Origin: Chthonomonadales bacterium
Lineage (GTDB): Bacteria > Armatimonadota > Chthonomonadetes > Chthonomonadales > CAJBBX01
Direction of reading: 5' to 3'
Assembly: GCA_012517255.1 (NCBI GenBank)
Contig: JAAYVH010000183.1
Location: 1-45,557 of the forward strand
DNA length: 45,557 bases
Below, piece after piece: positions 1 to 45,557 of the stretch (position 1 is the first letter of the stretch; each line of letters opens with the position of its first letter). The notes beneath the pieces are model-generated. The model saw only the letters and a list, made by a program, of their open reading frames with translations. It had not been told where the DNA came from and did not search any database. A program made the translations under genes and the position numbers.

Positions 1-44
1 GCCGATCGGCATATCGGCATCGCCAGAAGAGACATCCGAAAGCC

Positions 45-78
45 CTCGGGATTGCTTCGCTTCGCTCGCAATGACGTG
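45..78 (+). repeat. Dispersed repeat, copy 1 (short form)
   Basis: The stretch contains GGATTGCTTCGCTTCGCTC followed by GCAATGACGTG. Related copies lie at 14950-15052 (split by an insertion) and 44893-44936 (opposite strand). The sequence is GC-rich, partly self-complementary and lies between genes. This type of repeat is common between genes in many uncultured bacteria; I know of no function for it. Confidence 0.6.
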
Positions 79-143
79 TGAGCGCCGCGCGAAGCGGCGG
101 CTACGCCCGAGTTCGGACAAGCCGCTGCGTCACCGGTTGAGCT

Positions 144-210
144 GGGCGAACCAACCGCGCGCCGCCGCGTTCCTCTTCGCGATGGTTCCGCTCGGCGGTT
201 GATTCGCCCC
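144..210. repeat. Palindromic interspersed repeat, hairpin 2 type, copy 1
   Basis: The element starts GGGCGAACCAACCGC and ends GCGGTTGATTCGCCC. The ends form a 15-bp inverted repeat with one mismatch around a spacer of about 37 nt. The same unit occurs at 9527-9593 and 44623-44689, there preceded by a second hairpin. It lies just past the 3' end of the GH172 gene. It looks like a REP- or MITE-like element; no transposase is nearby. Confidence 0.75.
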
Positions 211-264
211 AACGAGGCGGTGACCTGCGCCAACGGTCCAACCGGGCCGGTCATGCCCTCAGGA

Positions 265-1359
265 CTACCTGTCCGGTCGCGGCCTTCGCGCAATGGGCCC
301 GGGCAAGGCGGGGAACGGCGCGTGCGGCTCGGTCTGGTACCAGTAGGCCGTGCTGCTGTAGTCATTGCTCTGCAGGTTGGCGTGGCCATGCTCGATGGTG
401 ACCAGCAGGCTCCGCTCGAACATGATCGGATCCTCAATGTGGAACCGATAGGAGGTCTGTTTCTTGCGGGTCGGTCGCTCTGGATCGTGCTCGTAGACCG
501 ACGTCCCGGCGTAGGGGTAGCCCTGAGGATGCATACCCCACGCATGGCACAGGTAGTCTTCGGAGCCCGTGCCGATCATCGAAGGCGTCTTTTCGCCGTC
601 AATGAAGATCATGTCGTCCCCTTCGCCCCACCAGGTGAGCCCGTCGGGCGTGGGATCAATGTTGTCCACGCTCAGGTTGCAGCCGACGAAATGACCGCGC
701 CCCTCGGCCTGCAAGATGACGTAGTTCTCGCTCCCCGTCAGGTTCGGTTCGTTCATCAGCGACCAGTAGTTGATGCCCTGAGCGCAAAGATCGCCCTTGA
801 TGCCTTGCGTGGGATTCTCGCGTCGCCACTGGGCATGGAAGCGCAGCACATCTTCGGCAAGCGCGTCGTATTCCTCGTAGTCCACGTAGAAGTAGAGCGA
901 TCGGATCTGGGCAGGCCCTTCGTTGGCGATCTCCAGCCGAGCGCCTCGAGCGAACGGCATCTGCCAGTAGCTGTTCATGGCCATGCCGCCGCCCAGTTTC
1001 AGCTCCTCGCCTTTCGGAGCGACGGTGGTCAGGGGCGCAGCGGCATTGGAGGCCGCGAGCCCGTGCCCGATGTTGAAGAAGTCGCCCAGAGGGACTTCGA
1101 TAGAGGGGTTCTCCTCGCCGTCCCACCAGGCGCGCAGGACGGTGTGCCGCAGGTAGTAGCGGTCGTCGGGACAGCTCACGGTGAACCAGAGGTGGGTGAT
1201 GCATCCGGCGCCCTCGATCTCGGCGATCACCGCTTTGTCGCCTGGTTCGACTGTCCAGCAGTCGCGATTGCCGCCGGTCACGTCGTAGCTCGACTTGCGG
1301 CGCGTGCGAGCATTGCGAGCGAGCACGAGGGACTTCAGCGACGATGCAAAGAGGGTCAT
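265..1359 (-). CDS. GH172 (DUF2961) glycoside hydrolase, cytoplasmic
   Basis: This 364-aa protein belongs to the DUF2961 family, now glycoside hydrolase family 172, whose studied members act on alpha-D-fructofuranosides, difructose anhydrides and D-arabinofuranosides. Two family signatures are visible: Glu246 in WWGEGDD and Glu267 in GTGSEDY. Their spacing of 21 residues matches the two catalytic glutamates of characterised GH172 enzymes as I recall them. No signal peptide is seen, so a cytoplasmic enzyme is inferred. The ATG has AGGAGG seven nucleotides upstream. It lies 91 bp downstream of the secreted glycosidase-like gene on the same strand and is probably co-transcribed with it. Substrate cannot be read from the sequence. 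A secreted relative is at 41923-43953. Confidence 0.85.
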   Translation of the reverse strand: MTLFASSLKSLVLARNARTRRKSSYDVTGGNRDCWTVEPGDKAVIAEIEGAGCITHLWFTVSCPDDRYYLRHTVLRAWWDGEENPSIEVPLGDFFNIGHGLAASNAAAPLTTVAPKGEELKLGGGMAMNSYWQMPFARGARLEIANEGPAQIRSLYFYVDYEEYDALAEDVLRFHAQWRRENPTQGIKGDLCAQGINYWSLMNEPNLTGSENYVILQAEGRGHFVGCNLSVDNIDPTPDGLTWWGEGDDMIFIDGEKTPSMIGTGSEDYLCHAWGMHPQGYPYAGTSVYEHDPERPTRKKQTSYRFHIEDPIMFERSLLVTIEHGHANLQSNDYSSTAYWYQTEPHAPFPALPGPIARRPRPDR

Positions 1360-1450
1360 GGCAGGCCTCCTATGGCGCGATATTGGACCATCCGTTTCGT
1401 CAGACGCATCGGTTCTCCTGCCGGACTGTGGCTGCGCACCCGCGGCGCAT

Positions 1451-3112
1451 TCAGCCCCTGGGCACGAACCTCAGCCCGGACAAAGGTCGGCCGTCCTGAC
1501 CTGCGATGCGCAGATGGAAGCCCCACATACCCGCGCGGTTGTGGACCTTCACCAGCAGGCGGTTCTTCCCCTTGCTCAAGTGCGCCTCCCGCATCTCCGC
1601 ATCCCTTTGCAGGCCGCCGGCGTACACGCGGCGCACGACCTCGCGCCCGTTGAGCCAAATAACCATGTCGTCGTCGCTGCCGAAGAGGAGCCGCACGGTC
1701 TGATCTGTCGGGCTGATCACCTCGCATGTCGCATAGGCAATGGCGTTCTGCGTCAGGTTGTGACCCCCGAGAAGCTCGCCAAGGCCGATCACGCCGCCTA
1801 TCGCCCGTCGCGGTTCCCAGCGAACGGCGCCGTGGCGTCCCTGATGGGCCGCCGACAGCCGCTGATCGGTTTCGGGCGGATAGACGGCATTGATGCCCTC
1901 GGCTCCCGCAGGGCCGAACGGCAGGATGACATGCCACGCCGGCGGCACCCCCGGCACCGTGGGGGGACGTCGGGCGCCGCCCACGGCAAAGACGCGCTGC
2001 GCGCGCATCTCCGGCGGCTCCGGCGGGATCAGGAGCGCACCGGTCGCGCCGATCTCGCGGTGGGTCTCTCGAATCACTTCGCGCATGTATGGCCGAGCGG
2101 TCCACCCGGGCAGACTCGGCACGCCGCCGAGATAGGCTACGAGCCCGCAGGCGCCTTCGCGCACGAAGTCCTCGATCTGCTTCCGGATCTGAGCCGCCGT
2201 GGGTAGGCCTTTGCCTGCATTCTCGGGTCTGTCGAAGGCGGCATCGAACGTCTGGTACACGCCGGCGAACGGCATTCCGGGCACCTGCCGGCGCGCGGCG
2301 GCGACCATCCACTGCACTTGATGGCTCGTCATGAGCGGGTCGTATCGGCCGCTGCCGAACACGGGGTACCAGTAGATGAGCATCAGGTCGCAGACGCCGG
2401 GCCCGAAGTTGCACAGCGAGCCAGCGCTCCCATAGCCGGCGGCCACCACGCGCTGCGGATCGAGCCGCTTGGCAAGGCGGTAGATGCCCCGCAGCGCGGA
2501 TATGGCATCGCCGGGGCTGTCATCGAGCACGTAGTATCCCCAGAGCATGCGCGAGTCGCGAACCTGCAGGATCTCGCGTTCGCATTCCTCTGGCCAGAAG
2601 AGGATCATGCCGCCCCGATGGACTGCCGGGCGCGTGCCGCAATAGCCCCGCTGGCAGCGGAGGAGGCGACCCGGCTCGGACGCCTCGTAGCGAATGAGCT
2701 CGTCGTCAAGCTGGATCACGCCAGACTCGGGATGAGGCCGCGCGCCTTCGGCGAACAGGGGGATCTCCGTGGCGTCGGCGCTCAGACGATCGAGCAGTCG
2801 AGGCCGGCCATACACATGCTGCGTCAGATGGTGCAGTACATAGACGCCGTTGTCGGCGCAGGCTCTGCCGAGGGGCTTGGTCGGGTCGAGATGGTCGGCG
2901 CCGCCGAGCACGAGGTTCATGCCGACATCGCGGGCGGCAGCGATGTCGTCGGGCGTTTCGAGGTTGTAGGAGCCCAGAATGGGCTTCCCCGCGACGGCGA
3001 ATGGCGACGGCAGCTTCATGGGTCTCCTCGCCTGTTCACCGGCCTGATCGGACGCCAGGCACGCAGCGACGAGCAATCCTGCCAGCACGGCTGCGCCTTG
3101 CACAATGGTCAT
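1451..3112 (-). CDS. Secreted glycosidase-like protein with C-terminal jelly-roll domain
   Basis: The 553-aa product starts with a hydrophobic segment containing VAAC at about residues 15-18, so it may be exported as a lipoprotein, although the N-terminus lacks the usual positive charge. The first 380 residues look like a TIM barrel (LGSYNLETPDDIAAARDVGM, then LWGYYVLDDSPGD), as in glycoside-hydrolase-like proteins with an acidic pair in the centre. The last 110 residues (FGSDDDMVIWLNGREV, then KGKNRLLVKVHN) resemble a PA14- or jelly-roll-type carbohydrate-binding domain. The ATG at 3112 was chosen because GGAGGTGAT precedes it; the longer open frame has no such site. The GH172 gene follows. 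I cannot name a GH family or substrate. Confidence 0.6.
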   Translation of the reverse strand: MTIVQGAAVLAGLLVAACLASDQAGEQARRPMKLPSPFAVAGKPILGSYNLETPDDIAAARDVGMNLVLGGADHLDPTKPLGRACADNGVYVLHHLTQHVYGRPRLLDRLSADATEIPLFAEGARPHPESGVIQLDDELIRYEASEPGRLLRCQRGYCGTRPAVHRGGMILFWPEECEREILQVRDSRMLWGYYVLDDSPGDAISALRGIYRLAKRLDPQRVVAAGYGSAGSLCNFGPGVCDLMLIYWYPVFGSGRYDPLMTSHQVQWMVAAARRQVPGMPFAGVYQTFDAAFDRPENAGKGLPTAAQIRKQIEDFVREGACGLVAYLGGVPSLPGWTARPYMREVIRETHREIGATGALLIPPEPPEMRAQRVFAVGGARRPPTVPGVPPAWHVILPFGPAGAEGINAVYPPETDQRLSAAHQGRHGAVRWEPRRAIGGVIGLGELLGGHNLTQNAIAYATCEVISPTDQTVRLLFGSDDDMVIWLNGREVVRRVYAGGLQRDAEMREAHLSKGKNRLLVKVHNRAGMWGFHLRIAGQDGRPLSGLRFVPRG

Positions 3113-3139
3113 GGCATCACCTCCGCACCCCCATGGCAG

Positions 3140-3153
3140 GGTCGCAAGCGACC
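3140..3153. promoter_or_regulatory. Small palindrome in divergent promoter region
   Basis: GGTCGC-AA-GCGACC is a perfect 6-bp inverted repeat in the 163-bp gap between the divergent glycosidase-like and alcohol dehydrogenase genes. Position and symmetry would suit an operator. It is short enough to arise by chance in GC-rich DNA. Confidence 0.25.
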
Positions 3154-3275
3154 GCCCCGCCGAGTGGCATCCTTCATTCTGCGCTTCGCCGGGCGCTTCC
3201 TCCTGGCAGATGATGGCGAATGGGCAGGGAAGTCGCGCCGCACGGTGAATGATCAGTGCGGAGGAAAGTGCAACG

Positions 3276-4355
3276 ATGAGTGTCCGCGCCGCGATCATGG
3301 AGGGACCCGGCCAGCCGGTTCGTGTGGTGGAGATGGCCGATCCGGTCATCGAACCGGGGGCCGTGGCGCTGCGCACGCTGGCCGCCGAGGTGTGCGGCAC
3401 GGACGTGCATCTGCTCCACGGGCGTCTGTCAGGAGTGCCCTATCCCATCATCCCGGGCCATGTGAGCGTCGGCGCCGTCGAGGAAACCGGCGGCGCGGTG
3501 ACCGACGTGGACGGTCAGACGGTACGGCCAGGCGATGTTGTGACGTTCCTCGACGTTCACGAGACGTGCCATGCATGCTGGCACTGCCTCGTCGCAAAGC
3601 TCTCGACGCGCTGTCCGAAGCGCAAGGTCTATGGGATCACCTACAGCGCCCGCGACGGATTGCTCGGCGGTTGGAGCCAGCGCATCTACCTGAAGCCAGG
3701 CGTTTGCATCGTCCGCCTGCCGCGCGAGGTGACGCCCGACCTGTGGATTGCGGCCGGTTGCGGCTTGCCCACGGCCCTCCATGCCGTGGACCTTGCCGCC
3801 CTGCGGATTGGCGACCGCGTGCTCGTGCAGGGCGCCGGCCCCGTCGGCCTGAGCGCATGCGCGCTCGCTCAGGCATCGGGCGCCGGATGGGTCGGCGTCG
3901 TCGAGGGATCCCCCATTCGCCGGCAGGCGGCCCTGCGCATGGGAGCCGACCAGTGCTTCGATCCGGCGCAGGACCTCCTTGCTGAGGTGGCATCGGCAAC
4001 GCGAGGGCGCGGCCCCGATGTCGTCATCGAAGCCTCCGGCAATCCCGCGGCGGTGCGCCAGGGATGCGAGATGGCTCGCGACGGGGGCCGCTACGTGATC
4101 GTCGGTCAATACACCGACAACGGCGACGTGGAGATCAATCCCCATGCCCATATCAACCGCAAGCACCTCACGATTCAGGGCTGCTGGGGATCGGACCTGA
4201 GCCACATCTACCGGGGCGCCGAGGCGCTGGCGCGGTTGGGCGATCGGTTTCCCTGGGTCAGCATGATCTCGCGGCGATACAGCCTTGATCAGGTCAACGA
4301 GGCCCTCAGCGACGTGGAACATCGGCGCGTGGTCAAGGCCGTCATCGTGCCCTGA
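3276..4355 (+). CDS. Zinc-dependent alcohol dehydrogenase (MDR family)
   Basis: This 359-aa medium-chain dehydrogenase/reductase probably oxidises a polyol or sugar alcohol with NAD(P). Catalytic-zinc ligands are suggested by Cys40 (EVCGTD), His62 (PGHVS) and Cys162 (AAGCGLPTA). The structural-zinc loop has four cysteines, 98, 101, 104 and 113, with one residue more than usual before the last. The nucleotide-binding motif GAGPVG is at 186-191. The GHE of classical members is GHV here, so the second-shell glutamate is lost. The start at 3276 is an ATG 11 nt after GGAGG; an ATG nine codons upstream is possible. It is divergent from the glycosidase-like gene and convergent with dciA, which ends 9 bp away. 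Confidence 0.85.
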   Translation: MSVRAAIMEGPGQPVRVVEMADPVIEPGAVALRTLAAEVCGTDVHLLHGRLSGVPYPIIPGHVSVGAVEETGGAVTDVDGQTVRPGDVVTFLDVHETCHACWHCLVAKLSTRCPKRKVYGITYSARDGLLGGWSQRIYLKPGVCIVRLPREVTPDLWIAAGCGLPTALHAVDLAALRIGDRVLVQGAGPVGLSACALAQASGAGWVGVVEGSPIRRQAALRMGADQCFDPAQDLLAEVASATRGRGPDVVIEASGNPAAVRQGCEMARDGGRYVIVGQYTDNGDVEINPHAHINRKHLTIQGCWGSDLSHIYRGAEALARLGDRFPWVSMISRRYSLDQVNEALSDVEHRRVVKAVIVP

Positions 4356-4364
4356 CGCGGCGCG

Positions 4365-4976
4365 TCACTCGATGGGCACGGGTGTCGTGGGCGGCCTGTC
4401 TTCCTCGGCCCGGCAGACCGTGCATATCGGCTGATCGCCGCCGTGCAGCGCCCCGCACCGGGCGCAGGGCTTCCAGCCGCGGTTCAGGCGCCAGCGCCGA
4501 ACGCGGTACTGGCGCTCGATAATCTGGAGCGTCGCTCGCCGAAGGCCTGGATCCTCGAGTTTCCCTGCCGCCTCGAGGTCGGCTGCCATCGCCGCCGCGT
4601 CCTCTTCGGTCAGGCGCACCGCGGCAATCTCGTCTGCCGGGGGGAAGCCCGTCTCGGAAGCCGATGCTGCGGGCTTCAGGCCGCAAGCGCGAAATCGGAT
4701 GTCCTTGATAACCGGCTTGCCGCACAGGTGATTCAGTTGCGCGAGGATCTGGTGCTTCAGAAGATTGATCTCCTGCGACCACACCGAGCCCTTGGTGCGC
4801 ACATACAGGATTCCGTCGCGCACCTCCTCGGCATGCGAGGCAGCGGCTACCTGCGGCCCCGCCGCGCGCGGCCAGTAGGCCATGGCGAGGCTCTCGCGGA
4901 TCTTGCCGCCGCCTTCCATGCTGTCGAGCAGCGCCTGCATCACGCTGCCGGCGCGTCCCATGCCCAATCGGTTCAT
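4365..4976 (-). CDS. dciA: DciA-family (DUF721) protein with C-terminal zinc ribbon
   Basis: The 203-aa product carries a DUF721/DciA domain in its first 100 residues (the stretch GILYVRTKGSVWSQEINLL is typical) followed by an acidic helical linker. It ends in a zinc-ribbon-like CARCG...CTVC motif. DciA is the loader of the replicative helicase in bacteria that lack DnaC/DnaI. Many members are short, and the added cysteine cluster at the C-terminus is seen in some lineages. It sits alone between metabolic genes, not beside dnaA or gyrB, and ends 9 bp from the convergent dehydrogenase. Confidence 0.8.
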   Translation of the reverse strand: MNRLGMGRAGSVMQALLDSMEGGGKIRESLAMAYWPRAAGPQVAAASHAEEVRDGILYVRTKGSVWSQEINLLKHQILAQLNHLCGKPVIKDIRFRACGLKPAASASETGFPPADEIAAVRLTEEDAAAMAADLEAAGKLEDPGLRRATLQIIERQYRVRRWRLNRGWKPCARCGALHGGDQPICTVCRAEEDRPPTTPVPIE

Positions 4977-5063
4977 GCCGAAAGAGTACCATGCCCGAGG
5001 GCGTCACGCCCAGCGCCTGCGGCTGCGTTGGACGCGGCATCCCTCGGGCATCGGCTCCGCGGG

Positions 5064-5705
5064 CTACTGCTCTTCCTGCGCCTTGCGGTCGTCGTCGTCG
5101 AACTCGAGCCTCATGCGCCTCTCGCGGACTCTCCGGACCTTGTCATCGAGCGAGGCATACATGGCCTGCACGCCGGCGGCATCCTTCCGGAAGGCCATCC
5201 TCGCCTGGGCCATGACGCCGAGATGTCCGGCCTCCTCGATCGCGTCGAGATCGGCGCTGAGGAAGGCGAACTGCCATCCCGCCTGCTTACGCTCGTCAAT
5301 CATGCGCACGATGTCGGCGCGGGTGAACTCGCGGCTGGCATTCTCCTGGCCGTCCGTCACCACGACGAAGAGCACATGCTCCGGTCGGTCCGCCGTGTCC
5401 ATGGCGGCGATCTGGGCCGAGAGCTCATTCATGCCGCGGCCCATGGCGTCGAGCAGCGGCGTCGAGGCGCGCGGGACGTAGGTCTCCCGCGTCAGCTTCG
5501 GGGCCTTGTGCACATCCCGGAAGCGATAGACCACCTCGTAGGGGTCCTGCGAGTCGAACTGCACCAGCGTGATCGTCGCGGTTCCTTCCGACGCCGCCTG
5601 CCCCTCGAGGAAGCTGTTGAAGCCGCCGATCGTGTCGTCACGGATGCAGTCCATCGAGCCCGTCCGATCGAGGATCACCGTAATGTGCGTGTAACCTTCC
5701 TTCAT
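5064..5705 (-). CDS. von Willebrand factor A domain protein
   Basis: The 213-aa protein is essentially one VWA domain. The metal-ion-dependent adhesion site is visible as Asp13-Thr15-Ser17 (DRTGS), Thr82 (RASTPLLDAM) and Asp118 (VVTDGQEN). The C-terminus is a charged helix. There is no signal peptide or membrane segment, so a cytosolic role is likely; such stand-alone VWA proteins often work with AAA ATPases or in tellurite-type stress systems, but no such partner is nearby. I chose the ATG at 5705, 9 nt after AGGAGG; the ATG two codons earlier lies only 3 nt from that site. Confidence 0.8.
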   Translation of the reverse strand: MKEGYTHITVILDRTGSMDCIRDDTIGGFNSFLEGQAASEGTATITLVQFDSQDPYEVVYRFRDVHKAPKLTRETYVPRASTPLLDAMGRGMNELSAQIAAMDTADRPEHVLFVVVTDGQENASREFTRADIVRMIDERKQAGWQFAFLSADLDAIEEAGHLGVMAQARMAFRKDAAGVQAMYASLDDKVRRVRERRMRLEFDDDDRKAQEEQ

Positions 5706-5779
5706 CCCCATGCTCCTCCTCTGCATAGCTGCCGTCTCGACGTGCCGAGCGGCAGTTGCTCGATACTCGGACGGGGATG

Positions 5780-5818
5780 GCAAAAGCGGAAAGGGGCGTC
5801 CCTGATCATTGCTTTTGC
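5780..5818. other. Inverted repeat in divergent intergenic region
   Basis: GCAAAAGC (5780-5787) and GCTTTTGC (5811-5818) form a perfect 8-bp inverted repeat around 23 nt that contain a smaller GGGGCGTCCC palindrome. It lies between the VWA gene and the sugar kinase gene, which are divergent. It could be an operator or a leader hairpin for the VWA gene. Confidence 0.35.
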
Positions 5819-5885
5819 GGGCGACGCCTGCAGCCGACGGCCTTGTGCACAGTGCTTACCGCTGGTCACGCGCTGCCGATATCCC

Positions 5886-5912
5886 TTGACGGGGTGCGGG
5901 CTGGCGTACTAT
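5886..5912 (+). promoter_or_regulatory. Putative promoter of a leaderless sugar-kinase transcript
   Basis: TTGACG (5886-5891) and TACTAT (5907-5912) are separated by 15 bp, a little short for sigma-70. The -10 element ends 9 nt before the ATG at 5922 and there is no ribosome-binding site between them. A start of transcription 7 nt downstream would give an almost leaderless mRNA, an arrangement with TANNNT known in several bacterial phyla. Confidence 0.4.
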
Positions 5913-5921
5913 CATGCGGCC

Positions 5922-7421
5922 ATGAGCTTGCTCGGCATTGACGTGGGCACGACGGGCTGCAAGGCCGCGGTGTATCGAACGGACGGGGAGCGGCTGGCGC
6001 TGGCCTATCGCGAATACCCGACGCTCCATCCGCAGCCGGGATGGGCGGAGCTCGACAGCGCCGACGTGTGGGCGAAGGTGCGCGAGGCTATCGCGGAAGC
6101 CGCTGCGCGCGCCGGCGACGATCGGATTACGGCGCTGTGCGTGAGTTCGATGGGCGAGGCGATGACGCCCGTGGACGCAACACGGCGTATCCTGGGCAAC
6201 TGCATCCTCTGCTCGGATGTGCGCGGAGCCGAGTATGCCGATGCGCTGCTCGAGCGGATGGGGCCGGAGCGCTTCTACGCCATCAATCCGAACATCCTGA
6301 ACGCGGCCTACTCGATGCCGAAACTGGCCTGGCTGCGTGACCATGAACCGGACCTGTATGGGCGCGCGGATCGGTTCTTGCTGTGGTCGGACCTCGTGGG
6401 ATACCTGCTCGGCGGCGAGGCGATCACGAGCTTCTCGCATGCCAACCGGACTCTCCTGTTCGATATTCGCGCGGAGCAGTGGTCGGATGCGCTGCTGGAT
6501 GCCTGCGGCATTGCCCGCGAGAAACTGCCGGATGTCGCGCCCAGCGGCACGGTCGTGGGCCAGGTCAGTACGGCCATGGCCCGCGAGCTGGGTCTGCCGG
6601 ACGGAGTCGGCATCGTCATGGGCGGTCACGACCAGTGCTGCAACGCTCTGGGAGCAGGGGTCATCGCGCCGGGCAGCGCGGTCTGCGGCATCGGCACGTT
6701 CGAATGCTATGCGCCGACGTTCCGAATGCCCGACGACCCGCTGGCCATGTTTGAGCGAGGCCTGAACATCGAGCACCACGTGGTGCCCGATCTCTACGTG
6801 ACCTTCGCGTACAACCAGAGCGGCTCGCTGGTCCGGTGGTTCCGAGATACCTTCGCCGCCGACGCCTCGCCCGAGGGCTTCGCCAGCATCTACGATCGGC
6901 TCAGCGCCGAGATGCCCGCCGAACCGACACGGCTGCTGGTGCTCCCCTACTTCGAACCGACAGGGCCGCCTGACTATATCAGCGATGGGGCAGGGGTGAT
7001 TCTGGGTCTGACGCCGACCACGACACGCGGCGACATTCTGAAGGCGATCATGGAATGCGCGACGCTCTACTTCGTCGAGCTCATGGAGGCGTTGCGCGAT
7101 CTCGGTCTGGGAGTGGATGCGTTCACGGCTACCGGAGGGGGCGCGCGATCCGACGCCTGGCTCCAGATCAAGGCCGACGTGTTCGGTCTCCCGTTCATTC
7201 GGCCAGCCGAGACCGAGGGCAGCACGCTGGGCGCCGCGATGCTGGCTGGAATCGCCACGGGAGTGTTCGCCGATGCCGGCCAGGCAGTCGAGGCGTGCGT
7301 GCGACGGGCCCGCACTTTCTATCCGGATCCCGCGCGGCATCAGCGCTATCGCGAAAAGGCCGAGGCCTATGCCGCGCTCTATTGGGCCACGCGCGGCCTG
7401 CTGGCGGACGCCCGGCGCTGA
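5922..7421 (+). CDS. FGGY-family carbohydrate kinase (xylulokinase-like)
   Basis: The 499-aa protein phosphorylates a sugar or polyol with ATP in the cytoplasm. The N-terminal phosphate-binding motif GIDVGTTGCKAAVY starts at residue 5; GGHDQ in the middle of the chain carries the aspartate expected for substrate binding. The C-terminal adenosine region reads TATGGGARSDAWLQIKADVF and is followed by EGSTLGAAMLAG. Length is normal for the family, and xylulokinase is the closest general type; substrate specificity is not certain. The start at ATG 5922 agrees with the N-terminus of the family although no Shine-Dalgarno site precedes it. A DUF6785-type membrane protein gene follows after 12 bp, probably in one transcript. 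Confidence 0.88.
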   Translation: MSLLGIDVGTTGCKAAVYRTDGERLALAYREYPTLHPQPGWAELDSADVWAKVREAIAEAAARAGDDRITALCVSSMGEAMTPVDATRRILGNCILCSDVRGAEYADALLERMGPERFYAINPNILNAAYSMPKLAWLRDHEPDLYGRADRFLLWSDLVGYLLGGEAITSFSHANRTLLFDIRAEQWSDALLDACGIAREKLPDVAPSGTVVGQVSTAMARELGLPDGVGIVMGGHDQCCNALGAGVIAPGSAVCGIGTFECYAPTFRMPDDPLAMFERGLNIEHHVVPDLYVTFAYNQSGSLVRWFRDTFAADASPEGFASIYDRLSAEMPAEPTRLLVLPYFEPTGPPDYISDGAGVILGLTPTTTRGDILKAIMECATLYFVELMEALRDLGLGVDAFTATGGGARSDAWLQIKADVFGLPFIRPAETEGSTLGAAMLAGIATGVFADAGQAVEACVRRARTFYPDPARHQRYREKAEAYAALYWATRGLLADARR

Positions 7422-7433
7422 TCGCGCGCTACC

Positions 7434-9422
7434 ATGTCCCGTCGAGAAGACAGCTCGGGGCCTCCTGACCCTCAGCCCTCAACACCCAACTCTGAGCCGC
7501 CGTCTGAACGATTCCGGTGGTGGGCCATCCTGCTAGGCGCGGTTCTGATCCCGGTCAACAGCCTGTGGATCGCCCGCGCGGAGGCGCTGGACTATTCGGG
7601 CTTCCCGACATGCATGTCGCTCTTCTACAACGTCATCTTCACGCTCATGGCGCTCGTTGTGCTGAACGCAGGCATTCGGAGGCTGAGGGCCCGATGGGCG
7701 CTGACGAGACCGGAGCTGATCGTCGTGTACGGGATGGTGGCCACGGGCTCGAGCCTTGTCGGCCACGACTACCTGCAGATGCTGGTGCCGACCATCCCCC
7801 ACGTGGCCTACTTCGCATCGCCCTCAAACAACTGGGAAGGCACGATCGCCCCACTTCTGCCGGAGAAGCTGGCGTTCACCCAACTGAACGACGGCATCAA
7901 AGCCTACGAACTCGGCTACTCGACGCTCTACACGCGCGAGCACCTCATGATGTGGCTCGAGCCCATGGCGCTGTGGAGCATCTTCATCCTGTCGGGCATC
8001 ATCGCCACGCTGTCGCTGTCGCTGCTGCTTCGGCGACAGTGGATCGAACACGAGCGCCTGACCTATCCCATCGTGCAGCTGCCGGTGATGGTTACCGAGA
8101 ACGGCGGCGCCAATCGCATTTTCCGGAGCAAGCTGTTCTGGTCGGGATTCTCCATCGCGGCGGGCCTCGACCTGCTCAACGGGCTCGCGTATTTCTACCC
8201 TTCGCTGCCCTCCGTTAACGTGAAGGTGCAGGACGTGGGCGTATACTTCGCTCCCTATCCGCCGTGGAACGCTCTCGGATGGCTGCCGCTGTCGTTCTAT
8301 CCTTTCGCCATCGGCCTGAGCTTCTTCATGCCCACCAATCTCGGCTTTTCGAGCTGGTTCTTCTACTTCGGCCGGAAGATGCAGAACGTGGCGGTCGCGG
8401 CCATGGGCTACGCCGAGGGAGACCCATGGTACCCCTACCTGAAGGAGCAGTCCTACGGCGCATGGATCGCGCTGTTCGTGGCCACGCTCTGGCTGGCGCG
8501 CGGCTACATCGGCGGGATCGTTCGTACGGCGTTGCGCGATCGAACGGCCAACGATGGCGGCGTATCCTACCGGCTGATTCTGGCATCGCTGGCCATGGGC
8601 ATCATCGGCATGATCTGGTTCCTCATCTGGGCCGGGATGACGCCGTCGCTGGCGATTGTCTATGTGATCCTCTACATGCTCTTCTGCGGCGCCGCCGCCC
8701 GTGTTCGCGCTGAGGTAGGTCCGCCGTCACACGAGGTCGGATGGGTGGGCAACAGCTACATGATGATCATGGTTCTCGGCACCGCGGCGGTCGGCCCGAA
8801 GAATCTGGCGCTCTTTTCGCTGCTCCATTTCCAGAACCGAATGCACCGCGGCTTGCTCATGCCGCAGCAGGCCGAGTCGCTCAAGGCGGCGTCCGACTCC
8901 GGCCTGCGCATTCGGGTCATGGCGGCGGCGCTGGCCCTCGCGGGTCTCATCGGCATCGTGGCCGCGTTCTGGGCCATGCTGCATCTGTCCTACGGGCGCA
9001 CCTACGCCACGCGGGTCCATCCGGCTGCGCCGGGCTCGGCCTTCGCCGCCGAGCATTTCAACCGCCTTGCTCAGTGGCTGAGCACGCCGGTGTTGCCCAA
9101 TCAGGCCGGTCTGCTGGCCATTCTCATCGGCGCCCTCATCGCGCTGGCGCTGGCATGGATGAGCGTCAGCTTCCACGGCTTCCCGTTCCATCCAGCCGGC
9201 TACGCCCTGGGCATGTCCTTCGGGCTCGACTACATCTGGACCCCGATCTTCATCGCCTGGCTGGCCAAGGTGATCATCCTGCGCTGGTGGGGACTGAAGG
9301 GCTACCGCGCGGCCATACCGTTCTTCATCGGGCTGGTCATTGGCGAGTTCACCGTTGGCGGCATGTGGAGCTTCGTCCGCGGCGTTCTCGGCGTCCAGAC
9401 CTACACATTCTACATCTGGTAA
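7434..9422 (+). CDS. DUF6785-type polytopic membrane protein
   Basis: The 662-aa protein has a hydrophilic, proline-rich N-terminus of about 27 residues and then about a dozen predicted membrane helices. The conserved-looking segments YGMVATGSSLVGHDYLQML, YPIVQLPVMVTE and GNSYMMIMVLG fit the DUF6785/DUF6784 family, which is frequent in Armatimonadota and planctomycetes and distantly resembles oligopeptide-type transporters. No function is established. The gene starts 12 bp after the sugar kinase stop, so transport of the kinase substrate is a reasonable but untested idea. No Shine-Dalgarno site is obvious, which suggests coupling to the upstream gene. No terminator hairpin follows; a composite repeat starts 21 bp downstream. 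Confidence 0.75.
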   Translation: MSRREDSSGPPDPQPSTPNSEPPSERFRWWAILLGAVLIPVNSLWIARAEALDYSGFPTCMSLFYNVIFTLMALVVLNAGIRRLRARWALTRPELIVVYGMVATGSSLVGHDYLQMLVPTIPHVAYFASPSNNWEGTIAPLLPEKLAFTQLNDGIKAYELGYSTLYTREHLMMWLEPMALWSIFILSGIIATLSLSLLLRRQWIEHERLTYPIVQLPVMVTENGGANRIFRSKLFWSGFSIAAGLDLLNGLAYFYPSLPSVNVKVQDVGVYFAPYPPWNALGWLPLSFYPFAIGLSFFMPTNLGFSSWFFYFGRKMQNVAVAAMGYAEGDPWYPYLKEQSYGAWIALFVATLWLARGYIGGIVRTALRDRTANDGGVSYRLILASLAMGIIGMIWFLIWAGMTPSLAIVYVILYMLFCGAAARVRAEVGPPSHEVGWVGNSYMMIMVLGTAAVGPKNLALFSLLHFQNRMHRGLLMPQQAESLKAASDSGLRIRVMAAALALAGLIGIVAAFWAMLHLSYGRTYATRVHPAAPGSAFAAEHFNRLAQWLSTPVLPNQAGLLAILIGALIALALAWMSVSFHGFPFHPAGYALGMSFGLDYIWTPIFIAWLAKVIILRWWGLKGYRAAIPFFIGLVIGEFTVGGMWSFVRGVLGVQTYTFYIW

Positions 9423-9442
9423 GCATGGCCGTACACGTTCTG

Positions 9443-9596
9443 TAGGGGCGTATCAGCGGGGATCCGCATGACACGCGGCCGCAACCGGCCGGTACGCCCT
9501 CGTTCGGATTGGTAACGGTCGTCATGGGCGAACCAACCGCGCGCTGCTGCGTTCCTCTTCATGGCGGTTCCGCTCGGCGGTTGATTCGCCCCTACT
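9443..9596. repeat. Composite two-hairpin interspersed repeat, copy A
   Basis: The element starts GTAGGGGCGTATCAGC and has a first palindrome (9446-9500, right arm ending CCGGTACGCCC). It then has a second palindrome (9527-9593, GGGCGAACCAACCGC to GCGGTTGATTCGCCC) and ends CCCCTAC. The same order is found at 44513-44692, while 144-210 has only the second palindrome. The outer ends GTAGGGGCG and CGCCCCTAC are inverted repeats, as in a MITE. It fills most of the 193-bp gap between the convergent DUF6785 and msrA genes. Confidence 0.75.
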
Positions 9597-9615
9597 CGCC
9601 CGAGCCGTCAGCGCG

Positions 9616-10290
<675 letters not shown>

Positions 10291-10297
10291 AGTCTGA

Positions 10298-10339
10298 ACT
10301 CCTGACGGCGCGGTGAGTTCCGTTGGCGCCGTCAGGAGT
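10298..10339 (-). promoter_or_regulatory. Hairpin sequestering the msrA ribosome-binding site
   Basis: In the mRNA sense, ACTCCTGACGGCG pairs perfectly over 13 bp with CGCCGTCAGGAGT across a 16-nt loop. The 3' arm contains AGGAG, the only Shine-Dalgarno site of msrA, 8 nt before its ATG. The stem would hide the site completely in a transcript read through from the SDR gene. There is no U-tract, so a terminator is less likely. Possible roles are translational control or uncoupling from the upstream genes; this is inference. Confidence 0.6.
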
Positions 10340-10371
10340 ATCTACGCAGTCCGGTGCGCGATCTTCGCAGA

Positions 10372-11157
10372 TTACGCGGGCGGGTTGGCGGGAGCGCCGC
10401 AGGCGAGGAAACCGCCATCAACCGCCAGCGTCTCGCCCGTAATGAACGACGCCGCCGGCGAACAGAGGAAGATCGCGGCGCCCACGAGTTCCTCCGGATT
10501 GCCGAACCGGTTCATCGGCGCATGGGCCTTGAGCCAGTTGCCGCGCGGCGTTCCTTCGATGAGCGCACGGTTCAGCGGCGTCGGGAAGACTCCGGGGGCG
10601 ATGGCATTGACCCGTATGCCGAGATCAGCCCACTCTACGGCGAGCACCTGCGTCAGCTCCTTGACCGCCGCCTTGCTGGCTCCGTAGGCCGCAACCCATG
10701 AGAGACCGACATACGACGCGAGGCTGGCGATGTTCACAATGGCGCCGCCTCCGTTCTCTTGCATGATTCGGGCAGCGGCCTGACAACACAGGAACGTGCC
10801 GGTCAGGTTGGTGCGCAACACGCGCTCCCAGTCCTCGAGCGCCATCTCGATGGCCGGCGCCTTGTGGGTGATGCCTGCGGCATTGACCAGTATGTCGAGA
10901 CGCCCGGACCGTACGCGCACGTCGGCAAGGGTGCGCTCCACCGACTGCGGATCCGCCACATCCAGGGCCACGGCATCGTTGTCCGGTCCGGCTGCTCGCA
11001 GGGCGGCCCGGGTGTCCGCGACCTTGCCGGGATCGCGGGAACCCGCGTACACAGTGGCGCCAGCCTGAGCCATCCCGAGGGCGATGGCCCGTCCTAGACC
11101 GCTCGTTCCGCCGGTCACGACAGCGATCTTGCCCGATATGTCGAATCCGTCGTGCAT
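10372..11157 (-). CDS. SDR-family NAD(P)-dependent oxidoreductase
   Basis: This 261-aa classical short-chain dehydrogenase has the cofactor motif TGGTSGLG at residues 15-22 and Asn117. The catalytic residues Ser145, Tyr158 and Lys162 (YGASK) and the C-terminal ETLAVDGGF are also present. It resembles gluconate 5-dehydrogenase and related sugar-acid dehydrogenases, but specificity cannot be assigned. The ATG at 11157 was chosen because AGGAGG lies 5 nt upstream; a longer reading frame exists with no such site. It follows the secreted isomerase-like gene after 67 bp and precedes msrA, with all three on the minus strand. Confidence 0.88.
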   Translation of the reverse strand: MHDGFDISGKIAVVTGGTSGLGRAIALGMAQAGATVYAGSRDPGKVADTRAALRAAGPDNDAVALDVADPQSVERTLADVRVRSGRLDILVNAAGITHKAPAIEMALEDWERVLRTNLTGTFLCCQAAARIMQENGGGAIVNIASLASYVGLSWVAAYGASKAAVKELTQVLAVEWADLGIRVNAIAPGVFPTPLNRALIEGTPRGNWLKAHAPMNRFGNPEELVGAAIFLCSPAASFITGETLAVDGGFLACGAPANPPA

Positions 11158-11224
11158 TCTGTCCTCCTGCGCCGCTCCTTCGGCTGCACGGATGCGGCGT
11201 GGTTTGTTGGTCAACGTGCGTGGG

Positions 11225-12073
11225 TCATTGCTGCGAGGCGGCGAGGAGCTCCTTCAGCTTCGGCAGGCACTTGGCAACGCACTCCATGGGCGGGTAGGCG
11301 TAACTCTCCTGTTCGACGATCAGCCAGCGCGTGCGTCCAGTGGTGCGGAGCAGCGGAAGCAGCTCCTTCCAGGGCACATCGCCTTCGCCGATGAGCGCCT
11401 TATCGTTGGTGGCCGAGTGCTCCTTGATATGCACGGTCAGCGCGCGTCCCGGGTATTTCTTGATGAAAGGCACCGCTTCGGCTCCGCCGGCGAGCGCGTT
11501 GCCCGTGTCGAACTGCATCACCACGCGCCGGTTGGTGTTGCCGAAGAAGGTGTCCCACGGCAGCTCGCCATCCAGCGGCGTGAACTCCGTGGTGTGGTTG
11601 TGGTAGCCGACCCACATGTTGTGCGGCCTGAGCTTCTCGCTGATCTCATTGAACAGCTTGGCTGTGGCAAGCCATGCCTCTTTGGACCTGGTTCTCTCGG
11701 CAGCCAGGCCGGGGACGATGAGGAAACGGTTGCCAAGCGTCTTGTTGAACGCGACGGTCTTATCAAACTCGTCGCCCAGCAGGCTCTCGAGCGAGATGTG
11801 CGTCCCGCAGCACACCAGTTTGTTCTCGTCGAGCAGCTTCTTCAGTTCTTCGGCGGATCGGCCATAGTAGCCGGCGAACTCCACGCCCTCGTAGCCCATC
11901 TGGGCGACGGCCTTGAGCACGCCGGGCAGGTCCTTGGCGCAGTCCTCCCGGACTGAGTAGAGCTGCAGACCGATCCGCATGGGTCGCTGGCGGTTTTGGC
12001 GCTGGGCAGGTCCCTGAGCCAATGACGGAACGGAGATCAGCAAGACGAGTAATGCGGTCATGAGAGAGCGCAT
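11225..12073 (-). CDS. Secreted sugar phosphate isomerase/epimerase-like TIM barrel
   Basis: The 282-aa product has a signal peptide (residues 1-20, ending SLAQ) and a xylose-isomerase-like AP-endonuclease-2 barrel. Likely metal ligands and pocket residues are in VEFAGYYG (64-71), GYHNH (156-160), QFDTGNA (187-193), VHIKEH (214-219) and VEQE (253-256). Relatives include inosose dehydratases and sugar epimerases; export of such proteins is common in planctomycetes and Armatimonadota. The true substrate is unknown. AGGAGG precedes the ATG by 10 nt. The SDR gene follows after 67 bp, and a paired epimerase/dehydrogenase role is possible, although the compartments differ. Confidence 0.85.
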   Translation of the reverse strand: MRSLMTALLVLLISVPSLAQGPAQRQNRQRPMRIGLQLYSVREDCAKDLPGVLKAVAQMGYEGVEFAGYYGRSAEELKKLLDENKLVCCGTHISLESLLGDEFDKTVAFNKTLGNRFLIVPGLAAERTRSKEAWLATAKLFNEISEKLRPHNMWVGYHNHTTEFTPLDGELPWDTFFGNTNRRVVMQFDTGNALAGGAEAVPFIKKYPGRALTVHIKEHSATNDKALIGEGDVPWKELLPLLRTTGRTRWLIVEQESYAYPPMECVAKCLPKLKELLAASQQ

Positions 12074-12161
12074 GGTTCCAGGCCTCCTTGGTGATGCCGA
12101 GTTGACGGCGGCTGATGCAGTAGACTACCCGAGAACGGGGTTCGAAGCGGCTTGGGCAGAG

Positions 12162-12183
12162 CCTGTCGGACCGCCCCGACAGG
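12162..12183. terminator. Terminator-like hairpin without U-tract
   Basis: CCTGTCGG and CCGACAGG form an 8-bp stem with a 6-nt loop in the 133-bp gap downstream of the sulfotransferase gene (minus strand). No run of T follows, so it may be a weak or Rho-assisted terminator, or an mRNA-stabilising hairpin. Confidence 0.35.
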
Positions 12184-12206
12184 ATCGTTCATCGAGCCCA
12201 ACACCC

Positions 12207-12929
12207 CTAGCTGGACCCCGTGCCCGCGTCGTAGAGCGCGCCGGGAGGGAAGAACTCGAAGTCGTGCTGCCCGGAATCGGTGCGCCAGCGGCCCACGCTG
12301 TCTGCGCGGACGGGTATGCGAGCCAGCGGGAATCCGAGAAAGGTCTCGAGGCGGCGCAGGGTTGCTTCCTGATGCAGCACGAAATCCTCGAACCGCACGT
12401 CCATCCGGTGTGCGGGAGGCGGGGTGGCGCGCATGATCTCCCATTGATAGCGCCAGCTAATCGCGCGCCTCAAGCGAACGTCGTCGGTGCGATCGTAGGC
12501 AATGCCGAAATCCGCTAGATCATCCGTGAGGTGCGCTCCCAGGATGCTGTCGCGAGGATCACGTGACCAGTAGATGTAGCGCGCATCGGGGAACATGCGC
12601 ACGATCCACGGCAGGACCAGCGTGGTCTCCGGCAGTTTCCATCCGCGGTTCGGGGCGTCGGATGCCAGCACCGTTGTCAGGAACTGCTCGACGAGCCGAG
12701 TGAACGCAGGATCCATGGGTCCCTCCAGAACGCGCGAGAAGTCCCACTCCAGTCCTCCCCGATGGGTGACGTAGCGCGCAAAAACCCGACATGCCTCGTA
12801 CATGGGCTCAGGAGGCAGCAGGTCGCCCGACTCGTTCAGTGGTTCGCCCATGTAGACGCCGGATGCGCTCAGGGTATGGGACATGGCTCGCGTTCCGCCG
12901 TGTCCGCGACCTATGACGGTGATGAGCAT
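12207..12929 (-). CDS. Sulfotransferase family protein (PAPS-dependent type)
   Basis: The 240-aa protein is likely to transfer sulfate from PAPS to a carbohydrate or other acceptor. The 5'-phosphosulfate loop is GRGHGGTRAMS (residues 7-17) and the 3'-phosphate region is YIYWSRDPRDSI (118-129). GWKLPET (96-102) and VRFEDFV further on match the family core. No signal peptide or membrane anchor is present. The gene follows cysNC after 48 bp, so the donor is made by the genes immediately upstream; this strongly supports PAPS use. The acceptor is unknown, though sulfated envelope sugars would fit the sulfatase at 28436-29854. GGAGG lies 9-10 nt before the ATG. Confidence 0.82.
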   Translation of the reverse strand: MLITVIGRGHGGTRAMSHTLSASGVYMGEPLNESGDLLPPEPMYEACRVFARYVTHRGGLEWDFSRVLEGPMDPAFTRLVEQFLTTVLASDAPNRGWKLPETTLVLPWIVRMFPDARYIYWSRDPRDSILGAHLTDDLADFGIAYDRTDDVRLRRAISWRYQWEIMRATPPPAHRMDVRFEDFVLHQEATLRRLETFLGFPLARIPVRADSVGRWRTDSGQHDFEFFPPGALYDAGTGSS

Positions 12930-12977
12930 GGCTCGATGCCTCCTGCAGCCGCCCCATTGGGGCGGTCGGATGAGTTT

Positions 12978-14870
12978 CTACCGCGTCTCTATGGCGCCTC
13001 GTTCACGCAGACACGTCATGGCTGCCTCGACAAGGCCGTCGATCGGCAGGGTACCGTCGAGACGCAGATCAGGATCGGCCGGCTCCTCATAGGGCGCCGA
13101 CACGCCTGTGAAATCCGGGATCAAGCCGGCACGCGCCTTGGCGTAGAGCCCCTTGGGATCACGCTGCTCGCACACCTCGGCGGGCACGTCCACGAATGCC
13201 TCAATGAAGCGCTCGTCACCGATGATCTCCCGGGCGTTGGAGCGATCCGCCGCGTAGGGAGATATGAACGACGTGATCACGATCAGACCGGCGTCGTTCA
13301 TCAGCCGCGCCACCTCCGCCACGCGCCGGATGTTCTCGGCGCGGTCTTCCGGCGAAAAGCCGAGGTCCCGGTTGAGGCCGTGGCGCATGTTGTCGCCGTC
13401 CAGTACGGCGCAGGCGTGCCGCCCGGCGATCAGCCGTGCTTCGAGCGCATACGCGATCGTGGACTTGCCCGACGCGCTGAGGCCCGTCAGCCATACCGTT
13501 GCAGGAGACTGCCCCAACAGACGCGCGCGATCGGCCGCGGTGACCGCGCCACGATGCCGTGTCACGTTGGTGCTTCTGCCGGTCCGCCTGCCGATGCCAC
13601 GCTCGATCAGGCCTGCGCCGACCGTCTGGTGCGTTGCCGGATCAATGAGGATGAACGCGCCTGTCTGCTTGTTGGCGGCGTAGGAATCGGAGTAGATCGG
13701 CTGCAATGCGCGCAAGCGGACTAAGCCGATCTCATTCAGGCTCAGCGAGCCGGCATCTTCGGGCTCGAGCGAGGAGGGATTGATGCGATGGAGCACCTGC
13801 TGCGGTCTGGCGCGCAACACCCTGGTCGTGTGCTTCATCAGGTACGTCACGTCCGTGTCGAGCGGCGCGGCATCCATCCAGATCACCGTGGCTTCGAACT
13901 CCGTAAGCTCTTCGGGCGGCGCGGTGGGAGCTGCAAGCATATGCCCGCGCCCGACGTCAATATCATCGGCGAGCGTCAGGGTGACGGCCTGCGGAGCTTC
14001 GGCGCGCTCAACCGGACCCGACGGAGCCCAGATCCCCGTCACGTGTGTCGTGAACCGTGACGGATAGACGCTCACGGCATCGCCGACTGCCACGCACCCT
14101 GATGCGATCGTGCCTGAATACCCCCGGTAATCCTTGTCGGGACGCTGGACATACTGCACGGAGAGCCTGAACGGAGTGTCGGAGGATTCCCGCGCCAGCG
14201 GCACGCTTTCCAGGTACTCCAGCAACGACGGTCCGTCGTACCAGGGCATATTGGCGCTGCGCTCGACCACATTGTCCCCGAGGAGCGCGCTGACCGGAAT
14301 GAACGTCAGGTCGGCATCGAAGCGGCGCGCGAAGGCGGCGTACTCGTCGCGCAGATCGGCAAACCGCTCCTGCGACCACCCGACAAGATCCATCTTGTTC
14401 ACGGCTATGGCCATGCGGCGTATGCCAACCAGAGCCGACAGGAAGCCGTGACGGCGCGATTGAACCGTCACGCCTCGCTCTGCGTCAAGCAGCACCACGG
14501 CAACCTCGGCGGTCGAAGCCGCTGTCACCATATTGCGGGTGTACTGCTCATGGCCAGGAGCGTCGGCGATGATGAACCGTCGGCGGGGTGTGGCGAAGGG
14601 GCGATAGGCGACGTCTATGGTGATCTTCTGCTCGCGCTCAGCGCGCAGTCCGTCGGTCACCAGCGCCAGATCGAGCGCATCGGCGCCGCTCCTGCGTGAT
14701 GCCTCCGACATGGCCAGCAACTGATCTTCGTAGATGGCGCGGCAGTCGTGCAGGAGCCTGCCGATGAGCGTTGACTTTCCGTCGTCCACGCTGCCAGCAG
14801 TGGTGAACCGAAGCAGGTCGGCCTGCTCGAACTCCGCGATCAGCCGCTCGGGGCCTTTGGTCCGTTCCAT
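12978..14870 (-). CDS. cysNC: Bifunctional ATP sulfurylase subunit 1 / APS kinase
   Basis: The 630-aa fusion makes PAPS with CysD. The first 435 residues are a translation-factor-like GTPase with GSVDDGKST (26-34), DAPGHEQY (103-110) and NKMD (158-161); GTP hydrolysis drives sulfate adenylation by CysD. From about residue 439 an APS kinase domain follows with P-loop GLSASGKST (463-471), DGDNMRHGLNRDLGFS and TSFISPYAADR. Such CysN-CysC fusions are found in many bacteria. It lies 350 bp after cysD, an unusual gap filled by a broken repeat and a heptamer array, and 48 bp before the sulfotransferase. No reductive genes (cysH, cysI) are in the window. Confidence 0.96.
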   Translation of the reverse strand: MERTKGPERLIAEFEQADLLRFTTAGSVDDGKSTLIGRLLHDCRAIYEDQLLAMSEASRRSGADALDLALVTDGLRAEREQKITIDVAYRPFATPRRRFIIADAPGHEQYTRNMVTAASTAEVAVVLLDAERGVTVQSRRHGFLSALVGIRRMAIAVNKMDLVGWSQERFADLRDEYAAFARRFDADLTFIPVSALLGDNVVERSANMPWYDGPSLLEYLESVPLARESSDTPFRLSVQYVQRPDKDYRGYSGTIASGCVAVGDAVSVYPSRFTTHVTGIWAPSGPVERAEAPQAVTLTLADDIDVGRGHMLAAPTAPPEELTEFEATVIWMDAAPLDTDVTYLMKHTTRVLRARPQQVLHRINPSSLEPEDAGSLSLNEIGLVRLRALQPIYSDSYAANKQTGAFILIDPATHQTVGAGLIERGIGRRTGRSTNVTRHRGAVTAADRARLLGQSPATVWLTGLSASGKSTIAYALEARLIAGRHACAVLDGDNMRHGLNRDLGFSPEDRAENIRRVAEVARLMNDAGLIVITSFISPYAADRSNAREIIGDERFIEAFVDVPAEVCEQRDPKGLYAKARAGLIPDFTGVSAPYEEPADPDLRLDGTLPIDGLVEAAMTCLRERGAIETR

Positions 14871-14949
14871 GCCTGGCTTCCGCCTCTCAATCTCCTCGCC
14901 CGCTCAACGCGTGAGTCCGGTGGAACACTCGCGATGTTGCGGGCACAAT

Positions 14950-15052
14950 GGGCATCCCGTTCGGGATCGCTTCGCTTCGCTCCTAAGAAAGCTCTCTACG
15001 CTTTCTGATTCACGCACCGCGGCCACGCCGCGTCCGAACTCGCGATGACGTG
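14950..15052 (+). repeat. Dispersed repeat, copy 2, split by about 56 bp
   Basis: GGGCATCCCGTTCGGGATCG and TTCGCTTCGCTC (to 14982) form the left part. CTCGCGATGACGTG (15039-15052) is the right part, matching the uninterrupted copies at 45-78 and 44893-44936. The inserted 56 bp contain a small hairpin (AGAAAGC with GCTTTCT) and no reading frame. It looks like a repeat invaded by another short sequence. Confidence 0.6.
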
Positions 15053-15061
15053 CGCGCGCCT

Positions 15062-15220
15062 CGAGCCTCTTGCCCCTTGCCCATCGTCCCTTGCCTCTCG
15101 CCTCTCGCCCCTCGCCCCTCGCCTCTTGCCCCTCCTCCCTCGCCTCTCGCCTCTCGCCTCTTGCCTCTCGCCTCTCGCCCCTCGCCCCTCGCCCCTCGCA
15201 TCTCAGCTCTCAGCTCTCAG
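15062..15220 (-). repeat. Purine-rich heptamer array directly after cysD
   Basis: Read on the cysD strand, the array starts at the TAG stop with three CTGAGAG-like units. It continues with about 20 imperfect units of consensus GCRAGRG (mainly GCGAGAG, GCGAGGG, GCAAGAG). Period is seven. It would give an unstructured polypurine mRNA with many GAGG motifs between cysD and cysNC. A second array of the same unit follows the TAG stop of the hycD-like gene (31021-31122). Confidence 0.85.
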
Positions 15221-16165
15221 CTAAAAGTATCCTTCCCGCTTCTTCTGCTCCATGGAAGCGTCCTGATCGTGGTCAATGACGCGGGTGATGCGCTCGGAGT
15301 TGCGGGAGACGAGAAGCTCGGCGATGATATCCGTGACCGTGCGCGCCTCGGAGCGGATCACCCCCGTGCATGGGTGGCACCCCAGAGTGCGGCACCGGCA
15401 CATGACGAAACCGGGCTCCTCGCCAGGGAACAGACGGGTGTTCTCGTAGACAGGGATGAGTTGCCCTCGTCGCTCGACAACGAGACGCTCTTCCGCGAAA
15501 TACAACGGAACCACGGGGATGTTCTCGCGATGGATGTAGAGCCAGATGTCGAGCTCGGTCCAGTTGGACAACGGGAACACCCGGATGCTTTCTCCCGGAT
15601 GCACGCATCCGTTGTAGAGCCTCCACAGCTCGGGGCGCTGGCATCGCGGATCCCACTGCCCTTCAGAGTCCCGGAAGGAATAGATGCGCTCCTTGGCCCG
15701 CGAGCGCTCCTCCTCACGCCGCGCGCCGCCAAATGCGGCGTCGTAGTCGCCCTCGCGGAGCGCGTTGAGCAGAGCTTCTGTTTTGAGGCGACTGCAGCAG
15801 TACACCGTTCCGTTATCCCACGGGTTTACGCCCTCGGCGATGGCCCGCTCGTTGCGATAGACGCGGATCTCCACTTCGCCGCGTTCGCGAATGGCGTCGC
15901 GGAACGCCACCATCTCGGGGAACTTCAGACCCGTGTCCACATGCAGCAGAGGAAACGGAATGCGGCCGGGCGCGAACGCCTTCTGCGCCAACCGCAGCAT
16001 CACCGAGGAGTCCTTGCCGATGGAGTAGAGCATCACGGGTCGCCGAAACTCGGCAGCCACCTCGCGCAGGATATGAATGCTTTCCGCCTCAAGCTCATCG
16101 AGCGTCGTAAGGCTGCGGCGCGGCACCTCGTTGGGAGTCGCGGGACGTATGGCTGTTGCTCTCAT
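15221..16165 (-). CDS. cysD: Sulfate adenylyltransferase subunit 2 (CysD)
   Basis: The 314-aa protein is the catalytic subunit of ATP sulfurylase and forms APS from sulfate and ATP together with CysN. The ATP-pyrophosphatase loop SIGKDSS is at residues 48-54 and HVDTG at 75-79. [14 protein letters not shown] and the C-terminal [10 protein letters not shown] are diagnostic of CysD. It starts the minus-strand cluster cysD, cysNC, sulfotransferase. The ATG at 16165 gives the normal length; a GTG nine codons upstream is also possible, and neither has a strong ribosome-binding site. The stop codon TAG abuts the heptamer array. It is divergent from the AraC-type regulator; control by that protein cannot be inferred from the sequence. 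Confidence 0.95.
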
Positions 16166-16451
16166 GGTGACGATAACCCTATGGTGGGACACTCTGATAT
16201 TGCATGCACTATGCCGTCTCTACGTCCGATCTTTCCTTAACATTCAGGCCAGTGATTAGCATTTTTGGGCCATACTGCTGAGACGAGTGACGAGGCGCGT
16301 ACGGTAAGAGGCTCATCTTCGGTGAAAACGTCCTGCACGTCCATCGGAGCCAGGCGACGCCATCGTGAACGCTCTTCGCGAGGCGCAGCCGATCAGCGTA
16401 ACGCCCGGCGGGTATGTGACGCGCAATGACCAGGAAGGCGGCGGCCAGACT

Positions 16452-17381
16452 ATGACAGACCCTACAGCGACACAGGAAACCGCGGTCCTGGAACGATTTC
16501 GCCGCGCGGACCACTTCCACGGCACCTTCCCGCTAGCCGCCAATCGCGTTCATTCGCATGCGGAGTGCCGAGTCCATACGCACGAGTTCTCGGAGCTGGT
16601 CATCGTGCTCCGCGGCAGGGGCCTGCACATTGCGCCCGGCGCTTCGTGGCCCATCGGCGCCGGCGATTCCTTCGTGCTGCACGGGGATCAGGAACATGGC
16701 TACGTAGATACGGCCGACTTAGACCTCGTCAACATCATGTTCGTGCCGGACGAACTGGCGTTGCCTTCTGCCGACATTGCTTCCCTGCCTGGCTATCATG
16801 TTCTGTTCACTCTCGAGCCCCTGTTCCGTCAGCGTGACCGGTTCCAGAGTCGCCTCCGGATGTCTCAAGAGCAGCTCCACCGCGTCGAGCCGCTGATAGG
16901 CCGTCTCGAGCGCGAGCTGGGGGAACGACCGGCAGGGTGGCAGTACTCGGCCCTTGCGTCGTTCATGCTCATCGTTGCCGATCTGAGCCGTTTCTACATG
17001 GAAACCGATGCCCCCGCGGCGCAACCCCTGCAACGCCTTGGCCGCGTGATCAGCTACGCCGAGCGCCACTTCGCCGAGACGCCGTCGTTGGATACGCTGG
17101 CCGAGGTCGGATGCATGTCGCGACGCACGCTCTCCCGCCTGTTTCGCGAGGCCCTGGGCGTCACGCCCATCGAGTACATGGTGCGGCTTCGCATCGAGCG
17201 CGCTCTCGAGATGCTGACCACGACCGACGCATCCATCTCCGAGATCGCCTACAGCCTCGGATACAGCGACGGCAACTACTTCACGCGTCAGTTCCGGTCA
17301 GTGACGGGCAGGACACCGAGAGAGGCGCGGCGGATAACCGGGCACACGCTGACCAGTGCGGCGCTAATGCGCTCCCAGTAG
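16452..17381 (+). CDS. AraC-family transcriptional regulator with cupin sensor domain
   Basis: The 309-aa protein has an N-terminal cupin of the RhaR/RhaS type ([20 protein letters not shown], residues 33-52) with several histidines. A C-terminal pair of helix-turn-helix motifs follows ([16 protein letters not shown] at 216-231 and [20 protein letters not shown] at 262-281). Such proteins usually bind a sugar or sugar acid and act on nearby promoters. I chose the ATG at 16452, which puts the cupin at a normal distance from the N-terminus; a GTG at 16365 would add 29 residues. It is divergent from cysD across 286 bp in which I see no convincing promoter, and a prepilin-like gene follows after 134 bp. 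Confidence 0.88.
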
Positions 17382-17515
17382 CAAAAAATCCTAGAAAGGC
17401 TGAACGGTCTGGGAGGAGAGCGACGGCGCGACGCCGAATAGTAGAGATGCGGCTGGATGGCGCGATCTGGCCGCGTCGTCCATGTCTCTACATCCAGGGT
17501 AAGGGAGGTAGTTCC

Positions 17516-18319
17516 ATGCGACGTGGTAATGGCTTCACCCTTATCGAGCTGCTCGTCGTGATCGCGATCATCGCGATCCTGGCGGCCATCCTGTTCCCCG
17601 TCTTCGCCAGAGCGAGGGAGCAGGCCCGAGCGACCAGTTGTCTGTCCAACTGCAAACAGTTGGCCCTCGCCAACATCATGTACCTGGCAGACTACGACCA
17701 GTCCTTCCCGGTGCCCTATCTGGAGTTCGCCAACTCCGTGGGGGACGCATGGGGCGAGCTCTATCAGCTCCATGCGGGCATCGGCAATGCGGCCCAACAG
17801 GACTACATCCGGCGCGGATCCATCATCGCTCAGATGAACCCGTACATCAAGAACTACCAGATCTTCGTCTGCCCCAGCGACTCCAACGCCTTCGCAGACC
17901 ACAGGATCGGGCAGCGGGCCGGATCGTACCACTACCGCCACTATCTGGGGTACGGCTTCCTGCAGGGCTACATTGACTGCTGCGGAACGGCAGGACGCGT
18001 CTGGAAAGAGGCCGAGTTCCGCTATCCCTCACAGACCTATGTGTGGGACGACCTGTTCATCTGGCATGACAACCGGACTGCGCCCCTCCGCTGGCTGGGC
18101 GGCGCCGAGGGATGGGACCCCAGCGCGAAGATCACTCTCTCGTTCATGGATGGTCACGCCAAGGCCTATGCCGTGGATGCCAGCATCCTCCGAGCGCCGT
18201 GGTGGGGCGGTCAGGGCTACGACATGCACTGGCCACGATGCAGCGACAGCACGCCAGCCACTGCGCTGGCCGACGTGGGCTGCACGCCGGATGACGGACG
18301 CGCCGGCGCGTATCCGTAG
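17516..18319 (+). CDS. Secreted prepilin-like (N-methylation/DUF1559-type) protein
   Basis: The 267-aa product begins [18 protein letters not shown], a type IV prepilin cleavage site at Gly6-Phe7 with Glu five residues into the mature protein, then one long hydrophobic helix. It continues with [12 protein letters not shown], a signature I associate with Armatimonadota, and ends with a domain containing [11 protein letters not shown] and [13 protein letters not shown] (HxDG-like, as in DUF1559 proteins). Such pseudopilins are exported by type II/IV machinery and are numerous in these genomes; functions are unknown. GGGAGG lies 7 nt before the ATG, and an in-frame extension upstream is not coding. 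Two small membrane peptides follow directly. Confidence 0.88.
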
Positions 18320-18330
18320 AGGATGATCGC

Positions 18331-18615
18331 GTGAAGAAGGAAGTCTCACCGATCGTCGTGATCGTCACGATCGTCATCGTGGTCGCGGCGATCGCCTTCT
18401 ACTATGTTCGCGGCACCTCCGCAGGCAAGAACGCCGAGAACATCGAGAAGACAATCCAGTCGGGAGTCGCGGGCGGCCCTCCGGGCGGCAACGTTGGGGG
18501 CGGTATGGCAGGTCCTCCGCCCGGCGTGATGCCGCGTCCGGGCGGGCCGGCGACGCCGATGATCCAGATGCCGTCGCAGCCGCCGGTTCCCGGACAACAG
18601 CAACCGCCTCGGTAG
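18331..18615 (+). CDS. Small one-TM protein, Gly/Pro-rich (paralogue 1)
   Basis: The 94-aa protein starts at a GTG 12 bp after the prepilin-like gene, with GAGG upstream. It has a charged MKKEVSP start, one membrane helix (residues 8-25), a short amphipathic stretch (ENIEKTIQSGVA) and a disordered tail rich in Gly, Pro and Met (PPPGVMPRPGG). It is clearly similar to the next gene in layout and motifs. No known family is recognised. The placement suggests a role with the prepilin-like protein at the cytoplasmic membrane; this is inference. Confidence 0.7.
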   Translation: MKKEVSPIVVIVTIVIVVAAIAFYYVRGTSAGKNAENIEKTIQSGVAGGPPGGNVGGGMAGPPPGVMPRPGGPATPMIQMPSQPPVPGQQQPPR

Positions 18616-18740
18616 CGACTTCCTGGCTTCGAGGCCGTCTTGCGGACACATGCGAGCCGCGCTCCGATGACCGGGGTGCGGTTCGCTGTGCCGCACATGG
18701 GCGACGCGGCCTGCTTCAGCGCGCTGGCTGAGGGACAACC

Positions 18741-18983
18741 ATGAAGCGAGAGGTACCTCCTGCGGTGGCAATCACGGTGATGATCGCGTTTCTGATCGCC
18801 GTCGGAGTGTTCATATACTGGAAAACGGGGCGCGGCAGCGGCAACCCCGCCGAGATCGAGCGTATCATTCAGGCCGGCGTCGTCAAGAGCCCGCCCGGTC
18901 AGCAGGCGGGACCGGCGCCCGGCGTGATGCCGCGATCGAGTGCGCCTCCCCTCACCACCACCATGCCGGGAGCGCCGCCGTAG
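18741..18983 (+). CDS. Small one-TM protein, Gly/Pro-rich (paralogue 2)
   Basis: The 80-aa protein repeats the plan of its upstream neighbour: MKREVPP, a membrane helix (residues 9-27), PAEIERIIQAGV matching AENIEKTIQSGV, and a tail with APGVMPRSS. The tandem pair must come from a duplication that has diverged. GAGGG lies about 7 nt before the ATG. The 125 bp between the two genes contain no other reading frame of interest. Function unknown. Confidence 0.68.
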   Translation: MKREVPPAVAITVMIAFLIAVGVFIYWKTGRGSGNPAEIERIIQAGVVKSPPGQQAGPAPGVMPRSSAPPLTTTMPGAPP

Positions 18984-18994
18984 GCTCGTACGCC

Positions 18995-19023
18995 TTGACA
19001 CTCGTGCGGCGGAGCGGTAGGAT
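18995..19023 (+). promoter_or_regulatory. Sigma-70-type promoter of the epimerase gene
   Basis: TTGACA (18995-19000), a 17-bp spacer and TAGGAT (19018-19023) make a nearly consensus promoter. Transcription would start near 19030, about 50 nt before the epimerase ATG. It is the clearest promoter in the window and makes the epimerase gene independent of the upstream peptides. Confidence 0.72.
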
Positions 19024-19078
19024 ACGCACGACTTCGTCAGGCCCGTGCGGGCTCTGACTCGCGGGGGTGCCTCCATCC

Positions 19079-20122
19079 ATGCAGCGCCATTTCCTGGTCA
19101 CAGGCGGAGCCGGCTTTCTCGGTATCAATCTGATTCGCAACCTGCTCGCCAGAGGGCAGAACGTCACATCGCTCGACATTGCCCCGTTCCCCTATGAGGA
19201 CGTGCGCGAGCGGGTCCGGATCGTGCAGGGCGACATTCGCCGCGCCGAGGATGTGGACCGAGCCATGGAGGGGGCCGACGTCGTCGTGCATGCAGCTGCG
19301 GCGCTGCCCCTCTACAAGCCAGAGGATATCCGCTCGACCGACATTGACGGCACACGCATCGTGCTGGACTCGGCTATGCGCCACGGCGTGCAGCGCGCAG
19401 TGCACATCTCCTCGACGGCTGTCTACGGCATCCCCGATCACCATCCCCTCTTCGAGACCGACCGACTGCACGGAGTCGGGCCGTACGGCGAAGCCAAAGT
19501 GGCAGCCGAGCAAGTGTGCATGGAGTTCCGGGAGACGGGCCTGTGCGTGCCCATCATCCGCCCGAAGTCCTTCATCGGTCCCGAGCGGCTGGGGGTGTTC
19601 GCCATGCTCTACGAGTGGGCCAGCGAAGGTCACAACTTCCCCATCCTCGGCAAGGGCGACAACCGGTATCAGTTCCTCGATGTGGAAGACCTGTGCGATG
19701 CTATATGGCTCTGCGCCACACTGCCCGATGAGGTGGCCAACGACACCTTCAACATCGGCGCTGAGGTCTATGGCACGCTGCGATCGGATTTCCAGGCGGT
19801 TCTCGATGAGGCCGGATTCGGCAAGCGGATCATCCCGATTCCCGAGTGGCCGGCCATCATGGCGCTGCGCATCCTTGAGCTGCTGCGGCTCTCACCCCTC
19901 TACCAGTGGATCTATGAGACCGTGGGCAAGGAGTCCTTTGTCTCGATAGACAAGGCCAAAGAGCGGCTGGGGTACGCTCCGAAATACTCCAATGTGGACG
20001 CCTTGCTGCGCAACTACCACTGGTACCTCGACAACAAGGCGAGCTTCGCCAAAGCGTCCGGCGTGAGCCACCGCGTTCCGTGGGCGCAGGGCGCGCTGGC
20101 GATCGCCAAGCGGTTTTTCTAG
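19079..20122 (+). CDS. NAD-dependent epimerase/dehydratase (extended SDR)
   Basis: The 347-aa protein has the cofactor motif TGGAGFLG (residues 8-15), the catalytic Ser/Thr in SSTAVYG (111-117) and YGEAK with Tyr136 and Lys140. It resembles UDP-glucose 4-epimerase-like and 3-beta-hydroxysteroid-dehydrogenase-like members; the substrate, probably a nucleotide sugar, is not certain. The ATG at 19079 begins four codons after a GTG that could also serve; a run of GGGGG is upstream. It has its own promoter (18995-19023). It is convergent with the asparagine-synthase-like gene, 47 bp away. Confidence 0.87.
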
Positions 20123-20169
20123 GCGCGCCGACCCAGGAGTTTGACCGACAGGTTGCCCGCTTTCGGCGT

Positions 20170-21912
20170 TCAGCCGCCGGCGGGGAACCTCTTGCTGTCC
20201 TCCTCGAGCAATCGCCGCATCCGGGCTATGATGTAGGCCCGAAAGGCCAGCGTGTTGCCCCCTACGGTAGGCTTCACCACCGTGGCGCGCATCAGGTCCT
20301 TGGCGAACCTGGGCAGCCGTTGCGCGATGGCCCCTTTTAGCTTGCGCATGCGCGAGGAGCGGCGCCGATCGGAATCCGTGGCGGTCATCCCGTTAAGTAT
20401 CTGCCGGACAAGCTCAGCGCCGAGCGTGTTGTGCGCTGCCGTGTCGGATAGCTCAGCCCGGACGAGATCCGAGAACTGCGGGGATTCGACGAGGTCACGC
20501 GGGTCGGCGTTGGCGCCCCGGCTGGCATACGGTACGGCCGGTCCAAGGGCGCTCACCACGCTTTTGTAGAGGCTCTTCTCTGTCCGCAGACGGTCCGGCA
20601 GCCGTCGCACGGCTTGCAGAATGTCTCTCGATAGCAAGGGGGTTATCTGCTCGACATAGGCGAGCTTGACGTCGGATAGCGCTGCCAGCACGGTGGGAAT
20701 GCGATAGGCATGATACAGGCGGTCTCGCCATGATTCCAGGGTCTCGCCTTCCTGCCTCAGGAGGAAGTCAGGATGACGGTGCTCCTCCTGCCCCAGTAAG
20801 GCCGGAACGTGCTTCAGGTTTTCAAAGTCCGAGCAGAGCCCTCCCTCCACGCTGAGTCTCGTGCCCAGTTCAGACGTGACCTCGACCCACCCGAATCCCT
20901 CGTCGCCTCGAATGATGCCCCGCATGCCCTCGGCGTGCAACCGACGCCATATGTCGAGGCCGTCGGCATAGCCGGCAACGTGGTCGGTGCGTCCCTCGGC
21001 GCAGAACACGAACCGGTTCGCAATGGCCTCGGCTGGTTCTGTGGACAGCTCGGTGAGGAGGTAGTCATTCCGCACCCCGAGCGCATCGGCCAGCTGGGCC
21101 GCGATGAGAGCGTCATTGCCCTTCTGGGTGCGCGATGACGCCAGACCCCAGGTAACGGTCCGAAAGCCCTCCGGCAGACCCAACTGCGAACGAATAAGGC
21201 ACAGGATGCCCCGACTGTCATAGCCTCCCGACAACGGCAGGACCCATTGGTCCCAATCGAGCCGCGCAAGGGCCGCTGTTGTCCGTTCCAGCGCCGAACG
21301 GATGGCGTCCTCGTGCTCGCGGACGGGCCGATCCTCCGGCTCGAACGCGACCGGCACATGCACTCGCTCGGAGACCGTCCACGCGCGTTTGTCGAGCGCC
21401 ACCGAAGAGGCTGGCTGAAGTCTGCGCCCACGCCGATCCCACGAGAGTTCCGGGCCCAGCGAGCCGGTTGACAGCATCCAGGGGATGACCCTATCGTTGA
21501 AATCCACGCTGCCTGCCATCATCACGATGGCCCGCTGGGAGGTCGAGACGATGAACAGGTCGTCCGTCAGGAGATACCACAAGGTGCGCGACCCGGCGGG
21601 ATCCGTGATCGCTTCGAGCCTGTCGGGATCGTTCCGGATCAGCGCATACGATCCATCCGGAGGAGCTGAGCCAACCTCGGACCAGCCGCCATCGTCACCG
21701 TAGAGATAGCCCAGCAGAACGCTTCCGCCCGGCGATCGTGTGACGGCCCCCGCTTGCGAGACTGCCCAGGCGACATCGCCCTGTACGCATGCCTCGGGAT
21801 TGCGGGAGGCGATGTTGTCGGGAAGGAGCGCGTTGCCGATGCCCAGCAGGCGCGCTTCAGCCTCGGGTCCGAAGGCGCCGTGTCGGCGGCAGACATAGAT
21901 CAGCTTGGCCAT
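20170..21912 (-). CDS. Asparagine synthase-related protein lacking the glutaminase cysteine
   Basis: The 580-aa protein has the two-domain layout of asparagine synthetase B. The C-terminal ATP-pyrophosphatase domain shows SGGYDS at 228-233. The N-terminal domain keeps fold-like pieces (PDGSYALI, DPAGSRTLWYLL) but begins MAKL, so the catalytic Cys2 of the glutaminase is missing. It cannot use glutamine as ammonia donor in the usual way and may form amide or ester bonds in a natural product or surface sugar pathway. Lasso-peptide cyclases share this fold, but no precursor or B protein is nearby. It is divergent from the CDF exporter across 236 bp. Confidence 0.78.
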   Translation of the reverse strand: MAKLIYVCRRHGAFGPEAEARLLGIGNALLPDNIASRNPEACVQGDVAWAVSQAGAVTRSPGGSVLLGYLYGDDGGWSEVGSAPPDGSYALIRNDPDRLEAITDPAGSRTLWYLLTDDLFIVSTSQRAIVMMAGSVDFNDRVIPWMLSTGSLGPELSWDRRGRRLQPASSVALDKRAWTVSERVHVPVAFEPEDRPVREHEDAIRSALERTTAALARLDWDQWVLPLSGGYDSRGILCLIRSQLGLPEGFRTVTWGLASSRTQKGNDALIAAQLADALGVRNDYLLTELSTEPAEAIANRFVFCAEGRTDHVAGYADGLDIWRRLHAEGMRGIIRGDEGFGWVEVTSELGTRLSVEGGLCSDFENLKHVPALLGQEEHRHPDFLLRQEGETLESWRDRLYHAYRIPTVLAALSDVKLAYVEQITPLLSRDILQAVRRLPDRLRTEKSLYKSVVSALGPAVPYASRGANADPRDLVESPQFSDLVRAELSDTAAHNTLGAELVRQILNGMTATDSDRRRSSRMRKLKGAIAQRLPRFAKDLMRATVVKPTVGGNTLAFRAYIIARMRRLLEEDSKRFPAGG

Positions 21913-22110
21913 CGCGACCGCCTTAGCACCGACACCGCCCTTGCGTATCGGTCACCATTCTGTCCAGATTCCTATCTCCTCGATCGTCGCGGGATGAATG
22001 CGCACCATAACCTATGGCACATGGCGCACGCCCCGAGCATCATTGGTCGCGCCGTACATTGTACTACGCGATCGGCAATCCGGCAGGCCACGCATAATGC
22101 GCTACACTAA

Positions 22111-22131
22111 GGGAGCGTATCGTACGCTCCC
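22111..22131. promoter_or_regulatory. Perfect 9-bp palindrome upstream of the metal exporter
   Basis: GGGAGCGTA-TCG-TACGCTCCC, extended by CTA and TAG outside apart from one bulged A, ends 18 nt before the CDF ATG. It lies where a transcription start would be expected (weak -10 candidates CATAAT at 22093 and TACACT at 22103). It could be an operator for a metal-responsive repressor, or an mRNA hairpin; the only Shine-Dalgarno-like AGGGAG is inside its left arm. Confidence 0.5.
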
Positions 22132-22148
22132 TAGATCACCAGCCTGTC

Positions 22149-23090
22149 ATGTCACACGCCCACGCCCATAGCTTCGAGATATCGAGCCGCAGGATATGGT
22201 ATGCCATCGGGCTCAGCGTGGTCTTCGTGGCAGCCGAGGGGCTCATCGGATGGCGCATAGGCAGTCTGGCGCTCATTTCCGATGCCGGTCACAATCTCAC
22301 CGATGCGCTGGCGCTGGCGCTCTCGGCCTTCGCCATCTGGATCGCTCGCAAGCCTGCTACAGACGGCCGAACCTTCGGCTATCACCGCGTGGCCATCCTC
22401 ACGGCGCTGGTGAACTCTCTGTCGCTGGTGGCGGTCTCACTGATCATCTTTGTCGAGGCGATCCGGCGCATCCGCGCGCCGGAGCCCGTCGAAGGCGGAT
22501 GGATGATCTGGACCGCTCTGGCGGCGTTCATCATGAACGTGTGGATCAGCTACTGGCTGCATGCAGGCTCCAAGAACGACCTCAACATCCGGAGCGCCTA
22601 TCTGCACATGGTAGGGGATGCGCTCGCGTCGCTCGGCGTCGTTCTCGCGGGCATCGTCGTCTGGACTACAGGTTCAACGCTCGCCGACCCGATCGTCTCG
22701 TTGCTGCTGGGCGCCCTGATCCTCTGGAGCGCCGGCGGGATACTTCGGGAGTCGCTCGACATTCTGCTCGAGTCCGTCCCGCGTGGCATCAAGCTTGACG
22801 ACATCGAACGCAGCGTGTGCGCGCTTCCGGGCGTACTGGGTTGCCACGACCTCCACGTGTGGACCATATCGTCAGGCTATCTTGCGGCTAGCTGCCATGT
22901 GGAGGTCGCCGATCAGGCCGTGACCGACGGCCAGCGTATCGCCCATCAGGTTGCCGAGACGCTGGCCGAGCGCCACGGCATCACGCACACTACGGTCCAG
23001 GTCGAAGCCGAGGAATGCCATAACGGCGACCGTCTGTGCACCATGCGCCGACTCGATACGCCCGCCGACACGTCTCCGACAGGACCGTGA
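22149..23090 (+). CDS. Cation diffusion facilitator (Zn/Co/Cd exporter, CzcD/ZitB-like)
   Basis: The 313-aa protein has six membrane helices and exports divalent metals in exchange for protons. The transport-site motif is HxxxD in helix 2 (SDAGHNLTD, His48 and Asp52) with Asp45. The matching HxxxD is in helix 5 (HMVGDALAS, His153 and Asp157), the pattern of zinc-transporting members. A histidine-containing N-terminus (MSHAHAHS) and a cytosolic domain from about residue 210 complete it. The chromate transporter gene overlaps its stop codon, so the two are translationally coupled. A perfect palindrome at 22111-22131 may control it. Confidence 0.92.
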   Translation: MSHAHAHSFEISSRRIWYAIGLSVVFVAAEGLIGWRIGSLALISDAGHNLTDALALALSAFAIWIARKPATDGRTFGYHRVAILTALVNSLSLVAVSLIIFVEAIRRIRAPEPVEGGWMIWTALAAFIMNVWISYWLHAGSKNDLNIRSAYLHMVGDALASLGVVLAGIVVWTTGSTLADPIVSLLLGALILWSAGGILRESLDILLESVPRGIKLDDIERSVCALPGVLGCHDLHVWTISSGYLAASCHVEVADQAVTDGQRIAHQVAETLAERHGITHTTVQVEAEECHNGDRLCTMRRLDTPADTSPTGP

Positions 23091-23767
23091 GCGCCGATCG
23101 TCCCAGCGTTGCGGGAGTAGAGACCGCCGAGGCCTTTGCCTCGCATCGGCGCGCCACCCTTGCCGACCTTGCCAGTGTCTTCCTGTACATTGGCGTGGCA
23201 GGGTTCGGGGGCGGCATGGCCATCGTGGCGATGATCGAGGACATCTGTGTGCGCAGGCGGCGGTGGATGAGCCCCGAGGAGTTCGCGCATGGCGTCGCTT
23301 TCGGGCAGTTCCTCGGCGCCTTCGCGGTCAACACCACCACCTTCGTGGGCTACAGGATGGCGGGGATCGCCGGCGCCGTCACCGCCGTCACGGCGTTCCT
23401 CACTCCCGGCGTTGCGCTGGTCATCCTGTTGACGGCGCTCTACGCGCGCTACAGCAGCGTGCCGGCCATGCAGACTGCGCTGCACGGCATCGGGCCCGTA
23501 GTCGTGGCGGTTCTCGTCAGCGCGGCCTACAGGATGGGCAGGTCCTCGCTGGAGTCGGCGCGGAGGAGTTCTGAAGCGGCACAGGGGGGAACCGACGGAT
23601 TCGCTGGAACCTACTGGATCCTGCCGGCGATCGTTGGCGTCGCCGCATTCGCACTGCTGTTTTTCTGGCACGTCCCGGTTATCGTCATCCTGACAGGCGT
23701 GGCGGTCGTCGGAACCATCCGCCATCTCGCGGAGAAGCGCCGGCGCGTCGGAGCCATGGATTCCTGA
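23087..23767 (+). CDS. chrA: Chromate transporter family (CHR) subunit 1
   Basis: This 226-aa membrane protein is one half of a split CHR transporter; full-length ChrA has two such domains. GFGGG (in VAGFGGGMAIVAMIEDIC) and the segment AFGQFLGAFAVNTTTFVGY are typical positions, but the usual PGP is replaced by LGA here. The start GTG at 23087 overlaps the stop of the CDF gene (GTGA); a longer frame would run inside that gene. The second subunit follows with a one-base overlap. Short CHR pairs work as antisense-oriented partners in the membrane. Substrate may be chromate or sulfate-like anions. Confidence 0.82.
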   Translation: MSADRPSVAGVETAEAFASHRRATLADLASVFLYIGVAGFGGGMAIVAMIEDICVRRRRWMSPEEFAHGVAFGQFLGAFAVNTTTFVGYRMAGIAGAVTAVTAFLTPGVALVILLTALYARYSSVPAMQTALHGIGPVVVAVLVSAAYRMGRSSLESARRSSEAAQGGTDGFAGTYWILPAIVGVAAFALLFFWHVPVIVILTGVAVVGTIRHLAEKRRRVGAMDS

Positions 23768-24315
23768 TGGGACGGCTCATATTCGGCGCAGGGGCCGCAA
23801 GCCTCATCGACCTCGCCTGGGTGTTCCTGAAGATCGGATTCGTCTTCTTCGGAGGAGGCTTCCTGCTCATCCCCGTGCTGCATCACGAGGTTGTGATCTA
23901 TCGGGGATGGCTCACGCAGACGCAGTTCGTGGACGGTGTGGCCATCAGTCAGCTCACGCCCGGGCCCGTCGCCATTCTGGCCACGGTCTGCGGGTTCTTC
24001 CGGGGCGGAGTGACGGGGGCCGTCATCGCCACGATATGCGTGTTTCTGCCAGCCTTCGTCCTGATGGTGACGCTCACGCGCATCTACGAACGAGCCCGTC
24101 AGATGGATGGCGTCCGGCGCGTGATGGACGGCTTCCTGCCGGCTATCGTCGGACTGCTGATCGCCTCCGCGTTTGACATCGGCAAAACCACCATCCTGAC
24201 ACCGTGGCACGGCCTGATCGGCGTCGTGGCGCTCGTAGGCCTGGTCCGGTTCAACGTCAGTCCCGCCCTGCTGATCCTGATGGGTGCGATCGCTGGCGCC
24301 TTGATCGGCCGCTAG
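23767..24315 (+). CDS. chrA: Chromate transporter family (CHR) subunit 2
   Basis: The 182-aa partner has the family motifs FFGGGFLLIPVLHHEVV and SQLTPGPVAILATVCGFFRG, with the PGP intact, and about five or six helices. It starts at the last base of subunit 1's stop codon (TGATG), so both are made together. The operon CDF exporter, CHR1, CHR2 suggests a metal or oxyanion resistance unit. The stop lies 4 bp from the end of the convergent acyltransferase gene; no terminator fits between them. Confidence 0.87.
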   Translation: MGRLIFGAGAASLIDLAWVFLKIGFVFFGGGFLLIPVLHHEVVIYRGWLTQTQFVDGVAISQLTPGPVAILATVCGFFRGGVTGAVIATICVFLPAFVLMVTLTRIYERARQMDGVRRVMDGFLPAIVGLLIASAFDIGKTTILTPWHGLIGVVALVGLVRFNVSPALLILMGAIAGALIGR

Positions 24316-24319
24316 CTCG

Positions 24320-25441
24320 CTATCGCCCGAACAGCACTCGGTCTGCCTTTGTCTTGCGGGATGCCTCGGACAGCCCCCACGTGATCGCGAACATCACGAC
24401 CCCAAGGGTGATCGTGGGCATTGGGCTGCGCTCTATGAACCCCGTCACCTTTGGCCCCCCCAGGAGAAACAGGACCAGCGGATGGATGAGGAACAGGGCA
24501 ATGGAGCGGTCTCCGACGCGCTGGAGGAGCGCGCTCAGGCGCTGCGTCTTCGCAATCGTCGTGCTGAGCGCCAGCAACAGCAGAGCGATGCCGATGCAAT
24601 ACAGCTTGATGCCCAAATGGAAGAGCTCGTTCGATATCGGCTTGCCAACGTAGATCATGAGCGCCGGCGGAAGGTACATGGCCAGACCCCCGACCGCAAT
24701 CGCGGCTATGGCCCATCGCCAGCGTTTCCACACTGCGTCCCACTCCTGCCAGTTCAGGCCGATCCACATGCCGACGATAACCGGCATGCAGTACCAGAAG
24801 ACCGTGGAGGCGGGAAATGGAACGGTGAACCAATGCCTCTGCATATAGAACGCGACGATCTGAAGAACCGCGCCAAGCGCCAGCGCCCCTCCGAAACTCA
24901 TCCTCAAGCGTCGCATGGCCGCGAATAGGAGCGGGAAGAGCAGCGAAAACTGCAGCAGCACCACCATGAAGTAGATGTGATAGTAGGCCTTGCCCCAGAA
25001 CACGTTGATGAAGAGACGTTCGGGCGTGAGCAGGCTGGGAATCGAGACGGAGCCAGAGAGCGGCAGCGCCATGGTTGTCGGCGTCACGTCGCTTTGATCC
25101 CGGAGCCAGACGAGGCGGAAGGCGATGTACCCTCCGGTCCACAGCAGGTATGGCCAGAGGGTGCGCTGCACCCGCCTGGAAAAGAAGCGCTTCCAGTCGG
25201 GTCTTGGCTTGGAGGCCACGCTGCGTGCCAGGAGAACCGCCGATACGAGAAGGAACGTGGGCACCGCGAAGTGGAGGATACGAGAGAGCGTCGCCATCGT
25301 CCACCACATGGGATCGAACTGCACGGCGAACTTGCGCATCCCTGCGGCGAGCAGGTGATGGGTCATTACCTCGAGGATGCTGAGGCCCTTGAGAATGTCG
25401 AACGTCGGATCGCGCGGCCGCGGAGAGGCGGTTACCGCCAA
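24320..25441 (-). CDS. Acyltransferase 3 family membrane protein
   Basis: The 373-aa protein has about ten helices and the family opening FDILKGLSILEVMTHHLL with the catalytic-type histidine, then PTFLLVSAVLLAR. Members move acyl groups onto cell-surface polysaccharides. No ATG is available near the N-terminus. The family alignment points to the TTG at 25441, in a frame that opens at a stop near 25480, so the exact start is uncertain. It is 67 bp downstream of the Agl23-like glycosyltransferase gene and probably belongs to the same transcript, which fits work on envelope glycans. Confidence 0.83.
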   Translation of the reverse strand: MAVTASPRPRDPTFDILKGLSILEVMTHHLLAAGMRKFAVQFDPMWWTMATLSRILHFAVPTFLLVSAVLLARSVASKPRPDWKRFFSRRVQRTLWPYLLWTGGYIAFRLVWLRDQSDVTPTTMALPLSGSVSIPSLLTPERLFINVFWGKAYYHIYFMVVLLQFSLLFPLLFAAMRRLRMSFGGALALGAVLQIVAFYMQRHWFTVPFPASTVFWYCMPVIVGMWIGLNWQEWDAVWKRWRWAIAAIAVGGLAMYLPPALMIYVGKPISNELFHLGIKLYCIGIALLLLALSTTIAKTQRLSALLQRVGDRSIALFLIHPLVLFLLGGPKVTGFIERSPMPTITLGVVMFAITWGLSEASRKTKADRVLFGR

Positions 25442-25508
25442 CGGCTCACTCGGGCTCGGTGAGGAAACATGACGTTCCTTTCATCGGGTCTGAGACGAAA
25501 CGGGCTTG

Positions 25509-27167
25509 CTAAGGTTTCTCGCCGGACTCGCCGGATTCCTGCCGCTCTCGCTGCAGTCGCTCCACATACCGGGTCCACAGGTCCATCTTCACCCACACCA
25601 TCGCGACCACGCGCGGGCGCAGTCCGATATAGCCGTTCATAATGTGCGTCGGATCGAGCTTCGCGGTCAGCGCCTCGTCATACGAGGGTTCTGCGAAGAT
25701 GAGCGGCGCATCGGGATCGTCGGGCATGGACGTCCAGTAGCCAACATTCTGGAATCGCCGCAGGTACCACGGGATCGGCCAGTAGTAGTCGTCGGTCCAC
25801 AGCACCTTGATGACCATGCCGTACCCGTCAGGATGGACCGACGCCAGCGCCTCTGCCCGGCGCTGGATGTCCTCGGCATCGTGCACGGTCTGTGCATACA
25901 CGTACGGGTTAGCCGGGTCGGTCTGATGCCGATAGGCGTCGGCATAGGCCTGACGGCCGAGGGCCGCCATGCTCAGGGCCAGGACCGCCGCCGCGGTCCA
26001 TGCCAACCATCTCCTGCGTCCCGCGCGATCCACGATCGCGTCCGCGCCCAGACCGGCCAGGATGATGAGACCCGCAAGCGGGCTCAGGATGCACCAGGGC
26101 GTCTTGTAGGGCACGACGCTGTAGATGGCCAGCAGGATGAGGGCGCTGACAGCGACGCGCAGATGCAGCTCACGTACCCCGGGCAGGCCAACATACTGCC
26201 GGTCCGCGGATACGGGCCTGGCGCCCGCAAACTCCGAAGTCGACGCGGCTGCGGCCGCCTCCGCCCTGCGTCGGCAGCCTCCAACGGCTACCCAGAGGCC
26301 TGCCAACGCCAGCGCAGGTATGAGCGCCTCGCTCCATGCCATCGGCGATCCCGCACGAAGGCCGACGAGAATCCTCAGGTAGTAGTCCCATCCGTGGCGG
26401 TGCATTCCCGTTCCATGCGCTCGCCCGAACCACGGCGCATAGGATCGAAAGTAGTCGGGAATGGCCCCGAGATTGCGCCCGAACCCGGTGAGCAAGAAGG
26501 CGGCCACCAGCGCCGCGACGGAAGCGGCCAGCACGACGTCGCGCCATCGGATCGGATCTCTCGGTCTCATCGGCAGCAAGAACCAAGCAACACCCCAGGC
26601 TGCGAGCCAGGCCGCCAACGTGACCGATGCGGTCTCCTTGCTGGCGAACATGAGGCCCAGAAACGCGCCTGCTAGAGCCGCCCAACCAGGATGGCCAGAT
26701 CGCGCATGACGCCACCATGCCCCGAGCGCTCCCACCGAAAAGCAGGCGAGCAGCATCTCTTGAATGAAGTAGCGGCTGTAGAAGACCATGGCGGGCGAAA
26801 CGGCCGCCAGCGCGGCGGCGACAAGCGTGGCTCGCCGGCCAAGGCCGTCCGACAAGAGGCCCATAAGGGCTACCAGCAGCACGCCAACCGCTACGGCCGC
26901 CAGGCGGTAGTCGGCCTCCACGGTGTCCCCGATGGACTTGCGCCCGAGCGCAGCGAGGAATGGCGCCGCGGCATAGTAGAGGGTGGGACCGTGGAACTCG
27001 TCGGGGTTGTAGATATATCCGCCGCGCTGGCGAGCTTCCCACAGCTTGACCGCGTGGACCGACTCATCGGCGTGGAAGGGCCGGTTGCCCAGATCGGGCA
27101 AACGCAGCGCCAGCGCGAGGACGCAGAGTACGGCGAGAGCCCCGATAGTCGGGGCCCTTCGCTTCAT
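25509..27167 (-). CDS. TIGR03663/Agl23-like integral membrane glycosyltransferase
   Basis: The 552-aa protein looks like a GT39/GT-C-type glycosyltransferase: cytoplasmic start MKRR, about eleven helices, and the acidic motif HADES in the first loop. FYSRYFIQEMLLACFSVGAL and VPYKTPWCILSP are typical of the TIGR03663 family, annotated as flippase-activity-associated protein Agl23. The soluble C-terminal part (about residue 410 on) carries TDDYYWPIPWYLRR. It probably uses polyprenyl-phosphate sugars at the outer face of the membrane. Its ATG overlaps the stop of the discoidin-domain gene (ATGA), so both are co-translated. Confidence 0.85.
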   Translation of the reverse strand: MKRRAPTIGALAVLCVLALALRLPDLGNRPFHADESVHAVKLWEARQRGGYIYNPDEFHGPTLYYAAAPFLAALGRKSIGDTVEADYRLAAVAVGVLLVALMGLLSDGLGRRATLVAAALAAVSPAMVFYSRYFIQEMLLACFSVGALGAWWRHARSGHPGWAALAGAFLGLMFASKETASVTLAAWLAAWGVAWFLLPMRPRDPIRWRDVVLAASVAALVAAFLLTGFGRNLGAIPDYFRSYAPWFGRAHGTGMHRHGWDYYLRILVGLRAGSPMAWSEALIPALALAGLWVAVGGCRRRAEAAAAASTSEFAGARPVSADRQYVGLPGVRELHLRVAVSALILLAIYSVVPYKTPWCILSPLAGLIILAGLGADAIVDRAGRRRWLAWTAAAVLALSMAALGRQAYADAYRHQTDPANPYVYAQTVHDAEDIQRRAEALASVHPDGYGMVIKVLWTDDYYWPIPWYLRRFQNVGYWTSMPDDPDAPLIFAEPSYDEALTAKLDPTHIMNGYIGLRPRVVAMVWVKMDLWTRYVERLQRERQESGESGEKP

Positions 27168-27850
27168 TTCGCCGGCAGTCCGTACACCTCCACCTCGGTG
27201 TAGCGGTTCAGCGGATCATTGTAGGTGCTGCCGCGGCTGTAGAGGCGCACATAGCGGGCTTTGATGCCCTTGGCGGCCACGAGCTTGCCCTCGCTCGTCT
27301 CGAAGTACTCGCGGTCCTTGCCGATGCCGAGGCCCGCCGAGTTGTCCTGATCATTGTTGAAGAGCGTCGTGACGCCTTCGATGAAGTCGGGATCCGACGA
27401 GACCTGCACCACCACATCGTGGTAGACGACCGGCTCCATGTGGAAATGCCAGAACACGATGTAGTGCAGTTCGCATTCGGCGCCGAGGTCGATCTGAACC
27501 CACTGCAAGCGCGGCGGCAGCTCGAGCGCTGTGCCTTCCTGGGCCTCCTTGTTGCCGTCGGTCACCAACTGGAGTTCGCCCGAGAAGGGGGCCTTGCTCG
27601 CCGTCACCTTCTTCTTCAGGGCGAGGTTCACCGTGCCCTTGGGCACCTGCGGGATCGGACGAGGCTTGCCCGACGGCTTCTCGACGGTCGTGCCGGGCGG
27701 AATGTCCTTGGGCGTGCCCGCAAACACCGGTCGGGGCAGCTTCAACGGCAACGGAACGGTCTCGGCATCCTGACTCAAAGCCGGAACGGCCAGAGCCAGC
27801 AAGGCCACGCCGGTCAGGATGGACCACCGGCACTGCGTACGATTCGACAT
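27164..27850 (-). CDS. Secreted F5/8 type C (discoidin) domain protein
   Basis: The 228-aa product has a signal peptide (residues 1-27, MSNRTQCRWSILTGVALLAL to ALSQD), a Pro-rich linker of about 45 residues and a discoidin-like beta-sandwich. In that sandwich NLALKKKVTASKA, WVQIDLGAECELHYIVFWHF and KARYVRLYSRG are typical. Such domains bind carbohydrate on cell surfaces. The ATG at 27850 has AGGAG 8 nt upstream; the longer open frame is not coding. It overlaps the glycosyltransferase gene by ATGA, so an envelope-sugar function is likely. Confidence 0.85.
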   Translation of the reverse strand: MSNRTQCRWSILTGVALLALAVPALSQDAETVPLPLKLPRPVFAGTPKDIPPGTTVEKPSGKPRPIPQVPKGTVNLALKKKVTASKAPFSGELQLVTDGNKEAQEGTALELPPRLQWVQIDLGAECELHYIVFWHFHMEPVVYHDVVVQVSSDPDFIEGVTTLFNNDQDNSAGLGIGKDREYFETSEGKLVAAKGIKARYVRLYSRGSTYNDPLNRYTEVEVYGLPAK

Positions 27851-28082
27851 CCAACACTCCTTGCTTTCGCGCGCGGGGAGACAAACGAGAGGGAACGGCT
27901 CCGGGACTCTATGGTACCCCCAACCGACAGGCTGAGAGCCGTGCTCCGATCCATATGACGTCCGTCCGACCTGTTCGGTTCGGTTCATCGCTCCGGGCAG
28001 GGCAGGACGATGCCAGACGAACGCCGAATCGTGGCACGTCGTCATGCCCCACTGCGGAAGGCATTCGCGCGAGGAGGATACG

Positions 28083-28439
28083 ATGGACAAGCCTGTAGGA
28101 CGGGTCACTGCGAGCCTGTCCGAACCGGACACGGGCGTCAGCGCGCTGCGCCGCCCGCCCATGCACATGGTCGGTCACCGGCATCTGCTCGAGGACTATG
28201 TTGGCTTCGACGTCGAGGTCCACTACAACAACTACGCCGGCAGCACCGACCGGGGAGTGCTGCGGCGGCAAGCCGACGGATGGATCGAGCTGACGCGCAA
28301 TCCGGGCAAACCCAAGCAGGACTCGCTGCTGATACCCGTTGAAGCGATCCGCATGATTCGTCCGATCGGACCGCCTCCAACGCCGGAGAGCATGCTCCTG
28401 AGGCCCGCGATCCCGGACGAGGCAGCCGACGAACCATGA
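28083..28439 (+). CDS. Conserved-looking small protein, possible Sm-like beta-barrel
   Basis: The 118-aa protein is not recognised. Its core (residues about 36-95) alternates hydrophobic strands as in small SH3/Sm-like barrels: YVGFDVEVHYNN, RGVLRRQADGWIELT, DSLLIPVEAIRMIRPI. The ends look disordered. GGAGG lies 6 nt before the ATG. Its stop overlaps the sulfatase ATG (ATGA), so it is co-translated with an exported sulfatase although it has no signal peptide itself. An Sm-like reading is a guess from pattern only; a regulatory or chaperone role is open. Confidence 0.6.
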   Translation: MDKPVGRVTASLSEPDTGVSALRRPPMHMVGHRHLLEDYVGFDVEVHYNNYAGSTDRGVLRRQADGWIELTRNPGKPKQDSLLIPVEAIRMIRPIGPPPTPESMLLRPAIPDEAADEP

Positions 28440-29854
28440 ATGCCGAACGGTACCTCTCACGCCGAGAGGTCCTCGGCGGCGGGCTCGCCTGGGCAGCCTT
28501 GAACACGCTGCGGCCGGCGGCGGCACAGAACCGGCGCCCCAACATCGTCTACATCCTTGCCGACGACCTCGGCTGGACCGATCTCGGGTGCCAGGGCTCG
28601 CGGTACTACGAGACGCCGTCCATAGATCGGTTAGCCAGCCAGGGTCTGCGGCTGACCAACTACCATCAGTGCCCGAACTGCGCGCCGACGCGCGCCGCCC
28701 TGTTGACCGGCCTCTACGCGCCGCGGACGGGAATCTACACCGTGGGGTCGCTGGAACGCGGCGATGCGGCAGACCGCAGAATGGAGGTGCCGGTCAATGC
28801 CACCGACCTGCCGCTGAGGTTTCGCACCTTCGCCGATGGCCTGCGCGCCGCCGGCTACGTGACAGGCATGTTCGGCAAGTGGCACCTCGGCGCGGGCGCC
28901 GCCTTTCATCCTTCGCGAAGGGGCTTTGATGAAGCCATCGTGACGGAGAGCAGACACTTCGATTTCGCGACCGATCCGCCGACGCCGTATGCGAAGGGCC
29001 AGTATCTTGCTGATTTCCTGACCGATCGCGCCGTTGACTTCATCCAGCGGCATCGGAAAGGCCCCTTCATGCTCTATCTGCCCCATTTCGCCGTGCATTC
29101 GCCGTTCCAGGCCAAGCCGGAGCTCGTTGAGCGGTTCCGAGCGAAAAAGCCGGCTGGCGGTCATCGTGATCCCGTGTACGCCGCCATGGTCGCATCGGTT
29201 GACGACAGCGTCGGGCGTATATGCGCGACGCTGGAATCGCTGGGTATTGCCGATGACACCGTGGTGATCTTCTCGTCCGACAACGGCGGGGTGGGCGGCT
29301 ACGGCGAGCTCGGCTACAGGGGGATCACCGACAATGCTCCCCTGCGAGGCGGAAAGGGCATGCTGTACGAGGGCGGCACACGAACGCCGTTCATCGTCCG
29401 CTGGCCCGGCGTGACGCCAAAGGGCCGCACGTGCCAGGAGCCGACGATCCATGTGGACCTCATGCCGACGCTGCTGGAACTGGCGGGTGTGCCGCCGAGC
29501 ATACGAGAGGGCCAACCGACGGACGGCGTCAGTCTCGTGCCTCTTTTCCGCGATCCGGGCAGGCGTCTCCCCCGGCGATGCATCTACCAGCACCTCCCCG
29601 GCTATCTCGAGGGGCGTCATCCGGGCAGGTGGCGATCAACACCCGGCGGCAGCATCATCGAGGGCGACTGGAAGCTCCTGGAGTTCTTCGAGGACGGCCG
29701 ACTGGAGCTGTACAACCTGCGCAGCGACCTGCGGGAGCGGGTCAATCTGGCGGAGAAGATGCCGGACCGCGTGCGAGACCTGCATGCGAAAATGCTCCGG
29801 TGGCGTGCAGAGACCCGGGCAGCGATGCCGCGGCCCAAGGCCGTCAGCCCCTGA
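28436..29854 (+). CDS. Tat-exported arylsulfatase (formylglycine type)
   Basis: The 472-aa enzyme hydrolyses sulfate esters, probably of polysaccharides. It has a twin-arginine-like signal (SRREVLGGGLAW) ending near AAAQ. It also has the metal-binding NIVYILADDLGWTDLG, and the modification site CAPTRAALLTG, where the cysteine becomes formylglycine; the usual CxPSR serine is threonine. GKWHLG and SSDNGG are also standard sulfatase motifs. No formylglycine-generating enzyme is in the window. The start overlaps the stop of the small upstream gene. It is convergent with the hydrogenase operon (14 bp apart). It counterbalances the sulfotransferase and PAPS genes at 12207-16165. Confidence 0.93.
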   Translation: MNAERYLSRREVLGGGLAWAALNTLRPAAAQNRRPNIVYILADDLGWTDLGCQGSRYYETPSIDRLASQGLRLTNYHQCPNCAPTRAALLTGLYAPRTGIYTVGSLERGDAADRRMEVPVNATDLPLRFRTFADGLRAAGYVTGMFGKWHLGAGAAFHPSRRGFDEAIVTESRHFDFATDPPTPYAKGQYLADFLTDRAVDFIQRHRKGPFMLYLPHFAVHSPFQAKPELVERFRAKKPAGGHRDPVYAAMVASVDDSVGRICATLESLGIADDTVVIFSSDNGGVGGYGELGYRGITDNAPLRGGKGMLYEGGTRTPFIVRWPGVTPKGRTCQEPTIHVDLMPTLLELAGVPPSIREGQPTDGVSLVPLFRDPGRRLPRRCIYQHLPGYLEGRHPGRWRSTPGGSIIEGDWKLLEFFEDGRLELYNLRSDLRERVNLAEKMPDRVRDLHAKMLRWRAETRAAMPRPKAVSP

Positions 29855-29868
29855 GCCAGTCGGGGCGG

Positions 29869-30405
29869 TCAGACCTTCTGTGGATTGCGGTAGACCACCA
29901 TCTCGGCGGAGCCCTCCAGGTCTTCGGGATGGTAGCGCGGGAAGGGAAACTCGAGCTGGCGGACGGTGATAGGCGTCACTTTGACATCCACCAGGCCGAG
30001 CGCCACGGCGACTCCATAGATGATCGCTTCAGGGCGAGGCGGGCATCCGGGAATGCAGAAGTCCACGGGCACCACCTTCTCCACCGGACCGATGACGGGA
30101 TAGCTGTCGAACCATATCCCGCCGCCGCATGCGCATGACCCGATGGCGAAGACGAGCTTGGGAGCCGGCATGGCGTCGTAGGCCCGACGGAGCGCCTTTG
30201 CGGTCGAACGCATGGCGGGGCCCTGACAGAGCATCACGTCGGCATGGCGCGGCGAGCCCACGAGCTTGATGCCGAAACGCTCGGCATCGTAGTAGGGCGT
30301 CAGAACGTTGAGCACCTCGATATCGCACCCGTTGCAGCCGCCGCTGTTGGCATGGTAGACCCACAGCGACCGGCCGAAGAGCTTCTTGCAGAGATCACTC
30401 AGCAT
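29869..30405 (-). CDS. hycG: Group 4 [NiFe] hydrogenase small subunit (HycG/EchC/NuoB-like)
   Basis: The 178-aa protein carries the proximal 4Fe-4S cluster next to the [NiFe] site. Ligands are Cys24 and Cys27 (GGCNGCDIE), Cys91 (GSCACGGG) and Cys121 (CIPGCPPRPEAI). It is short, as in Ech and Mbh enzymes, with no export signal and no medial or distal clusters. It is the last gene of the ten-gene operon, 58 bp after the ferredoxin-like subunit. It is closest to HycG and MbhJ types by motif; exact group 4 subtype needs phylogeny. Confidence 0.93.
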   Translation of the reverse strand: MLSDLCKKLFGRSLWVYHANSGGCNGCDIEVLNVLTPYYDAERFGIKLVGSPRHADVMLCQGPAMRSTAKALRRAYDAMPAPKLVFAIGSCACGGGIWFDSYPVIGPVEKVVPVDFCIPGCPPRPEAIIYGVAVALGLVDVKVTPITVRQLEFPFPRYHPEDLEGSAEMVVYRNPQKV

Positions 30406-30463
30406 CGCCCATTGCCCCTATCGTCTGTCCCTGGAAGTCGGCGCGACCTTCCTCGATCACCAA

Positions 30464-30988
30464 TCAGTCGAGATCAATCGGAACGTCCTCCACGAGAGGA
30501 TGGCCATCGAGAAAGGCGGCGGATCGGTAGACCCATCGCTCGCTTTCAATGTCATCAAAGCGGTAGCCTTTCAGTTTCAGGGACTCGAGCGGCGAGCGTT
30601 CGGGGAAGCAGCGACCGCATCGCTGACAGGCGCCCATGAAGATCTCGAGACGCTGGCGCAAGTCCGATATTCTCGGCGAGGCCGTCTCGAAATCGCGACT
30701 CATGGTGATGGCCTGCTCCGGACAGACCTCCGCGCAGCGCCCGCAGTAGGTGCATCGGCGGCCCAGATACTGGAGGATCCGCACTTCCTGACAGAGGTCC
30801 ACGACGAGGATTTCGCGCGCCGGACAGTTGTTGGCGCAACCGGCGCAGCCGATGCAGCGATCGGCATCGAAGATAGGCCGCCCCCGGAAACCCTCAGGAG
30901 TGGGTCGCGGCGCGGCAGGATAGGGCAGCGTCACCCTGCCGGCACGCAGACAGACGAGCGCTTCGCCCAGCTTGGCGCCTAGCGACAT
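30464..30988 (-). CDS. hycF: Hydrogenase 4Fe-4S subunit (HycF/EchF/NuoI-like)
   Basis: The 174-aa ferredoxin-like subunit passes electrons to the small subunit. Two complete 4Fe-4S motifs are at Cys45/48/51/55 and Cys79/82/85/89. A third group, Cys121/124/127 (CQRCGRC), lacks a visible fourth ligand. I chose the ATG at 30988, which has GGAGG 8 nt upstream; an ATG five codons earlier overlaps that site. The preceding 118 bp back to the hycD-like gene are filled by a heptamer array, the only sizeable gap in the operon, and any reading frame through the array (Glu/Arg/Gly-rich) is artificial. Confidence 0.92.
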   Translation of the reverse strand: MSLGAKLGEALVCLRAGRVTLPYPAAPRPTPEGFRGRPIFDADRCIGCAGCANNCPAREILVVDLCQEVRILQYLGRRCTYCGRCAEVCPEQAITMSRDFETASPRISDLRQRLEIFMGACQRCGRCFPERSPLESLKLKGYRFDDIESERWVYRSAAFLDGHPLVEDVPIDLD

Positions 30989-31020
30989 CCCCTGCTCCTC
31001 CATGCCATAGTCCGCACCAT

Positions 31021-31122
31021 CCCTCTCGCCTCTTGCCTCTTGCCTCTCGCCTCTCGCCCCTCGCCTCTTGCCTCTCGCCTCTCGCCTCTCTCCCCTCGCC
31101 TCTTGCCTCTTGCCCCTCGCCT
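31021..31122 (-). repeat. Purine-rich heptamer array after the hycD-like gene
   Basis: In the mRNA sense about 14 units of seven bases (mainly AGGCGAG, AGGCAAG, GGGCGAG) begin at the TAG stop of the hycD-like gene and end about 30 nt before the next ATG. Period and consensus (GCRAGRG) match the array after cysD at 15062-15220. The mRNA would be free of stable pairing and would carry many GAGG motifs. Confidence 0.87.
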
Positions 31123-32055
31123 CTACTTCCCCATTCCTGCCAGCACAAGGGCGACCAGAGCGACGGCCAACAGCGCTCCATAGCGCCGCACGGCCTGATC
31201 TATCCGCACACGGGCATGCGTCGCCGCGATCAGCGTCACCACGATGATCAACGCCACGAGCTTGAGCCAGAAGACCGGCCAGGCCAGCCATAGCGGCCCG
31301 TCTGAGCCCCATGGCACGAACAGGCCTACCGCGATCCCGCCATAGACCACCAACTTCGCCATCTGAGCGAACTTGAACATTGCGAGCTTGGGGCCGGAGT
31401 ACTCGGCGATGGGCCCTTCCATGAGCTCAGTCTCCGCCTCGGAGGTGTCGTATGGCATCCGCTGGACCATCGCCTGAAACGCCAGCGCCATGACGCACAG
31501 GAGGATGAGGCCCGACCAGGCGAAGCCTCCGGAACCGTACACCGACCCGCTCAGCACATCGTCGAGGCGCAGCGACCCGACCTGCAGCGAGCCGGCGATC
31601 AGCATGACCGCCAGAATGGGTTCCAGCGCCATCATCGCCATCATCTCGCGGCTGACGCCGAGAAGCGAGTAGGTTGAGCCCGCCGACAGCCCGGCGAGCA
31701 AGGTGCTGATCCCGCACAGCGTGATCACATAGACGAGCACCACGACATCGGTCCATGGCCCAAGCGGAGCCCGCAGGCCCATGGGGGTCATGCACGCCGC
31801 CGTCAGGACGGCGGCCGGAGCCAGAAGCGCCGCGAGGCGCTGCATCACGGGGGTCTCGCCGCTTTCGACGTCCTCTTTGCCGAGGAGCTTCATCAGGTCA
31901 AGGTACGGCTGGATGATGGGAGGACCCTGCCGCGACTGAATGCGCGCCGTCACCTTGCGCAGCAGCCCCTCCGCCAGCGGAGCCGCGAGGATCACGCACA
32001 GTACATTGACAGCAGCGATACCCACCTGACGCAGCGCAAGCCCCCAGTCGCTCAT
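31123..32055 (-). CDS. hycD: Hydrogenase membrane subunit (HycD/EchB/NuoH-like)
   Basis: The 310-aa protein has about eight helices and anchors the hydrogenase to the membrane, forming the quinone-site-like cavity region in the complex I family. Conserved loops are visible: RIQSRQGPPIIQPYLDLMKL near the start and SEAETELMEGPIAEYSGPKL in the middle. The ATG at 32055 overlaps the stop of the large-subunit gene (ATGA). Its TAG stop is followed at once by the heptamer array. Confidence 0.93.
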   Translation of the reverse strand: MSDWGLALRQVGIAAVNVLCVILAAPLAEGLLRKVTARIQSRQGPPIIQPYLDLMKLLGKEDVESGETPVMQRLAALLAPAAVLTAACMTPMGLRAPLGPWTDVVVLVYVITLCGISTLLAGLSAGSTYSLLGVSREMMAMMALEPILAVMLIAGSLQVGSLRLDDVLSGSVYGSGGFAWSGLILLCVMALAFQAMVQRMPYDTSEAETELMEGPIAEYSGPKLAMFKFAQMAKLVVYGGIAVGLFVPWGSDGPLWLAWPVFWLKLVALIIVVTLIAATHARVRIDQAVRRYGALLAVALVALVLAGMGK

Positions 32056-33755
32056 CGGCAATGAACCTCTTGAGTCGAGACTCCAGGCGCTGGCGATGCC
32101 AGGGTCGCGATCTCCTCCGGTGACCACATCTGCAGCTTCCCCGTCGCTATCTCCACGGTCTCGAGACGGTCGGTGCACGAGAAACAGGGGTCAATGCTCC
32201 CGAGGGCGATCGTCATGTCTGCGAGACGCTGGTCTCGGATCATTGAGGGGACGCCCTGAAGGTTCTGATAGGTTGGCGCTCGCACGCGCCACCGGCGCGG
32301 TCGGTTGTTCTCGCCGGTGATGAGGAAGTGATGGCTTTCGCCTCGGGGCGCCTCCACCGATGACAGGCCGATTCGTCCGACGGGAAGCATGTCGTCGAGC
32401 GGCGATTGGAGCGGTCCCGGTTCGAGATGATCCAGGCACTGCTGGATGATCCCGACGGACTCGAAGACCTCTTCCATGCGGACCAACACGCGGGACCACA
32501 CGTCGCAACCGGATGCCGTGATAACGCGGAAGTGCACACGGTCATAGGCGGCATAGGGGTGATCCTTGCGCACGTCCATGGCAACGCCCGCCGCCCGGGC
32601 CACCGGCCCGATGATTCCCATCTCCTTCACGAGAGCCGGGTCGGCCACTCCTATCCCCTCGGTGCGGCTCTGGATGTTGCGGTCGCGCGACACAGCCTTG
32701 ACCACATCCCTCCATTCGGATGTGAGCGTGCCGAGCACCCCTCTCAACTCGTCGGCAATCTCGGGCGTGATGTCGTGGCGCACGCCTCCCACCAAACAGA
32801 GTCCATAGGTCTTGCGGTTGCCGCAGATCCGTTCCGCGATCCACATGAGCGGCTCACGGATTCGGAAGCTCTGCATGAACAGCGTGTCGAACCCGACGAT
32901 ATGACACGCAAGGCCGACCCACAGCAGGTGACTGTGGAGTCGCTCGATTTCCAGCATGACGGTGCGGATCAGCTCGGCGCGAGGCGGCGGCTTGATGCCG
33001 ACGGCGCTCTCGACGGCCTGACAGTAGGCCACGCTGTGCACGCAGCCACAGATGCCGCAGATGCGTTCCGCCATGAACGGGATGTCGTTGTAGCCCAGGA
33101 CGGACTCGGCGAGCTTCTCGATGCCCCGATGCGCCATGAAGCCCCGGTACTCGCACCCGCGGACCATTTCGCCCTCGACGTAGAGCCGGAAGTGCGCAGG
33201 CTCGTCGAGCGTCGGATGAAATGGGCCGAACGGCACCACGGTACATCCCTCGGGAGGATCGTCGAAGCGGAAAGGCCGGTCCTCGTCGTAGTCCTCCGGC
33301 ACGGTGTCCCACGCGAAGTCTTTCCGCAGCGGATGGACGCCCTCGGGCCAGCCGTCGGGCAACACAAGCCGCTTGAGATAGCGATGCCCCTCCGGCTCAA
33401 TGCCCACAAGGTCCCGGATCTCGCGCTCGGCCCAGCTTGCTGCCGGCACGTCGGGGGTGATGCTAGGAACGGTCGGGTTCTCCGCGGGGACGTCGGCGAG
33501 GATGCTGCACAGCACGTGGTCGCGATCGAATGCGAAGTCATGGGCTACCATGAAGCTGCCCGAGTAGGGACGATCATCGGCGCCGATGCTGATGACATAC
33601 CGAGCGTCAAGGTCGCGGAACACGGTCCTGCAGATCGAGGGCAAGGCCCCGCGGTCCACGAAGAGATACAGCCGCGTGTCGCTCGGGATGTCCGCGCGTT
33701 GAATGCCCTCGCCGTGGGCCGCCCTGAGCCCGTTCAGAATCTCACGTGGGCCCAT
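32052..33755 (-). CDS. hycE: Group 4 [NiFe] hydrogenase large subunit fused to NuoC-like domain (HycE-like)
   Basis: The 567-aa protein joins a NuoC-like domain (about 1-150) to the [NiFe] catalytic domain, as in HycE. The metal ligands are in RICGICGCVH (Cys233, Cys236) and DPCFSCTDR (Cys524, Cys527). A C-terminal extension of 37 residues follows Arg530, in keeping with removal by the maturation protease encoded three genes upstream. It should reduce protons or oxidise hydrogen on the cytoplasmic side. The gene overlaps its upstream neighbour by 14 bp and its downstream neighbour by ATGA; GGGAG precedes its ATG. Ni-insertion genes (hypA-F) are not in this window. Confidence 0.95.
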   Translation of the reverse strand: MGPREILNGLRAAHGEGIQRADIPSDTRLYLFVDRGALPSICRTVFRDLDARYVISIGADDRPYSGSFMVAHDFAFDRDHVLCSILADVPAENPTVPSITPDVPAASWAEREIRDLVGIEPEGHRYLKRLVLPDGWPEGVHPLRKDFAWDTVPEDYDEDRPFRFDDPPEGCTVVPFGPFHPTLDEPAHFRLYVEGEMVRGCEYRGFMAHRGIEKLAESVLGYNDIPFMAERICGICGCVHSVAYCQAVESAVGIKPPPRAELIRTVMLEIERLHSHLLWVGLACHIVGFDTLFMQSFRIREPLMWIAERICGNRKTYGLCLVGGVRHDITPEIADELRGVLGTLTSEWRDVVKAVSRDRNIQSRTEGIGVADPALVKEMGIIGPVARAAGVAMDVRKDHPYAAYDRVHFRVITASGCDVWSRVLVRMEEVFESVGIIQQCLDHLEPGPLQSPLDDMLPVGRIGLSSVEAPRGESHHFLITGENNRPRRWRVRAPTYQNLQGVPSMIRDQRLADMTIALGSIDPCFSCTDRLETVEIATGKLQMWSPEEIATLASPAPGVSTQEVHCR

Positions 33756-35700
33756 CGGCGTCTCCCTTCCGTGCGGCCTCGGGCCTTCTGCCCGCAGTGA
33801 ACAGTCCCTTCACTTCGCCGTAGAAGCCGTGAGCGGAGTAGCGGTTGCTGTCGGCTTCGTCGGCATAGCCGCACAGCCACGGGGAGTCGGCGCGTCGCCG
33901 GGATGCGCCCATCCGCGAAACTCCCCACACCAGCGCCATGATCAGGCCCATGGCCCCGGCGATCACTGCGGGAACGAACGCAGCCTGCCCGCTTGCCGTC
34001 GCCACTCCCAGCGTCGCGGATGCCTGCACCCCCAACGCGCGACCCAGGATCGCCCCCAGACCATCGTGGCTCACCGCGAGGGCTCGCGTTACAAACGACA
34101 GACCTGCGGCCGGAGCGACGCCTACTCCTACGCAGAGCACAGCGAGGAACCATTGGGGCACGAGCATGCTCACGGGCGCTTCCAGGCTGCCCGCAAGGTC
34201 AGACGACGATCCTGTCGGCCTCTGCGCCCGACGCTCCCGCGCCCGCTGGGCAACCCATGCGCTCGTTCGAGACAGGAAGCTGACGCCGAAGAACTTCACG
34301 AACGAAGCCAGCGTGAGCGCGCTCGTCAGCACGGCGATAGCGCCGCACACGGCGAGGTAAGGCGCATGGGGGTTGCCCTGAATGGCCGCGGCATAGATGG
34401 TCCACTTGCTGACGAAGCCGCTGAACAGCGGCACGCCGGCAATCGAGCACGATGCCACGAGAGCCGTCAGCGCCGTCAGGGGCATGTAGGTCCACATCCC
34501 GCCCAGACGATTGAGGTCCTGCGTGCCTGTCGCGGTCAGCATGGAACCGGCATTGAGAAAGAGCAGCGCCTTGAAGACCCCGTGGTTGAGAACATGGAGC
34601 GTGGCTCCCAGAAACGCGAGGGTGGCCGCCTCCCGCGCTCCCGGCCCGTCGGACGCGAGGAGCGCCATGCACGCTCCTGCCCCCAGCAGAATGTAGCCCA
34701 CCTGCCCGATGCTGTGAAACGCGAGCAGTCGCTTCGATTGCTCCTGCCGCAGAGCCTGATAGGTGCCCGTCAACAGAGTGACCGTGCCGATGAGCGCCAC
34801 GATTGCACCCCATGTCGCCATGGGATAGTCGGGCAACGCGCCTTCGGGAACGAGCCAGACGAAGTATCGGAGCAGGCCGTAGACCCCGGTCTTAATCATC
34901 ACGCCGGACAGCATGGCGCTCACGGGCGACGGCGCCGCGGGATGCGCATCGGGCAGCCAGACATGCCCGAAGGGCCACATTCCCATTTTGATGCCGAAAC
35001 CGACGAGGAACAGCCCGAATGCGGTGGCGGCCAGGGCGGGCTTCTGCGCCAGAACCAGCGGAAGATTCGCGCTGACTGTGGCGAAGTCGTACTTCAGCCC
35101 GGGCGCATCCCCGACACGCGATCCGGCCACCGCCAGCATTTCCGCACCGATCATCGTCGCGACGCAAGCGATCTGCATCATGACCAGATAGCGCATCCCG
35201 GCGCGCGCGCTGGCCTTGCTCCGGTACTCGTAGCGGATCAGCAGGTAGCCCGGAATCGTCATGAGCTGCCAGAAGATGAAGAAGAACCACATCATGTCGG
35301 TGGTGCTGACGAGGCCGTACATCGCCGCAAGGAACAGCAGCACGAAGGGGTAGTAATGGGCCACGCCGTAGTCGGCATAGTGATGCATGTAACGCACCGA
35401 GTGCATGGCTGCGGGAACCGAGATCAGCGCCGTCAGGGCGACGAAGATGGCCGACAGACCGTCCACGTGGAGGCGCAAGTCGAACCCGAGGCGCGGCATG
35501 GCCCAGAAGGCTTTCGGATGTTCGGAAGGCCCTTCGATGAGGACCATCGCCACGGCGGAAAGCGCCAATCCGGCGCTGACCAGCGTGACAAGAAACGCTA
35601 TCCATCCTGCCGTGGTCTTGCATCGGGAGGCGAGCGGCGTTATCAGCGCGCCTGCTACCGCAACGGCGATCGCTGCCACTATGAGACGTTCGGCTGTCAT
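33742..35700 (-). CDS. hycC: Hydrogenase antiporter-like membrane subunit (HycC/EchA/NuoL-like)
   Basis: The 652-aa protein has about 14-16 helices of the proton-translocating antiporter family. GFGIKMGMWPFGHVWLPDAH with Lys238, MIKTGVYG with Lys270, NHGVFKALLF and SGFVSKWT carry the usual lysines. In helix 5 the sequence is FIFWQLMTIPGYLL with Gln145 where most family members have a glutamate needed for proton pumping. It is the only antiporter-type subunit here; no NuoK/HyfE or Mrp genes are present. The start overlaps the protease gene (ATGA). Confidence 0.93.
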   Translation of the reverse strand: MTAERLIVAAIAVAVAGALITPLASRCKTTAGWIAFLVTLVSAGLALSAVAMVLIEGPSEHPKAFWAMPRLGFDLRLHVDGLSAIFVALTALISVPAAMHSVRYMHHYADYGVAHYYPFVLLFLAAMYGLVSTTDMMWFFFIFWQLMTIPGYLLIRYEYRSKASARAGMRYLVMMQIACVATMIGAEMLAVAGSRVGDAPGLKYDFATVSANLPLVLAQKPALAATAFGLFLVGFGIKMGMWPFGHVWLPDAHPAAPSPVSAMLSGVMIKTGVYGLLRYFVWLVPEGALPDYPMATWGAIVALIGTVTLLTGTYQALRQEQSKRLLAFHSIGQVGYILLGAGACMALLASDGPGAREAATLAFLGATLHVLNHGVFKALLFLNAGSMLTATGTQDLNRLGGMWTYMPLTALTALVASCSIAGVPLFSGFVSKWTIYAAAIQGNPHAPYLAVCGAIAVLTSALTLASFVKFFGVSFLSRTSAWVAQRARERRAQRPTGSSSDLAGSLEAPVSMLVPQWFLAVLCVGVGVAPAAGLSFVTRALAVSHDGLGAILGRALGVQASATLGVATASGQAAFVPAVIAGAMGLIMALVWGVSRMGASRRRADSPWLCGYADEADSNRYSAHGFYGEVKGLFTAGRRPEAARKGDADGPT

Positions 35701-36185
35701 GCGTCCGCCTCGCGCGCGGCATCGGCCAGCACACAGGCCAACGAGTCCACCGATGCGGCAACCTCACGCGTGAGCGCCGCGCCCGGAGCCATGGAGCCCG
35801 GCTGTATGCCAAGCAGCCATGTCTTCACGCCCGCATCGGCAAGGCGCTTCGCGAGCAGCCCGAGGCTGAGCTTGTGCGTAGAGACCTGAGGATAGCGCGC
35901 CACGATCTGGTCGCCCGCCATGAGGATGACCGTCCCCGGGGCCTGCCCGCACTCGACGGCATCGGCGAAGACAACCGTGTCATGCGCACAGGATGCAGCG
36001 AGGTGCCGCTCCGGCGATATGCCTGCGACGATGACCGACAGCATCGAGGATCTCGATGCGACGCGCTGCGCGACGATCTCGGCGAGTCGCACGCCGCAGC
36101 CGTCATCGCCGAACATGGGGTTCCCGAGTCCCATGAGCAACGTCCTGCCGCGGCAGCAGTCGCGTATCGCGCTAGATGTCTTCAC
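35697..36185 (-). CDS. hycI: Hydrogenase maturation protease (HycI/HyaD family)
   Basis: The 162-aa endopeptidase removes the C-terminal tail of the large subunit after nickel insertion. Nickel-sensing residues are expected in GLGNPMFGDDGCGVRLAE (first Asp), FADAVECG and the histidine of STHKLSL, all visible. The start is a GTG at 36185, overlapping the end of the gamma-subunit gene by 14 bp. Its place between the diaphorase genes and the hydrogenase genes supports one transcriptional unit; the large subunit has the 37-residue tail it would cut. Confidence 0.92.
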   Translation of the reverse strand: MKTSSAIRDCCRGRTLLMGLGNPMFGDDGCGVRLAEIVAQRVASRSSMLSVIVAGISPERHLAASCAHDTVVFADAVECGQAPGTVILMAGDQIVARYPQVSTHKLSLGLLAKRLADAGVKTWLLGIQPGSMAPGAALTREVAASVDSLACVLADAAREADA

Positions 36186-37017
36186 CGAGCTTCCTGATCT
36201 GTTCGTAGGTGAACACCGGCCCGTCCACGCATACGTAGGCGACGCCGATGCAGCAATGGCCGCACTTGCCCACCCCGCACTTCATGTAGCGCTCAAGCGT
36301 CGAGACAATCCTCCCCTCAGGCAACCCCATGGCCAGCAGGTCCTTGATGACGAAGCGGAACATGATCGGCGGCCCGCACACGAACGCGACCGTATTGCCA
36401 ACAGGCACCGTAACGCCCGGCAGTTTGAACAAGCTGCCAACCACGCCCACCGGTCCGTCCCACGTTTCGTCCGCACGGTCCACGGTGCGGTAGCACTCCA
36501 CGCCCTCGGCCGCAGCCCAGGCATCCATGGCAGTGCGGTACATGAGCTCTCGCGGCGTCCGCGCGCCGTAGAAGACCTGAATGCGCCCGTACCTCTGCCG
36601 ATGGTGCATGGCGTACACTATGCACGAGCGCAGCGGGATGATCCCGATGCCTCCCGCGACGAACACGAGGTCCATGCCCTCATAGGCGTCCATCGGGAAG
36701 CCGTTTCCGTAGGGTCCGCGCACGCCGAATCCATCGCCGGGCTTCAGGGCGTGCAAGGCGTCTGTGACGCTGCCGACCTTGCGGACGGTGAAGAACCGCT
36801 CGCGCTCGGTTGGGCTAGGAGGCAGCGAGGCCGGGAACTCGCCTGCTCCGATGACAGACACCTGCGCGAACTGACCCGGGAGGAAGCCTGCGAAACGCTC
36901 ATCGTCGGCAGGGTCCTCGAAGTGCCAGTAGAAGCTCCGCACGTCGGCAATCTCGTCCTCGACACGATCGAGGATTGCGGGCCGCGGCAGATAGACGTTG
37001 GCATCGAGTCCGGTCAT
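36172..37017 (-). CDS. hydG: Sulfhydrogenase gamma-type FAD/NAD(P)-binding subunit
   Basis: The 281-aa protein is an oxidoreductase of the ferredoxin-NADP-reductase type, like the gamma subunit of sulfhydrogenases and group 3b hydrogenases (not the radical-SAM HydG of [FeFe] enzymes). An FAD domain (FLPGQFAQVS) and an NAD(P) domain (VFVAGGIGIIPLRS, FVCGPPIMF) are followed by a 2Fe-2S cluster with Cys247, Cys252, Cys255 and Cys263 (CGVGKCGHC). It would move electrons between NAD(P)H and the Fe-S chain. Its ATG overlaps the beta-subunit stop (ATGA). Confidence 0.92.
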   Translation of the reverse strand: MTGLDANVYLPRPAILDRVEDEIADVRSFYWHFEDPADDERFAGFLPGQFAQVSVIGAGEFPASLPPSPTERERFFTVRKVGSVTDALHALKPGDGFGVRGPYGNGFPMDAYEGMDLVFVAGGIGIIPLRSCIVYAMHHRQRYGRIQVFYGARTPRELMYRTAMDAWAAAEGVECYRTVDRADETWDGPVGVVGSLFKLPGVTVPVGNTVAFVCGPPIMFRFVIKDLLAMGLPEGRIVSTLERYMKCGVGKCGHCCIGVAYVCVDGPVFTYEQIRKLGEDI

Positions 37018-38126
37018 CGGTCGGCCCTCACAGGACCCTGAGGCTTGGCGACCTGCGACTGGAATGCCTCGGCCAGCGAGCGACGGATCATCTCGACGAC
37101 CGACGGCATGCCGATGTCGCCATGGCATACGGCCGCGCAACGTCCGCACCCGACGCACGCGACGCTTAGCTCACGCTGCACGAAGTAGTGCGAGAGCTTC
37201 CGGAAGAAGCGCCGGTTGCGCCGATCGTGGACGGCCCTGCGCGGGTTGAAGCCGCCGGCCATGCGGGTGAAACCGTTGAGCGCGCACGAGTCCCAGACGC
37301 GGACACGCTCGTAGGTGTCGGGGCCGATGGCGCGATCGGTGACGGTGAAGCAGGTGCACGCCGGACAGACGAACGTGCACCCGCCGCATTCGAGGCACCT
37401 GTTGCCTATCTCCTCCCAGGTCTTCTCAGGGATGGAATCCGTCGAGACGGCTCGCACCGCCGCCGTGAACCAGCTCGTGTTGGCACGGAAGCTCCTGCGC
37501 GCCTGGGCCAGCACGTCACGACGTCGCGCAACGTCCGACTCATGGGCACGAGCGAAGATCGGCTCGGAGAACAGCTCTTCGCCCTGCGGCGTGCCCGCCA
37601 CGGCCATGAACGAGTCGCCGAGGTCCACAAGCTGCAGATCGAAGCCGTCTCGGGCGGCAGGCCCCGTGTCGGCGCAGACGCAGAAGCAGTCGGGACCGAT
37701 GTCCTGTTCCGGGTCCGTGCAGGCCATGTTCACCAGGAACATCCCCCGACGCAGACTTTCGTAGTATACGTCGCGATACTCGCGGCCAAGGTAGAACCGA
37801 TCCAGATGCTTGATGCCCGCAAGGTCGCACGATCGTATGCCGAAGACCGCCAGCCGCTGAGTCTCGGCCTGAGCCTCGGCCTCAAAGCGTCCGTTCACGT
37901 TGCGGAGCACCATGAGCCGCTCGATGTGAGGCAGCACGTAGCGCTTGGGCGGATAGTAGGGGTTCGGGACATGAAGCGCAACCGCCGACCGATTGTCGTC
38001 GGTCACGAGGTCGAACCAGGTGTCACGGCCACGCCCCATGAACGGCGCGACGACGTCGTAGCCTCGGGCGCGCAACAGGTCCACGATGCGCAGGACATCA
38101 TCTCGGGCGACGAGGCGGGCTCTCAT
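37014..38126 (-). CDS. hydB: Sulfhydrogenase beta-type 4Fe-4S subunit
   Basis: The 370-aa protein matches the beta subunit of group 3b hydrogenases and AsrA of sulfite reductase. Two ferredoxin-type clusters sit at Cys244/247/250/254 and Cys324/327/330/334. Extra cysteines occur at Cys100, Cys136, Cys147/149/151 (CFCVC) and in CPACTCF. It is expected to link the flavoprotein gamma subunit with the rest of the complex. In this operon it may stand in for HycB, the usual link between a molybdoenzyme and a group 4 hydrogenase. The ATG overlaps the molybdoprotein stop (ATGA). Confidence 0.92.
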   Translation of the reverse strand: MRARLVARDDVLRIVDLLRARGYDVVAPFMGRGRDTWFDLVTDDNRSAVALHVPNPYYPPKRYVLPHIERLMVLRNVNGRFEAEAQAETQRLAVFGIRSCDLAGIKHLDRFYLGREYRDVYYESLRRGMFLVNMACTDPEQDIGPDCFCVCADTGPAARDGFDLQLVDLGDSFMAVAGTPQGEELFSEPIFARAHESDVARRRDVLAQARRSFRANTSWFTAAVRAVSTDSIPEKTWEEIGNRCLECGGCTFVCPACTCFTVTDRAIGPDTYERVRVWDSCALNGFTRMAGGFNPRRAVHDRRNRRFFRKLSHYFVQRELSVACVGCGRCAAVCHGDIGMPSVVEMIRRSLAEAFQSQVAKPQGPVRADR

Positions 38127-40198
38127 GGTGCGAGCCTCTCGATACGGACTGCCACGTAGGGACCGCCGTTACGCACGTGGCCGCGTATCTTCTCCTGCAC
38201 CGCCCGAACGAAGAACGGGACGAAAACGGCCCCGCTGCGCACCTCAGGCGTGACGCGTGCCGCCACCTCGACGCACCCGACACCCGAGCACAGCCTGATG
38301 GTCTCCCCGTCGCGCACGCCTAGATCGGCTGCATCGCTCGTGTTGACCTCGACAAACCCTTGCGGGTAGTCAAGCAGCAGAATGCGGTACTCACGCTTCA
38401 GGGTCTCGCTGTGCTGGATGAGCACGTTCTGGTGCCAGTAGTAGCTCGAGTTGCCAAAGACAAGCGTCAGGGGGTAGGCGGGATCTCGCATCGATTGAGA
38501 TGGCGGCGGGAAGGGCTTCATGGCGAATCGCCTGTTGCGGTTGGCAGTCACGCCGGTACCGTCATCGTTCTCGACGAAGAGGGTCTGCGTGCCCAGCGGC
38601 CGGTCGTGGGTGCAGGGCCACTGCCTGCCATACTCGCGAGTCAGGTTTTCGTGCGATGCGGCGGCGTATTCGGGCACAGCACGCCCGATCTCTGCCATCA
38701 CATCCGCCGAGCCTGCATAGTTCCAGTCGGCTCCCAGGGCGCGGGCAACGCGCACGATCTGATGCCATGCCGGTTCGGTGTCGCCCGGACCGTCGGTCAC
38801 CTTGCGTGCGAGCTGGATTCGTCGGTCGGCGCTCGTGAAGGACACCTGCTCCTCGCCGAACGCCGTGGTGGGCAGCACCACATCGGCATAGGCGGCAGTC
38901 TCGGTCATGAAGAGGTGCTGGGCGACCACGAAATCGCATTGTCGGAGCGTCGCTTCCGCATCGCCTTCGAACGCCGTCCGCGCCGGGTCGTAGCGGCACA
39001 GCCAGATGGCGTGGACGTCATGCCCGTCACGATGCAGCACCTGCCGGGCCTTGAGGCCTCGACGGTCAGGCAGACGGACGTCCCACAGGCGCTCGCATCG
39101 CTCTCGGGCTTCCGGATCCTCGACAGGGCCGTATCCGGGCAGGCGATCGGGCAGCATCCCCATGTCGCACACGCCCTGGAGATTGTTGTGCTCCGTTAGC
39201 GCGTAGATGCCGGCTCCCGGTCGGCCAATGTGGCCGGCCATGAGCGCGAGGTTGACGGCCGCGCGGATGGTCTCGGCGCTCCGCGCCTCGATGCCCGTCG
39301 AGTAGAGCAACGCCGCGGCGCCGGCCTCTCCGAACGCGACGGCGGCCCGCTCGATGAGGTCGGCCTCGACGCCGCACTCCTCCGCAGATCTCGCCACGTC
39401 GTAGAGCAGCGCGGATCGAGCCAGCTCCTCGAAGCCCGAGCATCGGTCGCGCACAAAAGGCCGCCGCACAAGCCCACGGTCAAGTAGAACCTTGGCCATG
39501 GCGCCGTAGAGCGTCGTCTCGGTGCCGGGCCGGATATGCAGGAAGATGTCGGCGCTCTCCGCCAGTCGGTGGCGGCGCGCGTCAATCACAATCAGTTTCG
39601 CGCCGTTGAGCTTGGACCGGAGGACAACACCGCCTACGGTGGGGATCTGTCGGCCGAGATCAATGCCGTCCACCACGATGACATCGCTGACCGCCAGATC
39701 GCCGATGGAGCCCGTGGTGGCCGGCGCGCCGAGCATGTCGAGCAGAACGTTGATCGAGTTGTTGCAGTAGACGCCCGTGCCATGATCCACGTTGTTTGTG
39801 CCGATGACAGCTCGGGCGAGCTTCTGAAGGAGATAGCTCTCCTCGTTGCCGCATCGAGGCGAGTTGAGAAACGCCAGCGAGTCGGGACCATACCGGTCCC
39901 GAACGGCGCGCAGGCGCTCGGCGATGAATGCCACCGCCTCGTCCCATGAGACGGGGCTGAAGTCTTCGGTGCGCGCGGGCGGATCTCCCGGCTTCCGATC
40001 CCGCCGAATCATGGGCCGATCGAGCCGATCGGGTGATCCGGCCACTTCGTGCACATGCCAGCCGCGCAGGCAGATTCGGCCTCGATTGGTCGGGTGGGAC
40101 ACGCTGGGATACGCTCCGACCACACGCCCGCGCGACGTCTCAAGGTACAGTCCGCACCCTGCGCCGCAGAACGCGCATGTGGTCAGACGATGGCCCAT
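38123..40198 (-). CDS. FdhF-like molybdopterin oxidoreductase with altered active site
   Basis: The 691-aa protein follows the plan of formate dehydrogenase H: a 4Fe-4S cluster (Cys8, Cys11, Cys15, Cys43) and three molybdopterin domains. Strong landmarks are LLQKLARAVIGTNNVD and HNNLQGVCDMGMLPD. Aligned from memory without gaps to E. coli FdhF, the Sec/Cys position is Tyr144, the next histidine is Cys145, the catalytic arginine is Thr335 and the electron-transfer lysine is Arg45. Formate oxidation is therefore doubtful; Cys145 might still bind molybdenum, or the protein may be a NuoG-like scaffold. There is no signal peptide. It is the second gene of the operon, 21 bp after the cyclic-nucleotide-binding gene. 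Confidence 0.88.
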   Translation of the reverse strand: MGHRLTTCAFCGAGCGLYLETSRGRVVGAYPSVSHPTNRGRICLRGWHVHEVAGSPDRLDRPMIRRDRKPGDPPARTEDFSPVSWDEAVAFIAERLRAVRDRYGPDSLAFLNSPRCGNEESYLLQKLARAVIGTNNVDHGTGVYCNNSINVLLDMLGAPATTGSIGDLAVSDVIVVDGIDLGRQIPTVGGVVLRSKLNGAKLIVIDARRHRLAESADIFLHIRPGTETTLYGAMAKVLLDRGLVRRPFVRDRCSGFEELARSALLYDVARSAEECGVEADLIERAAVAFGEAGAAALLYSTGIEARSAETIRAAVNLALMAGHIGRPGAGIYALTEHNNLQGVCDMGMLPDRLPGYGPVEDPEARERCERLWDVRLPDRRGLKARQVLHRDGHDVHAIWLCRYDPARTAFEGDAEATLRQCDFVVAQHLFMTETAAYADVVLPTTAFGEEQVSFTSADRRIQLARKVTDGPGDTEPAWHQIVRVARALGADWNYAGSADVMAEIGRAVPEYAAASHENLTREYGRQWPCTHDRPLGTQTLFVENDDGTGVTANRNRRFAMKPFPPPSQSMRDPAYPLTLVFGNSSYYWHQNVLIQHSETLKREYRILLLDYPQGFVEVNTSDAADLGVRDGETIRLCSGVGCVEVAARVTPEVRSGAVFVPFFVRAVQEKIRGHVRNGGPYVAVRIERLAP

Positions 40199-40219
40199 TG
40201 CGGCCTCAGCCTCCGGAGA

Positions 40220-40705
40220 TCACCACGTTCGAGCCTGACGTTCGAGGAGCTGCCGTCGCACGGCATAGAGCCGCTGATCCAGGAGCATGGCGAAGCGCTT
40301 GAGCAACTCATAGCCGAGTTCGGGGTTCGTCTCGCACTTGGCGCGGAGGCTCGGGCCATCCAGCGTAATCAGGCGCGAGTCCGTCGTTGCCCTCGCATCG
40401 AGCCGCCAGCGATGGGGCGGCACCAGTACCGACCACCCGAAGACGTCGCCTCCCGCGAGACTCTGTACGGCCACCGCCCCATAGTGCAGGCTGAAGGCCT
40501 CCAGGACCACCGAGCCTTCGATGATGAGGTAGAAGCGATCGGCCTCGTCGCCCTCGCGAAAGATGGTCTGGCCCGCGTGCACCTCTACCTCCGACGCCGT
40601 ATCGGCGATCGCCTCAAGATGCGGGCGCGGAAAGTCCGTGAACAGCGGGTGCCGAGTCAAGAGATCGTTGAGCGATGAAGCGGGAGAAGGTTTGGTCTTC
40701 GTCAT
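40220..40705 (-). CDS. Cyclic-nucleotide-binding domain protein without DNA-binding domain
   Basis: The 161-aa protein is a single Crp-like sensor domain (REGDEADRFYLIIEGSVVL, then GGDVFGWSVLVPPHRWRLDA) with a C-terminal helix and no helix-turn-helix. Proteins of this kind with FGWS and PPHR motifs are often encoded beside beta and gamma subunits of hydrogenases. It may sense a nucleotide and control the complex by contact; that is inference. AGGAGG lies 6 nt before its ATG and a promoter is seen 46 bp further upstream. It opens the operon. Confidence 0.85.
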   Translation of the reverse strand: MTKTKPSPASSLNDLLTRHPLFTDFPRPHLEAIADTASEVEVHAGQTIFREGDEADRFYLIIEGSVVLEAFSLHYGAVAVQSLAGGDVFGWSVLVPPHRWRLDARATTDSRLITLDGPSLRAKCETNPELGYELLKRFAMLLDQRLYAVRRQLLERQARTW

Positions 40706-40750
40706 CGCAGCCCTCCTTGCTGCGCCAGTCGTCGGCGGCGCTGCCAGAGT

Positions 40751-40779
40751 ATCCTATCACGGCTCAGCCAAAAAAGCAA
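40751..40779 (-). promoter_or_regulatory. Promoter of the hydrogenase operon
   Basis: On the minus strand TTGCTT (40779-40774), a 17-bp spacer and TAGGAT (40756-40751) form a sigma-70-like promoter. Transcription would start near 40744, leaving a leader of about 40 nt. The -10 equals that of the epimerase promoter (18995-19023). It is back to back with a plus-strand promoter. Confidence 0.55.
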
Positions 40780-40795
40780 GGTTTCTGTCGATACT

Positions 40796-40824
40796 TTGTG
40801 AAATCACGCGCAGAGTATTATGAT
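40796..40824 (+). promoter_or_regulatory. Divergent promoter with GTGA/TCAC inverted repeat
   Basis: TTGTGA (40796-40801), 17 bp and TATGAT (40819-40824) suggest a plus-strand promoter for the 40958-41851 gene. The inverted repeat GTGA-AA-TCAC (40798-40807) overlaps its -35 box and lies near -58 of the hydrogenase promoter, where an activator could sit. The region is the most AT-rich in the window. Confidence 0.5.
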
Positions 40825-40957
40825 AGTGCCGGCGCCGAAACACGCTCATCAGGCCCGCAGACTCCATGTCCCGTGAATGCCGTCACAGATTGAGCAGCAG
40901 AGGCACACAGGATTCGGCGCCGTGAAACCTCCGGTTCGCGAAGGCGGTACTCAGGAT

Positions 40958-41851
40958 ATGCGACTCGAACAAGCCACGGCCCCGGATGCGAACGCCCTCT
41001 CCGCCGACGATGAGCGTCTCGCCGGCGACGCGCTGGCCGCCCTGACGCGCCTTTCGAGGAACTCCTACTGGAAGGCCAGATTCGGGGCGAGCATAGCGTT
41101 CTTTCCCGGCGTTCTGGCGGGGATCGGCCTGTGGGCCATTGCGTTTGCCGCCCTTCGCCCGTTCACCAGCGACGATCTGGCTGGTCTCGTGGGCATGATC
41201 GGCTACCTTGGGGGCGTGTTCGGAGGCGGCTACCTGGGGCTCCGCGCCTACGGACGCCGCCGCCGCAGGGAGATCGCGAGCGCGTCGGCTCACGCCGATA
41301 TCCGCTCGATTCGCCCTCTGGCGGATATGGTGCGCGGCAACGTATGGGCGGGGGCGCTGTGGCTGCTGCCGACGCTGCACGCCTGCGTGGCCGCCATGCA
41401 GCGCATTCTGGATGCCGTAACGCCCGCCGATCGGGACAAGCTGCGGGACGACGGCGATCTGGCCGGGCTGCGGTCAATCCTGACCAGTTGCGCCAACCAT
41501 TACGGATGGTTACAGGCGAGCATCTTCCCCCCGGCGTTCGTGCGCACGGCCCTGCGCTCCCTGGCAGTGCTGCAGGATCGTCAGGGCGAGCGACTGGCGG
41601 AGCGTCTCACACGCACTATCGGCGTGGGTCGAAAGGCCGCCGAAGTGCGGCGCATCGCCGAGGAGGAACTTCCGGCGCTGCGAGAGGCCGCCGAGCGTGC
41701 CAAGGAGCGTACGGAGCTCCTGCGCCCGGCGGAGAATCCCCATCGTGCCGAGGACACGCTTCTCCGGCCAGCCGAGGCGAGCCCGAGCGGGGACGTGGAA
41801 CTGCTGGTTCGACCGGCGGGCGGCGAGGACGAACAGTCGTCTGTGGGCTGA
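40958..41851 (+). CDS. Hypothetical membrane protein with two TM helices and coiled tail
   Basis: The roughly 297-aa protein is not recognised. After a polar N-terminus it has two close membrane helices (IAFFPGVLAGIGLWAIAFAA and LVGMIGYLGGVFGGGYLGL). A basic stretch YGRRRRRE follows, then a helical domain of about 150 residues rich in Ala, Arg and Leu. The C-terminal tail carries repeated LLRPAE-like motifs (ELLRPAENP, TLLRPAEAS, LLVRPAGG). The start is unclear: ATG 40877, GTG 40922 and ATG 40958 are all possible and none has a strong ribosome-binding site. It is divergent from the hydrogenase operon; a functional link is not shown. Confidence 0.65.
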   Translation: MRLEQATAPDANALSADDERLAGDALAALTRLSRNSYWKARFGASIAFFPGVLAGIGLWAIAFAALRPFTSDDLAGLVGMIGYLGGVFGGGYLGLRAYGRRRRREIASASAHADIRSIRPLADMVRGNVWAGALWLLPTLHACVAAMQRILDAVTPADRDKLRDDGDLAGLRSILTSCANHYGWLQASIFPPAFVRTALRSLAVLQDRQGERLAERLTRTIGVGRKAAEVRRIAEEELPALREAAERAKERTELLRPAENPHRAEDTLLRPAEASPSGDVELLVRPAGGEDEQSSVG

Positions 41852-41860
41852 GGGAAAGCT

Positions 41861-41888
41861 GCGCCCCTGCGTGCGAAGGCAGGGGCGC
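41861..41888. terminator. Bidirectional terminator-like hairpin
   Basis: GCGCCCCTGC and GCAGGGGCGC pair over 10 bp around an 8-nt loop between two convergent genes (stops at 41851 and 41923). No T-run follows on either strand, so it is either a U-less terminator or a relative of the dispersed GTAGGGGC-type hairpins. Confidence 0.5.
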
Positions 41889-41922
41889 GCGACGCGGCTC
41901 AGCCCGCGGTGTCGGCCGCTCC

Positions 41923-43953
41923 TTACGGCGCGATGAGCCGGATGTAGTCCAGCCCGAACATGTACTTAACGACCGCCTTCTCGTTGGTGCCCACGATTTC
42001 GACCACAAGCTGGTGCTCACCGGCGGTGAGGTCATGCGTACCCAGATCGACTTCCCCCGAAGGGATAACGCCATCGTTGAAGAAGTCCATGGGCTCGCCG
42101 ATCTTCTTGCCGTCGAGCCAGAGTTGCACAATGCCGTAGTCTATTGCCTTGGTGAACTGGGCCTTGAGGGAGTAACGGCCTGCCTTCTCGACAGGGAGGG
42201 CCAGGGTGAGCTTGTCGCCCGGCTTGCCTTCGGTCCACCAGACGTGGGCCCCCTTGCTCCATTCGCCGTCAAACCCGCCAAGTTCCTGGCGTTGGGTGAC
42301 GCCGCCGGTTCGCGCCAGCACCTTCATGTCTTCTCCCTCGATCGCTCCCTTGGCGACGAACGGCTCCGGCAAGGTTAGGTCGAAGTAGCCCAGACGTTCG
42401 CTCATCGGCTGGGGCGCATAGGGATCCCGGCCCCCCGACATCAGGTACCAGTAGGCCGTGGCGGCATACAGGGTAGGGCGGCTGTTGGGGAAGTACTTCT
42501 CAATCGTGCCGGTAAAGGACGTCAGGAAGGGGACGTTGTCCGTCACATGCCAGCGGTTTACCGAGGCGTGCCCCTTGTTGTTGCCGCTGTTGAACGGCTG
42601 ATTGTGATAGGCGTTGAAGAAGAGCGCGGGATTGCACCACGCATACCCGAAGTAGTCCTCCGAACCTGTGCCGAAGGTCGAGGGAAACTTCTCGCCGTCC
42701 ACATAGAACATCTCGTCGCCCTCGCCCCACCATCCGCCGCGCGGGTTCCAGACATGCAGGTTGACTCCGACGAAGCGGCCTGCGCCCTCCGTGGTGAGCA
42801 TGGTCCACTCGATGCCTCGCCCCTTCTCGGTCGGGTTGAATGCGTCGCGATGCCACTTGGCGTGGAACCGGGCGTAGTTGGCTGCAGGCCTCGGCAGAGG
42901 AGCATGCGTGACCTCCGCCTTAACGCGGCGGGCAGCGGGTCCATCATTGGCGATCTCGACGACGGCATCGCGGGCGAACGGCATGAACCAGAACGAGTAG
43001 AAGCCGTCTCTCGTCATTCCCAAGGGCAGCGACTTGTAGTGGTTGATGCCCGGAGCGGTACCGAAGAAGTCGCCGAGCGGCGCCCAGACCTGGGCCTGGT
43101 CGGCACCGTCGAAGGTGATCTTGAGAGCGAGCTCTCGCATCGCCTGAATCTCCGCGACGCGATCGTTGAGCCCTTCCACCTTCACGCGCAAGGCCGTAAT
43201 GGCGCGCTCGCCCTTCAGTCTTGCCACGGTCATCGTGCGTCCCGAGCGAAGAGACGCCGAGGCTCGCGCGGTGCGCTGCCCGGGCCTGACGCCGGCAGGA
43301 TCGGTGCCGAGCCTGTTCGTCAGGAAGTCATTCGCTTCCTCAAGGGCGGCTAGCTCTTCCGTCTTCAGGTTCCGGGTGAAGGTGGGCAGCGCCGTGTCCT
43401 TGGGATATGTCGTGTACGTGAAGTGGAAATAGGCGCCCCACTTGTCGTCCGCATCAATCCGGCACGACTTCTGGAACGGGATGGGCACATAGAGGTTCTT
43501 CCCGCTCGAGGCGTCGTGAACAAGCGGGAGATGGACGAAGGGCCACTGGGTCCCGTCGAAGTACTGGCTGAACTTCAGGTCAACGGCGGGTTCGGTCTGC
43601 CCGTCAAGGTAGATGCGCACCCGTCCTTCCTGCGGCGCCGCCGACCAGATGCGCCAGATAACTCCCGGTCCCTCGATCTCGGCGAAGACCTGTTTGCCGT
43701 TCTCGCGCCGGATGATGCCGTGACCGTCGCCGTTGGCGTCCCAGCTAATGTACTCGCCGGTTGTCTCGTCAAACCGGCTTGCGCGGTCGTAGCTCGACCA
43801 TTGCGCGCACTTAACCCCCGGCTTGGGTGCGAGTGCGAGGCGCTCGAGATCCGTCAGTTGCTTGATCAGATCCAGATAAGTGTAGGTTTCGGCACGACAG
43901 ACTCCTGCCGCCAGCATCAGACATGCGAGCATCAGGGCCGGCTTTCGAACCAT
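41923..43953 (-). CDS. Secreted GH172 (DUF2961) glycoside hydrolase with C-terminal binding module
   Basis: The 676-aa protein has a signal peptide (residues 1-21, ending CRAE). Its DUF2961/GH172 region has Glu411 in WWGEGDE and Glu432 in GTGSEDY, again 21 residues apart like the catalytic pair of the family. It is almost twice as long as the cytoplasmic relative at 265-1359. The extra parts include a helical insert (about 190-260) and a C-terminal beta-sandwich (about 555-676, YSLKAQFTKAIDYGIVQLWL) resembling carbohydrate-binding modules. It probably cuts furanoside polymers outside the cytoplasmic membrane. The ATG at 43953 has GGAGG 7 nt upstream. Confidence 0.87.
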   Translation of the reverse strand: MVRKPALMLACLMLAAGVCRAETYTYLDLIKQLTDLERLALAPKPGVKCAQWSSYDRASRFDETTGEYISWDANGDGHGIIRRENGKQVFAEIEGPGVIWRIWSAAPQEGRVRIYLDGQTEPAVDLKFSQYFDGTQWPFVHLPLVHDASSGKNLYVPIPFQKSCRIDADDKWGAYFHFTYTTYPKDTALPTFTRNLKTEELAALEEANDFLTNRLGTDPAGVRPGQRTARASASLRSGRTMTVARLKGERAITALRVKVEGLNDRVAEIQAMRELALKITFDGADQAQVWAPLGDFFGTAPGINHYKSLPLGMTRDGFYSFWFMPFARDAVVEIANDGPAARRVKAEVTHAPLPRPAANYARFHAKWHRDAFNPTEKGRGIEWTMLTTEGAGRFVGVNLHVWNPRGGWWGEGDEMFYVDGEKFPSTFGTGSEDYFGYAWCNPALFFNAYHNQPFNSGNNKGHASVNRWHVTDNVPFLTSFTGTIEKYFPNSRPTLYAATAYWYLMSGGRDPYAPQPMSERLGYFDLTLPEPFVAKGAIEGEDMKVLARTGGVTQRQELGGFDGEWSKGAHVWWTEGKPGDKLTLALPVEKAGRYSLKAQFTKAIDYGIVQLWLDGKKIGEPMDFFNDGVIPSGEVDLGTHDLTAGEHQLVVEIVGTNEKAVVKYMFGLDYIRLIAP

Positions 43954-44103
43954 GGATGGCCTCCGTTCGGTAGTGATCCATGGTGCAGTTCGACCTGAGC
44001 CGCGGTCATTCCTGCCTGGACACGCAACCGCTGCGAATCCCCCGGCGCACACGTTGTCGCCGCAAGCGTCGCGCCTCCATCATCCCAGCACGCACTCCTC
44101 GTT

Positions 44104-44167
44104 CGTCATCCTCGCATGTCGTTGGCGAGGACCCATCTCCTGGATTCCCGCCTTCGCGGGAATGACG
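44104..44167. repeat. Nested palindrome ending in ATTCCCGC/GCGGGAAT
   Basis: CGTCATCCTCGC pairs with parts of GGCGAGGA downstream. ATTCCCGC-CTTC-GCGGGAAT (44144-44163) is a perfect 8-bp hairpin followed by GACG, closing the outer GTCAT/ATGAC ends. Hairpins with ATTCCC and GGGAAT arms are widespread interspersed repeats in bacteria. Confidence 0.65.
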
Positions 44168-44177
44168 GTAATGGGCA

Positions 44178-44266
44178 CACCGGCGGCAATGGTAGGGGCA
44201 CGTTGCAACGTGACCCTACGGGACGGCGCACCGGCGGCAATGGTAGGGGCACGTTGCGACGTGCCC
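44178..44266. repeat. 51-bp tandem unit with GTAGGGGCACGTTGC hairpins
   Basis: Two units begin CACCGGCGGCAATGGTAGGG at 44178 and 44229, exactly 51 bp apart. Each carries a palindrome: the first, 44192-44219, has 14-nt arms GTAGGGGCACGTTG with a single mismatch; the second (44243-44266) has lost its CTAC end. This hairpin type shares the GTAGGGGC start with the composite element. Confidence 0.7.
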
Positions 44267-44297
44267 TTTCGGCGTCGCGGTCCGCTCCGATGTCGTC

Positions 44298-44515
44298 GGG
44301 GCGTACCAGCCGAACGACCGCCATCCCGACGAACATCGCCCGCCGGTGATTGAGCCGGCGCGAAGCGCCGTGTCGAAATCAAGGCGGGCTGCGAGCGCAC
44401 CACGTAGGGGCGTATCAGCCGGACGACCGCCATCCGGACGAACATCGCCCGCCGGTGATTGAGCCGGCGCGAAGCGCCGTGTCGAAATCAAGGCGGGCTG
44501 CGAGCGCACCACGTA
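44298..44515. repeat. 109-bp tandem repeat, two full copies plus a truncated third
   Basis: GCGTAYCAGCCGRACGA recurs at 44301, 44410 and 44519, a period of exactly 109 bp. Copies 1 and 2 differ at only a few positions. The third follows the unit for about 20 bp and then becomes the composite two-hairpin element. Each full unit contains a nested hairpin (GCCCGCC...GGCGGGC around GGCGC-GAA-GCGCC). There are no variable spacers, so it is not a CRISPR array. Confidence 0.85.
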
Positions 44516-44692
44516 GGGGCGTATCAGCCGGACGATCAGCGCCGCAAGAACGCGGCACGAGGCCACATCCGGCTGGTACGCCCTTGCCCGACGAACGTTA
44601 CCGAGAGCGCGATCCATGTCATGGGCGAACCAACCGCGCGTTGCCGCGTCCCTCTTCACGGTGGTGCCGCTCGGCGGTTGATACGCCCCTAC
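44513..44692. repeat. Composite two-hairpin interspersed repeat, copy B
   Basis: It starts GTAGGGGCGTATCAGCCGG, whose 15-bp arm pairs (one mismatch) with CCGGCTGGTACGCCC ending at 44583. The second palindrome spans 44623-44689 (GGGCGAACCAACCGC to GCGGTTGATACGCCC), followed by CTAC. Order and ends are the same as at 9443-9596, while the spacers differ, which suggests that structure rather than sequence of the middle is kept. Confidence 0.78.
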
Positions 44693-44892
44693 GGCGGTGC
44701 GGGCGCTTCGTCGGTGTGCCCTGAAGGGGCGCGATCGTTCAGGCCGGGGCGTCAGTTCCGGTCACACGACGGGCGCTACCACCCTCTCCCCTAACGTTGG
44801 GGATGGGGAGGAAACGCGGCGCTCCATGCCCGGCCTCCAGGGCCGGGTTGGGCGCGCCTCACCCCATCCCCATGCAGCCTCCCTCCGCGCTC

Positions 44893-44936
44893 CACGTCAT
44901 CGCGAGCGCAGCGACGCGATCCCGAACAGGATGCCC
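44893..44936 (-). repeat. Dispersed repeat, copy 3 (reverse orientation)
   Basis: CACGTCATCGCGAGCGCAGC continues to CGATCCCGAACAGGATGCCC and is the reverse complement of the unit seen at 14950-15052, without the insertion found there. The shorter copy at 45-78 lacks the GGGCATCC end. Confidence 0.65.
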
Positions 44937-44969
44937 GGCCCTGCCGGTTGGGGCCTCAGGGATCCAATA

Positions 44970-45557
44970 TCAGTAGATCGTCAGCGTCGCCTCCCCGTAT
45001 CCCGCTTCGACCCACGCATCGCCCGCAAACTCGCAGCGGATCGTGTGAACGCCCGGCGGCTCGACGGTCGGGTACTGGTACCGGGCAATGCCAGCCTCGG
45101 CGCCGCTCAGGGTCACCACATCGGCGATCCAGGTGCCGTCTACCCTGAACGTGACCGTCTTGCCCTCTTGCTTCTGATAGTCCGCCAGACGCCGGAAGTA
45201 GGCATACAGCCGAGCGATGCCGCCCTGCGGAACGGACCGCGGCATGACCCAGATGTAGGGCGTCGCCTTCAGCACGTTCAGCGTGTTCGTGCAGGACGAA
45301 GGCAGATAGCCCCCGTCGCCAGCCCACTCCGCGTAGATCGTGCGAGCGCCGGCCCCCGCGCCGTCGGCGATCGTATAGCCGACCTGCGCCAGGCCCGTCG
45401 AGCGGGTGTTGTCTGTTCCGAGCAACGTGCCGTCGAGATAGAAGGCGATGCTCTTGCCGACCACCGGCGTGCTGTCCATCTTCCAGAGCCAGGCCTTCAG
45501 GATCCGATAGGCCGTGATCTTGCCTTCTCGGTCCACGCCGGACATCTTCGTCGGCCA
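44970..45557 (-). CDS. Ig-like repeat protein, C-terminal part (runs off the window)
   Basis: At least 195 residues are visible and the frame stays open to the right edge, so the start is outside. Two bacterial Ig-like (Big_3/Big_5-type) repeats can be recognised. The first has VGKSIAFYLDGTLLGTDNT, then GLAQVGYTIADGAGAG and YAEWAGDGGYLPSS; the second has GKTVTFRVDGTW, AGIARYQYP and RCEFAGDAWVEAGYGEATL. Such repeats are common in long secreted or surface proteins. The protein ends four residues after ATLTIY begins to close the last strand; nothing suggests a sorting signal. Confidence 0.8.
   Translation of the reverse strand, partial: WPTKMSGVDREGKITAYRILKAWLWKMDSTPVVGKSIAFYLDGTLLGTDNTRSTGLAQVGYTIADGAGAGARTIYAEWAGDGGYLPSSCTNTLNVLKATPYIWVMPRSVPQGGIARLYAYFRRLADYQKQEGKTVTFRVDGTWIADVVTLSGAEAGIARYQYPTVEPPGVHTIRCEFAGDAWVEAGYGEATLTIY

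Follow-up and report, generated by a model that had tools for sequence, protein, structure and literature searches.

The FdhF-like protein encoded at the head of a nine-gene operon, here called FdhL, is with a probability of about 0.8 a formate dehydrogenase (FDH) alpha subunit that has no molybdenum cofactor and has been kept in a membrane-bound [NiFe] hydrogenase of the group 4 type as an iron-sulfur or scaffold subunit. In every sampled member of the operon family the metal ligand and the catalytic residues are gone, and the [4Fe-4S] and [NiFe] ligands remain. The operon, a new combination of known modules, lies in the window (the whole stretch of 45,557 nucleotides that was analysed) in the order FdhL, HydB, HydG, HycI, HyfB, HycE, HycD, HycF and HycG. 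The features were as follows:

40220..40705, minus strand: cyclic-nucleotide-binding-domain protein, just upstream of FdhL (PF00027)
38123..40198, minus strand: FdhL, FdhF/MopB-family subunit without molybdenum ligand (TIGR01591, 535 bits; PF00384, PF04879 and PF01568; PDB alignments; fold match to 1fdi, E=8e-50)
39764..39769, minus strand: Tyr144-Cys145 codons of FdhL, at the Sec140-His141 position (codon mapping; multiple alignment with 60 canonical FDHs)
37014..38126, minus strand: HydB/ShyB/AsrA-like 4Fe-4S dicluster subunit (NF040829, 158 bits; best PDB match Pyrococcus furiosus sulfhydrogenase 1 beta, 9nez_B)
36172..37017, minus strand: HydG/ShyC/AsrB-like FAD/NAD(P)H and 2Fe-2S subunit (PRK08345, 252 bits; 9nez_C, 212 bits; GGIGIIP, CGPP and 2Fe-2S cysteines)
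35697..36185, minus strand: HycI-type [NiFe]-hydrogenase maturation protease (PF01750 and TIGR00072, above cutoff)
33742..35700, minus strand: HyfB/NuoL-like antiporter-type membrane subunit (PRK06521, 374 bits)
32052..33755, minus strand: HycE-type fused NuoC/NuoD [NiFe] large subunit (best PDB match E. coli formate hydrogenlyase HycE, 7z0s_E, 442 bits)
31123..32055, minus strand: HycD/NuoH-like membrane subunit, inferred start (PF00146)
30464..31003, minus strand: HycF/NuoI-like 2x[4Fe-4S] subunit, inferred start (PRK08222, 106 bits; cluster motifs)
29869..30405, minus strand: HycG/NuoB-like small subunit (PF01058 and NF005012, above cutoff)

The operon has the attributes of a group 4 [NiFe] hydrogenase: CxxC...H and DPCxxC ligands, a HycI protease, and NuoH/NuoL-like membrane subunits. 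Both ligand motifs in the HycE translation (RICGIC and DPCFSC) were intact and were identical in the orthologues. HydB contained two 4Fe-4S motifs, and no HycB-type gene was seen in the operon. The HydG open reading frame opens at 37158; the start at 37017 was placed from the HydB overlap and orthologue length. The HycF open reading frame extends upstream through a tandem repeat. Searches of other FdhL loci gave no homologue of the cyclic-nucleotide-binding-domain protein, so this gene was considered to lie outside the conserved operon. No Rfam element was found in window positions 28000 to 45557.

The FdhL open reading frame encodes 691 amino acids, and its fold places it in the MopB/DMSO reductase superfamily (Pfam, PDB sequence matches, and a top Foldseek match to 1fdi, E=8e-50). 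In phmmer searches of PDB chains, formate dehydrogenases were the best sequence matches among solved structures, with E=7.5e-120 for HDCR FdhF and E=3.7e-106 for E. coli FdhF (1aa6). The 1aa6 alignment was ungapped in the loop and paired Tyr144 (TAC, 39767-39769) with Sec140, Cys145 (TGC, 39764-39766) with His141 and Thr335 (ACG, 39194-39196) with Arg333. HDCR FdhF (7qv7) and F420-FDH (9t1s) gave the same register, and the loop stayed ungapped in a multiple alignment of FdhL with 60 canonical FDHs. In this alignment the canonical sequences were Cys and His at positions 144 and 145 (60/60 each), Arg at 335 (60/60) and Lys at 45 (60/60), where FdhL has Arg45 (CGC, 40064-40066).

These alignments bear out the substitutions that an earlier note on this DNA had proposed, namely Tyr144/Cys145 at Sec140/His141, Thr335 at Arg333 and Arg45 in place of Lys44; the ungapped register placed no Cys or Sec with an adjacent His at the metal site. 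The iron-sulfur ligands were retained, as the note had also said (C8, C11, C15 and C43). Its statement that the pterin-binding segments are kept was correct in part: most of 64 columns common to FDHs and assimilatory nitrate reductases were present, but the window clade had lost 13 of them, among which were K45, C144, P207, G336, T581, R583 and H663. The two enzyme groups use the same cofactor on different substrates. Thr at the Arg333 position alone is no sign of inactivity, because the assimilatory nitrate reductases in the alignment also have Thr there.

When FdhL was compared with the TIGR01591 model (FdhF equivalog, formate dehydrogenase alpha), the N-terminal [4Fe-4S] cysteines were present, the catalytic residues were not, and the score of 534.7 bits was under the 666-bit cutoff. 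The NuoG model (TIGR01973) gave 99 bits against a cutoff of 470, and FdhL has no NuoG-type N-terminal extension. An AlphaFold model built from 11 close sequences had a pLDDT of 50. IMG/VR scans gave two distinct FDHs, while an IMG/VR scan with another FDH as query gave no matches; with these two and three distant homologues added (16 sequences), pLDDT rose to 72.6, with values below 50 at residues 142-147 and 336-350.

The operon order of the window was repeated in ten close loci (L003-L012), one of which (L009) ends early at a contig end. When 291 genomes from the window's phylum, the window genome included, were searched by HMM, the close form of FdhL was found in the window genome only; it was absent from the 290 others, including a same-genus genome. 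This search also returned shorter FdhF homologues which, when flanking sequence was included, were found to sit in HydB-HydG-HycI-Hyf operons. A search of 396 Acidobacteriota genomes yielded L122/L141, another close orthologue, along with others. Fourteen regions from this search were examined with their flanks: 12 had FdhL-type operons, 11 of these with hydrogenase genes; the remaining two, control FDHs, had Cys-His and no HydB, HydG or Hyf neighbours. In L143 the detected genes stop at HyfB. The nearest FdhL proteins belong to Verrucomicrobiota and Acidobacteriota.

Residue 144 varied widely among the FdhL proteins of 36 operons: Tyr (16), Gly (nine), Gln (four), His (two), Asp (two), Trp (two) and Glu (one), with Cys or Sec in 0/36. 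The cysteines of the [4Fe-4S] cluster were present in 36/36 of these proteins from HydB-HydG-Hyf operons. Two FHL-like loci without HydB and HydG (L077 and L078) retained Cys-His. The [NiFe] ligand motifs were intact wherever the HycE gene was readable (in the fragmented L069, the first motif alone), and HycI was found in most FdhL operons.

It is very unlikely that FdhL still binds Mo/W-bis-MGD for some other reaction, the metal being coordinated by Cys145 through a loop shifted by one residue or by Tyr144 as a new kind of ligand. Both ligands had been raised in the earlier note. The alignment with Bacillus subtilis ForC (8rqz) made the shifted loop worth testing, since a compensating one-residue gap paired the Tyr-Cys of FdhL with a Tyr-Cys. 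In addition, AioA and IdrA are examples in which a protein ligand is not required (PMC10100899), and the loop HGxGVYCNNSINVLL was invariant in the eleven window-clade proteins, i.e., the window protein and its ten closest relatives. This invariance was rejected as ligand evidence: all ten relatives had been fetched by the peptide VYCNNSIN itself and form a motif-biased sample, whereas L141, which shares 55% identity with the window protein and was recovered by a motif-independent whole-protein HMM, has RGGSLHRVNTID in the loop, i.e., His-Arg at 144/145. The residues of codons 39764-39769 are therefore not conserved across the family, and the Tyr-Cys pair is no conserved metal site of FdhL. The Gly, Gln, His, Asp, Glu and Trp residues of other operon-family members speak against both proposed ligands as well.

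Cofactor supply points the same way. The window genome (100% complete, 1.7% contaminated) had no MoeA, FdhD, MoaC or MoaA C-terminal domain in searches that were positive for E. coli, B. subtilis and other controls. MoaA, MoaC, MoeA and FdhD were likewise all absent from four window-clade genomes (G291, G292, G294 and G295). The other six of the eleven window-clade genomes have MoaA, MoaC and MoeA, so gene content there leaves cofactor binding possible. FdhD, which is essential for FDH activity in E. coli (PMC10609526), was found in 0/11 window-clade genomes. Five genomes of a second branch (G035, G226, G227, G234 and G235; 97-99% complete) had neither MoaA nor MoaC, and three Acidobacteriota genomes (G951, G1007 and G833) had no MoaC. 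These absences were judged on metagenome-assembled genomes (MAGs), G291-G300 being without completeness figures, and several families of the pathway were missing together. With no Cys or Sec at 144 in 36 operons, and the four genes missing from the window genome and four relatives, metal coordination by Tyr or Cys does not explain the protein; the window organism does not appear to make and insert a Mo/W-bisPGD cofactor, and its FdhL almost certainly carries no molybdenum cofactor. HypD, which is required for the [NiFe] site, was present in all eleven window-clade genomes, the window genome among them. The [NiFe] maturation machinery has thus been kept where the molybdenum machinery has not.

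The missing molybdenum genes would say nothing about FdhL if the contig were a binning contaminant, an explanation that is highly improbable. It could draw on the Verrucomicrobiota and Acidobacteriota affinity of the nearest FdhL proteins and on the lack of a close orthologue in the 290 other genomes of the phylum. However, the same-genus genome matches the window DNA at 69-84% identity over many stretches of 9-28 kb, the G+C content of the window is uniform, and the absence of molybdenum cofactor genes recurs independently in other carriers. The contig is native to its lineage.

The earlier note had also argued that the operon is not a formate hydrogenlyase (FHL), and this was upheld. Homology alone can yield an fdhF-hyf annotation, as HycE is nearest to the HycE of E. 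coli FHL and FdhL is FdhF-like; a peatland acidobacterial fdhF/hyf operon was named FHL (PMC6018796), although it is not established that it is of the same type. A canonical group 4a FHL with formate oxidised by FdhL is nonetheless extremely improbable: Sec140, His141, Arg333 and Lys44 are all substituted, the TIGR01591 score is under cutoff, the window genome has neither the cofactor pathway nor FdhD, and HydB and HydG are in the operon with no HycB-type gene seen. Nor does the window genome encode another FDH to feed the hydrogenase, as NuoG is the only other homologue of the FdhL family in it.

The complex is best read as an NAD(P)H-linked energy-converting hydrogenase. HydG, with FAD and a 2Fe-2S cluster, would oxidise NAD(P)H or reduce NAD(P)+, and the electrons would travel by way of HydB and FdhL's [4Fe-4S] cluster. 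FdhL would dock the HydBG module onto HycF; from there HycF and HycG would carry electrons on to the NiFe site of HycE, and this transfer would be coupled to ion transport by HyfB/HycD, possibly as ion pumping. Most likely, HydB and FdhL stand in for HycB, since no HycB-type gene was seen and the relay of E. coli FHL runs from the FdhF cluster through HycB, HycF and HycG to HycE (PMC9474812). Electron transfer through FdhL, the donor, the direction and the ion coupling are all suggested by homologues.

The FdhL cluster may lie on the electron path or off it, like N7 of complex I. A purely structural remnant, with the cluster off the path and HydB handing electrons straight to HycF, is a minority possibility of some weight. 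The equivalent cluster N7 in complex I is off-pathway (PMC9474812) and HydB has two 4Fe-4S motifs of its own; against this, decay of the metal site left the cluster cysteines in place in 36/36, which points to a cluster that is in use, and the E. coli relay starts at the FdhF cluster. For the electron conduit that the earlier note had offered, the loss of molybdenum chemistry is thus supported, and conduction, as opposed to a structural role, is argued from homologues. On either placing of the cluster, the reading of FdhL as a retained iron-sulfur or scaffold subunit is preferred.

FdhL would parallel NuoG of complex I, and probably arose separately from it. Both are FDH-derived, Moco-less MopB domains that can retain a [4Fe-4S] cluster and are joined to a flavin/NADH module and a NuoCD/HycE-type core. 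NuoG carries a further ferredoxin-like region at its N terminus, unlike FdhL, which is far nearer to FdhF (TIGR01591, 535 bits; TIGR01973, 99 bits). The window genome encodes a separate NuoG. In trees, all canonical FDHs fell on one side of a branch and all sampled FdhL proteins on the other (support 99/97, then 100/99 in a second tree), although a single FdhL clade depends on the root, and the long FdhL branches could be grouped partly by long-branch attraction. It has been argued from the FHL structure that FHL and complex I each gained an FdhF-like subunit independently (PMC9474812). A bolder version, improbable as it stands, would be a separate making of a complex-I-like machine from an FHL-type hydrogenase and an NAD(P)H module. 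In it the FDH would have been reduced to a subunit resembling NuoG, and the emptied cofactor pocket would now serve another small molecule or, in the window clade, a Tyr/Cys redox relay.

Four further systems were compared. E. coli FHL (FdhF-HycBCDEFG; PMC9474812) shares the best PDB match of HycE, the HycD, HycF, HycG and HyfB-type modules, and an FdhF-family subunit with one [4Fe-4S] cluster; unlike in E. coli, the FdhF catalytic residues are lost here, HydB and HydG replace HycB, and the window genome has no Moco genes. P. furiosus sulfhydrogenase I (HydBGDA; PDB 9nez) supplies the best PDB matches of HydB and HydG, namely its beta and gamma subunits. It is a soluble hydrogenase of group 3b, whereas HydB and HydG are encoded here beside FdhL and a group 4-type membrane hydrogenase. 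Thermococcus onnurineus Fdh3 (PMC8965080) likewise links an FDH catalytic subunit through Fe-S subunits to an NAD(P)-binding flavoprotein, but has Cys and W and oxidises formate, unlike FdhL as read here. The Saganbacteria RX5A hydrogenase region, in the excerpted account (PMC6349859), has a group 4 [NiFe] hydrogenase, asrA and asrB, antiporter subunits, and an unclassifiable "molybdopterin" oxidoreductase that HMMs called FDH; going by that description it is probably of the same kind as the FdhL operon, although it also has cooF. The excerpted account reports no loss of a metal site, and a literature search with coverage mostly outside subscription journals found no report of such loss in this operon type.

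If this reading is true, FdhL is a further Moco-less member of the MopB superfamily beside NuoG/Nqo3, ActB and FhcB (PMC10100899). Alone among those, it would sit within a complex I-superfamily [NiFe] hydrogenase, linked to an NAD(P)H module of a different kind. With relatives at varied stages of pocket decay, it would offer a comparison case for the passage of a catalytic molybdoenzyme into an electron-transfer or scaffold subunit. For fdhF-hyf operons in MAGs, homology alone is insufficient to call a formate hydrogenlyase.

The gene encoding FdhL, the FdhF-like protein without a molybdenum ligand, is the first of the hydrogenase operon, and the following features were recorded upstream of it and elsewhere in the window:

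Window 40220-40705: cyclic-nucleotide-binding domain protein, directly upstream of FdhL
Window 31022-31124: CTCGCCTCTTGCC-like 7-bp/35-bp tandem repeat between the HycD and HycF subunit genes
Window 15072-15199: array of GCCCCTC x18, resembling the HycD/HycF tandem repeat
Window 44294-44535: direct repeat of 109 bp, present in 2.2 copies with 96% matches

No DNA-binding domain was evident in the upstream protein, and a search of other FdhL loci yielded no counterpart of it. The upstream extension of the HycF open reading frame was a spurious repeat peptide caused by the HycD/HycF tandem repeat. A short stretch at window ~17531-17711 had dozens of matches across several same-family genomes (~72-92% identity); it may encode a prepilin-type N-terminus conserved across a large family of pseudopilins.

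Formate dehydrogenase (FDH) homologues at other loci included a 906 aa protein (L079; G252:C26) in which Glu replaced His141 (E. coli FdhF numbering) and the ligand Cys was retained (GTCETP). Full-length FDH alpha sequences with Cys-His intact were present at three loci (L084, L085, and L086) on IMG/VR contigs listed as viral; these may be host DNA that was misassigned, or a metabolic gene carried by a virus.

At locus L083 (G208:C162), genes resembling those of the operon subunits HydG and HydB adjoined a canonical Cys-His FDH, and Hyf genes were absent from its 10-kb contig. This FDH and its HydG/HydB-like neighbors may constitute a working ancestor-like module.
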